In this document: positions 1-64,000 of the stretch, in pieces
Layout: every line of letters starts with the position of its first letter
Numbering within the stretch: the stretch's first letter is position 1
Origin: Globisporangium splendens
Taxonomy: Eukaryota > Oomycota > Peronosporomycetes > Pythiales > Pythiaceae
Direction of reading: 5' to 3'
Assembly (NCBI GenBank): GCA_006386115.1
Contig: VFIW01000075.1
Location: forward strand, 1-64,000
DNA length: 64,000 nucleotides
Notes under the pieces: generated by a model
Told to the model about the DNA's origin: nothing
What the model saw: the letters and a program-made list of their open reading frames with translations, nothing else
Database searches by the model: none
Program-made: the position numbers and the translations under genes

Positions 1-1007
1 TGGTACTCACCACGAAGTACCTCGAGAGCCGAACCTGCCTCTTCCACAGAGCGCAAAAGGCGATCGTGAGCCAACTCACGGGACTTCTCGTTCTTCCGGA
101 GTCGAACAAGTTCGTCCTGAACCTGTTGGAACCGTTCCTCGTAACGGGACTCCAAAGCCGAACACTGGGCAGAACCTTCTGTCAGATCGTCGATCTTCAA
201 CTCATGATCGGCGACAAGGTTTTCGAGACTCTCGCAGCGTTCCTCAAGTGTCGAACAACGCTGCTGCAAAGCCTCTATTTGCCCACGATGAGCACTCTTC
301 CACTTCCAGAGTCGCTCAATCGTTTTCTCGTTCAGTCCCACCCCCGTTATTAGACTCTCAGGGAGAGCATCGCTGGGTGGTTGAGTCGATTGTTGATCAT
401 GAAGATCGACCGACTCATCGTCGAGGAAAGAAGCAGTTGAACCATCAACGCTTCTACAGAGTTCGGTGGCGTGGATATCCACCGAGCTCGGACACGTGGG
501 AGCCTCGTCAGACATTGGAGTCTGATGTTCCCAACGTGGTCCGCAGCTATGAGAACTGCTTGTAGCGTCGCCAGGGGCGACACTACGACGACCAGAGCTA
601 GGGTTCGCTCTGTCGTCAGCAGGAGTTCTTCTTTCGGCACGAACGTTGCCACGACGAAGAAGACGCTCCATCTTGTTCTCGTTCTCAAGACGAACAAACG
701 TTCGCCATGAGTCTCTCTGGGCTGCGATGTGTTGGTTCGGATCATCACGATTGTTGATCCGACGCCAACTGAAGAACCGCTCCTTGTAGAACTCGAGCTC
801 CCCCTTCTTCTTCAGAATGGGAGAGATGTCGAAGAGTTCTGGAGCTGTCTGCTGTCGTTTGGACGACGGACGTTCTTCTCGGTTCACTTGGTCACTTGGT
901 CGCTTCATTGCCAATTGGAAAGTGAACTGCTCCGAAAGGTCTGCAAAAGTACGCAAGGTACTTGTGACTTTAAGGAGGGGATGATGTAATGGGCTATAAC
1001 CAGCCAT
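1..1007 (-). CDS. Antisense frame of family B, copy 0 (3' end outside window)
   Basis: On the minus strand an ATG at 1007-1005, inside the LTR about 20 bp from its edge, opens a frame that I read as uninterrupted to the left window edge (335 codons). It is the same frame as the intact 388-codon antisense ORF of B2 (22166-23332), with no net insertion or deletion over the shared length. Between the sense stop (565) and the LTR (985), where no sense coding constrains the bases, I count about 13 differences from B2, of which about 7 are silent in this antisense frame. The predicted product is basic near the N terminus and coiled-coil toward the C terminus. Function unknown; expression not shown. 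Confidence 0.5.
   Translation of the reverse strand, partial: MAGYSPLHHPLLKVTSTLRTFADLSEQFTFQLAMKRPSDQVNREERPSSKRQQTAPELFDISPILKKKGELEFYKERFFSWRRINNRDDPNQHIAAQRDSWRTFVRLENENKMERLLRRGNVRAERRTPADDRANPSSGRRSVAPGDATSSSHSCGPRWEHQTPMSDEAPTCPSSVDIHATELCRSVDGSTASFLDDESVDLHDQQSTQPPSDALPESLITGVGLNEKTIERLWKWKSAHRGQIEALQQRCSTLEERCESLENLVADHELKIDDLTEGSAQCSALESRYEERFQQVQDELVRLRKNEKSRELAHDRLLRSVEEAGSALEVLRGEY
2..565 (+). CDS. pol: 3' end of family-B Pol: linker and chromodomain (5' end outside window)
   Basis: The frame is open from base 2 to the stop at 565 and has no start here because the rest of the element lies left of the window. It matches the C-terminal part of the B1 and B2 Pol frames almost base for base. 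The first ~110 residues are a Ser/Pro/Arg-rich, probably disordered linker that follows the integrase in full elements. The last ~65 residues form a chromodomain-like module with the aromatic and charged pattern RWRGYPPSSDTWEP. Chromodomains at the integrase C terminus are known from chromoviruses (Ty3/gypsy), where they steer integration toward marked chromatin. Most of this segment is also covered by an antisense frame. The call as a B fragment is secure; whether it is expressed is unknown. Confidence 0.85.
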   Translation, partial: GTHHEVPREPNLPLPQSAKGDREPTHGTSRSSGVEQVRPEPVGTVPRNGTPKPNTGQNLLSDRRSSTHDRRQGFRDSRSVPQVSNNAAAKPLFAHDEHSSTSRVAQSFSRSVPPPLLDSQGEHRWVVESIVDHEDRPTHRRGKKQLNHQRFYRVRWRGYPPSSDTWEPRQTLESDVPNVVRSYENCL

Positions 1008-1636
1008 TACATGAAGGCGGATCTGTCCCCAGATCTAGTGTGTCACACACCACCTTCAGCCTGCATTGTGGAGACACAAATGACAAAAGGGATTACGGTA
1101 AGACAGTCCCCACATGCACGTGTGACGTCATTCGATGACGTCGCGAGTGTTCTCTGTGCTGATCAGTGCAGAATGTCGTTCTCATGTACTAATCAGTACA
1201 GAGCGATAACATCCATGTACTAATCAAGTACTGAGTGATGGTTCCTGCTTGGGAAACTGGACTGGCGACGAGACCGACGTGTGTCTGCCACCTGGAGTGA
1301 GTGGCGCGAGCCAATCACTTTGCAGGGATTTTATACAAGACTTGAAGTTCAAGCTTCTAGAAGATCCCCTAGGTTCAACCTCAGTGTACCCTAGGTTTTA
1401 TATATCAGATTCATAGGTTTTATTGTGTATGTTTAGGTTTTAGTTATAAAACCTGTAGGATCCCTTGGGGTTCATTAGCAAGTAGCGACAGGAACCATAA
1501 CCATTTTCAATTCAGTTGCAAATTTTCCTCCAAGTACTCAAGTCTTCGTTCCTCCCTCCAAGTCGGGAGATCGCTTCCTCTGGCACAAGCGTGTGTGCCG
1601 TGTTTGAGGGACTGTTTGGAACAGCGCCCTCTTACA
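985..1636 (+). repeat. LTR of family B, copy 0 (3' LTR of the left-truncated B element)
   Basis: This LTR begins TGTAATGGGC and ends CTCTTACA, a 5-bp terminal inverted repeat (TGTAA/TTACA). It is preceded by a purine tract (AAGGAGGGGATGA) that fits the plus-strand primer of the element ending here. It is near-identical to LTRs at 9298, 16308 and 23310. The left (U3) part holds a series of short dyads, including CRE-like TGACGTCA, and the middle is AT-rich with TTTATATAT. It is followed not by a primer-binding site but by the remaining 3' end of element A, as is the LTR at 23310. Confidence 0.9.
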
Positions 1637-1801
1637 CTATATGTGCCAACACTCGGTGAAATTAACGCACGCGTCGCCGCTGTGCTCTTTCGCACGAGAG
1701 GAATACACGAATGTTCCCCTTTCTCGGCGCACACGCGCGAGATCCACACGTTTCTCACACCGACCCTTCGAGTGTTTCGCACTTTAAGTGGGGTGGGGTG
1801 G
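1637..1801 (+). other. 3' internal tail of family A, ending in a polypurine tract
   Basis: These 165 bp recur at 23961-24121 with a 4-bp length difference. They end in AAGTGGGGTGGGGTGG immediately before the A LTR, the expected polypurine tract for plus-strand priming. The segment therefore looks like the 3' end of an A element into which the B array inserted. Read on the minus strand it continues the A antisense frame without a stop. Confidence 0.75.
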
Positions 1802-2336
1802 TGTAACGGGGTTACACTGTAACATGGTTACGCACTTGTGTTGTGCCACACAACTAAACCGAACCTTGCGGTACGTAGAGTACGCGCAACAAGTTTAAGA
1901 CCGAACCATGAGGTTCGTCGTACTTGCTCGAACCTTCACGGTGGAGCCGGCAGCCAGTCTGAGTGACGGCGCCTCCGATTGGATATAATTGAACATGCAT
2001 TTCATCCAATCACATAAGACAACTAGCGTTAGTCTTTCATAGCCACTCATTGCCCCATGGGGAGTAATTACACTTGAGATTGCTATTGTTCATAGTTACA
2101 TAAAGATAATCCAGGTTGTCCTACAGAGGGCAACCTCCAACAAATAAACAGTTCCATTTTTACCGTTAACTAAAGCCTTTGGTTATCGACGGTTACTCTA
2201 TAGAGACCTATAGGTAACCGATTGTTGCACTGCAGGAAGCAGGCAACCGCTCTCGGAACAGAGTCCTTGAGAGAAGCGTTGCATACGCTTCCTCACACAC
2301 GTACCGTGCTGCGTAACTCGGAAGTGTCCGGTTACA
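1802..2336 (+). repeat. LTR of family A (left)
   Basis: 535 bp, beginning TGTAACGGGG and ending GGTTACA, with inverted termini TGTAAC/GTTACA. The copy at 24122-24656 has the same length and differs at only 6 positions by eye (about 99% identity), so the insertion or duplication is recent. The 3' part carries AATAAA within CAACAAATAAACAG, a plausible polyadenylation signal. A polypurine tract precedes it and a primer-binding site follows it, so it acts as the 3' LTR of one A copy and the 5' LTR of the next. Confidence 0.9.
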
Positions 2337-2338
2337 AC

Positions 2339-2356
2339 TGGTAGCACTAGTAGTCA
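2339..2356 (+). other. Primer-binding site of element A
   Basis: Two bases after the LTR end the sequence reads TGGTAGCACTAG. The first eight bases, TGGTAGCA, are complementary to a tRNA 3' end UGCUACCA, as in many eukaryotic initiator tRNA-Met molecules; yeast Ty3 primes from a similar short TGGTAGC site. Element B has the same TGGTAGCAC at 9949. The initiator assignment is inference. Confidence 0.65.
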
Positions 2357-2408
2357 ATCTACGACCCGGCAGAGGTGACTGCCTGAATCGCTTCCTCAAG
2401 GATTCATC

Positions 2409-3569
2409 ATGGCGTCAATTGACCCTGCGCAGTTCCCGCACCTCTCGGCTGAACACCGGAGTGTGCTGACCCGAATGGCACAAGCGCTAGGCGACCAAGT
2501 CGCTCTAGACGTGCTCTCGGCGTCGCCGGAACAGCAAATCTTTCGACTCGAGCAGTTCGAGAACTTCTCGAACGCTCAGCGCCTCGAAGGAGAGCGAAGT
2601 GCGCAAGCACAAATGCAAGCCACCGCAAGCTTGACCGCAGAGATGCTGCGCTCAGCTGCTGAGTCGCGCGAAGCGCTCGAGCGAGTGGTTTCTGTGGTTG
2701 CTGGTGCAGCCACGTCTTTGTCGAGTGCGGCTTCTGCGCCTCAGACACCCGCGTCCCAAACTCCCCGCCCAAGAGCTGTCAAGATCGACGCTCCGAAATT
2801 CGATGGTGCGGATGGCGACAAGCTCATCCACTGGCTGCTCGCCGTGGAGCGTTGCGCCAAGGCTCAGCTCATCGACAGCAACGAGCAGATGGTGTCTTAC
2901 GCCATCTCGAACCTGCGCGGTCGAGCGTCGGAATGGGCATTCTCGACGTTGCTCGCCGATGAGTGTGCATTCGACACGTGGGATATTTTCCGTGCGAGAA
3001 TCACCGCCATGTATCAGCCTCCGAACAACGAAGTGCTGTTGCAAGGTCGTTTCTTCTCCTTGAAACAAGGGAAGCTCTCACTGGAACGATACATCCAGGA
3101 GATGAGAAGCCTGTGCGCGGCGATCACGACCAGTCCTTTGCCTGAGTCTGTGAAAGTGCCTGCGTTTCTCAACGGCCTCAACAGTGGACCAGCGCGTCAG
3201 GAGTTGTACCGACGCTTGCCGGCCACGATGGAAGATGCGATCCGCATTGCGCTCGTTGAGCAGCAATCGTTCAGAGTCAGCCGACCTGATTGGAACGCTG
3301 GCCGCCACAACGGTGCGCATCACAGCCACCGAGCAGTCACGAATGAGCGGCGCTTCCATGGTCCGACACCAATGGATCTCAGCAGCGCCGAAGTGACCTG
3401 CTTTAATTGTGGCAAGCGAGGACACTATCAGTCGAAGTGTCCCGCTCCAAGGCAGTCTGCTCCTCGCACTGGAAATCAGGCGAGGGACTACCAAACGCCG
3501 CGCGGCAACCACGCTCACCGAGGTGGCAGATCCGCTGTGGCAAGAAAGGGAAACGGAATGTCTCAGTAG
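2409..3569 (+). CDS. gag: Gag of element A
   Basis: 386 residues from the ATG at 2409, 70 bp after the primer-binding site. Residues ~115-275 match the Ty3/gypsy Gag capsid-like (retrotrans_gag) region, with the WAFSTLLADE and LSLERYIQEM stretches. A single CCHC zinc knuckle, CFNCGKRGHYQSKC, lies near residue 335 and would bind the genomic RNA. Gag assembles cytoplasmic virus-like particles. The tail is basic, and the last codons contain a -1 slippery heptamer, so Pol is probably made by frameshifting at the end of Gag. It is clearly homologous to the B Gag (FPHLS and ASPE blocks near the N terminus). The frame is intact. Confidence 0.9.
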   Translation: MASIDPAQFPHLSAEHRSVLTRMAQALGDQVALDVLSASPEQQIFRLEQFENFSNAQRLEGERSAQAQMQATASLTAEMLRSAAESREALERVVSVVAGAATSLSSAASAPQTPASQTPRPRAVKIDAPKFDGADGDKLIHWLLAVERCAKAQLIDSNEQMVSYAISNLRGRASEWAFSTLLADECAFDTWDIFRARITAMYQPPNNEVLLQGRFFSLKQGKLSLERYIQEMRSLCAAITTSPLPESVKVPAFLNGLNSGPARQELYRRLPATMEDAIRIALVEQQSFRVSRPDWNAGRHNGAHHSHRAVTNERRFHGPTPMDLSSAEVTCFNCGKRGHYQSKCPAPRQSAPRTGNQARDYQTPRGNHAHRGGRSAVARKGNGMSQ

Positions 3570-3592
3570 AAGCGGGACGCTCTACTGAGACA
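3548..3592 (+). promoter_or_regulatory. -1 frameshift signal at the gag-pro boundary of element A
   Basis: GGGAAAC at 3548-3554 sits in the zero frame as G GGA AAC, the X XXY YYZ form used for -1 slippage; the same heptamer serves at gag-pro in some simian type D retroviruses. Four bases later a hairpin begins: arms 3559-3569 and 3582-3592 pair over 11 bp, 3571-3574 pairs with 3578-3581, A3570 is bulged and the loop is GGA. The gag stop (3567-3569) is inside the stem. A -1 slip enters exactly the protease frame. The pairing is read directly; slippage itself is inference. Confidence 0.8.
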
Positions 3593-4609
3593 GACTCTAT
3601 AGCTTCGGCGTCGCCGACTACTAGAGTCGTGCAGATGGGAAGCTTAGTCCCAGGAGTTCTTGACAACAAGGCTCCGAGTGAGATGTTGGTATATAGCGCC
3701 GATGTGAAGGGCTATGAGAAGAAAATGACGGTTCTTGTTGACTGCGGTGCGTCACAGAACTTCGTCTCGAAGGCAGCTCTGGAACAGAGTCTGCAAGCGT
3801 ATGAGCGACTTGTCCACAGTGGCAAGCGCGAGAAGATGATCGTACGTCTGGCCGATGGGTCGACAGTACACACTGAAGGGGTTCAAGTCGAACTCTCCTT
3901 CAGTTTTTGCGACTTTGTCTGCAAAGAAACGTTCGTGGTACTAGCGATGGGGTCGAAGTACGACCTCATCCTAGGGATGCCTTGGCTGGCGAAACATCAG
4001 CCTTGGATCGATTGGCGAGCACGCACAATCGGAAGCTCCACCCCTTCCTCTGATGAAGAGCGAAGGTTGCGGGAAAATTTCCACGCAATGGATGCGAGCT
4101 TTGAACACGCTGTGGCAGGGAGCCCAGCTAGAAGATGCGCTGAGGCAGGGAGCCCAGCAAAGAGATCAACTGCGGCAGGTAGCCCAGTTTGTGCGGAAGC
4201 GCCAGAAAGTCCAGACGTGGACACTGGTGCGCAAGTGTGCGGCTCCAGAGCACCCGAGCCAGCCCCCGCAAGTGACAGCGACAGTACAGGTGTACACGCG
4301 TCAGCCAGCTCGTACCACCCTGACGGTGCAGTACTGGAGCTCAGAACCGCGAGGTCGCGCGTTCGCATCAACCGACGAGGGCGACGCAAGTTGTCAGCTC
4401 GCGAGAGAGACAGTGCATTGGCATCTGTTGCTGAGGAAACGGCCGCCTCGCATATGATTGCCCCATCTCTCAATGCAGCTGCAACTTCGCTGCGCGCCTT
4501 CGACAGGATCTCGGATCCGTCGATAGATCGCGCTCACGTTGACGTGGCGCTCAGACGCGCGACAGCGCAGTCCGGAAGCAAACGCATCAGACGAAGTGTT
4601 CTTCGCTGA
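3554..4609 (+). CDS. pol: Protease region of element A (-1 frame)
   Basis: The -1 frame overlaps gag (it is open from 3407) and runs to a stop at 4609. It would be entered at the slippery site. The aspartic protease core is visible as MTVLVDCGASQNFV, then IVRLADGSTV and LILGMPWLAKH, the usual retropepsin layout of Ty3/gypsy elements. The catalytic triplet is DCGA instead of the common DTGA/DSGA; B has DTGA. A low-complexity tail follows, with three AGSP repeats encoded by a short tandem repeat near 4113-4190. The frame ends before RT, which lies in another frame (4539-8558), so either a 1-nt mutation or a second recoding event separates protease from RT; in B they are in one frame. Confidence 0.75.
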   Translation, partial: RNVSVEAGRSTETDSIASASPTTRVVQMGSLVPGVLDNKAPSEMLVYSADVKGYEKKMTVLVDCGASQNFVSKAALEQSLQAYERLVHSGKREKMIVRLADGSTVHTEGVQVELSFSFCDFVCKETFVVLAMGSKYDLILGMPWLAKHQPWIDWRARTIGSSTPSSDEERRLRENFHAMDASFEHAVAGSPARRCAEAGSPAKRSTAAGSPVCAEAPESPDVDTGAQVCGSRAPEPAPASDSDSTGVHASASSYHPDGAVLELRTARSRVRINRRGRRKLSARERDSALASVAEETAASHMIAPSLNAAATSLRAFDRISDPSIDRAHVDVALRRATAQSGSKRIRRSVLR

Positions 4610-7600
4610 ATTTGCGGCGCTCCATGAGCTGCCGAGTACCGTTGAGGCGATCGTATCCCTCGAAGAAATGAGCTATGAGCTCTTTCTTACGGATCTAGAG
4701 CGTGATCAGATCCGCGAGATCGTCGTTCCCACCGCGTTTCCGCGTGGCGAACTGTGCACCTCGTCCACTGCGGATGAGAGTGTTTTGGAGTCAGACAAAC
4801 AGAGGCGGTTTGCTGCTCAGGACTGGGACGCCGTGAAAGGCAGTCCATACTTTGACTTATTGTGGGAGTTCAAAGATGTCTTCCCCGACAAAGTGCCAAG
4901 TGCCCTGCCCGTTGATCGTGGCGTACGGCACGAGATTGACCTCGAGCCCGGGAGCAAATATTGCGTGACCAGACAATGGCCGCTGCCCCGCGAGCAGGTT
5001 GAGGCAATCGACGAGTTCTTCGCGAAACGAGCCCTCACCGGTCATGTGAGAGAAAGCAAGTCTCCACATAGCTCACCCACGTTTTGTGTGCGGAAAGCGA
5101 CTGGTGGCTGGCGCATTGTTCACGCTTTCAACAAGCCGAACGCCGCCACCATTCCGGCACAAACGCCGATCCCAAGGAAGGATGTCTTGATCGACTCCAT
5201 GGGCGGCTCGACAGTGTTCTCCGCACTGGATCTGATGGATGGGTTCTATCAGATCCTCATGCGAGAGAGTGACGTTCCCTTGACGGCAGTAAGCACACCC
5301 AGCGGGATGCTGTGGGAGTGGCTCGTTATGCCGCAAGGTTTGAAGAATGCACCAGCGACGTTCAATCGTCTGGTAACGCATCTTCTGCGTCCTCATCGTG
5401 CGTATGCACCGAGCTATTTCGATGACATCTTCGTGCACAGTCGTGCCGAAGGAGGTCTCAGTGTCGTTGACGTGCACAAGAGACATTTGCGCTCAGTGTT
5501 GCAGTGCTTACGAGACAACAGTCTGTATTGCAACCTGAAGAAATGCATCTTTGGCGCCTCAGAGATACCGATCCTGGGCTGCTATGTTGGCAAAGCTGGC
5601 GTCCGCGCGGACCCAGAGAAGATCAAGGCGATCGCCGACTGGCCGATCCCAAAGAACGTCAAGGACTTGCGCAAGTGGCTTGGCTTGGCAAATTACTTGC
5701 ACAAGTACAGCCACAACTATGCGGCGAGAGTCCGTCCGCTCACGCATCTCTTGAAAAAGGATGTCGAGTGGGACTGGACAAACGATGTCATGAATGCATT
5801 CATTGACGTGAAGGAGTCGCTCGTTCGCGCTCCTGTCCTGGCGTTGCCGGACCACACGAAAGCCTTCAGTGTCGTGTGCGATACCAGCGATTTTGCAATC
5901 GGCTGCGCGCTGATGCAGAAGGATGATGACGGCCATGAGCGCGTCGTATCATACCAAAGCAGACTGCTTAAGGCAGCTGAAAAGAATTATCCTGTGCACG
6001 ACAAGGAGCTGCTTGCGATCAAGTACGCTCTCTTGAAGTTCAGGGTCCACCTTTTGGGTGCGACACCGTTCGTTGTGTACACGGATCACGCGTCCTTGCG
6101 GACCGCGATTAATTCCCCCCATTTATCGCAGCGAATGGCGCGATGGCTTGCATTCTTCTCCGAGTTCAACTTTCGGGTCGAATACAAGCCGGGAAAGGAA
6201 AATGTTCTGGCGGACGCGCTCTCGCGCCGTCCAGATTACGAGTCGAGCGCTGACAGCAGCTCTGACGCCCTGTGTTTGGAGCGCACTCCTGATCTCATGC
6301 ATCTGAGCATCAGTCGAGTGCAAACAAAGCTCAAGGACAATATTCAGTCGCTTTATCCAAAGGACGATGAATGTCGCTTGTTGATTGCTCACTTTGACGG
6401 CTCGTCCAAAGAGTCATTGCCTGCCAAACTCGAGTCAAAGCTTGCTCGGTTTAGTTACCACGACGGGTTGTTGTGGCATCGACTGTCCAACTTTGATTAC
6501 CCGCGTGTGTATGTACCGCATGACCAGGATCTGAAACTTTCGATCCTGCATGAGTTTCACGATGCACCAGCGAGTGGGCATCTCGGACGTGAAAAGACCT
6601 TCTTGCAAGTGTCTAATGTGTTTTGGTGGCCACACCAGTACAAATGGGTGGCCAATTATGTACGCTCATGCGAGCAGTGCCAGCGCGTGAAGCCTGCGGG
6701 CAAGAACAAAGCGCCGCTGCATCCGCTGCCGATTCCGCAAGACTGCTGGAAGTCGGTCAGCATGGATTTCGTCTTCGGTTTCCCGGAAGACAAGACGCGC
6801 AACACAGGCGTCGTCGTGTTCGTCGACCGACTGAGCAAAATGGTGCACGTTGCACCCGTGCGCAAGCATGTCACTGCGCAAGAGACGGCGTGCCTATTTT
6901 TAGAGCACGTGTTCCGCTATCACGGCTTGCCCGAGTCTATTGTATCAGACCGGGACCCGCGTTTTACCGCTGCCTTTTGGCGCGAACTCTTTCGCCTGCT
7001 CGGCACAGATCTGGCGATGTCCTCTGCCGATCACCCCGAGACAGACGGGCAAACCGAGCGCGTGAACCGTGTCGTCGAGGATATTCTTCGCAGCACCGCT
7101 GTCGATCATCCCCGCGACTGGAGCCGCTGGCTGCCGTACGCCGAGTTTGCTATAAATAGCAGCGAGCACGCCTCTACGGCCGTGACTCCGTTCTACTTTA
7201 ACTCGCTGCGGCACCCGCGCGTACCCGCCACTCTGTTCGAGGGCGTCGAACGTTCTGCGGTAGGAGGGCAACTCGCTGCGCTCGATGCGAGCGCGCGATC
7301 TCCGTCACCGGACGTGGGTTCGACCGCTCACGTGGACGCGCGCGATGCGCCGCCTGTGCGATCGCGTTCCGAATCTGTCACGGTCTTACCGGACAGCACG
7401 CAGAGTATTGACATGTCGGGCACGGTACTGAGTTACGGTACACGTGTCCCTAAAGATGGATCACCCACGGTACCGAGTTACGGTACTCGTGCTAAAAATA
7501 GCCAGTCTCAGACGGAATCAGGCGACTGCTCGTGTGAGCGTCAGCCACGAAAGGAAGGACGCGCGGTGTCACACACCGGCGCAGAAATAGATCTCTCTGC

Positions 7601-8558
7601 AGCACGCGCTGCGAGAGCAACGAAAAAGCAAGACAAAGCCGTCGCGGCAGCGCGGCAATTTGTCGATGAGCGCGCAGCATTGTTGCGTCGCGTACGCGAC
7701 CAACTAGCTGCTGCGCAAGACAAGCAAAAGCTCTACGCCGATAAATCGGGTAGAAAGAACAAACAAACGTTTTGTGTGGGTGATAAAGTGCTTTTAAGCA
7801 TTAAAAACCTACCAAACGATGCAGTCACAACGCTCCCCAGCGGGAGTAAGTTGTTGCCACGATTCATCGGGCCATACACTGTTGTGGAGAAGATTGGAGA
7901 CTTGAATTACAAGCTCGATCTCCCAACGAGAATGGCAACGCACCCCGTGTTCTACGTGGGTTTGCTTAAGCGCTACCATGACGCTACTGTGGATTTTTAT
8001 CCCAGTCCGGGAGCACGTCGGTCTCATCAGGGGGCTCAGACGCCGCCCATCGAGACACGAGCGCGTTGTGCCTCTCCCAAAGCGTCTTCACTCGCGGAGC
8101 GTACCTCGCGTGGAAGTGCTTCCCGCGGACATGGTACTCCTCCAGCATCTGACGAGCTTCCTTCAGCTCCGTCTCAAGCGCTGTCACCCTCTGCTTCAAC
8201 AGCGAGGTTTCGTCCAGATATTGCTGGCGAAGGGTACGGACGGCTTGCTGTAGCGCCCCCAAAGACGATGCGTTCGCGTGAACCATCTGAACCATCGCAT
8301 CTGGTGCAACCACCGATGCTGAAGCGAAGTAGGGCGCCACCTGTCCCGCTGATTGACAAGCAGGGACAGCGCCACTACCATGTTGAGCGCCTGCTGCGTG
8401 TGCAGCGGCGTAAGGGGAACACCCACTACCTTGTGAAGTGGCGTGGGTACGATGTGTCACAGAGCTCGTGGGAGCCTGCTGAGCGTCTTCGCGAAGACGT
8501 CCCGGATCTTGTTGACGCCTTTGAGGCGCAACTGAGGGACTGTCATTCGCGCGAGTAA
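4539..8558 (+). CDS. pol: RT-RNaseH-integrase-chromodomain polyprotein of element A
   Basis: A single open frame of about 1,340 codons. It opens with a TTG, so it has no initiator ATG and is expected to be reached from upstream. Reverse transcriptase spans roughly residues 125-330, with the catalytic SYFDDIFVHS. RNase H has VVCDTSDFAIGCALM and TDHASLR. Integrase has the HHCC zinc domain (HEFHDAPASGHLGR to CEQCQRVK) and the DDE residues in SMDFVFGF, IVSDRDPRF and QTERVNRVVED. A GPF/Y-like IGPYTVVEKIGD region follows, then a long disordered linker and a C-terminal chromodomain (YLVKWRGYDVSQSSWEP). The enzyme set would copy RNA to DNA and integrate it. No stop interrupts it, so this is the best-preserved sense enzyme frame of the complex. 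The linker is overlapped by an antisense frame. Confidence 0.9.
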   Translation: MTWRSDARQRSPEANASDEVFFAEFAALHELPSTVEAIVSLEEMSYELFLTDLERDQIREIVVPTAFPRGELCTSSTADESVLESDKQRRFAAQDWDAVKGSPYFDLLWEFKDVFPDKVPSALPVDRGVRHEIDLEPGSKYCVTRQWPLPREQVEAIDEFFAKRALTGHVRESKSPHSSPTFCVRKATGGWRIVHAFNKPNAATIPAQTPIPRKDVLIDSMGGSTVFSALDLMDGFYQILMRESDVPLTAVSTPSGMLWEWLVMPQGLKNAPATFNRLVTHLLRPHRAYAPSYFDDIFVHSRAEGGLSVVDVHKRHLRSVLQCLRDNSLYCNLKKCIFGASEIPILGCYVGKAGVRADPEKIKAIADWPIPKNVKDLRKWLGLANYLHKYSHNYAARVRPLTHLLKKDVEWDWTNDVMNAFIDVKESLVRAPVLALPDHTKAFSVVCDTSDFAIGCALMQKDDDGHERVVSYQSRLLKAAEKNYPVHDKELLAIKYALLKFRVHLLGATPFVVYTDHASLRTAINSPHLSQRMARWLAFFSEFNFRVEYKPGKENVLADALSRRPDYESSADSSSDALCLERTPDLMHLSISRVQTKLKDNIQSLYPKDDECRLLIAHFDGSSKESLPAKLESKLARFSYHDGLLWHRLSNFDYPRVYVPHDQDLKLSILHEFHDAPASGHLGREKTFLQVSNVFWWPHQYKWVANYVRSCEQCQRVKPAGKNKAPLHPLPIPQDCWKSVSMDFVFGFPEDKTRNTGVVVFVDRLSKMVHVAPVRKHVTAQETACLFLEHVFRYHGLPESIVSDRDPRFTAAFWRELFRLLGTDLAMSSADHPETDGQTERVNRVVEDILRSTAVDHPRDWSRWLPYAEFAINSSEHASTAVTPFYFNSLRHPRVPATLFEGVERSAVGGQLAALDASARSPSPDVGSTAHVDARDAPPVRSRSESVTVLPDSTQSIDMSGTVLSYGTRVPKDGSPTVPSYGTRAKNSQSQTESGDCSCERQPRKEGRAVSHTGAEIDLSAARAARATKKQDKAVAAARQFVDERAALLRRVRDQLAAAQDKQKLYADKSGRKNKQTFCVGDKVLLSIKNLPNDAVTTLPSGSKLLPRFIGPYTVVEKIGDLNYKLDLPTRMATHPVFYVGLLKRYHDATVDFYPSPGARRSHQGAQTPPIETRARCASPKASSLAERTSRGSASRGHGTPPASDELPSAPSQALSPSASTARFRPDIAGEGYGRLAVAPPKTMRSREPSEPSHLVQPPMLKRSRAPPVPLIDKQGQRHYHVERLLRVQRRKGNTHYLVKWRGYDVSQSSWEPAERLREDVPDLVDAFEAQLRDCHSRE

Positions 8559-9320
8559 TTTGTCGCCTGATACCAGCGCGACCACCCGCTTGCAGAGGCG
8601 TGCCACCGCCCTGCTTGGAGCGAAACAGACGAACACGGTCAACTGCAAATTGCATGCGTTGACTGCGTTGCGCTGTCGGATCGGTAGACACTGTGCGAGT
8701 GCTACCTCCCTTAATTTTATTGATGCACGACATGAAGTCGGCATCGTACTCTTCTTCCGTCTCTCCAACAAAGAGGACGACTGGGATCGGGTGAATACGC
8801 AATTCCCCATTTTCACCCCGCAATCGCTTTTCACGCCAATTTTTAAATTGAGCGTCATAGTCCCGCGCACAAAGTCTGGCTCTCGCGAGCAGATTCGATG
8901 CGGTCTTGCCAGCCGCCATAGTTCTGGCGGCGGCATTTCGGGCAGTGAGTACTTGAGCTCATCGTGAACGATGGCTCGCACTCCTGCCTCTTCGTTTGTA
9001 ATGAGGACTTCGTGCTTCCTCTTACGATTGTTGACAGCCTCAACGGCGTCATTTTCCTCCTTCGTCCGATACATCGAGACGTCAGCGGATGGATCTCCCT
9101 CGAGCTCGTGGAGATAAGCGGCGTGTCGCTCGCTTTGCAACTCCTCGTACTCGACCCACTCGTCGACGGAGCCGAGCTTCATGGTGAGTGCTCCCTCGTC
9201 TTCAAGCGAGCTCCCGTCATTGTCAACGACGAGGAATTCCTCAGTCACTACCTCCTCTTCCAAAGCACGCGCGAACAACGGCTTCACGGAAGGGAGGTGT
9301 AATGGGGTATAACCAGCCAT
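7984..9320 (-). pseudogene. Antisense frame of family A, with one frame change
   Basis: Two minus-strand frames lie end to end: one from 9320 to beyond 8920, and one of 311 codons from an ATG at 8919 to 7984. They meet near 8920 with a 1-nt frame change, giving about 440 codons in all. The upstream part is acidic (ALEEEVVTEEF, DEWVEYEELQ). The downstream part has a charged block (KNWREKRLRGENGE), a low-complexity middle, and a C-terminal coiled-coil stretch (LLKQRVTALETELKEARQML). The ATG at 9320 comes from the inserted B LTR. Reading across the insertion into the remaining A tail, the frame continues without a stop almost to the A LTR. It covers the sense linker and chromodomain. It resembles the B antisense ORF in position and architecture, not in sequence. 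Whether the frame change is decay or a removed intron is unknown. Confidence 0.4.
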
Positions 9321-9946
9321 TACATGAAGGCGGATCTGTCCCCAGATCTAGTGTGTCACACACCACCTTCAGCGTGCATTGTGGAGACACAAATGACAAA
9401 GGGATTACGGTAATACAGTCCCCACATGCACGTGTGACGTCATTCGATGACGTCACGAGTGTTCTCTGTGCTGATCAGTGCAGAATGTTGTTCTCATGTA
9501 CTAATCAGTACAGAGCGATAACATCCATGTACTAATCAAGTACTGAGTGATGCTTCCTGCTTGGGAAACTGGACTGGCGACGAGACCGACGTGTCTCTGC
9601 CACCTGAAGTGAGTGGCGCGAGCCAATCACTTTGCAGGGATTTTATACAAGACTTGAAGTTCAAGTTTCTAGAAGATCCCGTAGGTTCAACCTCAGTGTA
9701 CCCAATGTTTTATATATCAGATTCATAGGTTTTATTGTGTATGTTTAGGTTTTAGTTATAAAACGTGTAGGAGCCCTAGTGGTGTTTTACATGTAGTGAC
9801 AGGAACCATAAGCCATTTCAATTCAGTTGCAATTTTACCACCAAGCCCTCAAGTCTTCCTTCCTCCCTCCAAGTCGGGAGACGCTTCCTCTGGCACAAGC
9901 GTGTGTGCCGTGTTTGAGGGACTGTTTGGAACAGCGCCCTCTTACA
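9298..9946 (+). repeat. LTR of family B, left LTR of B1
   Basis: 649 bp, TGTAATGG...CTCTTACA. It interrupts element A directly: the bases to the left (CGGAAGGGAGG) belong to the A 3' region. Compared with the other B LTRs it has small differences (GGGGTATAACC for GGGCTATAACC, AATACAG for AAGACAG). An AT-rich core with TTTATATAT lies in the middle. Two bases after its end comes the primer-binding site. Confidence 0.9.
9434..9456 (+). promoter_or_regulatory. CRE-type double palindrome in the B LTR
   Basis: Two perfect TGACGTCA octamers, at 9435-9442 and 9448-9455, are arranged so that the 23 bp form a palindrome around TCG. The octamer is the classical binding site of CREB/ATF-type bZIP factors. 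The copy at 16443 keeps both octamers; those near 1123 and 23449 have one changed by a single base (GACGTCGC). Nearby are further dyads: CTGATCAG, GTACTAATCAGTAC and GTACTAATCAAGTAC. These lie in U3 and are symmetric, so they could serve transcription in either direction. Binding is inference. Confidence 0.55.
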
Positions 9947-9948
9947 CC

Positions 9949-9966
9949 TGGTAGCACTTCGAGCGG
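9949..9966 (+). other. Primer-binding site of B1
   Basis: TGGTAGCACTTCGAGCGG begins two bases after the LTR end. It shares TGGTAGCACT with element A, then diverges, so only the first 8-10 bases are likely to pair with the priming tRNA. An identical site follows the LTR at 16308-16957 and primes B2. Confidence 0.65.
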
Positions 9967-9987
9967 TCCTTCCAACGACCCAGTGAA

Positions 9988-11115
9988 GTGAAGAGGTTTG
10001 ACGACGCGGCTTTAAGCACGTCGCGCATTCCTGTCCAAGACCCTGCGAGCATCCTTGTTTGGAACATGGATGCTACAGGAACCCCACTCGGTCCAACAGT
10101 ACCGGAAACTGTCGAGTTGACTATTGAGGGTTTCCCTCATCTGTCTTCTCATGAGCGGATGGCGCTTGAGCGCATGCGAGATGTCATCGGAGAGGCTGCC
10201 GTGGTCAGTCTGCTTCGATCGGCGTCTCCAGAGGACCAGAAGAGCGCGGTGGTCAGTTTCATGCACCACGAGATCATGTCCTCCCGGAAGCAGGTCGCAA
10301 CCCCTGTTTCCTCAATCAGGACGGTGCCACTGAAGCTTGACGTCTCTCCGTATCGCGGCGGAGAGAACGAACCTCTCTCACGATGGTTCGTCGAGTTGGA
10401 TGCAGCCATCACTGCAAGACAACTGCGAGACCCTTCGCAGCAAGTGTTGTTCGCGATGTCCAACCTTGCGGGTCGTGCGAAGAGCTGGGCGTATGGTAAG
10501 CGTTTAGTGGATCTAAACTGCTTCCCCAGCTACGATCATTTCAAGACCGAACTCAAGAAGGCGTTTGAACCTCCACAGAGTGAGTTCCGTGCACGCGCCG
10601 AGTTCCTCAAGCTTCGTCAAGGCCGTTTCGACCTTCACTCGTATGCACAACGTGCTCGTTACTTGGTGTCGAGCATCGTTGACGAGCCGATTGACGTTCC
10701 GACGCAAGTCGTGACGTTCGTGACGGGTCTGAACGATGGTCCGATTCGGAACCAACTGTTCCGCGAGTATCCGAAGACGCTGGACGAAGCCATCGAACGC
10801 GCGATGCAAGAAGAGTTCAGCATGAAGCAAGCGAACTTCCACGGGTTTGCGTCGAGACCAATGCGGCAATCAAATGTTGCGCATGATGGCCCCGAGCCCA
10901 TGGACATCTCGTACATTTCCACGCCTGGGAATGAGCGTCCTCGCAACGATGGAAAGTGTTTCCGTTGCGGGAAGCCGGGTCACATTGCTCGGAACTGCAA
11001 GGTGTCTTTGCCGGGTCGGCAAACGACACAAGGTGCTCGTTCGAACAACCACGATCGTTCTTACGGTCGTCGGTTCGAGCGGTCACCTGGGCCAAAAAAC
11101 GGGAATGGACAGTAG
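9988..11115 (+). CDS. gag: Gag of B1
   Basis: The frame is open from 9988; the first ATG matching the B2 reading is at 10066 (MDATGTPLGP), which gives about 349 residues and is my preferred start. The capsid-like region contains LSRWFVELDAAI, NLAGRAKSWAYG and GRFDLHSYAQRARYL. A CCHC knuckle CFRCGKPGHIARNC lies near the C terminus. The frame is uninterrupted and ends at TAG 11113-11115, with the slippery AAAAAAC 14 bases before it. This is the only intact B Gag in the window, so it could in principle supply particles to other copies. Confidence 0.85.
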   Translation: MKRFDDAALSTSRIPVQDPASILVWNMDATGTPLGPTVPETVELTIEGFPHLSSHERMALERMRDVIGEAAVVSLLRSASPEDQKSAVVSFMHHEIMSSRKQVATPVSSIRTVPLKLDVSPYRGGENEPLSRWFVELDAAITARQLRDPSQQVLFAMSNLAGRAKSWAYGKRLVDLNCFPSYDHFKTELKKAFEPPQSEFRARAEFLKLRQGRFDLHSYAQRARYLVSSIVDEPIDVPTQVVTFVTGLNDGPIRNQLFREYPKTLDEAIERAMQEEFSMKQANFHGFASRPMRQSNVAHDGPEPMDISYISTPGNERPRNDGKCFRCGKPGHIARNCKVSLPGRQTTQGARSNNHDRSYGRRFERSPGPKNGNGQ

Positions 11116-11136
11116 GGAGGGGCCTCCCACTGGCCC
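11094..11136 (+). promoter_or_regulatory. -1 frameshift signal at the gag-pol boundary of B1
   Basis: AAAAAAC at 11094-11100 is in frame as A AAA AAC, the most efficient class of -1 slippery heptamer (used at mouse mammary tumour virus gag-pro). A short hairpin follows, GGGCC (11120-11124) with GGCCC (11132-11136) over a 7-nt loop, some 20 nt downstream, farther than the usual 5-9 nt spacer. In B1 one base after the gag stop has been lost relative to B2, and a TAA precedes the Pol ATG at 11213, so the -1 path is broken here although the heptamer is kept. Confidence 0.65.
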
Positions 11137-11212
11137 GGAAAAGAGGACTGTGGACGTTGTGGAGACACAGGACTCTGACCCCCATGTGCATTAAGCACAT
11201 GCAGTTTCCACT

Positions 11213-14200
11213 ATGAGTGAGAAGAGTGTCAGTCAAACGTCAAGTTTGATCGTTCATAAAGTTCATGTAGACGGTATTGCAACGCCTCTACGAGCTTTGG
11301 TTGACACTGGTGCGTCGAACAACTTTGTTCGAAATGAAGTAATCATCAGGCATGGTGTCTTCGTGCCTGATGCGAATGAAGAAAAGACAATGATTGTCCG
11401 GTTGGCAAATGGGTCAACTGTGAAGATGCCGAAGCGCGTGGTGCGCTTGGCAATCACGTGTGAAGATTTCCGAGGTGAAGACGAGTTCATTTTACTCGAC
11501 CTCGATGACAAGTTTGACATCATCCTGGGAATGCCGTGGTTGAAGCGTTACCAACCTAGCATTGACTGGATGAATATGAAGATCTCCGTTGACAAGTCAC
11601 GCGATGTTGACTTGTGCTGCACAACAACGGATGAAGTGGTATGGGTGTACACATCTGTGGAAGAGGTCCCAGATGGCCCTTGTGGCATTGCGGTATGCGA
11701 TGGCCCCCCATGTTCACAAGTGGTACCCATTTTGAAGACGACGAACGGAGGTGGAGCAGTCAGGCGCCAGAAAAAGACTGTCTCCTTTGCCATCGACGAC
11801 GACAAGGTTCGCGATGGCGTTGACAAGAGTGAATGGAAGAGGAACAAACACCCTTCCCAACAAGACAAGAAGAAGACCAGCAAGAGAAGTGTTTCGTCAA
11901 GAGTTTTGAGTTCCCCCGATCAAGGTACAAGTGGCGATGAGGAAGGGAGTGTCCAAGCACAAGACATTCCAAGCGAGTTTGTGAATATCGCGGTCTACAA
12001 TGAAGAAGGTGACATGGATGTAATCCGTCACGTGAAGGTTGAAAATCCTCCAAGTTCAGTCCAAGAGTTGATTTCCTTGCTGTCGATAAGCAAGAAGACA
12101 CTGGAGCGCAGCCTATCGAGAGGCGATATTGCGCAGGTGTGTGTGATCGTCGAAATGGTCGACGAAGGCTTCGTCAACACAGCATCGAGTGCGGATGTGT
12201 TGGACGAAAAGACACGGAAGGAAAGGTTCGAGGAGCAGTCGTGGGACGCCCTCAAGAAGAACCCCGTGTATGCGCTTGCCAAGGGATATGAAGACATCTT
12301 CCCTGACAAGGTGCCGGACGAATTGCCATTCGACAGAGGCATTCGTCATGAGATTGATGTACTTCCTGGCACGAAGTACTGCATCACAAGACAGTGGCCG
12401 TTGTCAAAGGAACAAGTCGAGGCAATCGACGAGTTCTTTACACAACGTGCTAAGGCTGGTCATGTGCGAGAGAGCAAGTCTCCGCATTGCAGCCCCACTT
12501 TCTGTGTGAAGAAAGCAACTGGAGGTTGGCGCATTGTTCATGCTTTCAACAAGCTGAACGACGCGACAATTCCAGCCCAGACTCCGGTTCCACGCAAGGA
12601 CATGATCCTTGGTGGAATGGTTGGCAGCACCGTCTTTAGTGCTATCGATCTGAAAGATGGGTTCTATCAGATTCGAATGCGTGAGAGCGATGTTCCACTA
12701 ACCGCAGTGAGTACCCCGAGTGGTATGCTGTGGGAATGGTTAGTGATGCCACAGTGACTGAAGAATGCTCCTGCGACCTTCAATCGAATGGTCACGAACG
12801 TTCTTCGTCCTCTGCGAACATTTGCACCAAGTTACTTTGACGACATTTTCGTTCACAGTAAGGTCACGAATGGGAAGTCTGATGTCGATGTTCATCTCGA
12901 TCATCTTCGTCAAGTTTTCCAGGTCATGCGTGAGAACAAACTCTACGCAAACTTGAAGAAGTGTATGTTCTTCGCCCCCGAGATCCCTGTTCTCGGTTGT
13001 TTTGTGGGCAAGAGCGGTGTTCGAGTCGATCCGGAGAAGGTCAAAGCTATTGACGATTGGCCTGTGCCAAAGAAGTCAAACAGCTACGACAATGGTTGGG
13101 TCTAGCCAACTACTTGCACAAGTACACGCGCAATTATGCAGCGTTGGTGCAACCCCTCACACAGCTCTTGAAGAAAGACGTTGAGTGGAAGTGGTCGAAA
13201 GACCATCAGACGGCGTTCGAAGAAGTCAAGAGGAGTCTTCGAGAAGCTCCTGTGTTGGCTCTGTCAAACCACGACAAGCCGTTCCACGTCGTCTGTGATG
13301 CGAGCGACTATGCCATCGGTTGCGCATTGATGCAACACGATGATGAGGGTCACGAGCGAGTTGTGTCGTATCAGTCACGACAACTCCGACCCGCAGAACG
13401 GAACTACCCAGTTCATGACAAGGAACTTCTGGCGATGAAGTATTCTTTGGTCAAGTTCCGTGTGTATCTGCTTGGCGAGGAGCGCTTTGCTATCTACACT
13501 GACCACGCATCTTTGCGTACGGCAGTGAAGACTCCTCATTTGTCGCAAAGAATGGCGAGATGGTTCTCCTTCTTTGCAGAGCACAACTTTGTTGTACACT
13601 ACAAGCCAGGCAAGACGAACATCTTAGCCGATGCGCTGTCAAGACGTCCGGATTACGATCCGAAGACCAAGAGTGAAGACACGGACGGAGCGTGTCGACT
13701 CTGTGAAGATGTTCAAGCGATCGTGGTGCGAGCTACGACTACAGTGCGAGAAGAAATCGTCGAAGGGTACAAGTCTGACGAAACATGTCAGGACTTGCTG
13801 AAGTACTTCAAGAACCCTTCCGACAAAGCGCTGCAAGGTCTTCCGTCGCGCACAAGATCGCGAGTTCACCGCTTTCGAGTACACAATGGGTTGTTGTACT
13901 ACGCGGTCGAACAAGGGGATACAGCAAGGGTTGTTGTTCCCAACGACGAAGGTCTGCGTCATCGACTCTTGTATGAGTACCATGACAGTCCTTCGGGTGG
14001 CCACCTCGGACGTGAGAAAACGTTTCTCAGTCTTTCCCGGGATTACTACTGGCCACACATGTACAAGTGGGTACGCAAGTATGTGAGGACTTGCGAGATC
14101 TGCCAGCGAGTGAAACCCTCTGGTTCCACGCAGGCACCACTTCGTTCATTGGCTGTCCCGTCGGACAGTTGGAAGTCTGTGAGTATGGATTTCATATTCG

Positions 14201-15747
14201 GACTTCCAAGAGACACACATGGACGCAATGGCATCCTTGTGTTTGTGGACCGATTCAGCAAGATGGTTCATCTTGCGCCTGTTTCGGACAAGATCTCTGC
14301 TGAGAAGACTGCCAAGGTCTTTGTAGACGTCGTATTCCGTCTGCACGGACTACCAGTCGAGATCGTGTCTGACCGTGACACCCGTTTCACGTCCAAGTTC
14401 TGGCGTGCACTGTTCGGACTTCTGGACACCAAGTTGTCCATGTCAACAGCGGCACACCCTGAAACGGACGGTCAAACAGAGCGAGTGAATCGCGTCCTCG
14501 AAGACGTGTTGCGCAGTTACGCAACGTCTTTCAAAGAGTGGAGTGAGTTTCTCCCTCTTGCCGAGTTTGCGTTGAACAACTCCACGCATGTCTCGACAGG
14601 TCACTCTCCATTTTATGTGAACTATGGCATTCACCCTCGAGTGCCTGCTTCCATAATGGGTGAGGTCTCTGCCTTAAGTGGGGGAGGGACTCCGGCTCAT
14701 GGTAACAAGCCGAAGTCGTCTTATGACCTGAGTGCTGCTTCCGAGTTGAAAGCAAATTTTGACTCGATGAAACCCCTCGACGACCTAACAAGTCGTGAAG
14801 AGCAGCAAGTCGATGACTTTGTTGTGAGGAGGCAAGCCGTTGTGAGGTTTGTTCGAGACGCAATTGCGAAGGCTCAGGATCTGCAAAAGGAACAAGCAGA
14901 CAAGAGCGGAAGGAAGAACAAGCAAGTTTATAAGATCGATGATCTTGTATTGCTTAGCACGGCGAACCTGCCTGAACACGCAGTGTCCAACTTGGGAAGC
15001 TCGAAGCTTCTGCCAAGGTTCATCGGACCGTTCAAGGTAGTTAAATGCAATGGGGATGCATACACGCTAGACATACCTACACGCATGCGTCTACACCCGA
15101 CATTTTATGTGGGTAGACTAAAGCCTTACCTTCCAAGTGGATCTGCGGATCCTACGAGATCTTCCGCAAACGATCGAGCTGATCGTGAAGCCTCTCCACT
15201 TGATTGCGAAAAGCAAACAGCTCATCGCTCTGGAGATTCTTCTCGGCGTACAGGAGTTGCAGGACGTCGAAGGATTGGTCCTTCACTGCCTCCAACGCTT
15301 GAAGACGAGAATGGTACTCACCACGAAGTACCTCGAGAGCCGAACCTGCCTCTTCCACAGAGCGCAACAGGCGATCGTGAGCCAACTCACGAGACTTCTC
15401 GTTCTTCCGGAGTCGAACAAGTTCGTCCTGAACCTGTTGGAACCGTTCCTCGTAACGGGACTCCAAAGCCGAACACTGGGCAGAACCTTCTGTCAGATCG
15501 TCGATCTTCAACTCATGATCGGCGACAAGGTTTTCGAGACTCTCGCAGCGTTCCTCAAGTGTCGAACAACGCTGCTGCAAAGCCTCTATTTGCCCACGAT
15601 GAGCACTCTTCCACTTCCAGAGTCGCTCAATCGTTTTCTCGTTCAGTCCCACCCCCGTTATTAGACTCTCAGGGAGAGCATCGCTGGGTGGTTGAGTCGA
15701 TTGTTGATCATGAAGATCGACCGACTCATCGTCGAGGAAAGAAGTAG
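11213..15747 (+). pseudogene. pol: Pol of B1 (protease-RT-RNaseH-integrase-linker), disrupted
   Basis: From the ATG at 11213 the protease (LRALVDTGASNNFV, then IILGMPWLKRYQPS) and RT run in one frame. A TGA at 12755-12757 replaces the Gly codon seen in B2 (CAGGGACTG). The frame resumes through SYFDDIFVHS and is shifted by a 1-nt loss near 13072. From 13057 a second long frame contains the end of RT, RNase H (VVCDASDYAIGCALM), the integrase HHCC (YEYHDSPSGGHLGR to CEICQRVK) and DDE residues, and the IGPFKVVKCNGD region. A CAG-to-TAG change at 15745-15747 truncates it just inside the chromodomain, and the following ~150 bp are rearranged. Three independent lesions mean no functional enzyme is made. 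Confidence 0.9.
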
Positions 15748-16330
15748 TTGAACCATCAACGCTTCTACAGAGTTCGGTGGCCGGGGAGAGCACTGAAGCT
15801 CGGACACTGGGTAGCATCGGCAGCCATTGGAGTCTGATGTTCTCCCGACGTGGTCCGCAGCTATGAGAACTGCTTGGAGCGTCCGCAGGGGATGACATTA
15901 CGACGACCAGAGCTACGGTTTCGCTCTGTCGTCAGCGGGAGTTCTTCTTTGGGCACGAGCGTTGCCACGACGAAGAAGACGCTCCATCTTGTTCTCATTC
16001 TCAAGACGAACAAATGTTCGCCATGAGTCTCTCTGGGCTGCGATGTGTTGGTTCGGATCATCACGATCATTGATCCGACGCCAACTGAAGAACCGCTCCT
16101 TGTAGAACTCGAGCTCCCCCTTCTTCTTCAGAATGGGAGAAATGTCAAGGAGTTCTGGAGCTGTCCGCTGTCCGCTGTCGATTGGACGACGGACGTTCTT
16201 CACGGTTCACTTGGTCACTTGGTCGCTTCATTGCCAATTGCAAAGTGAACTGCTCCGAAAGGTCTGCAAAAGTACGCAAGGTACTTGTGGCTTTAAGGAG
16301 GGGATGATGTAATGGGCTATAACCAGCCAT
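15152..16330 (-). pseudogene. Antisense frame of B1, broken
   Basis: The C-terminal 248 codons (15152-15898) still read as the coiled-coil part of the B antisense protein, with NEKTIERLWKWKSAH and the heptad-rich LQQRCSTLEERCESLENL. The N-terminal part, from the ATG at 16330 in the LTR, is split over different frames by indels around 15780-15900 and 16140-16200. The B2 counterpart is intact, so B1 shows decay of the same gene. Confidence 0.55.
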
Positions 16331-16957
16331 TACATGAAGGTGGATCTGTCCCCAGATCTAGTGTGTCACACACCACCTTCAGCGTGCATTGTGGAGACAC
16401 AAATGACAAAGGGATTACGGTAAGACAGTCCCCACATGCACGTGTGACGTCATTCGATGACGTCACGAGTGTTCTCTGTGCTGATCAGTGCAGAATGTCG
16501 TTCTCATGTACTAATCAGTACAGAGCGATGACATCCATGTACTAATCAAGTACTGAGTGATGGTTCCTGCTTGGGAAACTGGGCTGGCGACGAGACCGAC
16601 GTGTGTCTGCCACCTGGAGTGAGTGGCGCGAGCCAATCACTTTGCATGGATTTTATACAAGACTTGAAGCTCAAGCTTCTAGAATATCCCGTAGGTTCAA
16701 CCTCAGTGTACCCAAGGTTTTATATATCAGATTCATAGGTTTTATTGTGTATGTTTAGGTTTTAGTTATAAAACCTGTATGAGCCCTTGGGGTTCATTTG
16801 TAAGTAGCGACAGGAACCATAACCATTTTCAATTCAGTTGCAAATTTTCCTCCAAGTACTCAAGTCTTCGTTCCTCCCTCCAAGTCGGGAGATCGCTTCT
16901 CTGGCACAAGCGTGTGTGCCGTGTTTGAGGGACTGTTTGGAACAGCGCCCTCTTACA
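16308..16957 (+). repeat. LTR of family B shared by B1 and B2
   Basis: 650 bp, TGTAATGGGC...CTCTTACA. It is preceded by a B polypurine tract and followed by a B primer-binding site, so one LTR serves as the 3' end of B1 and the 5' end of B2. Such LTR sharing is the signature of ectopic recombination between LTRs, or of tandem insertion products, and not of two separate integrations. Confidence 0.9.
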
Positions 16958-17077
16958 CCTGGTAGCACTTCGAGCGGTCCTTCCAACGACCCAGTGAAGT
17001 GAAGAGGTTTGACGACGCGGCATTGAAGCACGTCGCGCATTCCTGTCCAAGACCCTGCGAGCATCCTTGTTTGGAAC

Positions 17078-18124
17078 ATGGATGCTACAGGAACCCCACT
17101 CGGTCCAACAGTACCGGAAACTGTCGAGTTGACTATTGAGGGTTTCCCTCATCTGTCTTCTCATGAGCGGATGGCGCTTGAGCGCATGCGAGATGTCATC
17201 GGAGAGGCTGCCGTGGTCAGTCTGCTTCGATCGGCGTCTCCAGAGGACCAGAAGAGCGCGGTGGTCAGTTTCATGCACCACGAGATCATGTCCTCCCGGA
17301 AGCAGGTCTCAACCCCTGTTTCCTCAATCAGGACGGTGCCACTGAAGCTTGACGTCTCTCCGTATCGCGGCGGAGAGAACGAGCCTCTCTCACGATGGTT
17401 CGTCGAGTTGGATGCAGCCATCGCTGCAAGACAACTGCGAGACCCTTCGCAGCAAGTGTTGTTCGCGGTGTCCCCTTGCGGGTCGTGCGAAGAGCTGGGC
17501 GTATGGCAAGCGTTTAGCGATCTAAACTGCTTCCCCAGCTACGATCATTTCAAGACCGAACTCAAGAAGGCGTTTGAACCTCCACAGAGTGAGTTCCTGC
17601 ACGCGCCGAGTTCCTCAAGCTTCGTCAAGGCCGTTTCGACCTTCACTCGTATGCACAACGTGCTCGTTACTTTGGTGTCGAGCATCGTTGACGAGCCGAT
17701 TGACGTTCCGACGCAAGTCGTGACGTTCATGGCGGGTCTGAACGATGGTCCGATTTGGAACTAACTGTTCCGCGAGTATCCGAAGACGCTGGACGAAGCC
17801 ATCGAACGCGCGATGCAAGAAGAGTTCAGCATGAAGCAAGCGAAGTTCCACGGGTTTGCGTCGAGACCAATGCGGCAATCAAATGTTGCGCATGATGGTC
17901 CCGAGCCCATGGACATCTCGTACATTTCCACGCCTGGGAATGAGCGTCCTCGCAACGATGGAAAGTGTTTCCGTTGCGGGAAGCCGGGTCACATTGCTCG
18001 GAACTGCAAGGTGTCTTTGCCGGGTCGGCAAACGACACAGGGTGCTCGTTCGAACAACCACGATCGTTCTTACGGTCGTCGGTTCGATCGATCACCTGGA
18101 CCAAAAAACGGGAATGGACAGTAG
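17078..18124 (+). pseudogene. gag: Gag of B2, disrupted
   Basis: The ATG at 17078 begins the same protein as B1 (MDATGTPLGPTVPE). Small indels shift the frame near 17470-17520 and again near 17595 (one G lost), and a CAA-to-TAA change stops it at 17762-17764. The nucleocapsid part resumes in 17813-18124 with the CCHC knuckle CFRCGKPGHIARNC and ends at TAG 18122. No complete Gag can be made. Confidence 0.85.
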
Positions 18125-18146
18125 GGGCGGGGCCTCCTACTGGCCC
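18103..18146 (+). promoter_or_regulatory. -1 frameshift signal at the gag-pol boundary of B2
   Basis: AAAAAAC at 18103-18109 is in the gag frame as A AAA AAC. A GGGCC/GGCCC hairpin lies at 18130-18134 and 18142-18146. Unlike B1, the -1 frame is open from within gag (17965) through the gag stop into protease, so this copy preserves the ancestral frameshift arrangement of family B. Confidence 0.7.
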
Positions 18147-21100
18147 GGAAAAGAGGACTGTGGACGTTGCGGAGACACAGGACTCTGGCCCCTATGTGCA
18201 TCAAGCATATGCAGTTTCCACTATGAGTGAGAAGAGTGTCAGTCAAACGTCAAGTTTGATCGTTCACAAAGTTCATGTAGACGGTATTGCAACGCCTCTG
18301 CGAGCTTTGGTTGACACTGGTGCGTCGAACAACTTTGTTCGAAATGAAGTGATCGTCAGGCATGGTGTCTTTGTGCCTGATGCGAATGAAGAGAAGACAG
18401 TGATTGTCCGGTTGGCAAATGGGTCGACTGTGAAGATGCCGAAGCGCGTGGTGCGCTTGGCAATCAAGTGGAAGATTTCCGAGGTGAAGGCGAGTTCATT
18501 TTACTCGACCTCGATGACAAGTTTGACATCATCCTGGGAATGCCATGGTTGAAGCGTTACCAACCTAGCATTGACTGGGTGAATATGAAGATCTCCGTTG
18601 ACAAGTCACGCGATGTTGACTTGTGCTGCACAACAACGGATGAAGTGGTATGGGTGTACACATCTGTGGAAGAGGTCCCAGATGGCCCTTGTGGCATTGC
18701 GGTATGCGATGGCCCCCCATGTTCACAAGTGGTACCCATTTTGAAGACGACGAACGGAGGTGGAGCAGTCAGGCGCCAGAAAAAGACTGTCTCCTTTGCC
18801 ATCGACGACGAGAAGGTTCGCGATGGCGTTGACAAGAGTGAATGGAAGTGGAACAGACACCCTTCCCAACAAGACAAGAAGAAGACCAGCAAGAGAAGTT
18901 TTTCGCCAAGAGTTTTGAGTACCCCTGATCAAGGTACAAGTGGCGATGACGAAGGGAGTGTCCAAGCACAAGACACTCCAAGCGAGTTTGCGAATATCGC
19001 GGTCTACAATGAAGAAGGTGACGTGGATGTAATCCGTCACGTGAAGATTGAAAATCCTCCAAGTTCAGTCGAAGAATTGATTTCCTTGCCGTCGATGAGC
19101 AAGAAGACACTGGAGCGCAGCCTAGCGAGAGGCGACATTGCGCAGGTGTGTGTGATCGTCGAAATGGTCGACGAAGGCTTCGTCAACACAGCATCGAGTG
19201 CGGATGCGGATGTGTTGGACGAAAAGACACGGAAGGAAAGGTTCGAGGAGCAGTCGTGGGACGCCCTCAAGAAGAACCCCGTGTATGCGCTTGCCAGGGA
19301 ATTTGAAGACATTTTCCCTGACAAGGTGCCGGACGAATTGCCATTCGGCAGAGGCATTCGTCATGAGATTGATGTACTTCCTGGCACGAAGTACTGCATC
19401 ACAAGACAGTGGCCGTTGCCAAAGGAACAAGTCGAGGCGATCGACGAGTTCTTTGCACAACGTGCTAAGGCTAGTCATGTGCGGGAGAGCAAGTCTCCGC
19501 ATTGAAGCCCCACTTTCTGTGTGAAGAAGGCAACTGGAGGTTGGCGCATTGTTCATGCTTTCAACAAGCTGAACGACGCGACAATTCCAGCCCAGACTCC
19601 GGTTCCACGCAAGGACATGATCCTTGATCGAATGGTTGGCAGCACCGTCTTTAGTGCTATCGATCTGAAAGATGGGTTCTATCAGATTCGAATGCGCGAA
19701 GACGATGTTCCACTAACTGCAGTGAGTACCCCGAGTGGTATGCTGTGGGAATGGTTAGTGATGCCACAGGGACTGAAGAATGCTCCTACGACCTTCAATC
19801 GAATGGTCACGAACGTTCTTCGTCCTCTGCGAACATTTGCACCAAGTTACTTTGACGACATTTTCGTTCATAGTAAGGCCACGAATGGGAAATCTGATGT
19901 CGATGTTCATCTCGATCATCTTCGTCAAGTCTTCCAGGTCATGCGTGAGAACAAACTATACGCAAACTTGAAGAAGTGCATGTTCTTTGCACCAGAGATC
20001 CCTGTTCTCGGTTGTTTTGTGGGCAAGAGCGGTGTTCGAGTCGATCCGGAGAAGGTCAAAGCTATTGACGATTGGCCAGTGCCAAAGAATGTCAAACAGC
20101 TACGACAATGGTTGGGTCTAGCCAACTACTTGCACAAGTACACGCGCAATTATGCAGTGTTGGTGCAACCCCTCACACAGCTCTTGAAGAAAGACGTTGA
20201 GTGGAAGTGGTCGAAAGACCATCAGACGGCATTCGAAGAAGTCAAGAGGAGTCTTCGAGAAGCTCCTGTGTTGGCTCTGCCAAACCACGACAAGCCGTTC
20301 CACGTCGTCTGTGATGCGAGCGACTATGCATCGGTTGCGCATTGATGCAACACGATGATGAGGGTCACGAGCGAGTTGTGTCGTATCAGTCACGACAACT
20401 CCGACCCGCAGAACGGAACTACCCAGTTCATGACAAGGAACTTCTGGCGATGAAGTATTCTTTGGTCAAGTTCCGTGTGTATCTGCTTGGCGAGGAGCGC
20501 TTTGCTATCTACACTGATCACGCATCACTGCGTACGGCAGTGAAGACTCCTCATTTGTCGCAAAGAATGGCGAGATGGTTCTCCTTCTTTGCAGAGTACA
20601 ACTTTGTTGTACACTACAAACCAGGCAAGACGAACATCTTAGCCGATGCGCTGTCAAGACGTCCGGATTACGATCCGAAGACCAAGAGTGAGGACACGGA
20701 TGGAGCGTGTCGACTCTGTGAAGATGTTCAAGCGATCGCGGTGCGAGCTGCGACTACAGTGCGAGAAGAGATCGTCGAAGGGTACAAGTCTGACGAAACA
20801 TGTCGGGACTTGTTGAAGTACTTCAAGGACCCTTCCGACAAAGCACTGCAAGGTCTTCCGTCGCGCACAAGATCGCGAGTTCACCGCTTCCGAGTACACA
20901 ATGGGTTGTTGTACTATGCGGTCGAAAAAGGGGATACAGCAAGGGTTGTCGTTCCCAACGACGAAGGTCTGCGTCATCGACTCTTGTATGAGTACCATGA
21001 CAGTCCTTCGGCTGGCCGTCTCGGACGTGAGAAAACGTTTCTCAGTCTTTCCCGGGATTACTACTGGCCACACATGTACAAGTGGGTGCGCAAGTATGTG

Positions 21101-22890
21101 AGGACTTGCGAGATCTGCCAACGAGTGAAACCCTCTGGTTCCACGCAGGCACCACTTCGTTCATTACCTGTCCCATCGGACAGTTGGAAGTCTGTGAGTA
21201 TGGATTTCATATTCGGACTTCCAAGAGACACACATGGACGCAATGGCATCCTTGTGTTTGTGGACCGATTCAGCAAGATGGTCCATCTTGCGCCTGTTTC
21301 GGACAAGATCTCTGCTGAGAAGACTGCCAAGGTCTTTGTAGACGTCGTATTCCGTCTACACGGACTACCAGTCGAGATCGTGTCTGACCGTGACACCCGT
21401 TTTACGTCCAAGTTCTGGCGTGCACTGTTCGGACTTCTGGACACCAAGTTGTCCATGTCAACAGCGGCACACCCTGAAACGGACGGTCAAACAGAGCGAG
21501 TGAACCGCGTCCTCGAAGACGTGTTGCGCAGCTACGCAACGTCTTTCAAAGAGTGGAGTGAGTTTCTCCCTCTTGCCGAGTTTGCGTTGAACAACTCCAC
21601 GCATGTCTCGACAGGTCACTCTCCATTTTACGTGAACTATGGCATTCATCCCCGAGTGCCTGCTTCCATAATGGGTGAGGTCTCTACCTTAAGTGGGGAG
21701 GGACTCCGGCTCACGGAAACAAGCCGAAGTCGTCTTACGACCTGAATGCTGCTTCCGAGTTGAAAGCCAATTTTGACTCGATGAAACCCCTCGACGACCT
21801 AACAAGTCGTGAAGAGCAGCAAGTCGATGACTTTGTTGTGAGGAGGCAAGCCGTTGTGAGGTTTGTTCGAGACGCAATTGCGAAGGCTCAGGATCTGCAA
21901 AAGGAACAAGCAGACAAGAGCGGAAGGAAGAACAAGCAAGTTTATAAGATCGATGATCTTGTATTGCTTAGCACGGCGAACCTGCCTGAACACGCAGTGT
22001 CCAACTTGGGAAGCTCGAAGCTTCTGCCAAGGTTCATCGGACCGTTCAAGGTAGTTAAATGCAATGGGGATGCATACACGCTAGACATACCTACACGCAT
22101 GCGTCTACACCCGACATTTTATGTGGGTAGACTGAAGCCTTACCTTCCAAGTGGATCTGCGGATCCTACGAGATCTTCCGCAAACGATCGAGCTGATCGT
22201 GAAGCCTCTCCACTTGATTGCGAAAAGCAAACAGCTCATCGCTCTGGAGATTCTTCTCGGCGTACAGGAGTTGCAGGACGTCGAAGGATTGGTCCTTCAC
22301 TGCCTCCAACGCTTGAAGGCGAGAATGGTACTCACCACGAAGTACCTCGAGAGCCGAACCTGCCTCTTCCACAGAGCGCAACAGGCGATCGTGAGCCAAC
22401 TCACGAGACTTCTCGTTCTTCTGGAGTCGAACAAGTTCGTCCTGAACCTGTTGGAACCGTTCCTCGTAACGGGACTCCAAAGCCGAACACTGGGCAGAAC
22501 CTTCTGTCAGATCGTCGATCTTCAACTCATGATCGGCGACAAGGTTTTCGAGACTCTCGCAGCGTTCCTCAAGTGTCGAACAACGCTGCTGCAAAGCCTC
22601 TATTTGCCCACGATGAGCACTCTTCCACTTCCAGAGTCGCTCAATCGTTTTCTCGTTCAGTCCCACCCCCGTTATTAGACTCTCAGGGAGAGCATCGCTG
22701 GGTGGTTGAGTCGATTGTTGATCATGAAGATCGACCGACTCATCGTCGAGGAAAGAAGCAGTTGAACCATCAACGCTTCTACAGAGTTCGGTGGCGTGGA
22801 TATCCACTGAGCTCGGACACGTGGGAGCCTCGTCAGACATTGGAGTCTGATGTTCCCGACGTGGTCCGCAGCTATGAGAACTGCTTGTAG
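18107..22890 (+). pseudogene. pol: Pol of B2, disrupted; chromodomain end intact
   Basis: Protease (VDTGASNNFV) is read in the -1 frame. One base is lost near 18470, the frame then runs to a TGA at 19503 (TGC in B1), and resumes at 19521 with RT (SYFDDIFVHS). A 1-nt loss near 20328 and another near 21700 shift it again. The segments carry RNase H, the integrase HHCC and DDE, the IGPF region, the linker and the C-terminal chromodomain (FYRVRWRGYPLSSDTWEP), which unlike B1 ends normally at 22890. The lesions do not coincide with those of B1, so the two copies decayed independently after their common origin. Confidence 0.9.
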
Positions 22891-23332
22891 CGTCGCCAGG
22901 GGTGACACTACGACGACCAGAGCTACGGTTCGCTCTGTCGTCAGCAGGAGTTCTTCTTTCGGCACGAGCATTGCCACGACGAAGAAGACGCTCCATCTTG
23001 TTCTCATTCTCAAGACGAACAAATGTTCGCCATGAGTCTCTCTGGGCTGCGATGTGTTGGTTCGGATCATCACGATCATTGATCCGACGCCAACTGAAGA
23101 ACCGCTCCTTGTAGAACTCGAGCTCCCCCTTCTTCTTCAGAATGGGAGAAATGTCGAAGAGTTCTGGAGCTGTCTGCTGTCGCTTGGACGACGGACGTTC
23201 TTCACGGTTCACTTGGTCACTTGGTCGCTTCATTGCCGAATGGAAAGTGAACTGCTCCGAAAGGTCTGCAAAAGTACGCAAGGTACTTGTGACTTTAAGG
23301 AGGGGATGATGTAATGGGCTATAACCAGCCAT
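22166..23332 (-). CDS. Intact antisense ORF of family B (basic, coiled-coil protein)
   Basis: 388 codons from an ATG lying 23 bp inside the 3' LTR, across the polypurine tract, and under the whole chromodomain and linker of Pol; about 725 bp are dual-coding. The N-terminal third has basic patches (KRPSDQVNREERPSSKRQ; MERLLRRGNARAERR) suitable as nuclear-localization or nucleic-acid contacts. The C-terminal ~190 residues are rich in heptads typical of a coiled coil (LQQRCSTLEERCESLENL; LEVLRGEYHSRLQALEAV). I recognise no catalytic domain. An antisense gene read from the 3' LTR and ending in a coiled coil recalls HBZ of HTLV-1; some plant Ty3/gypsy elements also carry antisense ORFs. The frame survives although sense gag-pol of the same copy is broken at six or more sites. 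Transcription is not demonstrated. Confidence 0.6.
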   Translation of the reverse strand: MAGYSPLHHPLLKVTSTLRTFADLSEQFTFHSAMKRPSDQVNREERPSSKRQQTAPELFDISPILKKKGELEFYKERFFSWRRINDRDDPNQHIAAQRDSWRTFVRLENENKMERLLRRGNARAERRTPADDRANRSSGRRSVTPGDATSSSHSCGPRREHQTPMSDEAPTCPSSVDIHATELCRSVDGSTASFLDDESVDLHDQQSTQPPSDALPESLITGVGLNEKTIERLWKWKSAHRGQIEALQQRCSTLEERCESLENLVADHELKIDDLTEGSAQCSALESRYEERFQQVQDELVRLQKNEKSRELAHDRLLRSVEEAGSALEVLRGEYHSRLQALEAVKDQSFDVLQLLYAEKNLQSDELFAFRNQVERLHDQLDRLRKIS

Positions 23333-23960
23333 TACATGAAGGCGGATCTGTCCCCAGATCTAGTGTGTCACACACCACCTTCAGCCTGCATTGTGGAGAC
23401 ACAAATGACAAAAGGGATTACGGTAAGACAGTCCCCACATGCACGTGTGACGTCATTCGATGACGTCGCGAGTGTTCTCTGTGCTGATCAGTGCAGAATG
23501 TCGTTCTCATGTACTAATCAGTACAGAGCGATAACATCCATGTACTAATCAAGTACTGAGTGATGGTTCCTGCTTGGGAAACTGGGCTGGCGACGAGACC
23601 GACGTGTGTCTGCCACCTGGAGTGAGTGGCGCGAGCCAATCACTTTGCATGGATTTTATACAAGACTTGAAGCTCAAGCTTCTAGAATATCCCGTAGGTT
23701 CAACCTCAGTGTACCCAAGGTTTTATATATCAGATTCATAGGTTTTATTGTGTATGTTTAGGTTTTAGTTATAAAACCTGTATGAGCCCTTGGGGTTCAT
23801 TTGTAAGTAGCGACAGGAATCATAACCTTTTCAATTCAGTTGCAATTTTTCCTCCAAGTACTCAAGTCTTCGTTCCTCCCTCCAAGTCGGGAGATCGCTT
23901 CCTCTGGCACAAGCGTGTGTGCCGTGTTTGAGGGACTGTTTGGAACAGCGCCCTCTTACA
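23310..23960 (+). repeat. LTR of family B, right LTR of B2
   Basis: 651 bp, TGTAATGGGC...CTCTTACA, preceded by the B polypurine tract. It is followed by CTATATGTGCC, the A tail, exactly as at 1637. It holds the ATG of the antisense ORF, with the CRE-type dyads about 115 bp upstream of that ATG in the antisense direction. Confidence 0.9.
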
Positions 23961-24121
23961 CTATATGTGCCAACACTCGGTGAAATTAACGCACGCGTCG
24001 CCGCTGTGCTCTTTCCCGAGGAATACACGAATGTTCCCCTTTCTCGGCGCACACGCGCGAGATCCACACGTTTCTCACACCGACCCTTCGAGTGTTTCGC
24101 ACTTTAAGTGGGGTGGGGTGG
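23961..24121 (+). other. 3' internal tail of family A with polypurine tract
   Basis: Near-identical to 1637-1801 (4 bp shorter). It ends AAGTGGGGTGGGGTGG next to the A LTR. It is the right-hand remainder of the A internal region after the B insertion. Confidence 0.75.
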
Positions 24122-24656
24122 TGTAACGGGGTTACACTGTAACATGGTTACGCACTTGTGTTGTGCCACACAACTAAACCGAACCTTGCGGTACGTAGAG
24201 TACGCGCAACAAGGTTAAGACCGAACCATGAGGTTCGTCGTACTTGCTCGAACCTTCACGGTGGAGCCGGCAGCCAGTCTGAGTGACGGCGCCTCCGATT
24301 GGATATAATTGAACATGCATTTCATCCAATCACATAAGACAACTAGTGTTAGTCTTTCATAGCCACTCATTGCCCCATGGGGAGTAATTACACTTGAGAT
24401 TGCTATTGTTCATAGTTACATAAAGATAATCCAGGTTGTCCTGCAGAGAGCAACCTCCAACAAATAAACAGTTCCATTTTTACCGTTAACTAAAGCCTTT
24501 GGTTATCGACGGTTACTCTATAGAGACCTATAGGTAACCGATTGTTGCACTGCAGGAAGCAGGCAACCGCTCTCGGAACAGAGTCCTTGAGAGAAGCGTT
24601 GAATGCGCTTCCTCACACACGTACCGTGCTGCGTAACTCGGAAGTGTCCGGTTACA
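24122..24656 (+). repeat. LTR of family A (right)
   Basis: 535 bp with 6 differences from the left A LTR. It is followed by ACTG, the first four bases of the A primer-binding region, and then abruptly by sequence of element C. The expected next A internal region is therefore cut off at the primer site. Confidence 0.9.
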
Positions 24657-24657
24657 A

Positions 24658-26582
24658 CTGTCAGGCTTCACGCGCATCTGGCGATAACCTTGCGCGAGGT
24701 CGATCACCGTGAATACCGTCGCACCGAGCATCTGATCAAAGAGCTCCTCTATGTGTGGTAGAGGAATCTTGGGGATCTTCGTCTGGCTGTTGACATACCG
24801 ATAGTCGATGACCCAGCGTATCGGCACCTTTGCGTTGCCACTGCGCAGCCATTCAGCGCGCTTCACAGCCATACCCGTCGCGGGATCCTTTTTCGGAACA
24901 CCGAAGATATTGGAGATCCATGGGGAGTTCGATATTTCAATCCATCCCTTCTTCACATTGTCGCGAACGAACTCTTCCAACGCGCCTTGCTCTGTCTTGG
25001 ACAGACGAAACGGCGGACGCGAGCTTGGCACTGCGTCTGGCTTCGGCTGGAGCTCAAAGTTCACAGCACGCTCTGGCAGTAAGCCATCCGGAAGTAACTC
25101 CGGGAAACAGTCCGCGAACCGATCAATGACAGGTTTCAACTCTGGCGGGACGACTGGAGAAATGTCGTTAACTGCGGACACCTTTACGGCGAACAACTCT
25201 TCATACTCTGCATTCTTGATCTTGGAGCAGATTTCACTACCGCTGCGCTCACACACCGATGTGTCTTCCGGCAATGCAAACGTCTGCTTTCTCCAATCAA
25301 TGATCGGGTTGTGCTTGACGAACCATGGCTGACCGAAGATGACATCGTGGCTGTTGGGTAGATCCCATTCCGTAACCTGCATTGCCTCAAACTTCTTGTC
25401 TTGTACTTGGCACGATGCTTCCACCTCGTTCACTTGTTTCTTGGTCCTTCTGCCGTCGAATCCTTGCGCTTCGATCACTGCTGCATTCAGCACTTTCTTC
25501 ACCAACTCACGCTGGATCAGGTTGGTCGAGGCGCCGCCGTCAATTAAAATGTGCACATCATTACCATCTACGCGACCGTCCACAACAAACAAGTTGCTTT
25601 TACGCGCAATGCCCACTGCGTTTAGCTCCGCATTGTCAAACACAATGGGATAATCAACTTCGTCCATTGTCGCCAGGTTGTGCTCAACCATTGGACTTGA
25701 TCGACGAGCTCGCTGTGTCGGACGCTGATATCTTGAGTTGCGCGTCGTCTGCGGCGTGCTCGCTTGTCTCTGCTGGTGCGGCGCACGACACTCTGATGCT
25801 CGATGTCCAGGTCGATTGCAATTGAAGCAAAGGCGCTGACGCAAACACTCTTCACGACCCAAGACTCGGACATTGTCCACTTCCATCGGACTTGCGCCAT
25901 TCAGTTGGTATTGGCGATTGTCGAAACGCCTGTACCTAGGTTCTGAGTGGGACCGACCTCCATCCGCAGAGCGACGATGCGAACGGTCATAGTCCAACGC
26001 TAGAGTGATGGCTTCCGACAACGTAGAACATCGGCGATAGCGCACCTCTGTTCGGATCGCTGGAGCTAATCCTCGTACAAAATACATGATCTTGTCGAGC
26101 TCACTCAACTCTTGTACTTGTGTGATAACATGCCTAAAACGACTGACGTAGTCGCCATGGCCTCGACTCTGACCCTGGGATAGCTCACCCAACTGGTCAC
26201 GCAAACGCTCTTGTAGATCGGCGGGAATAAATTCGTTTCCTAGTTCTAGGAAGAATTGGTCAACCGTCTCAATCTCTGTCTTCTTCACAATGAACCACTG
26301 GACAGCTCCCTGCCGCAGGGTTCCTCCCAACATCGCCAAAAGGCGTGGCTGTAGGCTAGCATCCTGTCTGTCAATGTTCCTCGCCTTTAAATAGCCTCCG
26401 ACTTGCTCTTTATATAACTGAAACGACTCTTGTAATGCTCCACTATACACCGGTAATTTATATCCCTCTAATTTTATCTCTGACTCCCGTTTTACTTGCT
26501 GGAATTCTTTGATCATCTCTGCTTGCTGGTTTAGCACTGCCAGTATACTCTGCAACAACTGGGCATTCGTTGGTTCGTTCAT
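24658..26582 (-). pseudogene. Element C gag-pol, truncated in reverse transcriptase
   Basis: The ATG at 26582 starts a single gag-pol frame of a third Ty3/gypsy family. Gag is followed by a CCHC knuckle (CFNCNRPGHRASEC, near residue 250), a protease with ILIDGGASTNLI and VIFGQPWFVKH, and the first part of RT (WVIDYRYVNSQTK, TVFTVIDLAQGYRQMRV). It stops abruptly at the junction with the right A LTR; codons beyond 24657 are only read-through into that LTR. RNase H and integrase are missing. Unlike A and B, there is no frameshift between gag and protease. The LTR of C could not be identified on its right side. Confidence 0.8.
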
Positions 26583-26761
26583 CTTTGTACTTTTCTTGAC
26601 TCGACTTCACACTCGGTATTTTACGTAACCGGTTTCACTTGACTTGGCAGGCAGGGACGGGAGTCGAGATTCTATCTTGTGGGATCTTAAAAACCAGTAT
26701 AATACGAAGTTATACTTTTATTTTTTATTTGTTTTTTCTTTTATTTTTTAATTGTGTATTT
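26583..26761. other. 5' flank of element C, AT-rich, no LTR recognised
   Basis: It holds the leader upstream of C gag and an AT-rich homopolymer-like stretch around 26705-26760. A 19-bp inverted repeat (GTATAA...TTATAC) lies near 26698-26716. I could not identify an LTR boundary or primer site with confidence. Confidence 0.4.
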
Positions 26762-27115
26762 TTAGTCGAACTTAGGCGGAGGAACTTGACCTGGACGCAG
26801 CTTGGCCTTCCCAGTAGCTGTACTCGATGCCGGCGGGTCTCGTAGCGCGCGGCGAAAACACTCGCCAATACCGTCGGATGCGTCGATGATTCCTTGAGCG
26901 ATCCGGATTAGAGCCTTCTTTGCTCGTTTCTTCTTCAGCTTGTCTAGACACTTGTCCACGTGCTTCTCTAGCACTTCACAGATCCGGAAAGCCCTTCGTC
27001 AGACAGTTTGCGAGGTCTTGACGGGCTTTATCAGCTTCTGCAGGTTTCGGCACGCCTAAGTACGTAAGGCTGCCTTGAATCGGGACCTGCTTGACGCGCG
27101 GCTTCTTGGGCATCG
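26762..27115 (-). pseudogene. Small basic hypothetical protein with a frame change
   Basis: On the minus strand an ATG at 27115 reads MPKKPRVKQVPIQGSLTYLG and continues to a stop near 26976. A 1-nt shift joins it to a second frame with LEKHVDKCLDKLKKKRAKK and ending at 26762; together about 118 residues. The product is lysine-rich, with a helix of KHVDKCLDKLKKKRAKKALI. It lies just upstream of element C in the same orientation and could belong to a mobile element. I recognise no family. Confidence 0.3.
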
Positions 27116-27800
27116 AGTTGGGGAGGTTACCAACTCTGGGAGTTCACAATCACAGTCTTGATCCTCTAATGAGGGCTTCACCTAGGCACGCCTGACGATG
27201 ACACCACGGAATAACACCCTAAAGAACACAGACAGTTAGGGCGAACCCGAGACACCGTGTCGCTATTAGAGAAACCGAGGTAGACCAGAACACAGAATTA
27301 CGCACAAAAGCACGACTGGCTCAACACTACAGGAGTTACTGCCACAGAACACAAAAGGGTCAACGCACCGACAATGATTCCGGTATTTATGTCACTAAAG
27401 CAACACCCGTTCAGAAAGCGGCTCGAATAACAACCTCGGAGGTGCCTGGCTTGGACGACGCCGGCGACTTGAACGCTTGGAAACGGCCACACTCCCCCCC
27501 GGACGCAAAGTGCTACCAGATGTAACGGTTTGGGGTCTTCTTGAGATCTGATTGGTCGAAAGTCGGAAAGTCGGAACTTGAATGGCTGAAAGTCGGGGAC
27601 GATGGCTTGGACTCGGAGGAGGAGGTGGCAACTTGATGGCAAATTGGAAAGTGAATTGAATGGAAGACTTAGTTCGCTAGCGCTACGTCTAAGCCTCCCT
27701 GCATGCATGCCTATCCTTTTCTTCAACTGATTCGACTTTTCTTCCTATCCAGGTGTCCTGCCTGCACCTGTATTTTATCTGACTAGTTCCATATAACTGT
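27116..27800. other. Noncoding stretch, nothing recognised
   Basis: Only short frames with no family resemblance are present. It may be decayed repeat sequence between element C and the next repeat. Confidence 0.4.
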
Positions 27801-27825
27801 ATATATTAGTGTTACATATGAATGA

Positions 27826-27966
27826 GAGCCTGACCTCCGACTCGAGGTCAGGCACACGTTACACATGCCACGACGCTCCGCACGCTAGGCACGTGCGAAG
27901 TCAGGCACATGCCGATCCTACGCGCGTGCCTGGCGTGCGAGGTCAGGCACACGTGACACACATGGT
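27826..27966. repeat. GAGGTCAGGCAC repeat cluster with hairpin
   Basis: GAGGTCAGGCACACGT followed by ACACATG occurs at 27844 and again, slightly changed, at 27939. The first copy is preceded by its inverse, GCCTGACCTC (27828-27837), giving a 10-bp stem over a 6-nt loop. A partial copy (GTCAGGCACATGCC) lies at 27900. It may be the end of a DNA transposon, because a transposase remnant follows. Confidence 0.45.
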
Positions 27967-28039
27967 GTCATCTACGCCTCAACCAAGGTATGCGCCAGCT
28001 TCCGTGTAGCAATCTCGAATACTCGACAAGCAAGCAGGA

Positions 28040-28350
28040 TGAGCTTAGGGCTTACTTCAAGAAGTCATGGTTGACGATGTACCCCCGCCCACCCTAAGTG
28101 TTCGAACGTTCGTGGCAAGCAGCGTCCGATTGTCGACAGAACGAACTGTCCAGTCGAACGATAATACCGCGAGTTCAACGATGCATTTGAGCACCCGAAG
28201 CCTAGTATCCCTATGTTTGTGACTACTATCGAGTCTCAAGCCACTCGTTCCGCAGAACTGCTTCAAGATATTGCTCAGAAGAAAGCTCAGCCGCCACACC
28301 ACAACTCCTACTACATCCCCATGGAGTTCAACTTGTCATTTTCTCGGAGA
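28040..28350 (+). pseudogene. Degenerate MULE-like transposase C-terminal fragment
   Basis: Decoded in shifting frames, the stretch shows AYFKKSWL, then TNCPVER, then FNDAFEHPKPSIPMFVTTIE and SAELLQDIAQKKAQPP. This order (an aromatic-W block, a TN..(V/L)ER block, a PHP/PKP-NIP block and a final helical tail) is that of the C terminus of Mutator-like transposases. At least one frameshift and one in-frame TAA are present. The N-terminal catalytic part is not seen. Assigned from remembered family pattern, so moderate confidence. Confidence 0.45.
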
Positions 28351-28427
28351 GTTTTCTTCGCTAAGTTTTCTCTCTTTCATTCTAGTACACGCTTTCTTCC
28401 CAATTCTTTACAATAATTCGACCACAG

Positions 28428-29663
28428 CCTTTCTGTGACGATGCTGTCAGCAACAATAGCAGTCTTGGCAACGCCGGTGCCAGTAATGCTTTGCGTGGAC
28501 AACAGCAACCGCAGCAGACAACCAAGCGGTCGCGGTTCACGCCGCGCATCGTCGTGCCGGACAAGGAGAACTGGACGATCTCGGTTGACAAAACCCAGGA
28601 GGCTGCGCAGCTGTGTTTCCGCGCAATGCGGAAGTCGTCCGTGCTCGCATTCTGCGATCGGCTCGTGGTGCTCGCGGCCATGGGCACTCCAAGCTCCAGT
28701 ATCGTTGCCTCGATGGATAGCACCCCCAGTGTGGCAGCGGCTCAGCCACAGCCTCAGTTGAATACGTCCGACTGGGTGCTCAATGTGGACCATTTGCTGC
28801 AACTCGTGGCCCACGAGTGGCGCGACGAGCAGCAGCGGCGCGATACACACTTGCTTGAGGCGTTCCGCGCGGGCGATGTGGACGGCGACGGTGAGCTGAC
28901 CTCGGCCGAGTTTTCGCAGATCGTGGTCTCGATCGACCGCGGCCGCGACCTCGACGACATCCTGCTCATGTACAGCGAGACGCTGCGGCGCACCGAGTGC
29001 GACCACACCAACACGCAGGTGTTCCTCGAGGTCGCCAAGGAGTACGAGCTCGACCGTGTTGTCTGGAGTGAGGACGGCGACTTGCGCAACATTGTGAACG
29101 ACATCTCGGACCTCGACGCGACGTGGCACTTGGGCGGCACGAGGAGCTTCTTTCTAGGTACCTTAGAGGTGCTGGCGCGTGATCTGCTCTCCAACCACTT
29201 CCTACGCGTCTGCGAAGGAGCGGGCTGCGGCTGCCTCAAGTGCATCCTCGACGGGTACATAGGCTTCCAGAAGATGCGGCACGACTTTGTGCCTTCCCAG
29301 CAGCAGCAGGGGACGACTGTGAATGCGTCAACTTGTAATCCGTACACGGTCGTGTCCGAGTCGCTCGTGTTGGCGCGGTACTGGCACCTCATGCGGCAGT
29401 TGTACGAAGCAGCCTCGGAGAGCGACGGCATCCTGACGCCGTGGGAAGGCAGCGAGTACATGTGCGTGGACGCCGCGCCGCCTCCTGGTCCGCGATTCGC
29501 GAGCCAGCGCCGATATGCGCTCCTGAATTTCCTGTTTCCCGACACAAACCGGATCAGCGCCAAGTTGAACTTGACGGTGCACGACCCTGAAGTGTTTGAC
29601 GCTCAAGCTATCAACGCGCAGTTTGCAAATCTGCTGGAGCTCATGAGCTACAAGAAAAGCTAG
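28428..29663 (+). CDS. EF-hand protein, 5' exon not identified
   Basis: The frame is open from 28386 to the stop at 29663, but no in-frame ATG occurs before 28626, well inside the protein-like sequence. A pyrimidine-rich stretch ending CCACAG at 28427 is a good 3' splice site, so the sequence from 28428 is probably a 3' exon of about 411 codons. It begins with an Asn/Gln/Ser-rich segment. One canonical EF-hand loop is visible (DVDGDGELTSAE, all ligand positions filled, near 28875-28910), implying calcium binding. The rest is helical and not recognised; a Cys cluster (CEGAGCGCLKC) lies in the middle. The region directly upstream is a transposase remnant, so the 5' end may alternatively have been lost. 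Confidence 0.7.
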   Translation, partial: PFCDDAVSNNSSLGNAGASNALRGQQQPQQTTKRSRFTPRIVVPDKENWTISVDKTQEAAQLCFRAMRKSSVLAFCDRLVVLAAMGTPSSSIVASMDSTPSVAAAQPQPQLNTSDWVLNVDHLLQLVAHEWRDEQQRRDTHLLEAFRAGDVDGDGELTSAEFSQIVVSIDRGRDLDDILLMYSETLRRTECDHTNTQVFLEVAKEYELDRVVWSEDGDLRNIVNDISDLDATWHLGGTRSFFLGTLEVLARDLLSNHFLRVCEGAGCGCLKCILDGYIGFQKMRHDFVPSQQQQGTTVNASTCNPYTVVSESLVLARYWHLMRQLYEAASESDGILTPWEGSEYMCVDAAPPPGPRFASQRRYALLNFLFPDTNRISAKLNLTVHDPEVFDAQAINAQFANLLELMSYKKS

Positions 29664-29900
29664 CTCACCCCCATTCTCTCAAGTGAGAAACAAGCCTTCG
29701 TTGGAGAGAATGTCGCGTCCACATGGACACTTTTGTTTCCCGGGCTGCTGTTTTTCGTGAGACAGCAAAAATAGAAGACCGGATTATAGATCGTGATTTT
29801 CATTTCTCCCCACCAAATGCAAATTTGCGACACCAATTGTAGATTGCGTGTGTGTTGTGCTGCGTTTGAGGGATACATCTATCTATTGTGCCTAATGCAT

Positions 29901-32429
29901 CTATGGGCGTCTCTCTTTCTCTGGCTGCTGTGTCAAGGACGACGACCCATGTGCTGATTCCGGCATGAACGCATTGCTCTTGTACAAGTACATGGACGTG
30001 TCGATAAGCTTGGTCGCGTACTCGAAGTTCGCGCGCGTCTCGTTGCTCATGTGCTCCGGATCTGTGCCCTTCTCGATCGGTGAGTACTCGCCCGGATCCT
30101 TCGCCACGTTAAATACTTCGAACGCGCCTGAGCCGTAGAACGCGTACTTGAGGTCGCCCACACGCACACCCTTGGTGCCGCGGTGGTATGGGTTCTCCAG
30201 CACCACGCGCCGCCCGCTCTCCTTGCGCATCGCAGAGTGGCCGATACCGTGCTGCGTGAACCCTTCAAGACTGATCATGTCAGCGATCGTCGCGAGGATG
30301 TCGGTCTGCGACGTGACGTCGGTCACCTGTGTGCCCTTTTGTGAATCCGGGATGAAATCATCCGCCAGGATCAGCAACGGGATGTGTGTCGCCACTTCGT
30401 ATACAAACGACGAGATCACATCTGGGTTGTCGCCGTGCTCCATGCGGCCGTAGCCGTGGTCGCCCTCGATGATCACGATCGTGTTCTCCAAGAGCCCCTT
30501 CGAGCGCAGGTTTGTAATGAGCTTGCCCAGTGCGCGATCGGCCATGTTCATCGCCTTCAGGTACCGCTCGTTGTGCTCCGTCAGCAGCGCAGACACATTA
30601 TCCGAGACAAACTTGCTCGGGACGACCCACGGATCGTGGCTCGTGATCGAGTACACGTCAAGGAACATCGGTTTTCGGTCGGGCTGCTTGGCTCGCGCTT
30701 CGAGGTAGTTCTCCAGCGCCGCAAACGAGATCGGGTCGTGACGTCCCCAGGAGAATCGGTCATCGTCCGTCAGCTTTGCCTTCTGCTCCTCAGTCAAGTA
30801 CTGCAACAAGCTATCCTGGTCAACGCGGAAGTCGATGCCGTGGTCCTTGAAGAAGCCGTCCCAGTCCTCCCACTTGAAACTCACGGCCGACCAGAACCCC
30901 GTGACGTACCCGAGCATGTCGCGCAACAGGTTCTGGATGCCCTGGATACGCAGCTTCAGCTTCTTGATGTCGCGCACGGCCGAGCCGTCCGTGAACGACG
31001 GCATCACGCCAAAGAGCGACGACATGAGCGTGCGCGACGTCTGGATCGACGGCGTGTAGTGGCTTTTGAACAGGATCCCGGACTTGCTGAATTCGTCAAA
31101 GAACGGCGACGGTGTCTGGTTGAACTTGGCCTTCAACTCGGCACCACCGATGCAGCCGATGTCGTGAGCACGCCACGACTCCATGTTGATGAAAATAATG
31201 TCGGGCTTGAATTTTCCGTTGTACTTCTTCTTGCTCGCGGCCGTTGGTACGATATTGAACCGCTTTTTGCCCATGTACCCGAGCGTCTTGCGCCAGAACG
31301 GGTATGCGGCCAGCGTGTCGTTGCCTTCGATGGAAAACACTTCGTTCGTGCCGATGGTCGAGACGAGGAACTCTGTGTGCTGGTTAGTTGAGAGCGGCAT
31401 GAGCATCGTGTGTGCCGAGTCCGGGGGTCGCAAGTAGTTCTCCATCTGCAGCGAGAACATGGCGTTCGACATGAGGTAAATGTCGTTGCCGTCGCCGTCG
31501 AGCGCGATCGTCGCCTGCAACGCAGACACGTACACCGTGATGGTGAGGAACACGTACCGAAAGTTCAGCGATGTGAACGCGTTAAACACCCACGCCATGG
31601 GGCTACCGGCGCGCGATTTCACGTCCGCGACTTTCTCACGCTTGCGCTGCGCTGGAGCTCCTGGTAATGGCGGCACAGCGGCACGGGAGCGATTGGTCGT
31701 GTCGCTGCCAGTGCTTGTGCGTCGTGTACTACTGTGGTGGCCCTTGAAGCAGAAGAGGATGTCGAACTCCGGGAGCGCGATCTTGTCGGCTGCGAACCCG
31801 TAGGTCCACCACGCGAGCGACAGGATGTACGAGACGAGGCCCACGATGATCGACGGCGTGAGCACTTCGGGGTTCACGACGGACGCCATGAACTGATCGG
31901 CAAACATGAAATACATCTCGACAAAGCCGCGGTTCAGGCGTGGGTGGAACGTGACGAGCAGCCCAAAGTCGATAAACACCGCGAGCGTGGCCCACAAGAA
32001 CGCGAACACGAGCGTCAGCACGACGACGACGCGCGCACACCCGCGCAGCACTTTCATGAGCAGCCCCATCATCTTGGTCGAGTTGGTCGCGTGTTCCTCG
32101 TTCTGCGCCTCAGTCATAGCCACGAGCAGGTACTGGCCGTTCGTGGTCGTCGCGAAGCTCGCTCGCACGCGGTCATGGAGCGCGAGCGCGACGCGCACGA
32201 TGAGCAGCGTCTGGAAGCAGATGGCGAGGTCCTGCACGAAGCCGAAGAAGCTGCCCTTGACGATGTTGGACACGCCCAGCAGCTCGCTGTTGCGCAGGAT
32301 GCTGAGCCAGCGCGAGTAGAGCGGGTACGCGAACAGCGGCATGTACAGCGCCGAGCTCCACGCCATCCAGTACGCGTAGCTCGCGACGAGAGTGCGCGCA
32401 CGCGCCAGCGCCGCGGAAAGCTGCACCAT
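29901..32429 (-). CDS. LTA-synthase-like sulfatase-family membrane protein
   Basis: 842 residues from the ATG at 32429; upstream in-frame codons start only at a GTG and are left out. The N-terminal ~280 residues contain about five membrane segments (YWMAWSSALYMPLFAYPL; VVVVLTLVFAFLWATLAVF; PSIIVGLVSYILSLAWW), and another lies near residue 300. The C-terminal ~450 residues are a sulfatase/alkaline-phosphatase-fold domain: PDIIFINMESWRAHD (metal-binding Glu, ~418), SIQTSRTLMSSLFG (candidate Thr nucleophile, ~461) and TIVIIEGDHGYGR (metal-binding Asp-His, ~655). This architecture matches bacterial lipoteichoic-acid synthase and phosphoglycerol transferases, which move phosphoglycerol outside the membrane. 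The eukaryotic substrate is unknown. No intron is needed. Confidence 0.85.
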   Translation of the reverse strand: MVQLSAALARARTLVASYAYWMAWSSALYMPLFAYPLYSRWLSILRNSELLGVSNIVKGSFFGFVQDLAICFQTLLIVRVALALHDRVRASFATTTNGQYLLVAMTEAQNEEHATNSTKMMGLLMKVLRGCARVVVVLTLVFAFLWATLAVFIDFGLLVTFHPRLNRGFVEMYFMFADQFMASVVNPEVLTPSIIVGLVSYILSLAWWTYGFAADKIALPEFDILFCFKGHHSSTRRTSTGSDTTNRSRAAVPPLPGAPAQRKREKVADVKSRAGSPMAWVFNAFTSLNFRYVFLTITVYVSALQATIALDGDGNDIYLMSNAMFSLQMENYLRPPDSAHTMLMPLSTNQHTEFLVSTIGTNEVFSIEGNDTLAAYPFWRKTLGYMGKKRFNIVPTAASKKKYNGKFKPDIIFINMESWRAHDIGCIGGAELKAKFNQTPSPFFDEFSKSGILFKSHYTPSIQTSRTLMSSLFGVMPSFTDGSAVRDIKKLKLRIQGIQNLLRDMLGYVTGFWSAVSFKWEDWDGFFKDHGIDFRVDQDSLLQYLTEEQKAKLTDDDRFSWGRHDPISFAALENYLEARAKQPDRKPMFLDVYSITSHDPWVVPSKFVSDNVSALLTEHNERYLKAMNMADRALGKLITNLRSKGLLENTIVIIEGDHGYGRMEHGDNPDVISSFVYEVATHIPLLILADDFIPDSQKGTQVTDVTSQTDILATIADMISLEGFTQHGIGHSAMRKESGRRVVLENPYHRGTKGVRVGDLKYAFYGSGAFEVFNVAKDPGEYSPIEKGTDPEHMSNETRANFEYATKLIDTSMYLYKSNAFMPESAHGSSSLTQQPEKERRP

Positions 32430-34942
32430 GATGACTCTCTGCTTAACTTCCGATACTGATGCCGACGATGTGTCTCGGAGCGCGCAACTTGTGTACTGGA
32501 TGCGGGCGTGCACACCCGATCGTGGAGTTGAGGGGCGAGTGTACTTAGATAGGATAGAAAAGGAGGACGAGGTGGTTTTTTTCTCTCTCTTCTGTGGCGC
32601 AGAAGGGGAGGGGGAATGTGCTCAGTAAGTTCGCACGCCACGAGACGACAGTTCTGTTTGGTACGGACACTGGGAGAACACAGCGATCAATCAAATGTGA
32701 GACGTTTTGCCATTATCAGAGCACTGAACACGATTAAATGATAAAGATTATCGCGCTGTTGACACCTTTCTTGATCTCGCCTTTATAATGTGATCACCAA
32801 AATTGTAGCAAATTTTACAGGAGATAACATTTGATAGCCTTTGTCAGTCTCCGAGATGACTGCGATCGGATCAAGGGCGGTGCGGGCCAGTTCGTCCTAT
32901 TGTGGCGGCGATGAGAGCATGCGGTGGTCTGGTCACCACGAACTTAAAACCTGCCAACTGATGGGGGTGACTACCCACCCGAAAGTGCAACTCGCGAATT
33001 CGTTTTACGCGAGTCCCAAGATGTGTTCATGCCATATGAAACACAGATTTTTTCGACGCTCTCATTGTTGAACTGTGAGGCAATGACTTTGGCAGCAACT
33101 AAGGTTCGTTTTTTCTGGATGCTGTCACAGATAAAGAGGAAAAGGAGGTGGGATGGGGCCACTAAGTTCGCTTTGCGCACGAAAGGGAAAAGGCGAATGG
33201 GTTCGCTTTTCTGGATATCGTCGGATCGCAACGAGTCGTTCTCGCATCTGATTGGCCAATGACACCAAAAAGAAACCAGCAACGGTCCAGTTTTGTTTCC
33301 AATATGTCTGGATGGCAGACCCCTCATTGGGCAACTAGACCATGCTCAAGTTATTTGTTGCAACAGTGAGGATGTAGCCCTTCATTGGGGAAGTAGAAAC
33401 GTTCAATGCTCCTAGCTGCAGCAGTGAGGATAAGCCAATGCTTCCTACTCTATAATAAGATCCTGGATCAAAATGATACACAATTCAGAAGAAGAAGTTG
33501 TGAATGGGCATTCGACAACCGTGACGTGCGTACTTCGGTGCTGCAACTGGAGCTAGTGCGCTTGTGGAGTTCTATTTTTTCGCCTTCTGGGTGCAACAAT
33601 TATGGTTGCTGAGACCTCTAGCATTAAGTGCGATGGGGTTGGGGATATCAAGTTTGCATCCTCATTGGCCAGAGTGCTCTCACCATGTAAGCCACACTTT
33701 CATCACATATCACAGTAAAATTGGCGCTTTGTTATCATTTTGTACGTTCAGCATATTGATTTGGATGTACTAAAGAAGGTTTCTTCCATGTAGATGACGT
33801 CAATGGCGTGTCCGATTTGTTCAGTCTGATGGCTCTCGGGACTGTCGAAAACTGGATGGTGCTGAGCCGTCAGACTGGACAGCACTGGCATTTTACCCCA
33901 GCCACACGATTGGCCGATCCTCCTCTTTGGGCAATCGCGTTGCACCCATTCATGTGGTATTCAAACTCTTGGACTTGAGATTTGCGCCAGCGTCAAAGCA
34001 GCAGTCGGCCGTTGTTACACAATGTCCAATGGACATGCACAGAATGTGCTGCCTTCGTAGGCATCCACGTAGTGACATGCTCAAAAGCACTCATGATTTC
34101 GGCTCCAATGACGCACGGTCGGTCTCCAGTACCCAGCCAAATTGCTGTAGTGCTTCGAATTTTGCTTTGATGGAGGCAACAGCAGCAAGTCGGCTCTGTC
34201 GTAACGATGGTGGATGCGTCAGTCAGTATCTTTGCCGACTGAACACTTGAGAACTCTTTTAATCGCAACAAAAAGTCAGCTCAGGTGCAATGGACAGATG
34301 AGTTTTCTGAATCAGCGCAGCATTTATTAGGCGTCGACGCTGGCGACAACGACGCTCCGCCAAAAAACTTCAACGTCGCACCCATTAGGTTTTCTGTGCA
34401 CATCCGATCGTGGGCTCTCTCTTTTGCGTGGCATTGCGTCGGCACTGCATCAGCGCTGCAACGTCAGGATGGGTTTGTGTGTGAGGAGTCAGTGGACGAA
34501 TCAAGAGTCACTGGTATATACCGGTAGTGACATGTCGCTGTAGGAGCCGGCCTTCTATTCATCATTAGTACCCTTAACACTGTCGGATAACACCGGTATT
34601 CTATACTGGATTTTTGTATCGACCAGTCGGTACAAACCGGACTAAACTGGTATTCCATGGTATCAATACCGGATCGTACCGGTATGTATTGAACACATTC
34701 AGTATGCAGTTTTACAGGTATTGCTGCTGATTTTTTCGTGCCGCAACAGGAAAATCCATCGGTTTGCACCTGCATTAATCGACGCCACCGACCGACGGAA
34801 AGGAAGCAGCAGCCAATGCGGCAGACGAGAGCGCGCGCCTTGAAGACAACAGCGGCGCATTCGAGCATTGACACAGAGACCAGTCCCAGACTTCCGTGTG
34901 CGTGTGGTGGACAACGAGCGCAGCGTATCAACGAGGCAGGCG
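32430..34942. other. Intergenic 2.5 kb, no gene recognised
   Basis: It lies between two divergently transcribed genes, so promoters of both are expected at its ends. Only short unrelated frames occur. Around 34511-34690 the motif ACCGGTA/TACCGGT recurs several times. A minus-strand stretch at 33750-33945 (AIDVIYMEETFF) faintly recalls a DDE transposase, too weak to call. Confidence 0.4.
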
Positions 34943-37279
34943 ATGGCGAAAGACGACGCAGTGCGTGCGCTGGATGGAGCGCCGCTCAGTGCGCCTGCCG
35001 CTCTCGGCGCAGCAGCAGCAGCGCCGGAGAATCCGCTGATGGCGGCCGTGGGCAACGTGCTCGTGCGCACGTCGAGCGCGCGCGACTTTGCGTTTGGCGG
35101 CGCGACGATCGAGGCTGCGTTCCTGCCCGAAGACACGTCCTCGGAGCGCGGCAGCCTCGCGCGAGACCGACGCTTCAGTGAGACCAGTGTCACGGGCGCC
35201 TCGGAGCTGCATGATGCCGTGCAGCGCGGGGACCTCGCGCAGATCGAAGAGCTTATTAAGAGCGGCGACGTTGACGTGGAGACGCGCGATGACCAGAAAG
35301 GCGCGACGGCACTGCTACTCGCGGCGGGAAAGGGCAAGCACCAGGTAGTCGATCTGCTGCTTACGCTCGGCGCGGATGTCAATGCACAAGGCGGGAAAAA
35401 CGGTATGACGCCGCTGCATGGCGCTGCGAAGAACGGCCACTTTGCGGTCGTCGAGCGGTTGATTCTAGCAGGTGGCGCCACGATTCAGGTCAATTTGCTC
35501 GACCGAAGCGGGTGCACGGCACTGTATTGGGCGGTCCGCAAAGGGTATCTGGAGATCGTAGCGTTTCTGCTGGATCATGGCGCTGATCCTGAAGCCACAG
35601 AAGCCGACTGGCGACCGCTACATACTGCGTGCGCGAAAGACAACCTCGAGATGGTGCAGCTCTTGCTTTCTAAGGGTGCTGACGTGAATGCAACGATGGA
35701 GTCTGGCGTCACGCCGCTGGATTTTACGGCGGCACAGGGGTCGATCGAGACCGCGCAGATGCTGCTGGATGGTGGTGCCGATATTAACACGCACGACGAG
35801 AAAACAGCGACGACGCCGCTGCACCGAGCTGCGATTCGAGGCGATTTGCAGATGGTGACGCTGCTCGTGAGTCGCGGCGCAGATGTCGGGAGCGAGACCA
35901 TAGATGGCGCAACGCCACTTTGTGCGGCCGCTGAGTTTGGTCACGCAGAAGTTCTAAAGTACCTCTTGGCGGTGGATCCGAACTGGAGAGAGCATCGGAG
36001 CTCTCCGATTCATACTGCTGCCGTCAACGGCCATCTCGAGATCCTCGACTATCTGGTCTCGGAAGAAGGGTTGGAGGTCGATGTTACGAACGAGTTTGGT
36101 GTCACGCCGCTGTGCGCAGCCGTGCTGAAAGGCAACCTGAGCATCATGGAGTACCTGATCTCGAATGGAGCGGACGTCAATTTCAAGATGGCAGAAGATC
36201 GCGACTTTACGTACCTGCATTTTGCAGCCGAGAATGGCGACGAAGAAGCGACTCGAATGCTGATCGAGAACAACGCGGACATTGACGCGCAGGACAGCTT
36301 TGGGTACACGCCGCTGCACATCGCTGCGGTTCATGGAGCCGTCCCAGTGATCGACGCGCTGATGGAGAATGGCGTTGATCTGTACGCTGAAGGACACGAC
36401 GGGCTGACAGCAACGTATGTCGCCGCCGCAAGTGGACAGCTTCGCGTGCTGCACTACCTTCAGGAAAATGGTTTCATCCACGACTTTGATAGACAGCTAC
36501 CATCGGACCCGAAGATCACACCGTTGTCCCTTGCGGCTGCTGCCGGCCACCTGAATGTCGTGAAATACCTTGTGGACTCGCAGAATCGGCGCTGGAGTAC
36601 TCTCAACGATGTGACCTCGAACGACCAGACGAGGCAGGATCAAGAACGTGAAACCAACGACGAAGTCGATGCAGACGGACTCGAGTACCAGCGGATTTGC
36701 CGGTTCGATGCGCTGATCAGTGCTGTCGAGAGTGACCGCCTCGATGTCGTCGGGTACTTTTGCGAAATCGGAGCGAACCACGGGATGCTACAGGCGCGTG
36801 ATACGACGGTGCTGCACACCGCTGCTGGGCTCGGACGGACTCTGATCGCTGACTATTTATTGCAGGAGCGACACGCCGATTTGCATGAGCGAACAAGCGC
36901 CGGTCTTACGGCTCTGCACGTGGCGGCGACCACGGGCCAGACGGAGATCATCGACTTGCTCTTGGCGTATGGCGCGTCCGTGAACGAGCGCGTGGAGACG
37001 TTGGCAACAGACGACGGTGATATGGCTGGGATGACGCCGCTTCACTTTGCAGCGCTATTTGGCCACTTGGACGTACTGCGGATACTGATCCGCCACGGTG
37101 CCAACATTGGTGCCCAGAGTGAGCAGGGCGCCGGTGTCCTCGAATGCGCTCGCGAAGGCGCGAACGCCGACCTTATTCCGGGTATCGTAGACTTCCTGCT
37201 CGCGCACGGCGCCATCGAACAAGACGCGAGTGCGGCGGTTGGTATCCGGTCGTGTTGCTTTGGCGGCTTGTTTTGCTAA
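34943..37279 (+). CDS. Large ankyrin-repeat protein
   Basis: 778 residues from the ATG at 34943 (MAKDDAVRAL); the frame is open a further 25 codons upstream, but without an ATG. The N-terminal ~90 residues are low-complexity. From there on about eighteen ankyrin repeats follow one another (for example TPLHGAAKNGHFAVVERLI, TPLHIAAVHGAVPVIDALM), interrupted near residue 560 by a charged insert (DQTRQDQERETNDEVDADG). Ankyrin repeats bind partner proteins, and no enzymatic domain is attached. The tail ends CCFGGLFC, a Cys-rich end that could be S-acylated. The last five repeats resemble the small ankyrin protein at 50239, so the two genes are relatives. Single exon. Confidence 0.9.
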   Translation: MAKDDAVRALDGAPLSAPAALGAAAAAPENPLMAAVGNVLVRTSSARDFAFGGATIEAAFLPEDTSSERGSLARDRRFSETSVTGASELHDAVQRGDLAQIEELIKSGDVDVETRDDQKGATALLLAAGKGKHQVVDLLLTLGADVNAQGGKNGMTPLHGAAKNGHFAVVERLILAGGATIQVNLLDRSGCTALYWAVRKGYLEIVAFLLDHGADPEATEADWRPLHTACAKDNLEMVQLLLSKGADVNATMESGVTPLDFTAAQGSIETAQMLLDGGADINTHDEKTATTPLHRAAIRGDLQMVTLLVSRGADVGSETIDGATPLCAAAEFGHAEVLKYLLAVDPNWREHRSSPIHTAAVNGHLEILDYLVSEEGLEVDVTNEFGVTPLCAAVLKGNLSIMEYLISNGADVNFKMAEDRDFTYLHFAAENGDEEATRMLIENNADIDAQDSFGYTPLHIAAVHGAVPVIDALMENGVDLYAEGHDGLTATYVAAASGQLRVLHYLQENGFIHDFDRQLPSDPKITPLSLAAAAGHLNVVKYLVDSQNRRWSTLNDVTSNDQTRQDQERETNDEVDADGLEYQRICRFDALISAVESDRLDVVGYFCEIGANHGMLQARDTTVLHTAAGLGRTLIADYLLQERHADLHERTSAGLTALHVAATTGQTEIIDLLLAYGASVNERVETLATDDGDMAGMTPLHFAALFGHLDVLRILIRHGANIGAQSEQGAGVLECAREGANADLIPGIVDFLLAHGAIEQDASAAVGIRSCCFGGLFC

Positions 37280-38119
37280 ACGTTGCAGGGCGCCGATGCA
37301 AGCAAAGGATGTCGGTAAGTCGATGAAGCCACATGGAAGTACGATATTCGGTTGCTCAGCACGTCGAAGCGAACTTGAACCGGTGGAAAAGGCGATCCAC
37401 ATGAAGGAAAGGCTTGCGTTGCCGAAATTTGCGCCTCTGCGTGCAATTTTCGCTCTTCTCAAATGTCGTGGCAGACGCGAGTGGTGCTTCGACGTGACAA
37501 CTACTCGAATATCGTCAGTCTCGTGCAATTTCCTGTGCCTTGACGCCGTTGGCTAGCACTTCAGCATAGAAATAGAGTGTGTCGCTTAACCGGTTATTTG
37601 TTTTTGTTTCCACTAGAATCAGCAAGACCAAATGCATGCCGACAGCACTCATGGTTCTCTCCCGATATAACCTGCATGTGACTGACATAAGAAGCTCGTC
37701 TTTCACCGCTGCAAATTTGGGGATTTGTAGGCTTTTGCCGGTATTCACCCACCTCAGTGTGAGGCACAGCAGCACTAATTGGTTAGTTGCAGGCACGGTT
37801 GTGTTCGGCGAAAGCCGGTTGCGCTTCAACTCCAACCGGTCAAATTGGCATTAGCAGTTTGAACCGATGACTAATTTAGCCGGAGAGCTGAACCGACACA
37901 CAAATTTCGTTAAAGTATCGATTGGTCATCGCACTGATGAAAAGGACACTCCTGCGACAGGGCAGTTTGGACGGGGATGGGGCTGCTGGCTTCCAACGCG
38001 CCAGTCACTTGTCGCGATCCGCACTTAATCGAAGCGACTCCCAAGTTCAATTCCGCACTTAAGCAACGCCCTGTCCGAAAAGTTCAACTCCGCATTCTCA
38101 TTTCCGCATTTGCCGCGAG
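37280..38119. other. Intergenic 0.84 kb
   Basis: No gene recognised. The right half precedes the transporter gene and contains repeated TTCCGCA(C/T)TT-like words between 38020 and 38110, a possible promoter-proximal element. Confidence 0.4.
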
Positions 38120-39762
38120 ATGCCGTCGTTGTCCAGCACCAATGCGGCGCCTCTGTTGCCGCAGCGTCAGACGTCGTCCTTCGAGGCGGAACCCGCCTCG
38201 CGCGGCCCCTATGTGGACGCCGGCGTGTACCGCTACGAGCGCCGCAGCCAGGAGTTCTTCTCGCCCGGTCCGCACAGGTACGAGCCACGCTCTATTTCCC
38301 ACTCACACATTCGTTCTCAATGGGCGTGAGCAATAGACGGGTAAGTGATGACGTACAACGGAAGCAGCTGACACGTACTTTGTCTGTGAACTTTGTGCGC
38401 TTCGATGGGGTAAAATGTGTGTGTATCAGTGCCGAACGCACAGTGAAGGCGCCGTCGGCGATTTTCAATTTGGCGTCGACGATCATCGGCGGTGGCATCC
38501 TGTCGCTGCCGTATGCGTTTGACAAGTGCGGTCTCGTGCTCGCGTTTGTGTTCATGATCGTGTCTTCGACGGCGTCGAATTTCAGTTTGTACGTGATAGT
38601 GAGTTGCAGTCGACGTGGCGGAGTGACGACGTATGAAGAGATTGTGCGCACTGCGTTGGGTCCAAAAGCTGGCTTGATCACCGTGACGTTGCTGGTCGTA
38701 CTCACGTTCCTCACGATGGTCGCGTATGTGATCCTCGTGAAAGACTTGGTGGGCTCTTTGGGCGAGCATTTCTTGTATGCGCGTGCGATCACTGGTGGCG
38801 AAAAGAACATGTTGACGATAATCTGCGTCGCTCTCGTGTCGCCGCTGCTGTTGGCTCGGTCTATGGATGCGCTGCGGTTCACGTCTATTTTCAGCCTGCT
38901 TTCCGTGCTTTTACTCGCGATTGCGATTACGATCCGTGCCGTTCAGTCGTTGGAGTCCAGCGACGCTGATGCGAATCTACTCCCGAACCCGGAACGAGCG
39001 TCGATCAAGCTCTTCCCAACCGATTGGACAGATGCAATTTTTGCGTTCCCGATCATCAGTATCTCGTTTCTCTGCCACTTTAATGTGCTGCCCGTGTACA
39101 AGGAGCTCCACAAGCCAACCCGTCATCGTTTGAAGAAGATCGTATCCTCGACGATGTTCTCGACATGGGCGTTCTACATGATCGTGGGCACGATGGGATA
39201 CCTGTTTGCGTACCGGCTCCCAGGTGGCGTGAAAGACGACATTCTCAACAATTTTGCTGGCAACGACACGCTCATCAACATCGGTCGGCTCGGCTTACTC
39301 ATGACGATTATGCTCAACATGCCGCTGATCATGCAGCCATGCCGCATGAATACCGTTCGCCTTGCCAAGTACGTGAGCAGCTTTGTAAAGACCTTCACCT
39401 CGCGCGCTGAAAATGGAGAAGACATTGCGCTGCTGACGACGCCGACTGCGAGGCACGGAGCTATCAAGGTGTCGGTCCCATTTGTGAGCGAAAACGTTCT
39501 CCACATTCTACTCACCGCTAGCATTATCATCGGCGTCGTCGCTCTTGCGCTTGTGCTTCCTGGGGTAGCGGTCGTGTGGAACGTCATGGGGTCTACAGTA
39601 GGCATCCTCATCTCGTACGTGCTTCCATGTGTTTCGTATCTCGTGATTCGACAGAGCAAGCCAAACTCGGACAGACGCAAGGTCACGGCGTGGGGTATCC
39701 TTGTAGCCGGCTCGATGCTGTGCCTCGCGTGCACGTTTCAAGCGATCGCGACAGTGTTGTGA
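38120..39762 (+). CDS. Amino-acid transporter of the AAAP (SLC38-like) family, one intron
   Basis: Exon 1 (38120-38277) starts MPSLSSTNAAPLLPQR and ends at donor CACAG/GTACGAG. The intron 38278-38429 ends GTGTATCAG, and exon 2 runs 38430-39762. The junction codon becomes AGT, keeping the frame, for 496 residues in all. The N terminus is cytosolic and hydrophilic. Then come about eleven membrane helices, the first containing the family hallmark NLASTIIGGGILSLPYAF. AAAP carriers move neutral amino acids with protons or sodium; this one could act at the plasma membrane or vacuole. The genomic frame is also open through the intron from 38110 but reads an Arg-rich stretch unlike the family, so the spliced model is preferred. 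Confidence 0.85.
38278..38429 (+). other. Intron of the amino-acid transporter gene
   Basis: 152 bp, GT...AG, phase 2. Without it the family's N terminus would be fused to an unrelated Arg-rich peptide. Confidence 0.75.
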
Positions 39763-40036
39763 GATTTTAGCAGCATAACTCACGTGATCAAGGCGACACA
39801 CCTTTATTCTGAAATGTAAGTTCAATCATTTGCTTTTACTGTTCGGTGAGTGATTGAAGGCGACCTATTAACAAAATGCGATTCGCAAAAGATACAACAA
39901 ATTGCTTTGATGGATCATGACGTTGATGAGTACCGAGGACAATCTCTGTGGCATTTGGGACCCAGAATCGGTGCGAAGTTTTATGATGCCTGCATATTTT
40001 GATGTATAACCTAGATACATTGAAGGCAAGTGCGGC

Positions 40037-40749
40037 ATGCCAGGGCGTGTTTCTCTTCCGGATGGACTGTTCAAGCACACGCACTCGCTGTCGTTTATTC
40101 ATCTGGCCAGCAACTTGTTCCGCCGACTCGCATCGTTCCGCGGTCTCGTCAATCTCCGTTCCCTTGATCTTTCAGCTTTATTCGCTCTTGCAGAGCTGCT
40201 TGACTTCGACTATTTGAAGAGACTTGAGTGCTTGGTGCTGGTGTTTCTCCTGGCCGTTGAGAGCATCCCAGACATGGCCCCAATGACAAACTTACAAGCA
40301 TTCGTCATGACATATCGTGGCACGACGGGTTGCAGTGGCTTCCTTGGCAAGTGCGATCTCACCAACTCGATGTGCCGGCTATACTCTCCTGTAATGATTC
40401 CCCGGCAACCTACTTACTCGAGAACCACACCGAGAAAAGTGCGACGCAAGCTGCGCGCAACATGTTCACAAAATTCGCGGCATCCGTGTGCATAGATCCG
40501 CTGCAAGTGGACTCCGGAACAGTAGATATGTCTCCTTCGGAAGAGAACATGCGCGAGTGCAACGGCACGACGTATCGCCAATGCGCAATAACCGGGTTTC
40601 CTGTCGGGATGTGCTACAATGCGCGTTTGATGCCGATTGTTTGCAACACGAATAAGTTCCCGATCGAGATGAGGAGGTGGCAGATCCAAGCCGGAGTCGG
40701 CAAACGGTGTAACCCAAGCGAGGAAGCGTGGCTCGGATGCAAGGAGTGA
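40037..40749 (+). pseudogene. LRR/transmembrane family remnant (oomycete type), frameshifted
   Basis: The first frame (40037 on) has leucine-rich repeats (LPDGLFKHTHSLSFIHLASN, LVNLRSLDLSALFAL) and then GTTGCSGFLGKCDLTNSMC. Near 40380 the frame shifts by one, and the second frame carries NHTEKSATQAARNMFTKFAA, CNGTTYRQCAI, MCYNARLMPIVCNTNKFPIE and finally EEAWLGCKE. This Cys-patterned tail is characteristic of an LRR protein family I know only from oomycetes, whose complete members begin with several membrane spans. Those are missing here, so the copy is 5'-truncated and shifted. Confidence 0.65.
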
Positions 40750-41160
40750 GTGCGTCGTCAAGCGAGATTGATGATCTCGTTAGGTGATCACTCATTCCGT
40801 CATGGACGCATTCATCCAAACGACCACGAGTGATGGTAAATTGACATCACACCAACAGTAGGATGATGGTATAATCATCGAATGATGGTTATATCTCCAT
40901 CAAAGATGTTCTCGTTCCTTGTCTTTGGTATCGAGCTCACACCCCCTTTCCCAAATAAACCAACGCAACTTCACTCCACGCGTGCATGCGCTTCATTCAA
41001 CGAAGGTTGCCTGACATAATCCTCACCAACGATAGTGCCGCGTTCCTGTACAACACGGGAGTGTGAACAAGGAATCCGGTTTATTGTCGTTGAATGAAAC
41101 AAGGATGCTGAAACGGAATCTCGAAAATGAAAAAACTAGAGGATGCAAAAATAAACTTGT
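40750..41160. other. Intergenic 0.4 kb
   Basis: 3' flanks of the LRR remnant and of the convergent ABCA gene. A dyad GATGGTATAATCATC lies near 40865. Nothing else seen. Confidence 0.4.
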
Positions 41161-44100
41161 CTAGGCTGCGTACATGCCGCGAGTCACACCCTGCTCTTCA
41201 GCCTGCCGCGACGCGAACTGGTTGAAGATCTGCTCGAGCGTCGTCTGCGACACGCTGTACTCGCGAACGTGCATCGTCGACTTGACGCTCTCGACCAGAG
41301 CGAACACCTTGGCCAACTTGAGGCTCGCCGTCGATCCGCGCAGTTTGAAGCGGCAGAAGTCGTTCTGGCGTTCCATCACGGTCACGCCGTCCACGCCGAA
41401 CGATTTCTTGAGGAAGTCGTGCAACCGATCGAACCGCGTTTCTTCCACGCACCACGAGCAGAAGGCTTCCGCGCGCACGTGTCCGTCGCGCTCCAGTGCC
41501 GCGGCCAGATTGTACCCCGTTGGGTGTGACGCCACGACGCGGTCCGCCAGAGCGGCGTTGCCAAATGAGCGGCACTTGTCGTTCACTTCCGTCGGTGTCA
41601 CAAACGTGTTGTCGCCGCCCTCGAAATGCTGGTCGATCATCGCCTGCAACTCGTCGGGGTTCAGCGTCGCCAGCTTGACATCGAGCACGAGACCGTCGCC
41701 GAATCGACTCTTCAAGTGCTGCACGCTGCCCAAGCAACGCAAACGGCCGCCGACCATGATCCCGACGCGCGAGCACAGCGCTTCGGACTCTTCCATGCTA
41801 TGGGTCGTCAACACGATCGTCGACGACTTGCTGCGCGTCGAGATGTCCGCGATGACCTCCCACATGAAGCGGCGCGACACAGGGTCCATGCCCGTCGACG
41901 GTTCGTCCAGAAAGATGATCTGTGGGTTCCCGATCATCGCGATCGCCACCGACAGCTTGCGCTTGTTGCCGCCGCTCAGACTACTCGCGAGCTTGTGCTC
42001 GAACGCGCTCAGGTTCATCTGCTCGATCTTGTCCTCCACGGCGCTGTCGAGCTCTACCGCCGACACCCCCTTGATTCGAGCAAAGAGCTCCAGGTGCTCA
42101 CGGACAGTCAGCAAGTCGAAGAGAGCGTCAAACTGAGGACAGTACCCGATCTGACGGCGCACGTCAATCTGCTGGTTCAGGATGTCAAAACCGCTGAGCG
42201 TCGCGCTACCGCTTGATGGCACGACGTCGCCCGTGAGCATCTTCATCGTCGTCGTCTTGCCCGCACCATTGATGCCGAGGAACCCAAAGCACTCGCCCCG
42301 CTTCAGACCGAACGACAGGTTGCGCACAGCGACCTTGCCGCCCTTGTACACCTTGCGCAAGTTGCGCAGCGCGACCATGTCACCATCGGCAGCGCCAGAC
42401 GCTACTCGCTCGGCTTCTCTCTTGACGTCAGTGTCTTCCACGTGAGTCTCATCGCCCACACCGCGGTCTCTGGCTGCCGAGTTCTTGAGCTTTGGGAACG
42501 TCAAAGCGTAATCGATCCCGATGGCCAGCGCACCAAAGACGATCGCTGTCAGCGCCAGGTAAATCATCTCGAAGCCCATGACATCGGTGCTGAACGGACT
42601 CTTCTTCTCGCCCGTGTTTCCCACCACCGCGTCGGCTTCGGCCATGACCAGGTTGAGCAGCCCATTGCCGAGATTGAAGAGTGGGGAGAGCCGCCAGAAG
42701 AACACGAGGACGTCGTTCACCGGTTTGGTCGAGTCGATGATCGTCAGGATGTATGAGATCACCAGCAGCACGACGCCGATGACGAAGTTGATCATAATCG
42801 TGTACGTTTGCGCCGACGCGTGCTCCTTGAAGAGGTACGACATGCAGTACGTGAACGGACAAATGGCGAGACCAAAGAGCACGAACAGGACAATGACCGC
42901 TGGGAACGTCGCCGACGTGCACGACGTGCAGTCACTGCTCCCAGTCATCGCTGGGATGTCGAATAGCTTGATCAGGATGATCGCGGACACAAAGGGCACG
43001 ATGTAGATCACCAGATCCCACAGGTAGTTGGACAGCCAGAAGGCTGACAGCGAGACGCCAGACACGAGCTGCTGGTGCTTGGCATTGTGCTCCGATTGTC
43101 GCTCTTTGACCAAGAACGTCACGATAGACGCTGGGTAGAATGTGAAGGCGATCACGATCAACGTGCATGAAGACAGCGCGACGATCGACCCCAGCAACGC
43201 CTTGGACGATGCTGACAGCGGTAATGGATGGTTGTTGACAATCAGGTTGACGGCAGCTTTGGATGAAGTATCGCTGGTCGTGGTGTTTGAAGCGAAGAAG
43301 CGATAGATCGCTTGGTCCATGAGCGCTTTGAAGATCAAAGCACTGTGCGACGCCGTCGTGTTCACCAACAAGTTGTACGCCAGCACATTCTGGTCACTGT
43401 CTCCATGCACCAGGTACGCGCCATACTGACCTTCAATCGCAGCCTGATCGATGCCGTATCCTCGCTTATACACTTTTTCGCCGAGGCGAAGCTCGTAGCC
43501 CGTCGCATCCGATGCGTTGATCGAAGGATTCGTGTATTTGACGCCGAGCACTGTTGGCGAGTTCGAGTCAAAGGCAGGCTGAGTGATCACCGAGTTCGAG
43601 AGCTGCTGCGGCAACGCACCAGTAAAGTGCAACGAGTCCAAGACGCTGCTACACCATCCCTGGCTGCCGGAATCGGCCTGACAGTAGAACGGCGTCGGAC
43701 TCATCTCTCCAGCAGTGAACGAATCGGTGGTCAGCGAGATCTTTGGGTCATTCTTCGTCAGCGAGTTGCTCTGTTGCAGTTCCAAGCCGAGAAACAGGAG
43801 AAGCACAGGCAACAGCATGCTGTAGAACAGCATCTTCTTGTCGCGCTTTGCAATGCGGAAACGTTTGAGCAACAGTGCGCCTAGGTGCGGCATAAACAGC
43901 CCAGTTGGTGCGCTCCCTTGACCCTCATGAGCGTCGTGCGTCGGGCTTGCGGCAGAGGCGCCTGAACGCGCATGACATTTGCCCAGTGTGTGTTGCTGGT
44001 CTTCGTCGTCGACTTCAGCGACCTTGATAAACACTTCTTCCAGCGTCGTCACCGAGACACCGTACGACAGTAACCCCAAGGCTGAGAGCTGGGTATCCAT

Positions 44101-47100
44101 CTCAGCAAACATAGGAGCGAAGCCAGACGAGCTCGCCAACGGGAGCTGGAACGCGATCTCGCTGCCAACGTTGCTCAACACCTGCGCGTGTGGAATGTAG
44201 GACTGAATGAACGAAATGAGCGCGTCGTCGTCGCAACCTGCTTCGTCCTTCACGAATGTCAGGTTGTACCCAGCTCCATACCGGTTCTTCAAAAACAGCG
44301 AAGAGCCACAGCAACGAAGTTCGCCCTCAGCCATGATGGCGATGCGGTCTCCCAAAATGTCAGCCTCGTCCATAAAGTGTGTCGTCAGCACCATCACACG
44401 GTCCGTGCGGTTGTTGAGCAGGATCTCCCACGTGCTGCGCCGACTGTACGGGTCCATACCTGACGTCGGCTCATCCAAGAACACCAGAGAACTGTCTCCA
44501 AGCAACGAGATCGCGACCGACAACTTGCGCTTCATACCTCCCGACAGCTCGCTGGACTTGACGTAGCGCTTCTCAGTCAACCCAACCTCCCGAATCTGGG
44601 TCTCCACGACAGCTTTCAACTCGTCGCCCACGTATCCCTTGATCTGGCCAAAGATTAGCAAATGCTCTTCCACCGTCAGCTCTGCAAAGAGCACGTCGTG
44701 CTGGAAACAGATACCAAGAGACTCACGAATCTCATCCATGTCATCGCTCAACGACATGCCGCGGAACGTTGCATTCCCGCTGCTCGCCGCTGTCATGCCC
44801 GTAAGCATGGAGATCAGCGTCGTCTTGCCTGCGCCGTTGTGACCAAGCAAACACGTGATCTGGTCCTTGTACATGACCAAGTTGATCCCTTTCACCGCGA
44901 TCTTCTCACCACCAGGGACTGGAAACACCTTGCGCAGTCGCTGGACAGAGAGAGCGTTACCAGTGCGCTCTTGGTCGCGAAGATCGGTGCTCACAGGCTC
45001 AAAGTTTGGGTTCACATCCAGCATAACGTCATCGAGCAGGGCGTCTTCTGGATGGGGCTTTGGAGCGGCAGCAAGCCCTCTGCGTTTGTTTCTCCAGTAC
45101 GATGGCGACACGGGGAAGTACCACTTCAAGGATGTGCCCCACTCTTTCGGAACTACTTTCTCAAAGTACAACCCGATGAGCGTGTAGAGAACGGTGTCGA
45201 GGGCGAGCATCACGAGCGTCGTGCTGAAGCGGTAGTTTTCATAGACGACGTTCATGTTGTCAAACGAGACGCCTTGTCCAGTGGATTCCAAGTTGGACAA
45301 CACGGTGACGCCAAATGAAAGCGCGACGGGAGACAGGATGGACGCTGTGACCTTCGAGTTCTCTGCGGTCTCCTCGTTGAACGCAGTCGAGACGAAGTAC
45401 ATGAGGAAGAACAGGATCATACCAACGAACGATCCCGTGCGAGCCTTACTGAAGATCGCGCTCACGAGGAACCCGAAGGCGAGCACACTCATTCCAAACA
45501 GCAAGAAGAAGAGGAACACGAGGACCACGGAGCTGTTGCTGAACAGTCCCGCCAACCCTGCGAGCGCCTGCAAAATCGCGCCAACGAACGCGATGCCAGT
45601 GTACGTCATGTACCACGAGATCAGGATCGCGCTCTCCTTGACGCCCAGGATCTTCATGAATTCACGCATGCGCGATTCCTTCTCTTGGATAAACGCAACG
45701 AGGATGCGCGATATCATGTACAGGTATGCCAGGATAAACACGAGAGTGAACACGTCCTTGACCTGGTCATAGAACGGTGAGCTCGTGTACGCGTTGACTG
45801 GGAACGGGGCCACCGTGGCGTTGAGGTACGGCTGTGGGGCTTGACGGAGAGGCTTCAGCAACGCTTCCTTAGACGCCGCTGGCATGGCTGCGAGCACACG
45901 GGCAATGTCCGTGCCATCAGTTGGTGCAAACGAAGCGAACGCGTCCTGGATCAGTGCGTCGTTGCTGAGCGCTGAGAGTAGTCGAGAGTCGAGAGTCGTG
46001 CTGGCTTTGGCAGTCGCTTGCGAGTGCTGACACTCTCCTGTCGTCGTCTTGGTCTCGGCGTTCCACGTGGGCATGCACGTCACGAACCGCGTCACAAGCG
46101 TCTGCAGCGTCATGAACCCCGTCACAGCATAGCGCGAGTACTTGTCGACATCGATCTTGCGCTGGAACATGGAGATCTCTGTCTGCGACGTCTGGGGGAT
46201 GAGTCCCATGTCACCTCTGGCGCTCGTGGTCGAGTTCAGACGGATCGTGTACTCGATGGTGCCAAAGCTGCCGATCTCGATGTCCGATGGGAAGGCGTCA
46301 AACACGATGCCGCCGTAGATGCGAGGCTTGTCGAGCGCCGTGCCGTACTCTTTGCTCTTGACATAATCCTCGAAGGCGTCGGCTGACTCGAAAAACTCGA
46401 CGCTGTCTTGAAATGACGGGATCTGAGGCGGCGAGGTGCTGTTCTCCATCACCACGCGAGGGTACCATAGCTCCATGGTCTGCATGAAGTACTGGCGCGT
46501 GAACGCGGTGTCCGGGGCGATACCGATCTTGTACGGGACGATCTTGCCAGCACACGCCTCAGGGACTCGGTTAGGAGACGACGTGTTGATCGACACGGCA
46601 CCATACATCTTCACCCCCTGGGTGCACGTTGCGAGGTCTGCAGCCGAGAGCTTATTCAGGTTCAGTCCATCGACGACGGACTGCTGACCCAGCAGAAGGA
46701 TCAAACCCGTGAGCGAGCTTTCGTACATGTCGAACTTTGGCAGCGACGTGGGGATCCACGAGATCGACGAGCCCGTTGGCTCGTACAGGTTGTAGGACGT
46801 CCCAGACGACTTGTTTCCCGGCAACTTGGCGTCGTCGCTCCAGCCTCTGGGTACGTCCACGTCCGACGTGGCGCTCTTGATCAGGCCGAGCAGCAGGATG
46901 AAGATCGTCGGAAGCGCGACCTCGAGGACTGTGCCGACCAGATTGCGGCGCTTGAGCAGCACGTTCTTCCACATGAGTGCCTTGATGTAGTTCCACGTCG
47001 TGCGGCGCTCGGACAACGACGATGATGGCTTCATGTGGCCGAATCCAGTCGTGGTCGATGATCCTGACGGCGAACATGACACGGAGTCGCGTCCTCCCAT
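41161..47100 (-). CDS. Full-size ABCA-family ABC transporter
   Basis: 1979 residues in one exon from the ATG at 47100. The order is TMD1-NBD1-TMD2-NBD2, the ABCA full-transporter layout. The first helix (TVLEVALPTIFILLLGLI) is followed by a large extracytosolic loop of about 350 residues, then five helices. NBD1 has Walker A GHNGAGKTT (~757), signature LSGGMKRKLS and Walker B LVFLDEPTSGMDP. TMD2 repeats the plan with a ~230-residue loop. NBD2 has GINGAGKTT (~1613), LSGGNKRKLS and IIFLDEPSTGMDP (~1728). Both catalytic sites look complete. ABCA proteins move lipids between membrane leaflets or out of cells; the substrate here is unknown. The genes on both sides are decayed copies of one LRR family. 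Confidence 0.92.
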   Translation of the reverse strand: MGGRDSVSCSPSGSSTTTGFGHMKPSSSLSERRTTWNYIKALMWKNVLLKRRNLVGTVLEVALPTIFILLLGLIKSATSDVDVPRGWSDDAKLPGNKSSGTSYNLYEPTGSSISWIPTSLPKFDMYESSLTGLILLLGQQSVVDGLNLNKLSAADLATCTQGVKMYGAVSINTSSPNRVPEACAGKIVPYKIGIAPDTAFTRQYFMQTMELWYPRVVMENSTSPPQIPSFQDSVEFFESADAFEDYVKSKEYGTALDKPRIYGGIVFDAFPSDIEIGSFGTIEYTIRLNSTTSARGDMGLIPQTSQTEISMFQRKIDVDKYSRYAVTGFMTLQTLVTRFVTCMPTWNAETKTTTGECQHSQATAKASTTLDSRLLSALSNDALIQDAFASFAPTDGTDIARVLAAMPAASKEALLKPLRQAPQPYLNATVAPFPVNAYTSSPFYDQVKDVFTLVFILAYLYMISRILVAFIQEKESRMREFMKILGVKESAILISWYMTYTGIAFVGAILQALAGLAGLFSNSSVVLVFLFFLLFGMSVLAFGFLVSAIFSKARTGSFVGMILFFLMYFVSTAFNEETAENSKVTASILSPVALSFGVTVLSNLESTGQGVSFDNMNVVYENYRFSTTLVMLALDTVLYTLIGLYFEKVVPKEWGTSLKWYFPVSPSYWRNKRRGLAAAPKPHPEDALLDDVMLDVNPNFEPVSTDLRDQERTGNALSVQRLRKVFPVPGGEKIAVKGINLVMYKDQITCLLGHNGAGKTTLISMLTGMTAASSGNATFRGMSLSDDMDEIRESLGICFQHDVLFAELTVEEHLLIFGQIKGYVGDELKAVVETQIREVGLTEKRYVKSSELSGGMKRKLSVAISLLGDSSLVFLDEPTSGMDPYSRRSTWEILLNNRTDRVMVLTTHFMDEADILGDRIAIMAEGELRCCGSSLFLKNRYGAGYNLTFVKDEAGCDDDALISFIQSYIPHAQVLSNVGSEIAFQLPLASSSGFAPMFAEMDTQLSALGLLSYGVSVTTLEEVFIKVAEVDDEDQQHTLGKCHARSGASAASPTHDAHEGQGSAPTGLFMPHLGALLLKRFRIAKRDKKMLFYSMLLPVLLLFLGLELQQSNSLTKNDPKISLTTDSFTAGEMSPTPFYCQADSGSQGWCSSVLDSLHFTGALPQQLSNSVITQPAFDSNSPTVLGVKYTNPSINASDATGYELRLGEKVYKRGYGIDQAAIEGQYGAYLVHGDSDQNVLAYNLLVNTTASHSALIFKALMDQAIYRFFASNTTTSDTSSKAAVNLIVNNHPLPLSASSKALLGSIVALSSCTLIVIAFTFYPASIVTFLVKERQSEHNAKHQQLVSGVSLSAFWLSNYLWDLVIYIVPFVSAIILIKLFDIPAMTGSSDCTSCTSATFPAVIVLFVLFGLAICPFTYCMSYLFKEHASAQTYTIMINFVIGVVLLVISYILTIIDSTKPVNDVLVFFWRLSPLFNLGNGLLNLVMAEADAVVGNTGEKKSPFSTDVMGFEMIYLALTAIVFGALAIGIDYALTFPKLKNSAARDRGVGDETHVEDTDVKREAERVASGAADGDMVALRNLRKVYKGGKVAVRNLSFGLKRGECFGFLGINGAGKTTTMKMLTGDVVPSSGSATLSGFDILNQQIDVRRQIGYCPQFDALFDLLTVREHLELFARIKGVSAVELDSAVEDKIEQMNLSAFEHKLASSLSGGNKRKLSVAIAMIGNPQIIFLDEPSTGMDPVSRRFMWEVIADISTRSKSSTIVLTTHSMEESEALCSRVGIMVGGRLRCLGSVQHLKSRFGDGLVLDVKLATLNPDELQAMIDQHFEGGDNTFVTPTEVNDKCRSFGNAALADRVVASHPTGYNLAAALERDGHVRAEAFCSWCVEETRFDRLHDFLKKSFGVDGVTVMERQNDFCRFKLRGSTASLKLAKVFALVESVKSTMHVREYSVSQTTLEQIFNQFASRQAEEQGVTRGMYAA

Positions 47101-47989
47101 AACACTTCAATCGAATCGGTGACAAGAACGAAACCGAGAAAGCTGGTGCTGCTGCTTCGTGGTGTTGTCGCCGTCGATCGAAGGTGTGTGGCTCTGAGCA
47201 AAGGTCTCCGAGTGCTGGAAGCGATGCTTTGTGAGGTGGTTGAGGCGGCGTGCTCGGGACGACGCCAATTGAGTTATGAGGCAGTGGTGCTTCCTGCAAT
47301 TGCTACGGGGCCACGAAGTGATGCAGTGGCCTCCACGGACATGCACGTGCACACACACACACACATACAACATACTTTTTTCTCAAAACCTTCGAGTATG
47401 CCAGAGACTTTGACAGTGTCCACCGCACGAAGGACTTCAAGTCCGAAACGGTGGCACTGTGCAAGCCATATTATTGGTGGAAAAAGATCACATCACTATT
47501 CCATTGGTAGAAAATAGGTCAGTTTGTTTACACGAGTCAAGTGAAGAGGTAAGCATGTAAACATGCTTGGGCGAAGTCTTGAGCAGAAACAGCCAATTTT
47601 TCTCAGCGACGTGTATCCGCAATATTGACTTGCGCGTGTGACTCTGGCTGTCGTCTGGCCCTACTCTCAAGTGCACACAGCAAGTTGCCGTGGGGCGCTA
47701 GTGGGGCATAAATAGCCATACCAATTGCCACTGGTTGGACCAAGATCAGAGATTTTTTCGGACACACACCTGATGTGCAGAGGAGGGTCCAAAATCTAGG
47801 TTTACTGAGCGGAAAATGCAATATCCGTCTGAATTCTTACCGAGTTTCCAGTACCGAGGCCCGCAAAGGCTGTGAGGAGGCGCTATTAGCATGCTCAGAG
47901 CCCAGCAACTCCATTTGTACTCATCCTTCTGCAATCAAAACAACGTGCATAGAGAAACATCTCACACGCCTAAATCTCGAGAACGAAAT
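47101..47989. other. Intergenic 0.9 kb with a short CA microsatellite
   Basis: Upstream region of the ABCA gene. A (CA)n run lies at about 47347-47367. No gene recognised. Confidence 0.45.
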
Positions 47990-49258
47990 CAAGAGCGGTT
48001 GTCGTGTGGCTCGCATGGGCGACTGGAGTCACCTTGCTCACGATATACCCGAACGACACTGTGAATTGGATTATGGACACCGAGTCGTTTGACGACAGCA
48101 CGTTCTAATTCCTTATCGAGCCACCGGCAACGCTGGAAGCCCTCGGTGTCGTCGGCTTTGCGCTCGTGCTGGTCGGGTATATGAGCATTCTCTTTGATGG
48201 AACAGACTGTCATCCGATGTTGCGATTCAAAAAGTGCATGTGGAGACCCTCGTCAGACCAACTACAAACGGCCTGGCAGAGTCACCAAAGCGTACCTCGT
48301 TCAAGAAAGCGCAGCCAAGCTCGTTTCGAGCATGGCGAGCGAGAGCAGCTCGACCAGGACGTTCGCTGTAAGTGACTGCGCTGACCTTGTATGCGCTGGT
48401 GTAAGCCTCGCCTTGTCCTAGGGATGTCGATGATCTGGTTTTGATGAAAACGTCACGGTGCGGCAGATGCTGTGGCTCAAAGTGGGCGACCTCGGAGTCC
48501 AAGTCGTGCTCCTTGTTCAGATTTGGAGATGGGGCTGCCGTTCGAGCTGGTGTGTGCAGTAACTGCTGTCATCGCCTTTAGCTCCATAATGCGCGCCGTG
48601 CTGATCTTGCCACGTCAAAGCCACAAGCAAAGTGGTTTCACTGAAGAACTCGTCGATACTCTGTACATACCCAGGAGAAAACATGTGTCTATCGAGCTGG
48701 TCACGATTATGCAATATGGCGTTTGCTTGCTTGCTTGTATTGGCTCCAGTTCTACGCTCCTCACCACGATTGCGTTTCCGATGCTCGTGGTAGCCCACAG
48801 TTTGGCCACTTTCCCGTTTGACCGAGCACAACACGCGCTCAACCTCGAGATCTTTTCAAAGGGAGACTACGAGACACTCGCGCATGTGAATGCTGATCCG
48901 GTGCAAATGACGGTCGTGCTCAAGAATCTGAACTCTCGTCGTATTCGATCAGCCCTGGATTTCTTCGCGCGCGTTCACAAAATTTGTTGCCTCAGTATGC
49001 ATTGATCCGCTACTATTCGACACGGGGACCAAAGGCGTCCTCACTTCAGAAGAGACCATGCGCGTGCACAATGGCACGATGTATCGCCAGTGTTCGGTGC
49101 ATGGGTATGCAATCGCGATGTGTTACAATACCCCTGGATTGCCAATTGCCTGCAACACCAGTAAATTCCCGATTGAGATGTGGAGGCGGCAAATCCAAGC
49201 AGGTGTCGGTGCCTCGTGTGACCCCAGAGAAGAAGCGTGGCTCGGGTGCAAAAGATGA
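47990..49258 (+). pseudogene. Second LRR/transmembrane family remnant, multiply broken
   Basis: The stretch starts with a membrane segment (VVVWLAWATGVTLLTIYPND), has a stop after SFDDSTF, then LEALGVVGFALVLVGYMSILF. Further membrane helices follow in 48472-49005 (VCAVTAVIAFSSIMRAVLIL; YGVCLLACIGSSSTLLTTIA). The C-terminal hallmark appears in another frame at 49058-49258 (HNGTMYRQCSVHGYAIAMCY, then EEAWLGCK). The central LRR part is mostly lost. At least three frame changes are needed, so it is not functional. It keeps the membrane half that the remnant at 40037 lacks. Confidence 0.6.
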
Positions 49259-50238
49259 GAGCATCGTCAAGCGTGGGCGGCAAAAAAAGCAAGACCTCCG
49301 ATGTGTATCTTTTCGGTGGCGCTGTGCGTGGTGTATCGGCTTGATTCTCGGCGTGAAAAATAGAACGAACAGCTCAACAGCGACATTGAGTGATGGTCCG
49401 TTAAATTTGCAATACAAGAGGGCACTATTATCAAATCAAATTCATAATGAGAAGCGGTGTCCAATGCCGGACCGCGTGAATGCATTTCGTGCCGCAAGGC
49501 TGCTTTCGTTTCTCGTTCGACATCCAGCTGCTGCTCCAGTGATAGCTAATCAACAAACGTGCGGTAGTGAGACCTTCTAGCCGGGTGCATTGACCGAGGG
49601 CACGTCAGAAACTCCGACCCCGTTGATGTGGTCGCGCTCGCGTCGTCGGTGACTTCTGATGTAAGAAAAGTACTGCAATGACGGCGAGTTTCTTTTTGCG
49701 TTGTTTTCCTGCTTCTTTAACGCCACTCCAGTCCGCAAATCTTAATACTATTGCGCATGTCTTCATCTCAATCTCCAGACATGCGCGACGTCGATCAAAG
49801 CAGGCACGATGTGACACTTAGCTGCAAAGAAACGAGACGTGCAGACATCTTCTTCTGATGTGTTCTCGCAATCTCAACTCTTTGTGACGGGTGGTAAAGC
49901 CACACGGAGCCATATGGATTCCTCCATTCGTTTTCACGAGAGCCGGGATTTGTCCCCGTTAGTGCAGCGCGCGCATGCATCCAGCCGTGTTACAGACGAC
50001 CACGTTGAGTTCATTTTGATTTCTTCGCTCTATTGGTCGCTCAATTGCAGCAAGCGACGACAGTGACCAGGATTTATTAGCAATCGTGAACCTCGGTCAC
50101 CGTGGTACAGAATTAAGCTCAGTCGATTATACGCGCACCAACGGCACCGCCATTTACGAATTTCCCGTCCGGCGCCACACGCACGGAATCGACACTGACT
50201 TACTTGTTGGGAAAGCACCTCCACACTAACCAGCCAGA
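49259..50238. other. Intergenic 1 kb
   Basis: No gene recognised. The last ~100 bp are the upstream region of the small ankyrin gene. Confidence 0.4.
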
Positions 50239-50982
50239 ATGGGATGCGGTAGCTCGACTGAACTTGTACTGCCACCTTCCACCCGCACCAAGCGAATATA
50301 CAGCTTTGCACCAGACGACAGCACACAACGAGTGCACGAGGTTCTACGCATGAGACCAACGGAGCCAGAACTCGAGCCGATTGACATGAAGCTGCTCCGC
50401 GCTGCGATCAACGGATACTTGCCCGAAGTCAAGTTCGTCGTCGAGAACAACGCGCTCACGAATGAGCTCTCAGATGCGCTCATCTGCGCCGCCAACACCG
50501 GTCACCTCGACGTTGTCGAATACCTCTGCGAGCACGGCGCGAACACAGGACTGGTCCGCGAGAGGGACACAACAGCGCTGATGACTGCCGCCGAGCACGG
50601 TCGAATCAAGATCGTCCAGTACCTCGTCGGCGACTGGGGGGTCGACCTCCACACCCGGTGCTCGGACGGACTCACTGCGCTTCACTACGCGGCAGCGACC
50701 GATCACGTTGATGTTGTGAACCTGCTCCTTACGCTTGGCGCTCCAGTGGACGATCGCATCGGACCATCCAAGAACGCTGCGATCCTCGGTATGACACCGC
50801 TTCACGTCGCTGCATCAGCCGGGTCGTCCGCGGTCTTCGCGACGCTGATGCAGCACGGCGCAGACATCGACGCCGTCTCAGCAAGCGGGGATGACGTGAT
50901 GAAGTTTGCGCTTGACGGCGGCGATCGCGAGATGGTCGCGACCATCAAACACCTCCAGCAATCCAGGAACACGTCGTATTGA
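50239..50982 (+). CDS. Small ankyrin-repeat protein with lipidation-type N terminus
   Basis: 247 residues from the ATG at 50239. It begins MGCGSSTE: Gly2 and Cys3 with Ser5/Ser6 match the N-myristoylation plus palmitoylation pattern, suggesting membrane anchoring. Five to six ankyrin repeats follow (ALICAANTGHLDVVEYLCEH, TALHYAAATDHVDVVNLLL, TPLHVAASAGSSAVFATLM). Partner unknown. It is closely similar to the C-terminal repeats of the large ankyrin gene at 34943, including a shared order of a (T/H)G(L/M)-RDTT block and a G(L/M)TPLH block after a longer loop. Single exon. Confidence 0.88.
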   Translation: MGCGSSTELVLPPSTRTKRIYSFAPDDSTQRVHEVLRMRPTEPELEPIDMKLLRAAINGYLPEVKFVVENNALTNELSDALICAANTGHLDVVEYLCEHGANTGLVRERDTTALMTAAEHGRIKIVQYLVGDWGVDLHTRCSDGLTALHYAAATDHVDVVNLLLTLGAPVDDRIGPSKNAAILGMTPLHVAASAGSSAVFATLMQHGADIDAVSASGDDVMKFALDGGDREMVATIKHLQQSRNTSY

Positions 50983-51848
50983 GCTCTTTCTGGAAGCTCA
51001 TGCCTATGTATACGAGCGTATCTATATACAAATGTACTTGCAAGTGATCCATCGTCTCTTTGCTGTTGTCGTGGTGTCCATGTGACTCACTTGAGCTTTG
51101 CGTTGATATCAACCAGAGCACACTCGGTGTCAGTATCAGCGATACCAATTTGATGCTGCAACGAGAAACAAATCGGTATTCGGTTTTAACAGAGAATACT
51201 AATGAACAGACCAGTGTTGGACTAAGTTCGCATTTGTACACTCGACTAAGTCCGCATCTGTCAAGTCCGCTGTTAATTCGGCATGGAAGTGCCTTGTCCA
51301 CATCAAGTAGACACTCACACTTTCGTCTCATTTTCTGTTCGTTTCGATAGCCATCCAGCTAAATGCAACTGCAGCCACTCAAGAGATCTGACTCCTGCGG
51401 TCCCGACCAAGCGACCTATTGATCTCGAACCCCTCTCGACTGCTATAGGCGACGGTTTTGCATTGCTGGCTTTATCCAACACCATGCGAGGCATTGTGAG
51501 CATGAAAATACGAATCGTGGGCACCAACTGGTTCCCTCATGTGCGTGCATCCATATCGAACGCAGCTCACGCGAGCACCTTCACATATGCTAAAACGGTC
51601 CATACAGCCTGCGCACATCTTGCTTTGGTCTGCAGAACTAATCGTTCGTGGATGCAGGATGGCATTTGATGACCATCATCACCGAAGAGACCATTCTGTT
51701 GCTCATCGCAAGAGGATTAAAAGTCTAAAACACGAAATGTATTCACATACTTGTTTAAATGATGCTGCATCGTACCCCATTCCTGCCAGGTTGGTCTCTT
51801 CTCTTACTTTGTAATTAAGTTTGTGCTAATCCTGGTCCACGCGCATTT
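50983..51848. other. Intergenic 0.87 kb
   Basis: 3' flanks of the convergent ankyrin and ABCB genes. No gene or RNA recognised. Confidence 0.4.
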
Positions 51849-54800
51849 TTAGTTGGTGGCGTGCTCCACAAGGCGAGCGTACAAACCGTTGCGAGCAATC
51901 AACTCGGAGTGCGTGCCTTCTTCGGCGATCTTTCCGCCACTCACCACACAAATCTTGTCCGCCTTGCGGATCGTTGACAGCCGATGAGCGATGATGATGG
52001 TGGTGCGGCGCTTGATCGCGACAACCTTGTCCAAAGCTTCTTGCACAACCTTCTCACTCTCCGAGTCCAACGCGCTCGTGGCTTCGTCCAGCAACAAGAT
52101 CTCGGGGTTCTTCAGAATCGCTCGAGCAATCGCGATACGCTGCTTCTGACCACCAGAGAGCTGCTCTCCCTTCATGCCGACTTGAGTATCGTAGCCATCA
52201 GGGAAGCGAGTGATGAAGTCGTGTGCGTTCGCCATCTTCGCAGCAGCTTCGATCTCTTCCTGAGTGGTTTCGATTCCGTACGCGATGTTCTCAGCGATGG
52301 TGCCAATGAAAAGCGTTGGCTCCTGGCCGACCAACCCGATCTGACTGCGGAGCCAGTTCAAGTTCAAGTCCTTCAGGTTGTTGCCATCGAGAAGCACTTC
52401 GCCACGCACTGGGTCATAGAATCGCTCGATCATAGCAATGCACGTACTCTTGCCACCACCGGATGGACCGCAGAACGCAACTGTTTGGCCGGCTTCAACC
52501 GTGAGGTTGTAATTCTTGAGCACGGTGATCTCCGGACGCGTCGGGTATCGGAACGTGATGTTCTTGAACTCAATCTTACCCTCCACCTTCGCTGGCTTCA
52601 AACCACCTTCGCCGAAAGAATCGATCGGTAGCTCGCGATCGCGCAACGCAACAATAGCCTTGCCAGACTTGATTGCGTTCTCCGATTCGCCAAGGAACGA
52701 GGCAGCGCTACCAACACCTTGAGCAGACATCATGATAGCCATCAACGTACGCATCAGCTCCTTGAAGTTGATGTCGCGCTTGTCCACAAGCACACCACCG
52801 TACCAGAACACCAAAGCGTACGTGGCAAACACGATGAACGAGCTGAAGCCGAGAGCGAGACCATTGATCTGTGCTTCGTGACGACCTTGCTTCAACGGAG
52901 CTTCAAGCAATTCCGAAAACTTGGCCGAGATCGACTTTTCCAAATTCAGGGACACAACAGTTCGAATGTTGCTGAGAGCTTCAGACGCGTGCGCACCAAC
53001 ATCCGAGAGTTCATCCGACAAACCTCCAGAACCGCGCATTTGCTTCATTCGGATGATTTGGCCCATCAGCAACAGCGGGAAGACAGCCAGCATGATCAAA
53101 GTCAGCAACCAACTGCCCGTCGCAAACGAAATGACCAAGGCAGCCAAGAAGGTGAACACGGCTTGGACAACTCTGCCCTGCGAATCACCCGAAAGAAGAG
53201 CGACCTTCGTAGCATTCGTCGAAAGATCAGCAGTCAATGCACCCGTCGCATTCTTCTTCTCGTCGAAGAATCCAATGTTTTGTCGACAAAGAGCGGTGAA
53301 ATGCACATCGCGCAATCGAGATGTAAGTTTCTCAGCCATGTACTTGAACGAGAAGTTCTGGATCGTAGTAAACGTAAACAAGACGATAGCACCGCCAACG
53401 TAGCAGAGACCGTAGAGGGTCACATCATCGGACAGCGAATGGAGGTACGAACGATCACCCGAGCTCTGAAATTTGGCGTACTTCGTAGTCATCGACGCAA
53501 CCAATTCACTGATCAGAATGGCCGATCCAGGCAGCGCAAAACCGTTGACAGCTGCAGCGAACATGCCGACGATGAAAAACTTTCGCTCCGGACGGCTGAA
53601 CGCCATTGCATCAAGGATAGTGAAACGCGTAGACTTCAGATCAACTTCGTTAGCCATAGAGACATCGCCGGCTCTGTCGCTCTTTTCAGATCGCATGCTC
53701 GCCTTGCGCGTCATCTCGCTCGCGTGTGGCTCATCACGAGCATTTGCCAACTCCGCTGCAGCAGCTTCAGCTTCTTCCTGAGCCTTTTCTTCTTGAATAG
53801 TGTACAAATTGCGGTACACACCGTCCTCAATCTGGATGAGGCTATCGTGAGGACCTTCCTCGACGACAGCACCTCCAGCTAGCACAACGATCTTGTCAGC
53901 ACGACGCACCGTACTCAAACGGTGAGCAATCACCAACGTCGTCATCTGGGTCTTGTCCATCAAATCGTTCAAAGCGGCTTGCACCACACGTTCACTTTCA
54001 GCATCCAAAGCACTGGTCGCTTCGTCTAACACCAAAATCTTCGGTTCGCGAACAATAGCGCGGGCAATAGCAACGCGCTGCTTCTGACCACCTGAGAGGG
54101 AAACACCCTTCTCACCGACCAACGTGTCGTAGTTTTCTGGGAGCGACATGATGAAAGTGTGCGCGTTCGCAAGCTTGGCGGCAGCAATGACCTGTTCGCG
54201 AGTGATGTCTTCACCACCCGCGGCAATGTTGTTCGCGATAGTGTTGGCAAAGAGGACTGGCTCCTGCGACACCATGCCAATCTGTGAACGGAGCCATCTC
54301 ACATTCAAAGTCTTAATGTCACGGCCATCCAGCAGGATCGTACCGCTCGTTGGGTCGTAAAAGCGCTCGAGCAAACCAATCAGCGTACTCTTGCCACCAC
54401 CACTGGCGCCAACAAAGGCCACCGTTTGTCCGCTTTCGATCTTCACGTTGTAGTTCTTCAGAATTTGCGCATCCGGGCGACTTGGGTAGGTGAAGTTGAT
54501 GTCGATAGCTTGAATCTGGCCAAGGCATGTGTCCGGAATGATGCCATCGTCTTTCGAGGCGTCAATCTTCGATGGAGTGTCCAAAATCTGGTACAAAGCA
54601 GCGGCAGCACCTCGGGCTTCAGCCACCGCGGAAATGTTTGCCGAGACTTGAGCGAGAGAGATCGTACCCATCAGCACACCGAAGAAAGCTTGGAACACGT
54701 CTTGTGGCGAAGCCTTTGCATCGGAAACCTTCGAACCGCCGTACCACAGACCAGCAGCGTACATGACCCAGATGCTACCCATAAACAAACCAAACACCGC

Positions 54801-55724
54801 CGAAGTGTACTTCGCGAGTTGGATGTTCTCCTTTTCAGCAACGAGCGCTCGAGCGTTGTACTTTTCAATTGCACGCTTCTCACCGTTCAGGGACGACACA
54901 GTACGAATGGAACCGAGCGTCTCTTCGGCGACAGCACCAGCTTGAGCGTACATCTTCTGCGTGTAAATTGCACGGGTACGCATCAAACGAAGCAGATATC
55001 CAAGCGACAAAGCCATGACAGGCATCACACACGCCATAACGAGACTCATATCCCAACCGCGCGTGAAGCCGATGATGTAACCCGTGAAGAACTGGCACAT
55101 GTACTTGAACGAGTCTCCGAGCTTCTGGCCCATACCATCCTTGATCTTGACCGTGTCACCGGTAAGACGACTCGAGAGTTGCAGCGCGTCCGTGCTATCG
55201 TACCAACTGATATCAAGGTACAACATGTGCTTGAGCGCTTCGTCACGCAACACCTTCATTTGTCGTTCTGCCGTGTGGGAAAACAAAATGTACGAGGTGT
55301 AATCCGTGATAAACATGCCAATCGCGATCAAAAAGTAGTCCAACGCCGCAGAGTTAACCGCATCCTTGTCGACACCGCCATCAGACTGCTGGAATGCGGT
55401 GATCGCCTTTCCGAACACGAGCGCCATGCACGGGAAGAGCGCACCGCTGGCACCGGCACACACCACGCCGATCGCGAGAAAGAGCTTGTCCAACGGCGTC
55501 GCGTACCGGTAGAGCTGCGAGAAAGGAATGGACGGCGCCTCGGGTTTCTTGTCGGCATCCTTCGCGTCCTTGGTGTCGCTGCCGCCGCTCTCGCTGTTGC
55601 TTGTGGACACCTTCTTGTCATCGAGCTTGAGCGCGACGTCCGAGACCGCGGCACGCGGTGTCAGCACCTGCGTGTACTGCGTCTGCGGGTCGTCGCCATT
55701 GTGGGCTTCGCGCGGGGTCGCCAT
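51849..55724 (-). CDS. Full-size ABCB (P-glycoprotein-like) transporter, copy 1
   Basis: 1291 residues in one exon from the ATG at 55724. The order is TMD1-NBD1-TMD2-NBD2 with six helices per TMD. NBD1 has Walker A GASGGGKST (~443), Q-loop VSQEPVLFA, signature LSGGQKQRVA, Walker B ILVLDEATSALD and H-loop IAHRLST. NBD2 has GPSGGGKST (~1090), VGQEPTLF, LSGGQKQRIA, ILLLDEATSALD and IIIAHRLST. Both ATP sites are complete. ABCB multidrug transporters export hydrophobic compounds from the plasma membrane. It is a tandem paralogue of the next gene, same orientation, with the C-terminal NBD nearly identical and the N-terminal tail different. Long opposite-strand frames are shadows. Confidence 0.93.
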   Translation of the reverse strand: MATPREAHNGDDPQTQYTQVLTPRAAVSDVALKLDDKKVSTSNSESGGSDTKDAKDADKKPEAPSIPFSQLYRYATPLDKLFLAIGVVCAGASGALFPCMALVFGKAITAFQQSDGGVDKDAVNSAALDYFLIAIGMFITDYTSYILFSHTAERQMKVLRDEALKHMLYLDISWYDSTDALQLSSRLTGDTVKIKDGMGQKLGDSFKYMCQFFTGYIIGFTRGWDMSLVMACVMPVMALSLGYLLRLMRTRAIYTQKMYAQAGAVAEETLGSIRTVSSLNGEKRAIEKYNARALVAEKENIQLAKYTSAVFGLFMGSIWVMYAAGLWYGGSKVSDAKASPQDVFQAFFGVLMGTISLAQVSANISAVAEARGAAAALYQILDTPSKIDASKDDGIIPDTCLGQIQAIDINFTYPSRPDAQILKNYNVKIESGQTVAFVGASGGGKSTLIGLLERFYDPTSGTILLDGRDIKTLNVRWLRSQIGMVSQEPVLFANTIANNIAAGGEDITREQVIAAAKLANAHTFIMSLPENYDTLVGEKGVSLSGGQKQRVAIARAIVREPKILVLDEATSALDAESERVVQAALNDLMDKTQMTTLVIAHRLSTVRRADKIVVLAGGAVVEEGPHDSLIQIEDGVYRNLYTIQEEKAQEEAEAAAAELANARDEPHASEMTRKASMRSEKSDRAGDVSMANEVDLKSTRFTILDAMAFSRPERKFFIVGMFAAAVNGFALPGSAILISELVASMTTKYAKFQSSGDRSYLHSLSDDVTLYGLCYVGGAIVLFTFTTIQNFSFKYMAEKLTSRLRDVHFTALCRQNIGFFDEKKNATGALTADLSTNATKVALLSGDSQGRVVQAVFTFLAALVISFATGSWLLTLIMLAVFPLLLMGQIIRMKQMRGSGGLSDELSDVGAHASEALSNIRTVVSLNLEKSISAKFSELLEAPLKQGRHEAQINGLALGFSSFIVFATYALVFWYGGVLVDKRDINFKELMRTLMAIMMSAQGVGSAASFLGESENAIKSGKAIVALRDRELPIDSFGEGGLKPAKVEGKIEFKNITFRYPTRPEITVLKNYNLTVEAGQTVAFCGPSGGGKSTCIAMIERFYDPVRGEVLLDGNNLKDLNLNWLRSQIGLVGQEPTLFIGTIAENIAYGIETTQEEIEAAAKMANAHDFITRFPDGYDTQVGMKGEQLSGGQKQRIAIARAILKNPEILLLDEATSALDSESEKVVQEALDKVVAIKRRTTIIIAHRLSTIRKADKICVVSGGKIAEEGTHSELIARNGLYARLVEHATN

Positions 55725-57124
55725 AGTGAAATCAAGTGAAACGCGGCGCTCCGATCGTCGTCGTCGTCGTCCACTTGCGTCGTCCGAGGCAAATTGCAGA
55801 ATGCGGAATCGACGGCAAAGGGCACAACGGAAACCAGCAAACGTTCAGTACAGTGAGTGGGAGTGCGCGCGCGCACTGCCCACCAGCAAACAACAAGCGA
55901 TTGCTGTCGACTCCTCCATCAGCAGCACATGTCGTAAGCAACGTTCACTTTCGCTGTGATTGTCGTGCATGGACGGTGCTTTTTGTGCAGACAAAAAAGT
56001 GGAATGGTGGTGATTGCACCGCATGGGGGTAGGGTAGTCGATTGCACCGAAGGAGAGAAGATGACATGTGTCAGCAGGCGAGAAACGCTGTGCAGGTACA
56101 GAGTGGGGAAAATGTCCTGAGATAGAGATATCGGAGCCTTGAGTGTCAAGTATGATGTTCATCACGGCATCGCGGTGATTACCGCACCTTCGTCACATGT
56201 CTACACTCCTCATTTTCAACAGCAAACGTGTGTCCATAAACATTCAGCAGAATATGCTGTTCATCGACTGTTAGAATTGTATTGTAGAGCTGACATTATT
56301 CGATCGAAGGATTGATGCATCAAAAGATATCGACAGTGCTGGAAGGTTCACATGGCTGATTACACCTCAGAATGAGTGTCGTTTGATTATACTGGAGTCT
56401 TGAGCGTCAAACACTCTCACCAACGCATCGCAGTGATTACCGCACCTTCGTCACTTGTCTACACTCCTCATTTTCAATAGCGAACCTGTTCTCATAAATA
56501 TTCAGCAGAATATGCTGTTCATCGACTGTTAGAATTGTATTGTAGAGCTGACATTATTCGATCGAAGGATTGATGCATCAAAAGATATCGACAGTGCTGG
56601 AAGGTTCACATGGCTGATTACACCTCAGAATGAGTGTCGTTTGATGATGTGTGACCATCACAAAGAGCATACATTCATCCGGATAGATGGACATTTGCGA
56701 CGGGGTGCTGGAGGTCCTTCACCAGAATGGATACGACCATCCGGATAGCGTACAGTAGGATGCCAGTCATTTGCGCACGTGATGAGTGTGCGCTGCGTGT
56801 ATGAGTGGACAACCCATTTATCGACTCGACAAAAGAGGATTGAGGAAACTGACACAAAACAGGAAACAAAGACACCTTGGATTAGAATTCAGAAAATGTG
56901 TGCGAAACGAGTAATCACAGTGATCGGCACGGCGCCGCGCTTTTAACAAAAGCGTACCTTCTGCGGAAACGAAACTGCATTCATGGAAGTCGCTGACCGT
57001 TCCACCCTTGCTTGATGCACACGCTCCTCAGCACAAGCCTGCGCAAATACTTCAGTTCAAAATGCGCATATATATTCGGAACGAGCAACTAACTGTAGCG
57101 CTCTCTACACAAGTCTGCAGGAGA
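55725..57124. other. Intergenic 1.4 kb between the two ABCB genes
   Basis: Contains the promoter of copy 1 and the 3' flank of copy 2, and a tandem repeat listed separately. No further gene recognised. Confidence 0.5.
56133..56645. repeat. Tandem direct repeat, two copies with ~258-bp period
   Basis: The stretch from GGAG(C/T)CTTGAG(T/C)GTCAA to GAGTGTCGTTTGAT occurs twice, at about 56133-56388 and 56393-56645. For example GATTACCGCACC is at 56177 and 56435. The second half of each copy (from AGAATATGCTGTTCATCG onward) is practically identical, while the first half differs at several positions, suggesting recent local duplication or partial homogenisation. It sits upstream of ABCB copy 1. 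Confidence 0.85.
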
Positions 57125-60100
57125 TTATGACGAGGCAGACTCCACCAGACGCGCGTACAGTCCGTTCAGCGCCAACAACTCCGAGTGCGTGCCTTGCTCG
57201 GCGATTCTACCACCACTCACCACACAAATCTTGTCTGCCTTGCGGATCGTCGACAACCGATGAGCGATGATGATCGTCGTGCGACGCTTCAGAGCCACCA
57301 CCTTGTCCAAAGCCTCCTGCACAACCTTCTCACTCTCCGAGTCCAACGCACTCGTGGCTTCGTCCAGCAACAAGATCTCGGGGTTCTTCAGAATCGCACG
57401 CGCAATCGCGATACGCTGCTTCTGACCACCAGAGAGCTGCTCTCCCTTCATGCCGACCTGAGTATCGTAGCCATCAGGGAAACGAGTGATGAAGTCGTGT
57501 GCGTTCGCCATCTTCGCAGCAGCTTCGATCTCGTCTTGGCTTGGCTTGGTTTGAAGACCGAAACTGATGTTTTCCGCGATGGTGCCGATGAACAGCGTGG
57601 GTTCCTGACCGACCAGACCGATCTGGCTGCGCAGCCAGCTCAAGTTGAGATCCTTCAGGTTGTTGCCATCGAGGAGCACTTCGCCACGAATCGGGTCGTA
57701 GAACCGCTCAATCAGCGAAATGCATGTACTCTTGCCACCGCCACTTTGGCCACAGAACGCGACCGTTTGTCCCGCTTCGATCGTCAGGTTGTAGTTCTTG
57801 AGCACAGTCACTTCCTTTCGCGTAGGGTAGCGGAATGTGATGTCCTTGAACTCAATCTTGCCTTCCACCTTGGTAGGTCGCAGACCACTCTCCTCGAACG
57901 CGTCGATTGGCACCTTGCGATCTCGGAGCGACACGATATTGGAGCCCGACTTATACGCAGTCTCTGAATCACCGAAGTACGATGCTGCACCACTCACACC
58001 TTGAATCGACATCATCAGAGCCATTGTCGTACGAATCATTTGCTTGAACGTAATGTCACCGTCATTCACGAGCTTCGCGCCATACCAAAACACGAGCGAG
58101 TAGGTCGCCATCATAATGAACGAACTGAAGCCCAAGGCGATACCGTTGATCTGCGCCTCAGTCTTGCCCTTCTTCATCGGAGCTTCCAAGAGAACCATGT
58201 ACTTGTCTGACGAAGACTTTTCGATACCAAGAGCCACCACGGTACGGATGTTCGTCAACACTTCCGAAGAGTGCGCTCCAGTGTCAGCAAGCTCGTCGGC
58301 GATAGCACCACGACCGTGAATCTGCTTCATGCGAATGACGTGGCCGAGGACGAGCAACGGGAACACCGCAAGCATAATCAATGTCAGCAACCAACTACCA
58401 AGCCCGAAAGCGATGACCAGCGCAGCAATCATCGTGAACATAGCTTGGAATACACGCGCCTGGGAATCGCCAGAGAGCAGAGCAACTTTCGTTGCATTTG
58501 TCGCGAGATCAGCGATCAGAGCACCCGTCGCGTTTTCCTTTACATCGAAAAAGCCGATGTTTTGATGGCATAGAGCCTCGAAGTTCGTGTTACGGAGTCT
58601 AGTAGTCAACCTCTCTGAAATGTACTTGAAGCAGTACGATTGCATCCAGACAAACAGCATAATGAAGGCGGCGCCCACCAAATACAGAATGCCGTAAACC
58701 ATCACGTCGTCGTAGATCTTGTCCAAGTACGAATGATCTTGGGTTTTCTGGTAATTCGCGTACCCCATGGTCATCGAAGTGATCATGCCACTGACCAGCA
58801 AAGCAGATGCAGGCATTGCAATACCAGCAAAAGCACTGCCAATCATACCAAACACGAAGTGTCTCCAGTCGGGCTTACAGAATCGAGCGATATCCACCAT
58901 CCCAAATTTCTTCTTCTCCAACTCATTGTTCTCGACATCGCTCAGCGAAATGTCGGTTTTTGCCGACACAAAGCTCGAACGGTGGACCAAACGACCTTCT
59001 TCGTCGGCTTCCAGAGCAGCAGCTTCTTCCTCTTCCTTCGATCGGAGCTGCTGGATCGTGTACATGTTGCGGTAAATACCATTTTCAATCTGCACAATCT
59101 CATCGTGAGAACCGCTTTCCACGATGTGGCCGTCATTCAAAACGAAGATCTTGTCCGCGTGACGAATCGTACTCAAGCGATGCGCGATCACCAAAGTCGT
59201 CATCTGAGTCTTCTCCATCAAATTGTTCAACGCGGCTTGCACGACACGCTCGCTCTCGGCATCCAACGCACTCGTGGCTTCATCGAGCACCAGGATCTTA
59301 GGCTGACGAACAATGGCGCGAGCAATGGCAACGCGCTGCTTCTGACCTCCAGACAGCGACAGACCCTTCTCACCGACCAACGTGTCGTAGTTCTCAGGCA
59401 ACGACATGATAAAGTTGTGCGCGTTCGACAGCTTCGCAGCCTCAATGGCTTGCTCACGGGTAATGTTCTCTCCGCCAGCCGCAATGTTCTCGAAAATGGT
59501 GGTCGCAAACAAGACTGGTTCCTGGGACACCAGACCGATCTGGGAACGAAGCCATCTCACGTTCAGAGTCTTCACATCACGTCCATCGAGCAGCAGAGTC
59601 CCGCTCGTGGGGTCGTAGAAGCGTTCGAGCAAAGAGATCAACGTACTCTTGCCACCGCCACTGGAGCCAACGAATGCCACGGTCTCACCGGCGGCAATCT
59701 TGACGTTGTAGTTCTTGAGAATCTGTGCGTCTGGTCGACCGGGGTATGTGAAGTTGATGTCAATGGCTTCAATGGCGCCTTCGCACGAGTCAGGAATAAT
59801 TCCTTCATCCTTGGACGCATCAATCTCAGACTTGGTGTCCAGAATTCGGTACAACTCCAGTGCCGCGCCAGTCGCTTCCGCCACAGCCGAAATATTTGGC
59901 GAGATCTGAGCAAGCGAGGCAGTACCGGTCAAGATAGCAAAGAAAGCGGTGAACACATGTCCAGGCTCAGCCTTGCCGTCCGAAACTTTCTTGCCACCAT
60001 ACCACAGCCCGATCGAGTACATGACCCAAACACTTCCCAAGAACATGGCAAACACAATGGACACGATCTTGTGAAGAGCAATGTTCTCCTTCTCAGCGAC

Positions 60101-61009
60101 AGCGATCTTCTCTCGATAGCTAAGGATAGCGCGCTTTTCGCCATTCAACGACGCAATCGTACGGATCGAGCCGAGGGTTTCTTCAGCAACGGCACCAGCT
60201 TGAGCGTAGACCTTCTGAGCCCATTCCGCTCGCTTGGTCAGGGTTTTGATCAACCAAGCAAGAGAAATCGCCATCACTGGCATCACACACGCCATCGCCA
60301 ACGCAATGTCCCATCCTCTGACGAAACCAATGATGAAACCCACCACACATGTCGTCGTGAATCGGCACATGTCGCCAAGCTTCTGACCCATGCCGGCCTT
60401 GATCTTGACGGTATCACCGGTAAGACGACTCGAGAGCTGCAGCGCATCGTTCTTGTCGTACCACGAGATATCTAGGTACAGCATGTGCTTGAGCGCCTCG
60501 CCACGGAGCGCCTTCATCTGCCGTTCGGCACTGTGGTAGAACGATACGTACAGCAAGTAGTCCGTGAAGAACATACCGATCGCGATGAAGAGATAGTTGA
60601 GCGCCGCTGTGTTGATCGCATGGTGGTCGATCGGGATCGTCGAGAACCCTCCGAGCACGTTGCCAAACACGATGGCCATGAGCGGGAATAACGCGCCGTT
60701 TGCAATCGCCATGACGACCCCGACCGTGATCAGCACCATGTCCCACAGCGTCGCATACCGGTACAACTGCGAAAACTTGAAACTCTTTGGCGGTCCGCGC
60801 TTCTTGCCTGGGGGACCACCTTCCTTCTTCTTCTTGTCGCTGTCCGCCGAGCTCTCCGAGTTGGTGCCGTGCTTCTCGTCCTTGTCGTCGATCTTCACCT
60901 TGAGCTCTCCACCAGCGCTTGCGCGCGGCGTCTCCACCTTGTAGTACTCGCCCGCGAGCTTGGTCATGTCTCCCTCGCCGTCATCGCGCTTCTTCGCGAG
61001 GAACGCCAT
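57125..61009 (-). CDS. Full-size ABCB (P-glycoprotein-like) transporter, copy 2
   Basis: 1294 residues from the ATG at 61009 (MAFLAKKRDDGEGDMTK). The frame is open 158 codons further upstream, but that part contains a good intron (61090-61193) and, once spliced, runs into a stop, so it is 5' leader. The N-terminal tail is Lys/Ser-rich (DSDKKKKEGGPPGKKRGPPK). NBD1 has GSSGGGKST (~453), LSGGQKQRVA and ILVLDEATSALD. NBD2 has GQSGGGKST (~1091), LSGGQKQRIA and ILLLDEATSALD. All catalytic motifs are present. Role as in copy 1: ATP-driven export of hydrophobic compounds; the specificity of the two copies may differ, since the membrane domains diverge more than the NBDs. Confidence 0.92.
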   Translation of the reverse strand: MAFLAKKRDDGEGDMTKLAGEYYKVETPRASAGGELKVKIDDKDEKHGTNSESSADSDKKKKEGGPPGKKRGPPKSFKFSQLYRYATLWDMVLITVGVVMAIANGALFPLMAIVFGNVLGGFSTIPIDHHAINTAALNYLFIAIGMFFTDYLLYVSFYHSAERQMKALRGEALKHMLYLDISWYDKNDALQLSSRLTGDTVKIKAGMGQKLGDMCRFTTTCVVGFIIGFVRGWDIALAMACVMPVMAISLAWLIKTLTKRAEWAQKVYAQAGAVAEETLGSIRTIASLNGEKRAILSYREKIAVAEKENIALHKIVSIVFAMFLGSVWVMYSIGLWYGGKKVSDGKAEPGHVFTAFFAILTGTASLAQISPNISAVAEATGAALELYRILDTKSEIDASKDEGIIPDSCEGAIEAIDINFTYPGRPDAQILKNYNVKIAAGETVAFVGSSGGGKSTLISLLERFYDPTSGTLLLDGRDVKTLNVRWLRSQIGLVSQEPVLFATTIFENIAAGGENITREQAIEAAKLSNAHNFIMSLPENYDTLVGEKGLSLSGGQKQRVAIARAIVRQPKILVLDEATSALDAESERVVQAALNNLMEKTQMTTLVIAHRLSTIRHADKIFVLNDGHIVESGSHDEIVQIENGIYRNMYTIQQLRSKEEEEAAALEADEEGRLVHRSSFVSAKTDISLSDVENNELEKKKFGMVDIARFCKPDWRHFVFGMIGSAFAGIAMPASALLVSGMITSMTMGYANYQKTQDHSYLDKIYDDVMVYGILYLVGAAFIMLFVWMQSYCFKYISERLTTRLRNTNFEALCHQNIGFFDVKENATGALIADLATNATKVALLSGDSQARVFQAMFTMIAALVIAFGLGSWLLTLIMLAVFPLLVLGHVIRMKQIHGRGAIADELADTGAHSSEVLTNIRTVVALGIEKSSSDKYMVLLEAPMKKGKTEAQINGIALGFSSFIMMATYSLVFWYGAKLVNDGDITFKQMIRTTMALMMSIQGVSGAASYFGDSETAYKSGSNIVSLRDRKVPIDAFEESGLRPTKVEGKIEFKDITFRYPTRKEVTVLKNYNLTIEAGQTVAFCGQSGGGKSTCISLIERFYDPIRGEVLLDGNNLKDLNLSWLRSQIGLVGQEPTLFIGTIAENISFGLQTKPSQDEIEAAAKMANAHDFITRFPDGYDTQVGMKGEQLSGGQKQRIAIARAILKNPEILLLDEATSALDSESEKVVQEALDKVVALKRRTTIIIAHRLSTIRKADKICVVSGGRIAEQGTHSELLALNGLYARLVESASS

Positions 61010-61089
61010 GCCTTCCTTTATGTGAAGGATCGCTTGGGAAGTCGCACGCAGCTTTGGAAATGAGACGACTCGCTGGCTTCGCTGGAGAC

Positions 61090-61193
61090 CTGTAAAGCCA
61101 CCATCCACACACAGAAGATTTCTGTCTTGCAGCACCGACTGTACCACTCGAAATGCAGGTGTGCTTGTTTTGGGAAGGGAAACCACACTTACT
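61090..61193 (-). other. Probable 5'-UTR intron of ABCB copy 2
   Basis: On the minus strand CCCAAA/GTAAGTGTGG at 61193 and GCTTTACAG/GTCTCC ending at 61090 delimit 104 bp. Splicing puts a stop in the upstream frame before the ATG at 61009, supporting that start. Confidence 0.6.
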
Positions 61194-62879
61194 TTGGGCG
61201 TCTTGTATCTGTGTAGCTGGAGATGTGTGATAGAAGTTTTATTTTGGGGGTATACGAAGTTATGTTGGGAGTTTATGTCGGTTTTGATGGTTTGAGGAGA
61301 TGTAGACGGGCGCTGATGCGAGTGTGATGAGTGTGCAGTGGACGACGCAACACGGCAGACGTGGGAGGGATGTTGACTTGGAGTTTGTATGGGGGTGCAA
61401 ACAATCCGCCAGCAGTTCCGTTTTTGTCCACGACAATCATAATCAAGTGCAGTACCACTGCAATGTAATCGTTGCAACAGCATCTAATTTCACAACTATA
61501 TTTAAACATAGAGTGCGAAATGAGCACTGTGGCTTGTACACAAACTTTATCTAGAAGGATATTAGTTGCTACAGGAAAGAGTGAGACCACCTGAATGGTC
61601 AGCCTGTCTTTGTAAAAAAGCCGAATGATTGTAATTTTGGCTGCATTACCGTCATTCAGAGAGCGGAGAGACATCAAAAGCACAGCCACTCGAGTTGATC
61701 TGATGCTCCACTTTGTCATTCGGTCATTTGGACCGCGCGACGACGGCAGTCGGATGTGCAATCCTTTTGATATAGACATGGTGATGCGGTGTTGGAGGCT
61801 TCTGTGGTGCGGTCGTCTGTCCACTCATCCGTCGACATGCACTTGCGCAGCCACAGCACGCATCATCATTCCCTTCGTATTGCGACACAAAAGAGGGTAC
61901 GCGTGCAGCCTGCGCTCGACCGGCCAATCGCATGCCTTGTGGCACAATCCATAGAGCTCCGCGATACTCCGGCGGCACCTGCTTCGCATCGCATTGCTTG
62001 ACTGTGACAGCACACGCCACCCTCACCTACTGCATTGACGAGGTGGATATATTGTGTAAAGTCTCGCCCAATTGACTACGAACAGTATTTGCTGCGATCA
62101 CAGCCGTCTCAGCCTGGGTTAACTTTTATGAATATGGCCAAGCTGCATTGGCAAGTGGGCGAAAATCGAATAGACTGCGACACCAAATGTATGCACTCGT
62201 TATGGATACTAGGAATCGCTAAAGCCACCAACTTGACCGTCGAAAAGATGCGCACCACTTTTTAGCTTTCGTCGCGTGTGATGCGTGCAAGCACGCCACT
62301 GCTTGCATAACCTCTTTTTGTTCAGATCAAGCGATAGCGAAATTGCACTGGTCCGTGCTATCTGTTGGAGAAGATCACCACTTGGTTCGCTGTTCTCATC
62401 AGTATCCGCGAAACTTAAGGAGAATTAAACGGTGAGTGTATCCATACCTCGCAGCAAAATGGACCTAGACGTCGTTCCACTTGGCCTTGAAGTCAGGGGA
62501 GCAGAGCCCATTGGCATCAAATTGCACTTACTACCGGCCAGATACAACAAGATACTAGGCAAATGGAGAAATGCACTGCTGGCAACATGGTGAACAGAGA
62601 GATGGATGGGTTTTGCTACAGTCTCTCAACTTCGTCGTTTGCATGTTCACTTCTGTCCAAGAGGAGCAAGACGACTCCGAGTGATGGCCATAATACCGGA
62701 TGGGTACATTTCCTCTTGAATTGCATAGGATCAACATATCAATTTAAAGAATATGAAAAAGGACACATTGATGGATGTTAGAAACGACTTTTGAGGAAGT
62801 GCAACAGGATACACTCGCACCTTTCTCAAATGGGTTCATTTTCCAAATGCCAAACGAGAAAAGACGCTTTGTCCACCGC
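61194..62879. other. Intergenic 1.7 kb
   Basis: Upstream region of ABCB copy 2 and of the ankyrin remnant. Only short unrelated frames, nothing recognised. Confidence 0.4.
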
Positions 62880-64000
62880 AAAACAGTGCACGCTGCATGG
62901 CTTTTCTATCTGCGAGCTCGCTTCCTAAACGGCACTGTCGTTGGTTGTAGAGAATGGCGCGAAGGATCTGGTGGAGCTTTGCTAAATCATGGAGCCGATA
63001 TCGAAGCAGGTAGCACATAGGAGTTGCCTTTGCTTATAGCTTGTCAGTGCAGACATCTCGACCTCGCGAAGCTCTCGCTGGAGAGAGGAGCGCAAGCCAA
63101 CGGGGTATTACCACAAGAAGGAGGAAAAACGCTACTTCATCTCGTTGCTGCGTTTGGATTTGTTGCCGTCGCAGAAATGACAATCGACGCTGGCGCAGAC
63201 GTAAACGCATGTGGTGAAGCCGCAGACACCAAGACGCCACTCTACGACGCAGTTCTCGAAGGGCGTATCGCGATGGTCAAGCTATTAGTGCGTCGTGGAG
63301 CTTCAATCGAGGAATATGGAGAAACTTGGGACAACGCGCTCTACGCTGCTGCTTTGAATAGTCAACTGGAGATCGTGAAGGTTTCACCCAAGTTCTCGGA
63401 AGCGAGTCGATCGAGCGGCATTACCTCCTCCACTATGCAGCTTCTGGTAGTTGGGTCCGTGTTCTCGAGCGCTTGATCTCGCTAGCGACAAATCTAGAGA
63501 CCGAGGGCGAAGATGAGCTGACACCTCTGGGCACGGCGATTTGTGACTTCAAGCCTCGAGCTCTGCGGTGTCTGGTGGTTCACGGAGCAGATATCCACGC
63601 AAAGGACTGCAAGAAGAAAGAGTTCTCGTACCTTCGTATCGCAGCCGAGATCAACAACGTGAAGGCCACAGAGATCCTCATCGCAAGCGGAGCCGATGTT
63701 CACGCTCGAGATGATCTGAGTGGCACTCCCTTCACGTCGCCGCAGCGTGTGGCGCGATGGATGCGCTCAAAGTTCTACTCGAGCATGGTGCGAAGCCGGC
63801 TTGATCCAGTGCCTTGTTGACTTTCAAAACAGGCAACGCTTGATGACCAGTAGCACCACAGAGTCTCACAGTCACCTCCCATCCAGTACCGATGCTGCAA
63901 GTCTAAGCGAGTTCCAGCGAGTATACCGTTCGAACACGTTCGTTTCCACCGCGGAGTGTAGCCATCTTGGTGTGGTAAAGTATCTTTGCGAGAACGGAGC
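62880..64000 (+). pseudogene. Ankyrin-repeat pseudogene running off the right edge
   Basis: Ankyrin repeats are readable throughout, but only by changing frame. They are VVENGAKDLVEL (~62940), then NHGADIEAGS, a TAG near 63018, then PLLIACQCRHLDLAKLSLER and TLLHLVAAFGFVAVAEMTI to 63380. A shift near there leads to HYLLHYAASGSWVRVLERLI, TPLGTAICDFKPRALRCLVV and IAAEINNVKATEILIASGAD. Another shift near 63730 precedes a LHVAAACGAMDALKVLL-type repeat. The window ends in LGVVKYLCENGA, so the gene continues. At least three frameshifts and one stop. It is the third ankyrin gene of the window and the only broken one. Confidence 0.75.

Follow-up and report, generated by a model that had tools for sequence, protein, structure and literature searches.

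Does the long open reading frame on the minus strand beneath the 3' end of a chromodomain retrotransposon of Globisporangium splendens belong to a gene of the element, and if so, what would its protein do? The window considered here is the whole stretch of DNA that was analyzed (64,000 nucleotides, positions 1 to 64,000 of contig VFIW01000075.1). In it lie two Ty3/gypsy elements in tandem, B1 and B2, and an element of a second family, A, with its pol at 4527-8555. The features from which the question starts are the following.

22166..23332, minus strand: antisense ORF of the B2 copy (P0001), 388 codons plus stop, from ATG to stop
21760..22890, plus strand: C terminus of the sense pol with SH3 (Tf2-1 like), linker, and chromodomain (Pfam PF24626 and PF00385), stop at 22890
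23310..23960, plus strand: 3' LTR of B2 (TGTAA...TTACA), with a purine-rich tract at 23297-23309 directly before it
15152..16330, minus strand: B1 copy of the antisense ORF (the second in the window), disrupted by indels, 96.7% identical with 10 gap openings
1..1007, minus strand: third copy, truncated where the window begins, with 98.2% identity and a frame that is open over 3-1034
7990..9317, minus strand: antisense gene of family A, disrupted in the window, C-terminal part 7990-8958 and N-terminal part 8463-9317

The 388-codon frame is present where the preliminary description had placed it, and its length from stop to stop is 397 codons. Since the LTR begins (TGTAATGG) at 23310, the ATG at 23332 lies 23 nt inside it; from there the ORF leaves the LTR, spans the purine-rich tract, as had been claimed for the polypurine tract, runs through the approximately 0.4 kb of internal DNA that separates the B pol stop from the LTR, and then passes under the chromodomain and the linker. 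The claimed course under these two pol segments is also borne out by the chromodomain match (PF00385, E 2.3e-11) and by the place of the linker between SH3 and chromodomain.

Such a frame could be a by-product of chance or composition, left open by sense codon use. In its favor, the non-coding part of B alone has an ORF length that is only mildly unusual (reached in 111 of 5000 shuffles). However, with a null model that preserves the sense protein and its codon counts within the overlap, and the dinucleotides elsewhere, the full length of the B antisense ORF was reached in 0 of 5000 shuffles (mean 112, maximum 296), and the observed lengths of the corresponding ORFs of family A and of a third family, D, were likewise reached in 0 of 5000. 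Together with the rate comparisons below, the evidence supports a true protein-coding gene of the retrotransposon on its antisense strand, not a chance ORF.

The state of other copies in the same genome (53.3 Mb, 195 contigs) bears on this point as well. A search with the antisense protein gave at least 106 matches scored among 500 candidates, and 84 of the 106 listed have no stop in the matched stretch. This list is ranked by antisense similarity and hence biased, and therefore the 40 best copies were taken by integrase DNA. Of these 40, 31 were assessed, of which 13 are fully intact, three are open from residue 29, and 15 are broken or not found at the expected place. The 15 comprise two with stops, three with a one-base length change (called broken from their length and their absence among the matches listed, without reading the sequence), and 10 broken or absent at the expected place. 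That many single copies have lost the frame counts in favor of a chance by-product. The preliminary description had also stressed that the ORF is intact in B2, and it is, but this intactness is weak evidence with only 13 of 40 integrase-chosen copies fully intact; because single copies decay, that of any one copy means little, and per-copy intactness was rejected as evidence of selection.

Comparison between divergent copies was more informative. Four of them, L085-L088, were reached by a search with the C-terminal end of the D-family sense pol and picked for long pol frames, and a homologous antisense frame is open in all four. Antisense stops in other B copies are not at chance level; the frames are open in subfamilies at an antisense-only dS of 1.4-1.8. 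With rates computed per frame, as if the frames did not overlap, the window copy and L086 show an antisense dN/dS of 0.21 in the antisense-only part (dS 1.67), of 0.36 in the linker overlap, where the sense value is 1.58, and of 1.55 in the chromodomain overlap, where the sense value is 0.28; in the SH3 part, the sense dN/dS is 0.04. The check in the antisense frame that had been suggested for this ORF thus gives values far below 1. Four pairs that match the window copy, L085, or L087 with L086 or L088 have an antisense-only dN/dS of 0.21-0.26, with dS at 1.4-1.8. Moreover, across seven B pairs, the ranges are 0.21-0.34 for the antisense-only part, 0.19-0.36 (antisense) and 1.20-1.73 (sense) for the linker, 0.60-2.73 (antisense) and 0.20-0.38 (sense) for the chromodomain, and 0.02-0.06 (sense) for SH3. 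In these sequence comparisons, the overlap constraint in B alternates, each protein's free stretch lying opposite a constrained stretch of the other.

Polymorphism among copies was read from a 54-row alignment made without the same-place loci L001, L009, L011, L012, L021, and L033 (the window copy standing for L001 and L009) and without the copy cut at the window start; the broken B1 copy (W_B1) was left out of the counts. The 53 counted copies are the window copy, seven from a DNA search, and 45 from antisense protein lists (25 and 20 loci), these 45 being picked by antisense similarity. Variants shared by at least two copies fall on codon positions 1, 2, and 3 of the antisense frame 13, 14, and 30 times in the antisense-only part (p 0.009) and 14, 13, and 41 times in the linker overlap (p 2e-5). 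Singletons have no third-position excess (17, 14, and 11, and 20, 23, and 26, respectively). In the sense-only SH3 part, the third position of the sense frame dominates (45 versus 12 and 9), and there is no significant codon-position pattern opposite the chromodomain or in the LTR. A set of 21 integrase-chosen copies, made up of 15 sequences at hand and six of eight newly fetched (the other two having no match at the expected place), shows the same trend, weakly, with 6, 5, and 13 in the antisense-only part (p 0.095) and 6, 7, and 15 in the linker (p 0.076), and its control of LTR singletons also deviates (12, 11, and 24; p 0.038). Also, the ORF frame has the lowest pN/pS of the six frames in the antisense-only part of B, 0.30 (bootstrap 0.18-0.51), followed by the sense frame that shares its third positions, 0.50 (0.33-0.85), and therefore the intervals of the best and the next frame overlap. 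That the ORF frame is the lowest of six, and that in the linker overlap the frame free of constraint is the sense one, argues against a chance by-product, which we regard as having almost no probability.

Two further families show that the B case is not isolated. In family A, whose pol is 55-74% identical to that of B in blocks outside the chromodomain and 39% within it, the antisense gene is one frame in many other copies, mostly of 531-563 codons. Comparison of A alpha with A beta, based on seven of the 14 fetched copies (L059-L064 and L067) with approximately 26 N-terminal codons omitted, gives an antisense-only dN/dS of 0.29-0.33 at dS 1.5-1.7 (ten pairs; dN approximately 0.5, dS approximately 1.6). 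Overlap rates from 11 of the 14 copies show that the alternation holds at the chromodomain of A (antisense 2.00 versus sense 0.30) and does not at its linker (antisense 0.80, sense 0.52). Family D was found through its chromodomain, its copies being fetched for the sense chromodomain and picked among those with long pol frames, and all four have an antisense frame of 562-565 codons. The antisense-only dN/dS is 0.27-0.36 in five of the six D pairs and 0.83 in the closest pair; the overlaps of D also show the alternation, on few sites and with wide intervals, with values of 0.84 (antisense) and 0.17 (sense) for the chromodomain and 0.37 and 0.70 for the linker. A search of the genome with the D protein gave 81 matches; among the divergent ones that span nearly the full length, at 73-80% identity, most contain one or two stops. 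Taken together, all eight copies fetched by sense chromodomain or pol C terminus, four of D and four of B, carry the long antisense frame. As in B, the ORF frame has the lowest pN/pS of the six in the antisense-only part of A (0.54) and D (0.35), with bootstrap intervals that overlap those of the next-lowest frame, again the sense frame with which it has its third positions in common; each of the three sense frames is interrupted by stops in this part of the A and D copies inspected. According to these comparisons, purifying selection acts on an antisense protein in each of three chromodomain Ty3 families found here, namely A, B, and D.

The three proteins have a common layout, with an N-terminal part, a low-complexity spacer opposite the chromodomain, and a C-terminal helix or coil opposite the linker. 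Profile comparison finds no homology of A with B or D, nor of B with D (hhalign probability at most 0.5%). A weak likeness between B and D at B residues 68-126 was reached in one and six of 1000 shuffles among ten comparisons, and this similarity stays as a marginal lead. A match between MAGYTPLHLP of the A copy in the window and MAGYSPLHHP of B was considered as A-B homology and rejected because the A copy is joined to an LTR of B type, from which the match derives.

Could the product be the antisense RNA itself, acting through dsRNA or siRNA control, with the ORF incidental? Non-coding antisense LTR transcripts are known (PMC7264820). However, an antisense-only dN/dS or pN/pS well below 1 in three families calls for selection on a protein, and therefore an RNA product seems very improbable. 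A protein preserved by selection suggests a use of it by the retrotransposon.

Regarding the start, the idea that the gene begins inside the LTR does not hold as a conserved feature, since L086 and L088 have no ATG at the LTR position of 23332 and both have MKRxSDQV at Met34 (23233), MKRPSDQV in the window copy. This start is kept in the window copy, L041, L054, and L085-L088; upstream of it, an in-frame Met is absent from L086 and lies far up in the LTR in L088. Also, among the matches listed, 10 of 106 start only at residue 29 or 31. Because L086 and L088 lack the LTR ATG yet keep MKRxSDQV, sequence conservation makes Met34 the most likely start, which gives the following coding sequence.

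22166..23233, minus strand: probable coding sequence from Met34 to stop, 355 codons, wholly within the element

The LTR ATG is present in most B copies, and for those a start in the LTR is compatible with the data. Scanned with an oomycete INR/FPR consensus, the antisense strand shows a single INR-like site, located 293 nt upstream of the ATG in the LTR, and lacks an FPR element; this result gave no useful lead.

The predicted B protein has these parts, numbered from the LTR ATG.

23177..23233, minus strand: basic N terminus, residues 34-52, resembling a bipartite NLS (a putative reading) and conserved in L085-L088
22955..23131, minus strand: predicted helical stretch, residues 68-126, of low confidence in single-sequence AlphaFold2 (block pLDDT 39-71)
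22703..22891, minus strand: low-complexity spacer opposite the chromodomain, with relaxed antisense constraint
22169..22657, minus strand: C-terminal coiled coil, residues 226-388, opposite the pol linker, from AlphaFold2 helix and heptad periodicity

Both ends agree with what had been described, namely a basic N terminus, which is the KR-rich segment of residues 34-52, and a long C-terminal coiled coil. For the latter, single-sequence AlphaFold2 predicts a helix at residues 241-358 (block pLDDT 81-91 over residues 241-350 and 73 over 351-360), and the heptad periodicity was reached in 0 of 2000 shuffles. The spacer region is predicted to be disordered (pLDDT <50 at residues 127-225). Heptad periodicity is also supported in family A (19 of 2000 shuffles) and unsupported in the segment tried in D (1227 of 2000). 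Sequence searches of Pfam and PDB gave no match naming a function, Foldseek with the single-sequence B model gave none at E <= 0.001, and no relative was found in a collection of viral contigs searched with the B and A proteins or in a collection of genome contigs searched with the D protein. The KR-rich N terminus and the predicted coiled coil suggest a nuclear oligomeric protein.

We consider it reasonably probable that this is an accessory retrotransposon gene, overprinted on the 3' end of pol from the opposite strand, that encodes a nuclear regulator of the element's own LTR/U3 or chromatin. Antisense transcription from the element's 3' end would supply the mRNA for a nuclear protein that has a basic N terminus and oligomerizes through its coiled coil; this protein would most likely act on the element itself, regulating its own LTR/U3 or its chromatin state, and its fast-evolving N-terminal part would be matched to its own U3. 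The nuclear regulator reading probably applies on the basis of the KR-rich N terminus, the long predicted helix, and the analogy with HBZ/APH-2 and Grande gene23. The same gene could have another task, as a cofactor of the preintegration complex (nuclear import or chromodomain-linked targeting) or as an anti-silencing factor against the host. The gene overlaps the chromodomain, a domain thought to guide integration, and a basic N terminus with a coiled coil would suit either role; divergence between families with the layout kept would suit a protein in conflict with the host. Accessory roles are discussed in PMC7264820. No Pfam or PDB domain match points to these tasks, and nothing specific speaks against them. 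We give them perhaps one chance in three. Regulation of the element's own expression is favored here, with the cofactor and anti-silencing roles ranked close after it.

The pattern of divergence at the 3' end also counts in favor of the self-regulator reading. A alpha (L059) and A beta (L063) share approximately 96% identity over a stretch that begins where SH3 ends and reaches nearly to the end of the chromodomain, and approximately 60% from there through the antisense-only part; in their LTRs, the 5' (U3) part aligns only in short blocks, whereas identity is 92% over the last 204 bp. Between the window copy and L086, a block pattern of this type is also seen, less clean. The simplest reading of these sequences is recombination of blocks. 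The co-variation of U3 with the N-terminal part may reflect mere adjacency. A more speculative and rather doubtful proposal is that the overprinted gene and the U3 next to it make up a single cassette open to exchange, in which a self-specific regulator (the N-terminal part) would travel with its own U3 target as a block between elements with near-identical pol and LTR ends, the coil being a second exchangeable module. If true, this cassette would be the retrotransposon counterpart of repressor/operator immunity types. Separately, L085 is 65-80% identical to the window at 22279-22639, which codes for the coil, versus approximately 88-98% in the flanks, and its coil-coding stretch looks as if it had been swapped as a module.

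Comparable genes are known elsewhere. An additional antisense gene (brtn) was reportedly described in the Botrytis retrotransposon Boty by Zhao et al. in 2011. The likeness is one of description, since Boty too is a retrotransposon of a filamentous microbe with an additional gene in antisense, but its host is a fungus; the title of Zhao et al. is listed among the references of PMC8365987, and the Boty gene is mentioned in PMC7264820. In plants, antisense ORFs between pol and the 3' LTR (aORF-3R; Grande gene23, RIRE2, Retand ORF4) are described (PMC7264820 and PMC11963269) and, as here, retained in most copies of a family; the Grande product is nuclear, and some plant antisense ORFs have SMC-like matches. 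The general traits of aORF-3R are found here, that is, an antisense ORF over or behind the pol end and before the 3' LTR that is kept across copies and subfamilies, many single copies being broken, with conservation at the protein level in A, B, and D. The parallel with Grande and RIRE2 that had been drawn stands for position but not for the TRP28 domain of Retand (PF04195), which none of the four proteins examined (B, A-alpha, A-beta, and D) matches at E <= 1. Retand is a non-chromovirus (PMC11963269) with 2.9-6.6 kb between pol and LTR, whereas the elements here have a chromodomain, approximately 0.4 kb in B, and a large overlap with pol.

The antisense genes HBZ and APH-2 of HTLV-1 and HTLV-2 also lie at the 3' end of an LTR element and have nuclear products, HBZ with a C-terminal bZIP (PMC10186651). 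The likeness to HBZ is an analogy of place; kinship through bZIP is unsupported, as the same four proteins gave no bZIP family in Pfam at E <= 1. The conserved start here is inside the element. In oomycetes, the Chronos elements are Ty3/gypsy elements with a chromodomain at the pol end and a second RNase H (PMC5348765). The chromodomain at the 3' end of pol is present here by Pfam, and a Pfam scan of the A pol ORF at 4527-8555 found no second RNase H at E <= 0.001. The word antisense is absent from the Chronos paper (PMC5348765), and the open-licence literature searched yielded no report of oomycete retrotransposons with an antisense gene. New here are the oomycete host group, the recurrence in three chromodomain families, and the alternating overprinting. 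Oomycetes would then join plants and fungi as hosts of such genes, with at least three families at once, and there is codon-level evidence that an antisense overlapping gene of a retrotransposon makes a protein kept by selection. Also, the alternating constraint offers a clear example from nature of two proteins encoded by the same DNA, one on each strand, and may account for the length of the linker in these pol proteins.

Finally, some observations concern the layout of the window. The B array (1-1636 and 9297-23959) lies inside the A-family copy, replacing 256 bp at the start of the A antisense gene in comparison with L059; the same B-to-A junction occurs at 1636 and 23960, and a unit of approximately 22 kb seems to be tandemly repeated. 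The B LTRs start at 985, 9298, 16308, and 23310 with a near-palindrome, TGTAATGG...CCATTACA, and a near-palindrome resembling this start is found upstream of the D antisense ORF in L073. Host-like genes, assigned by Pfam, adjoin the elements over window positions 29904-61483.

29904-32621, minus strand: sulfatase
34844-37276, plus strand: ankyrin repeats
38029-39759, plus strand: amino acid transporter
51852-55844, minus strand: ABC transporter
57128-61483, minus strand: second ABC transporter
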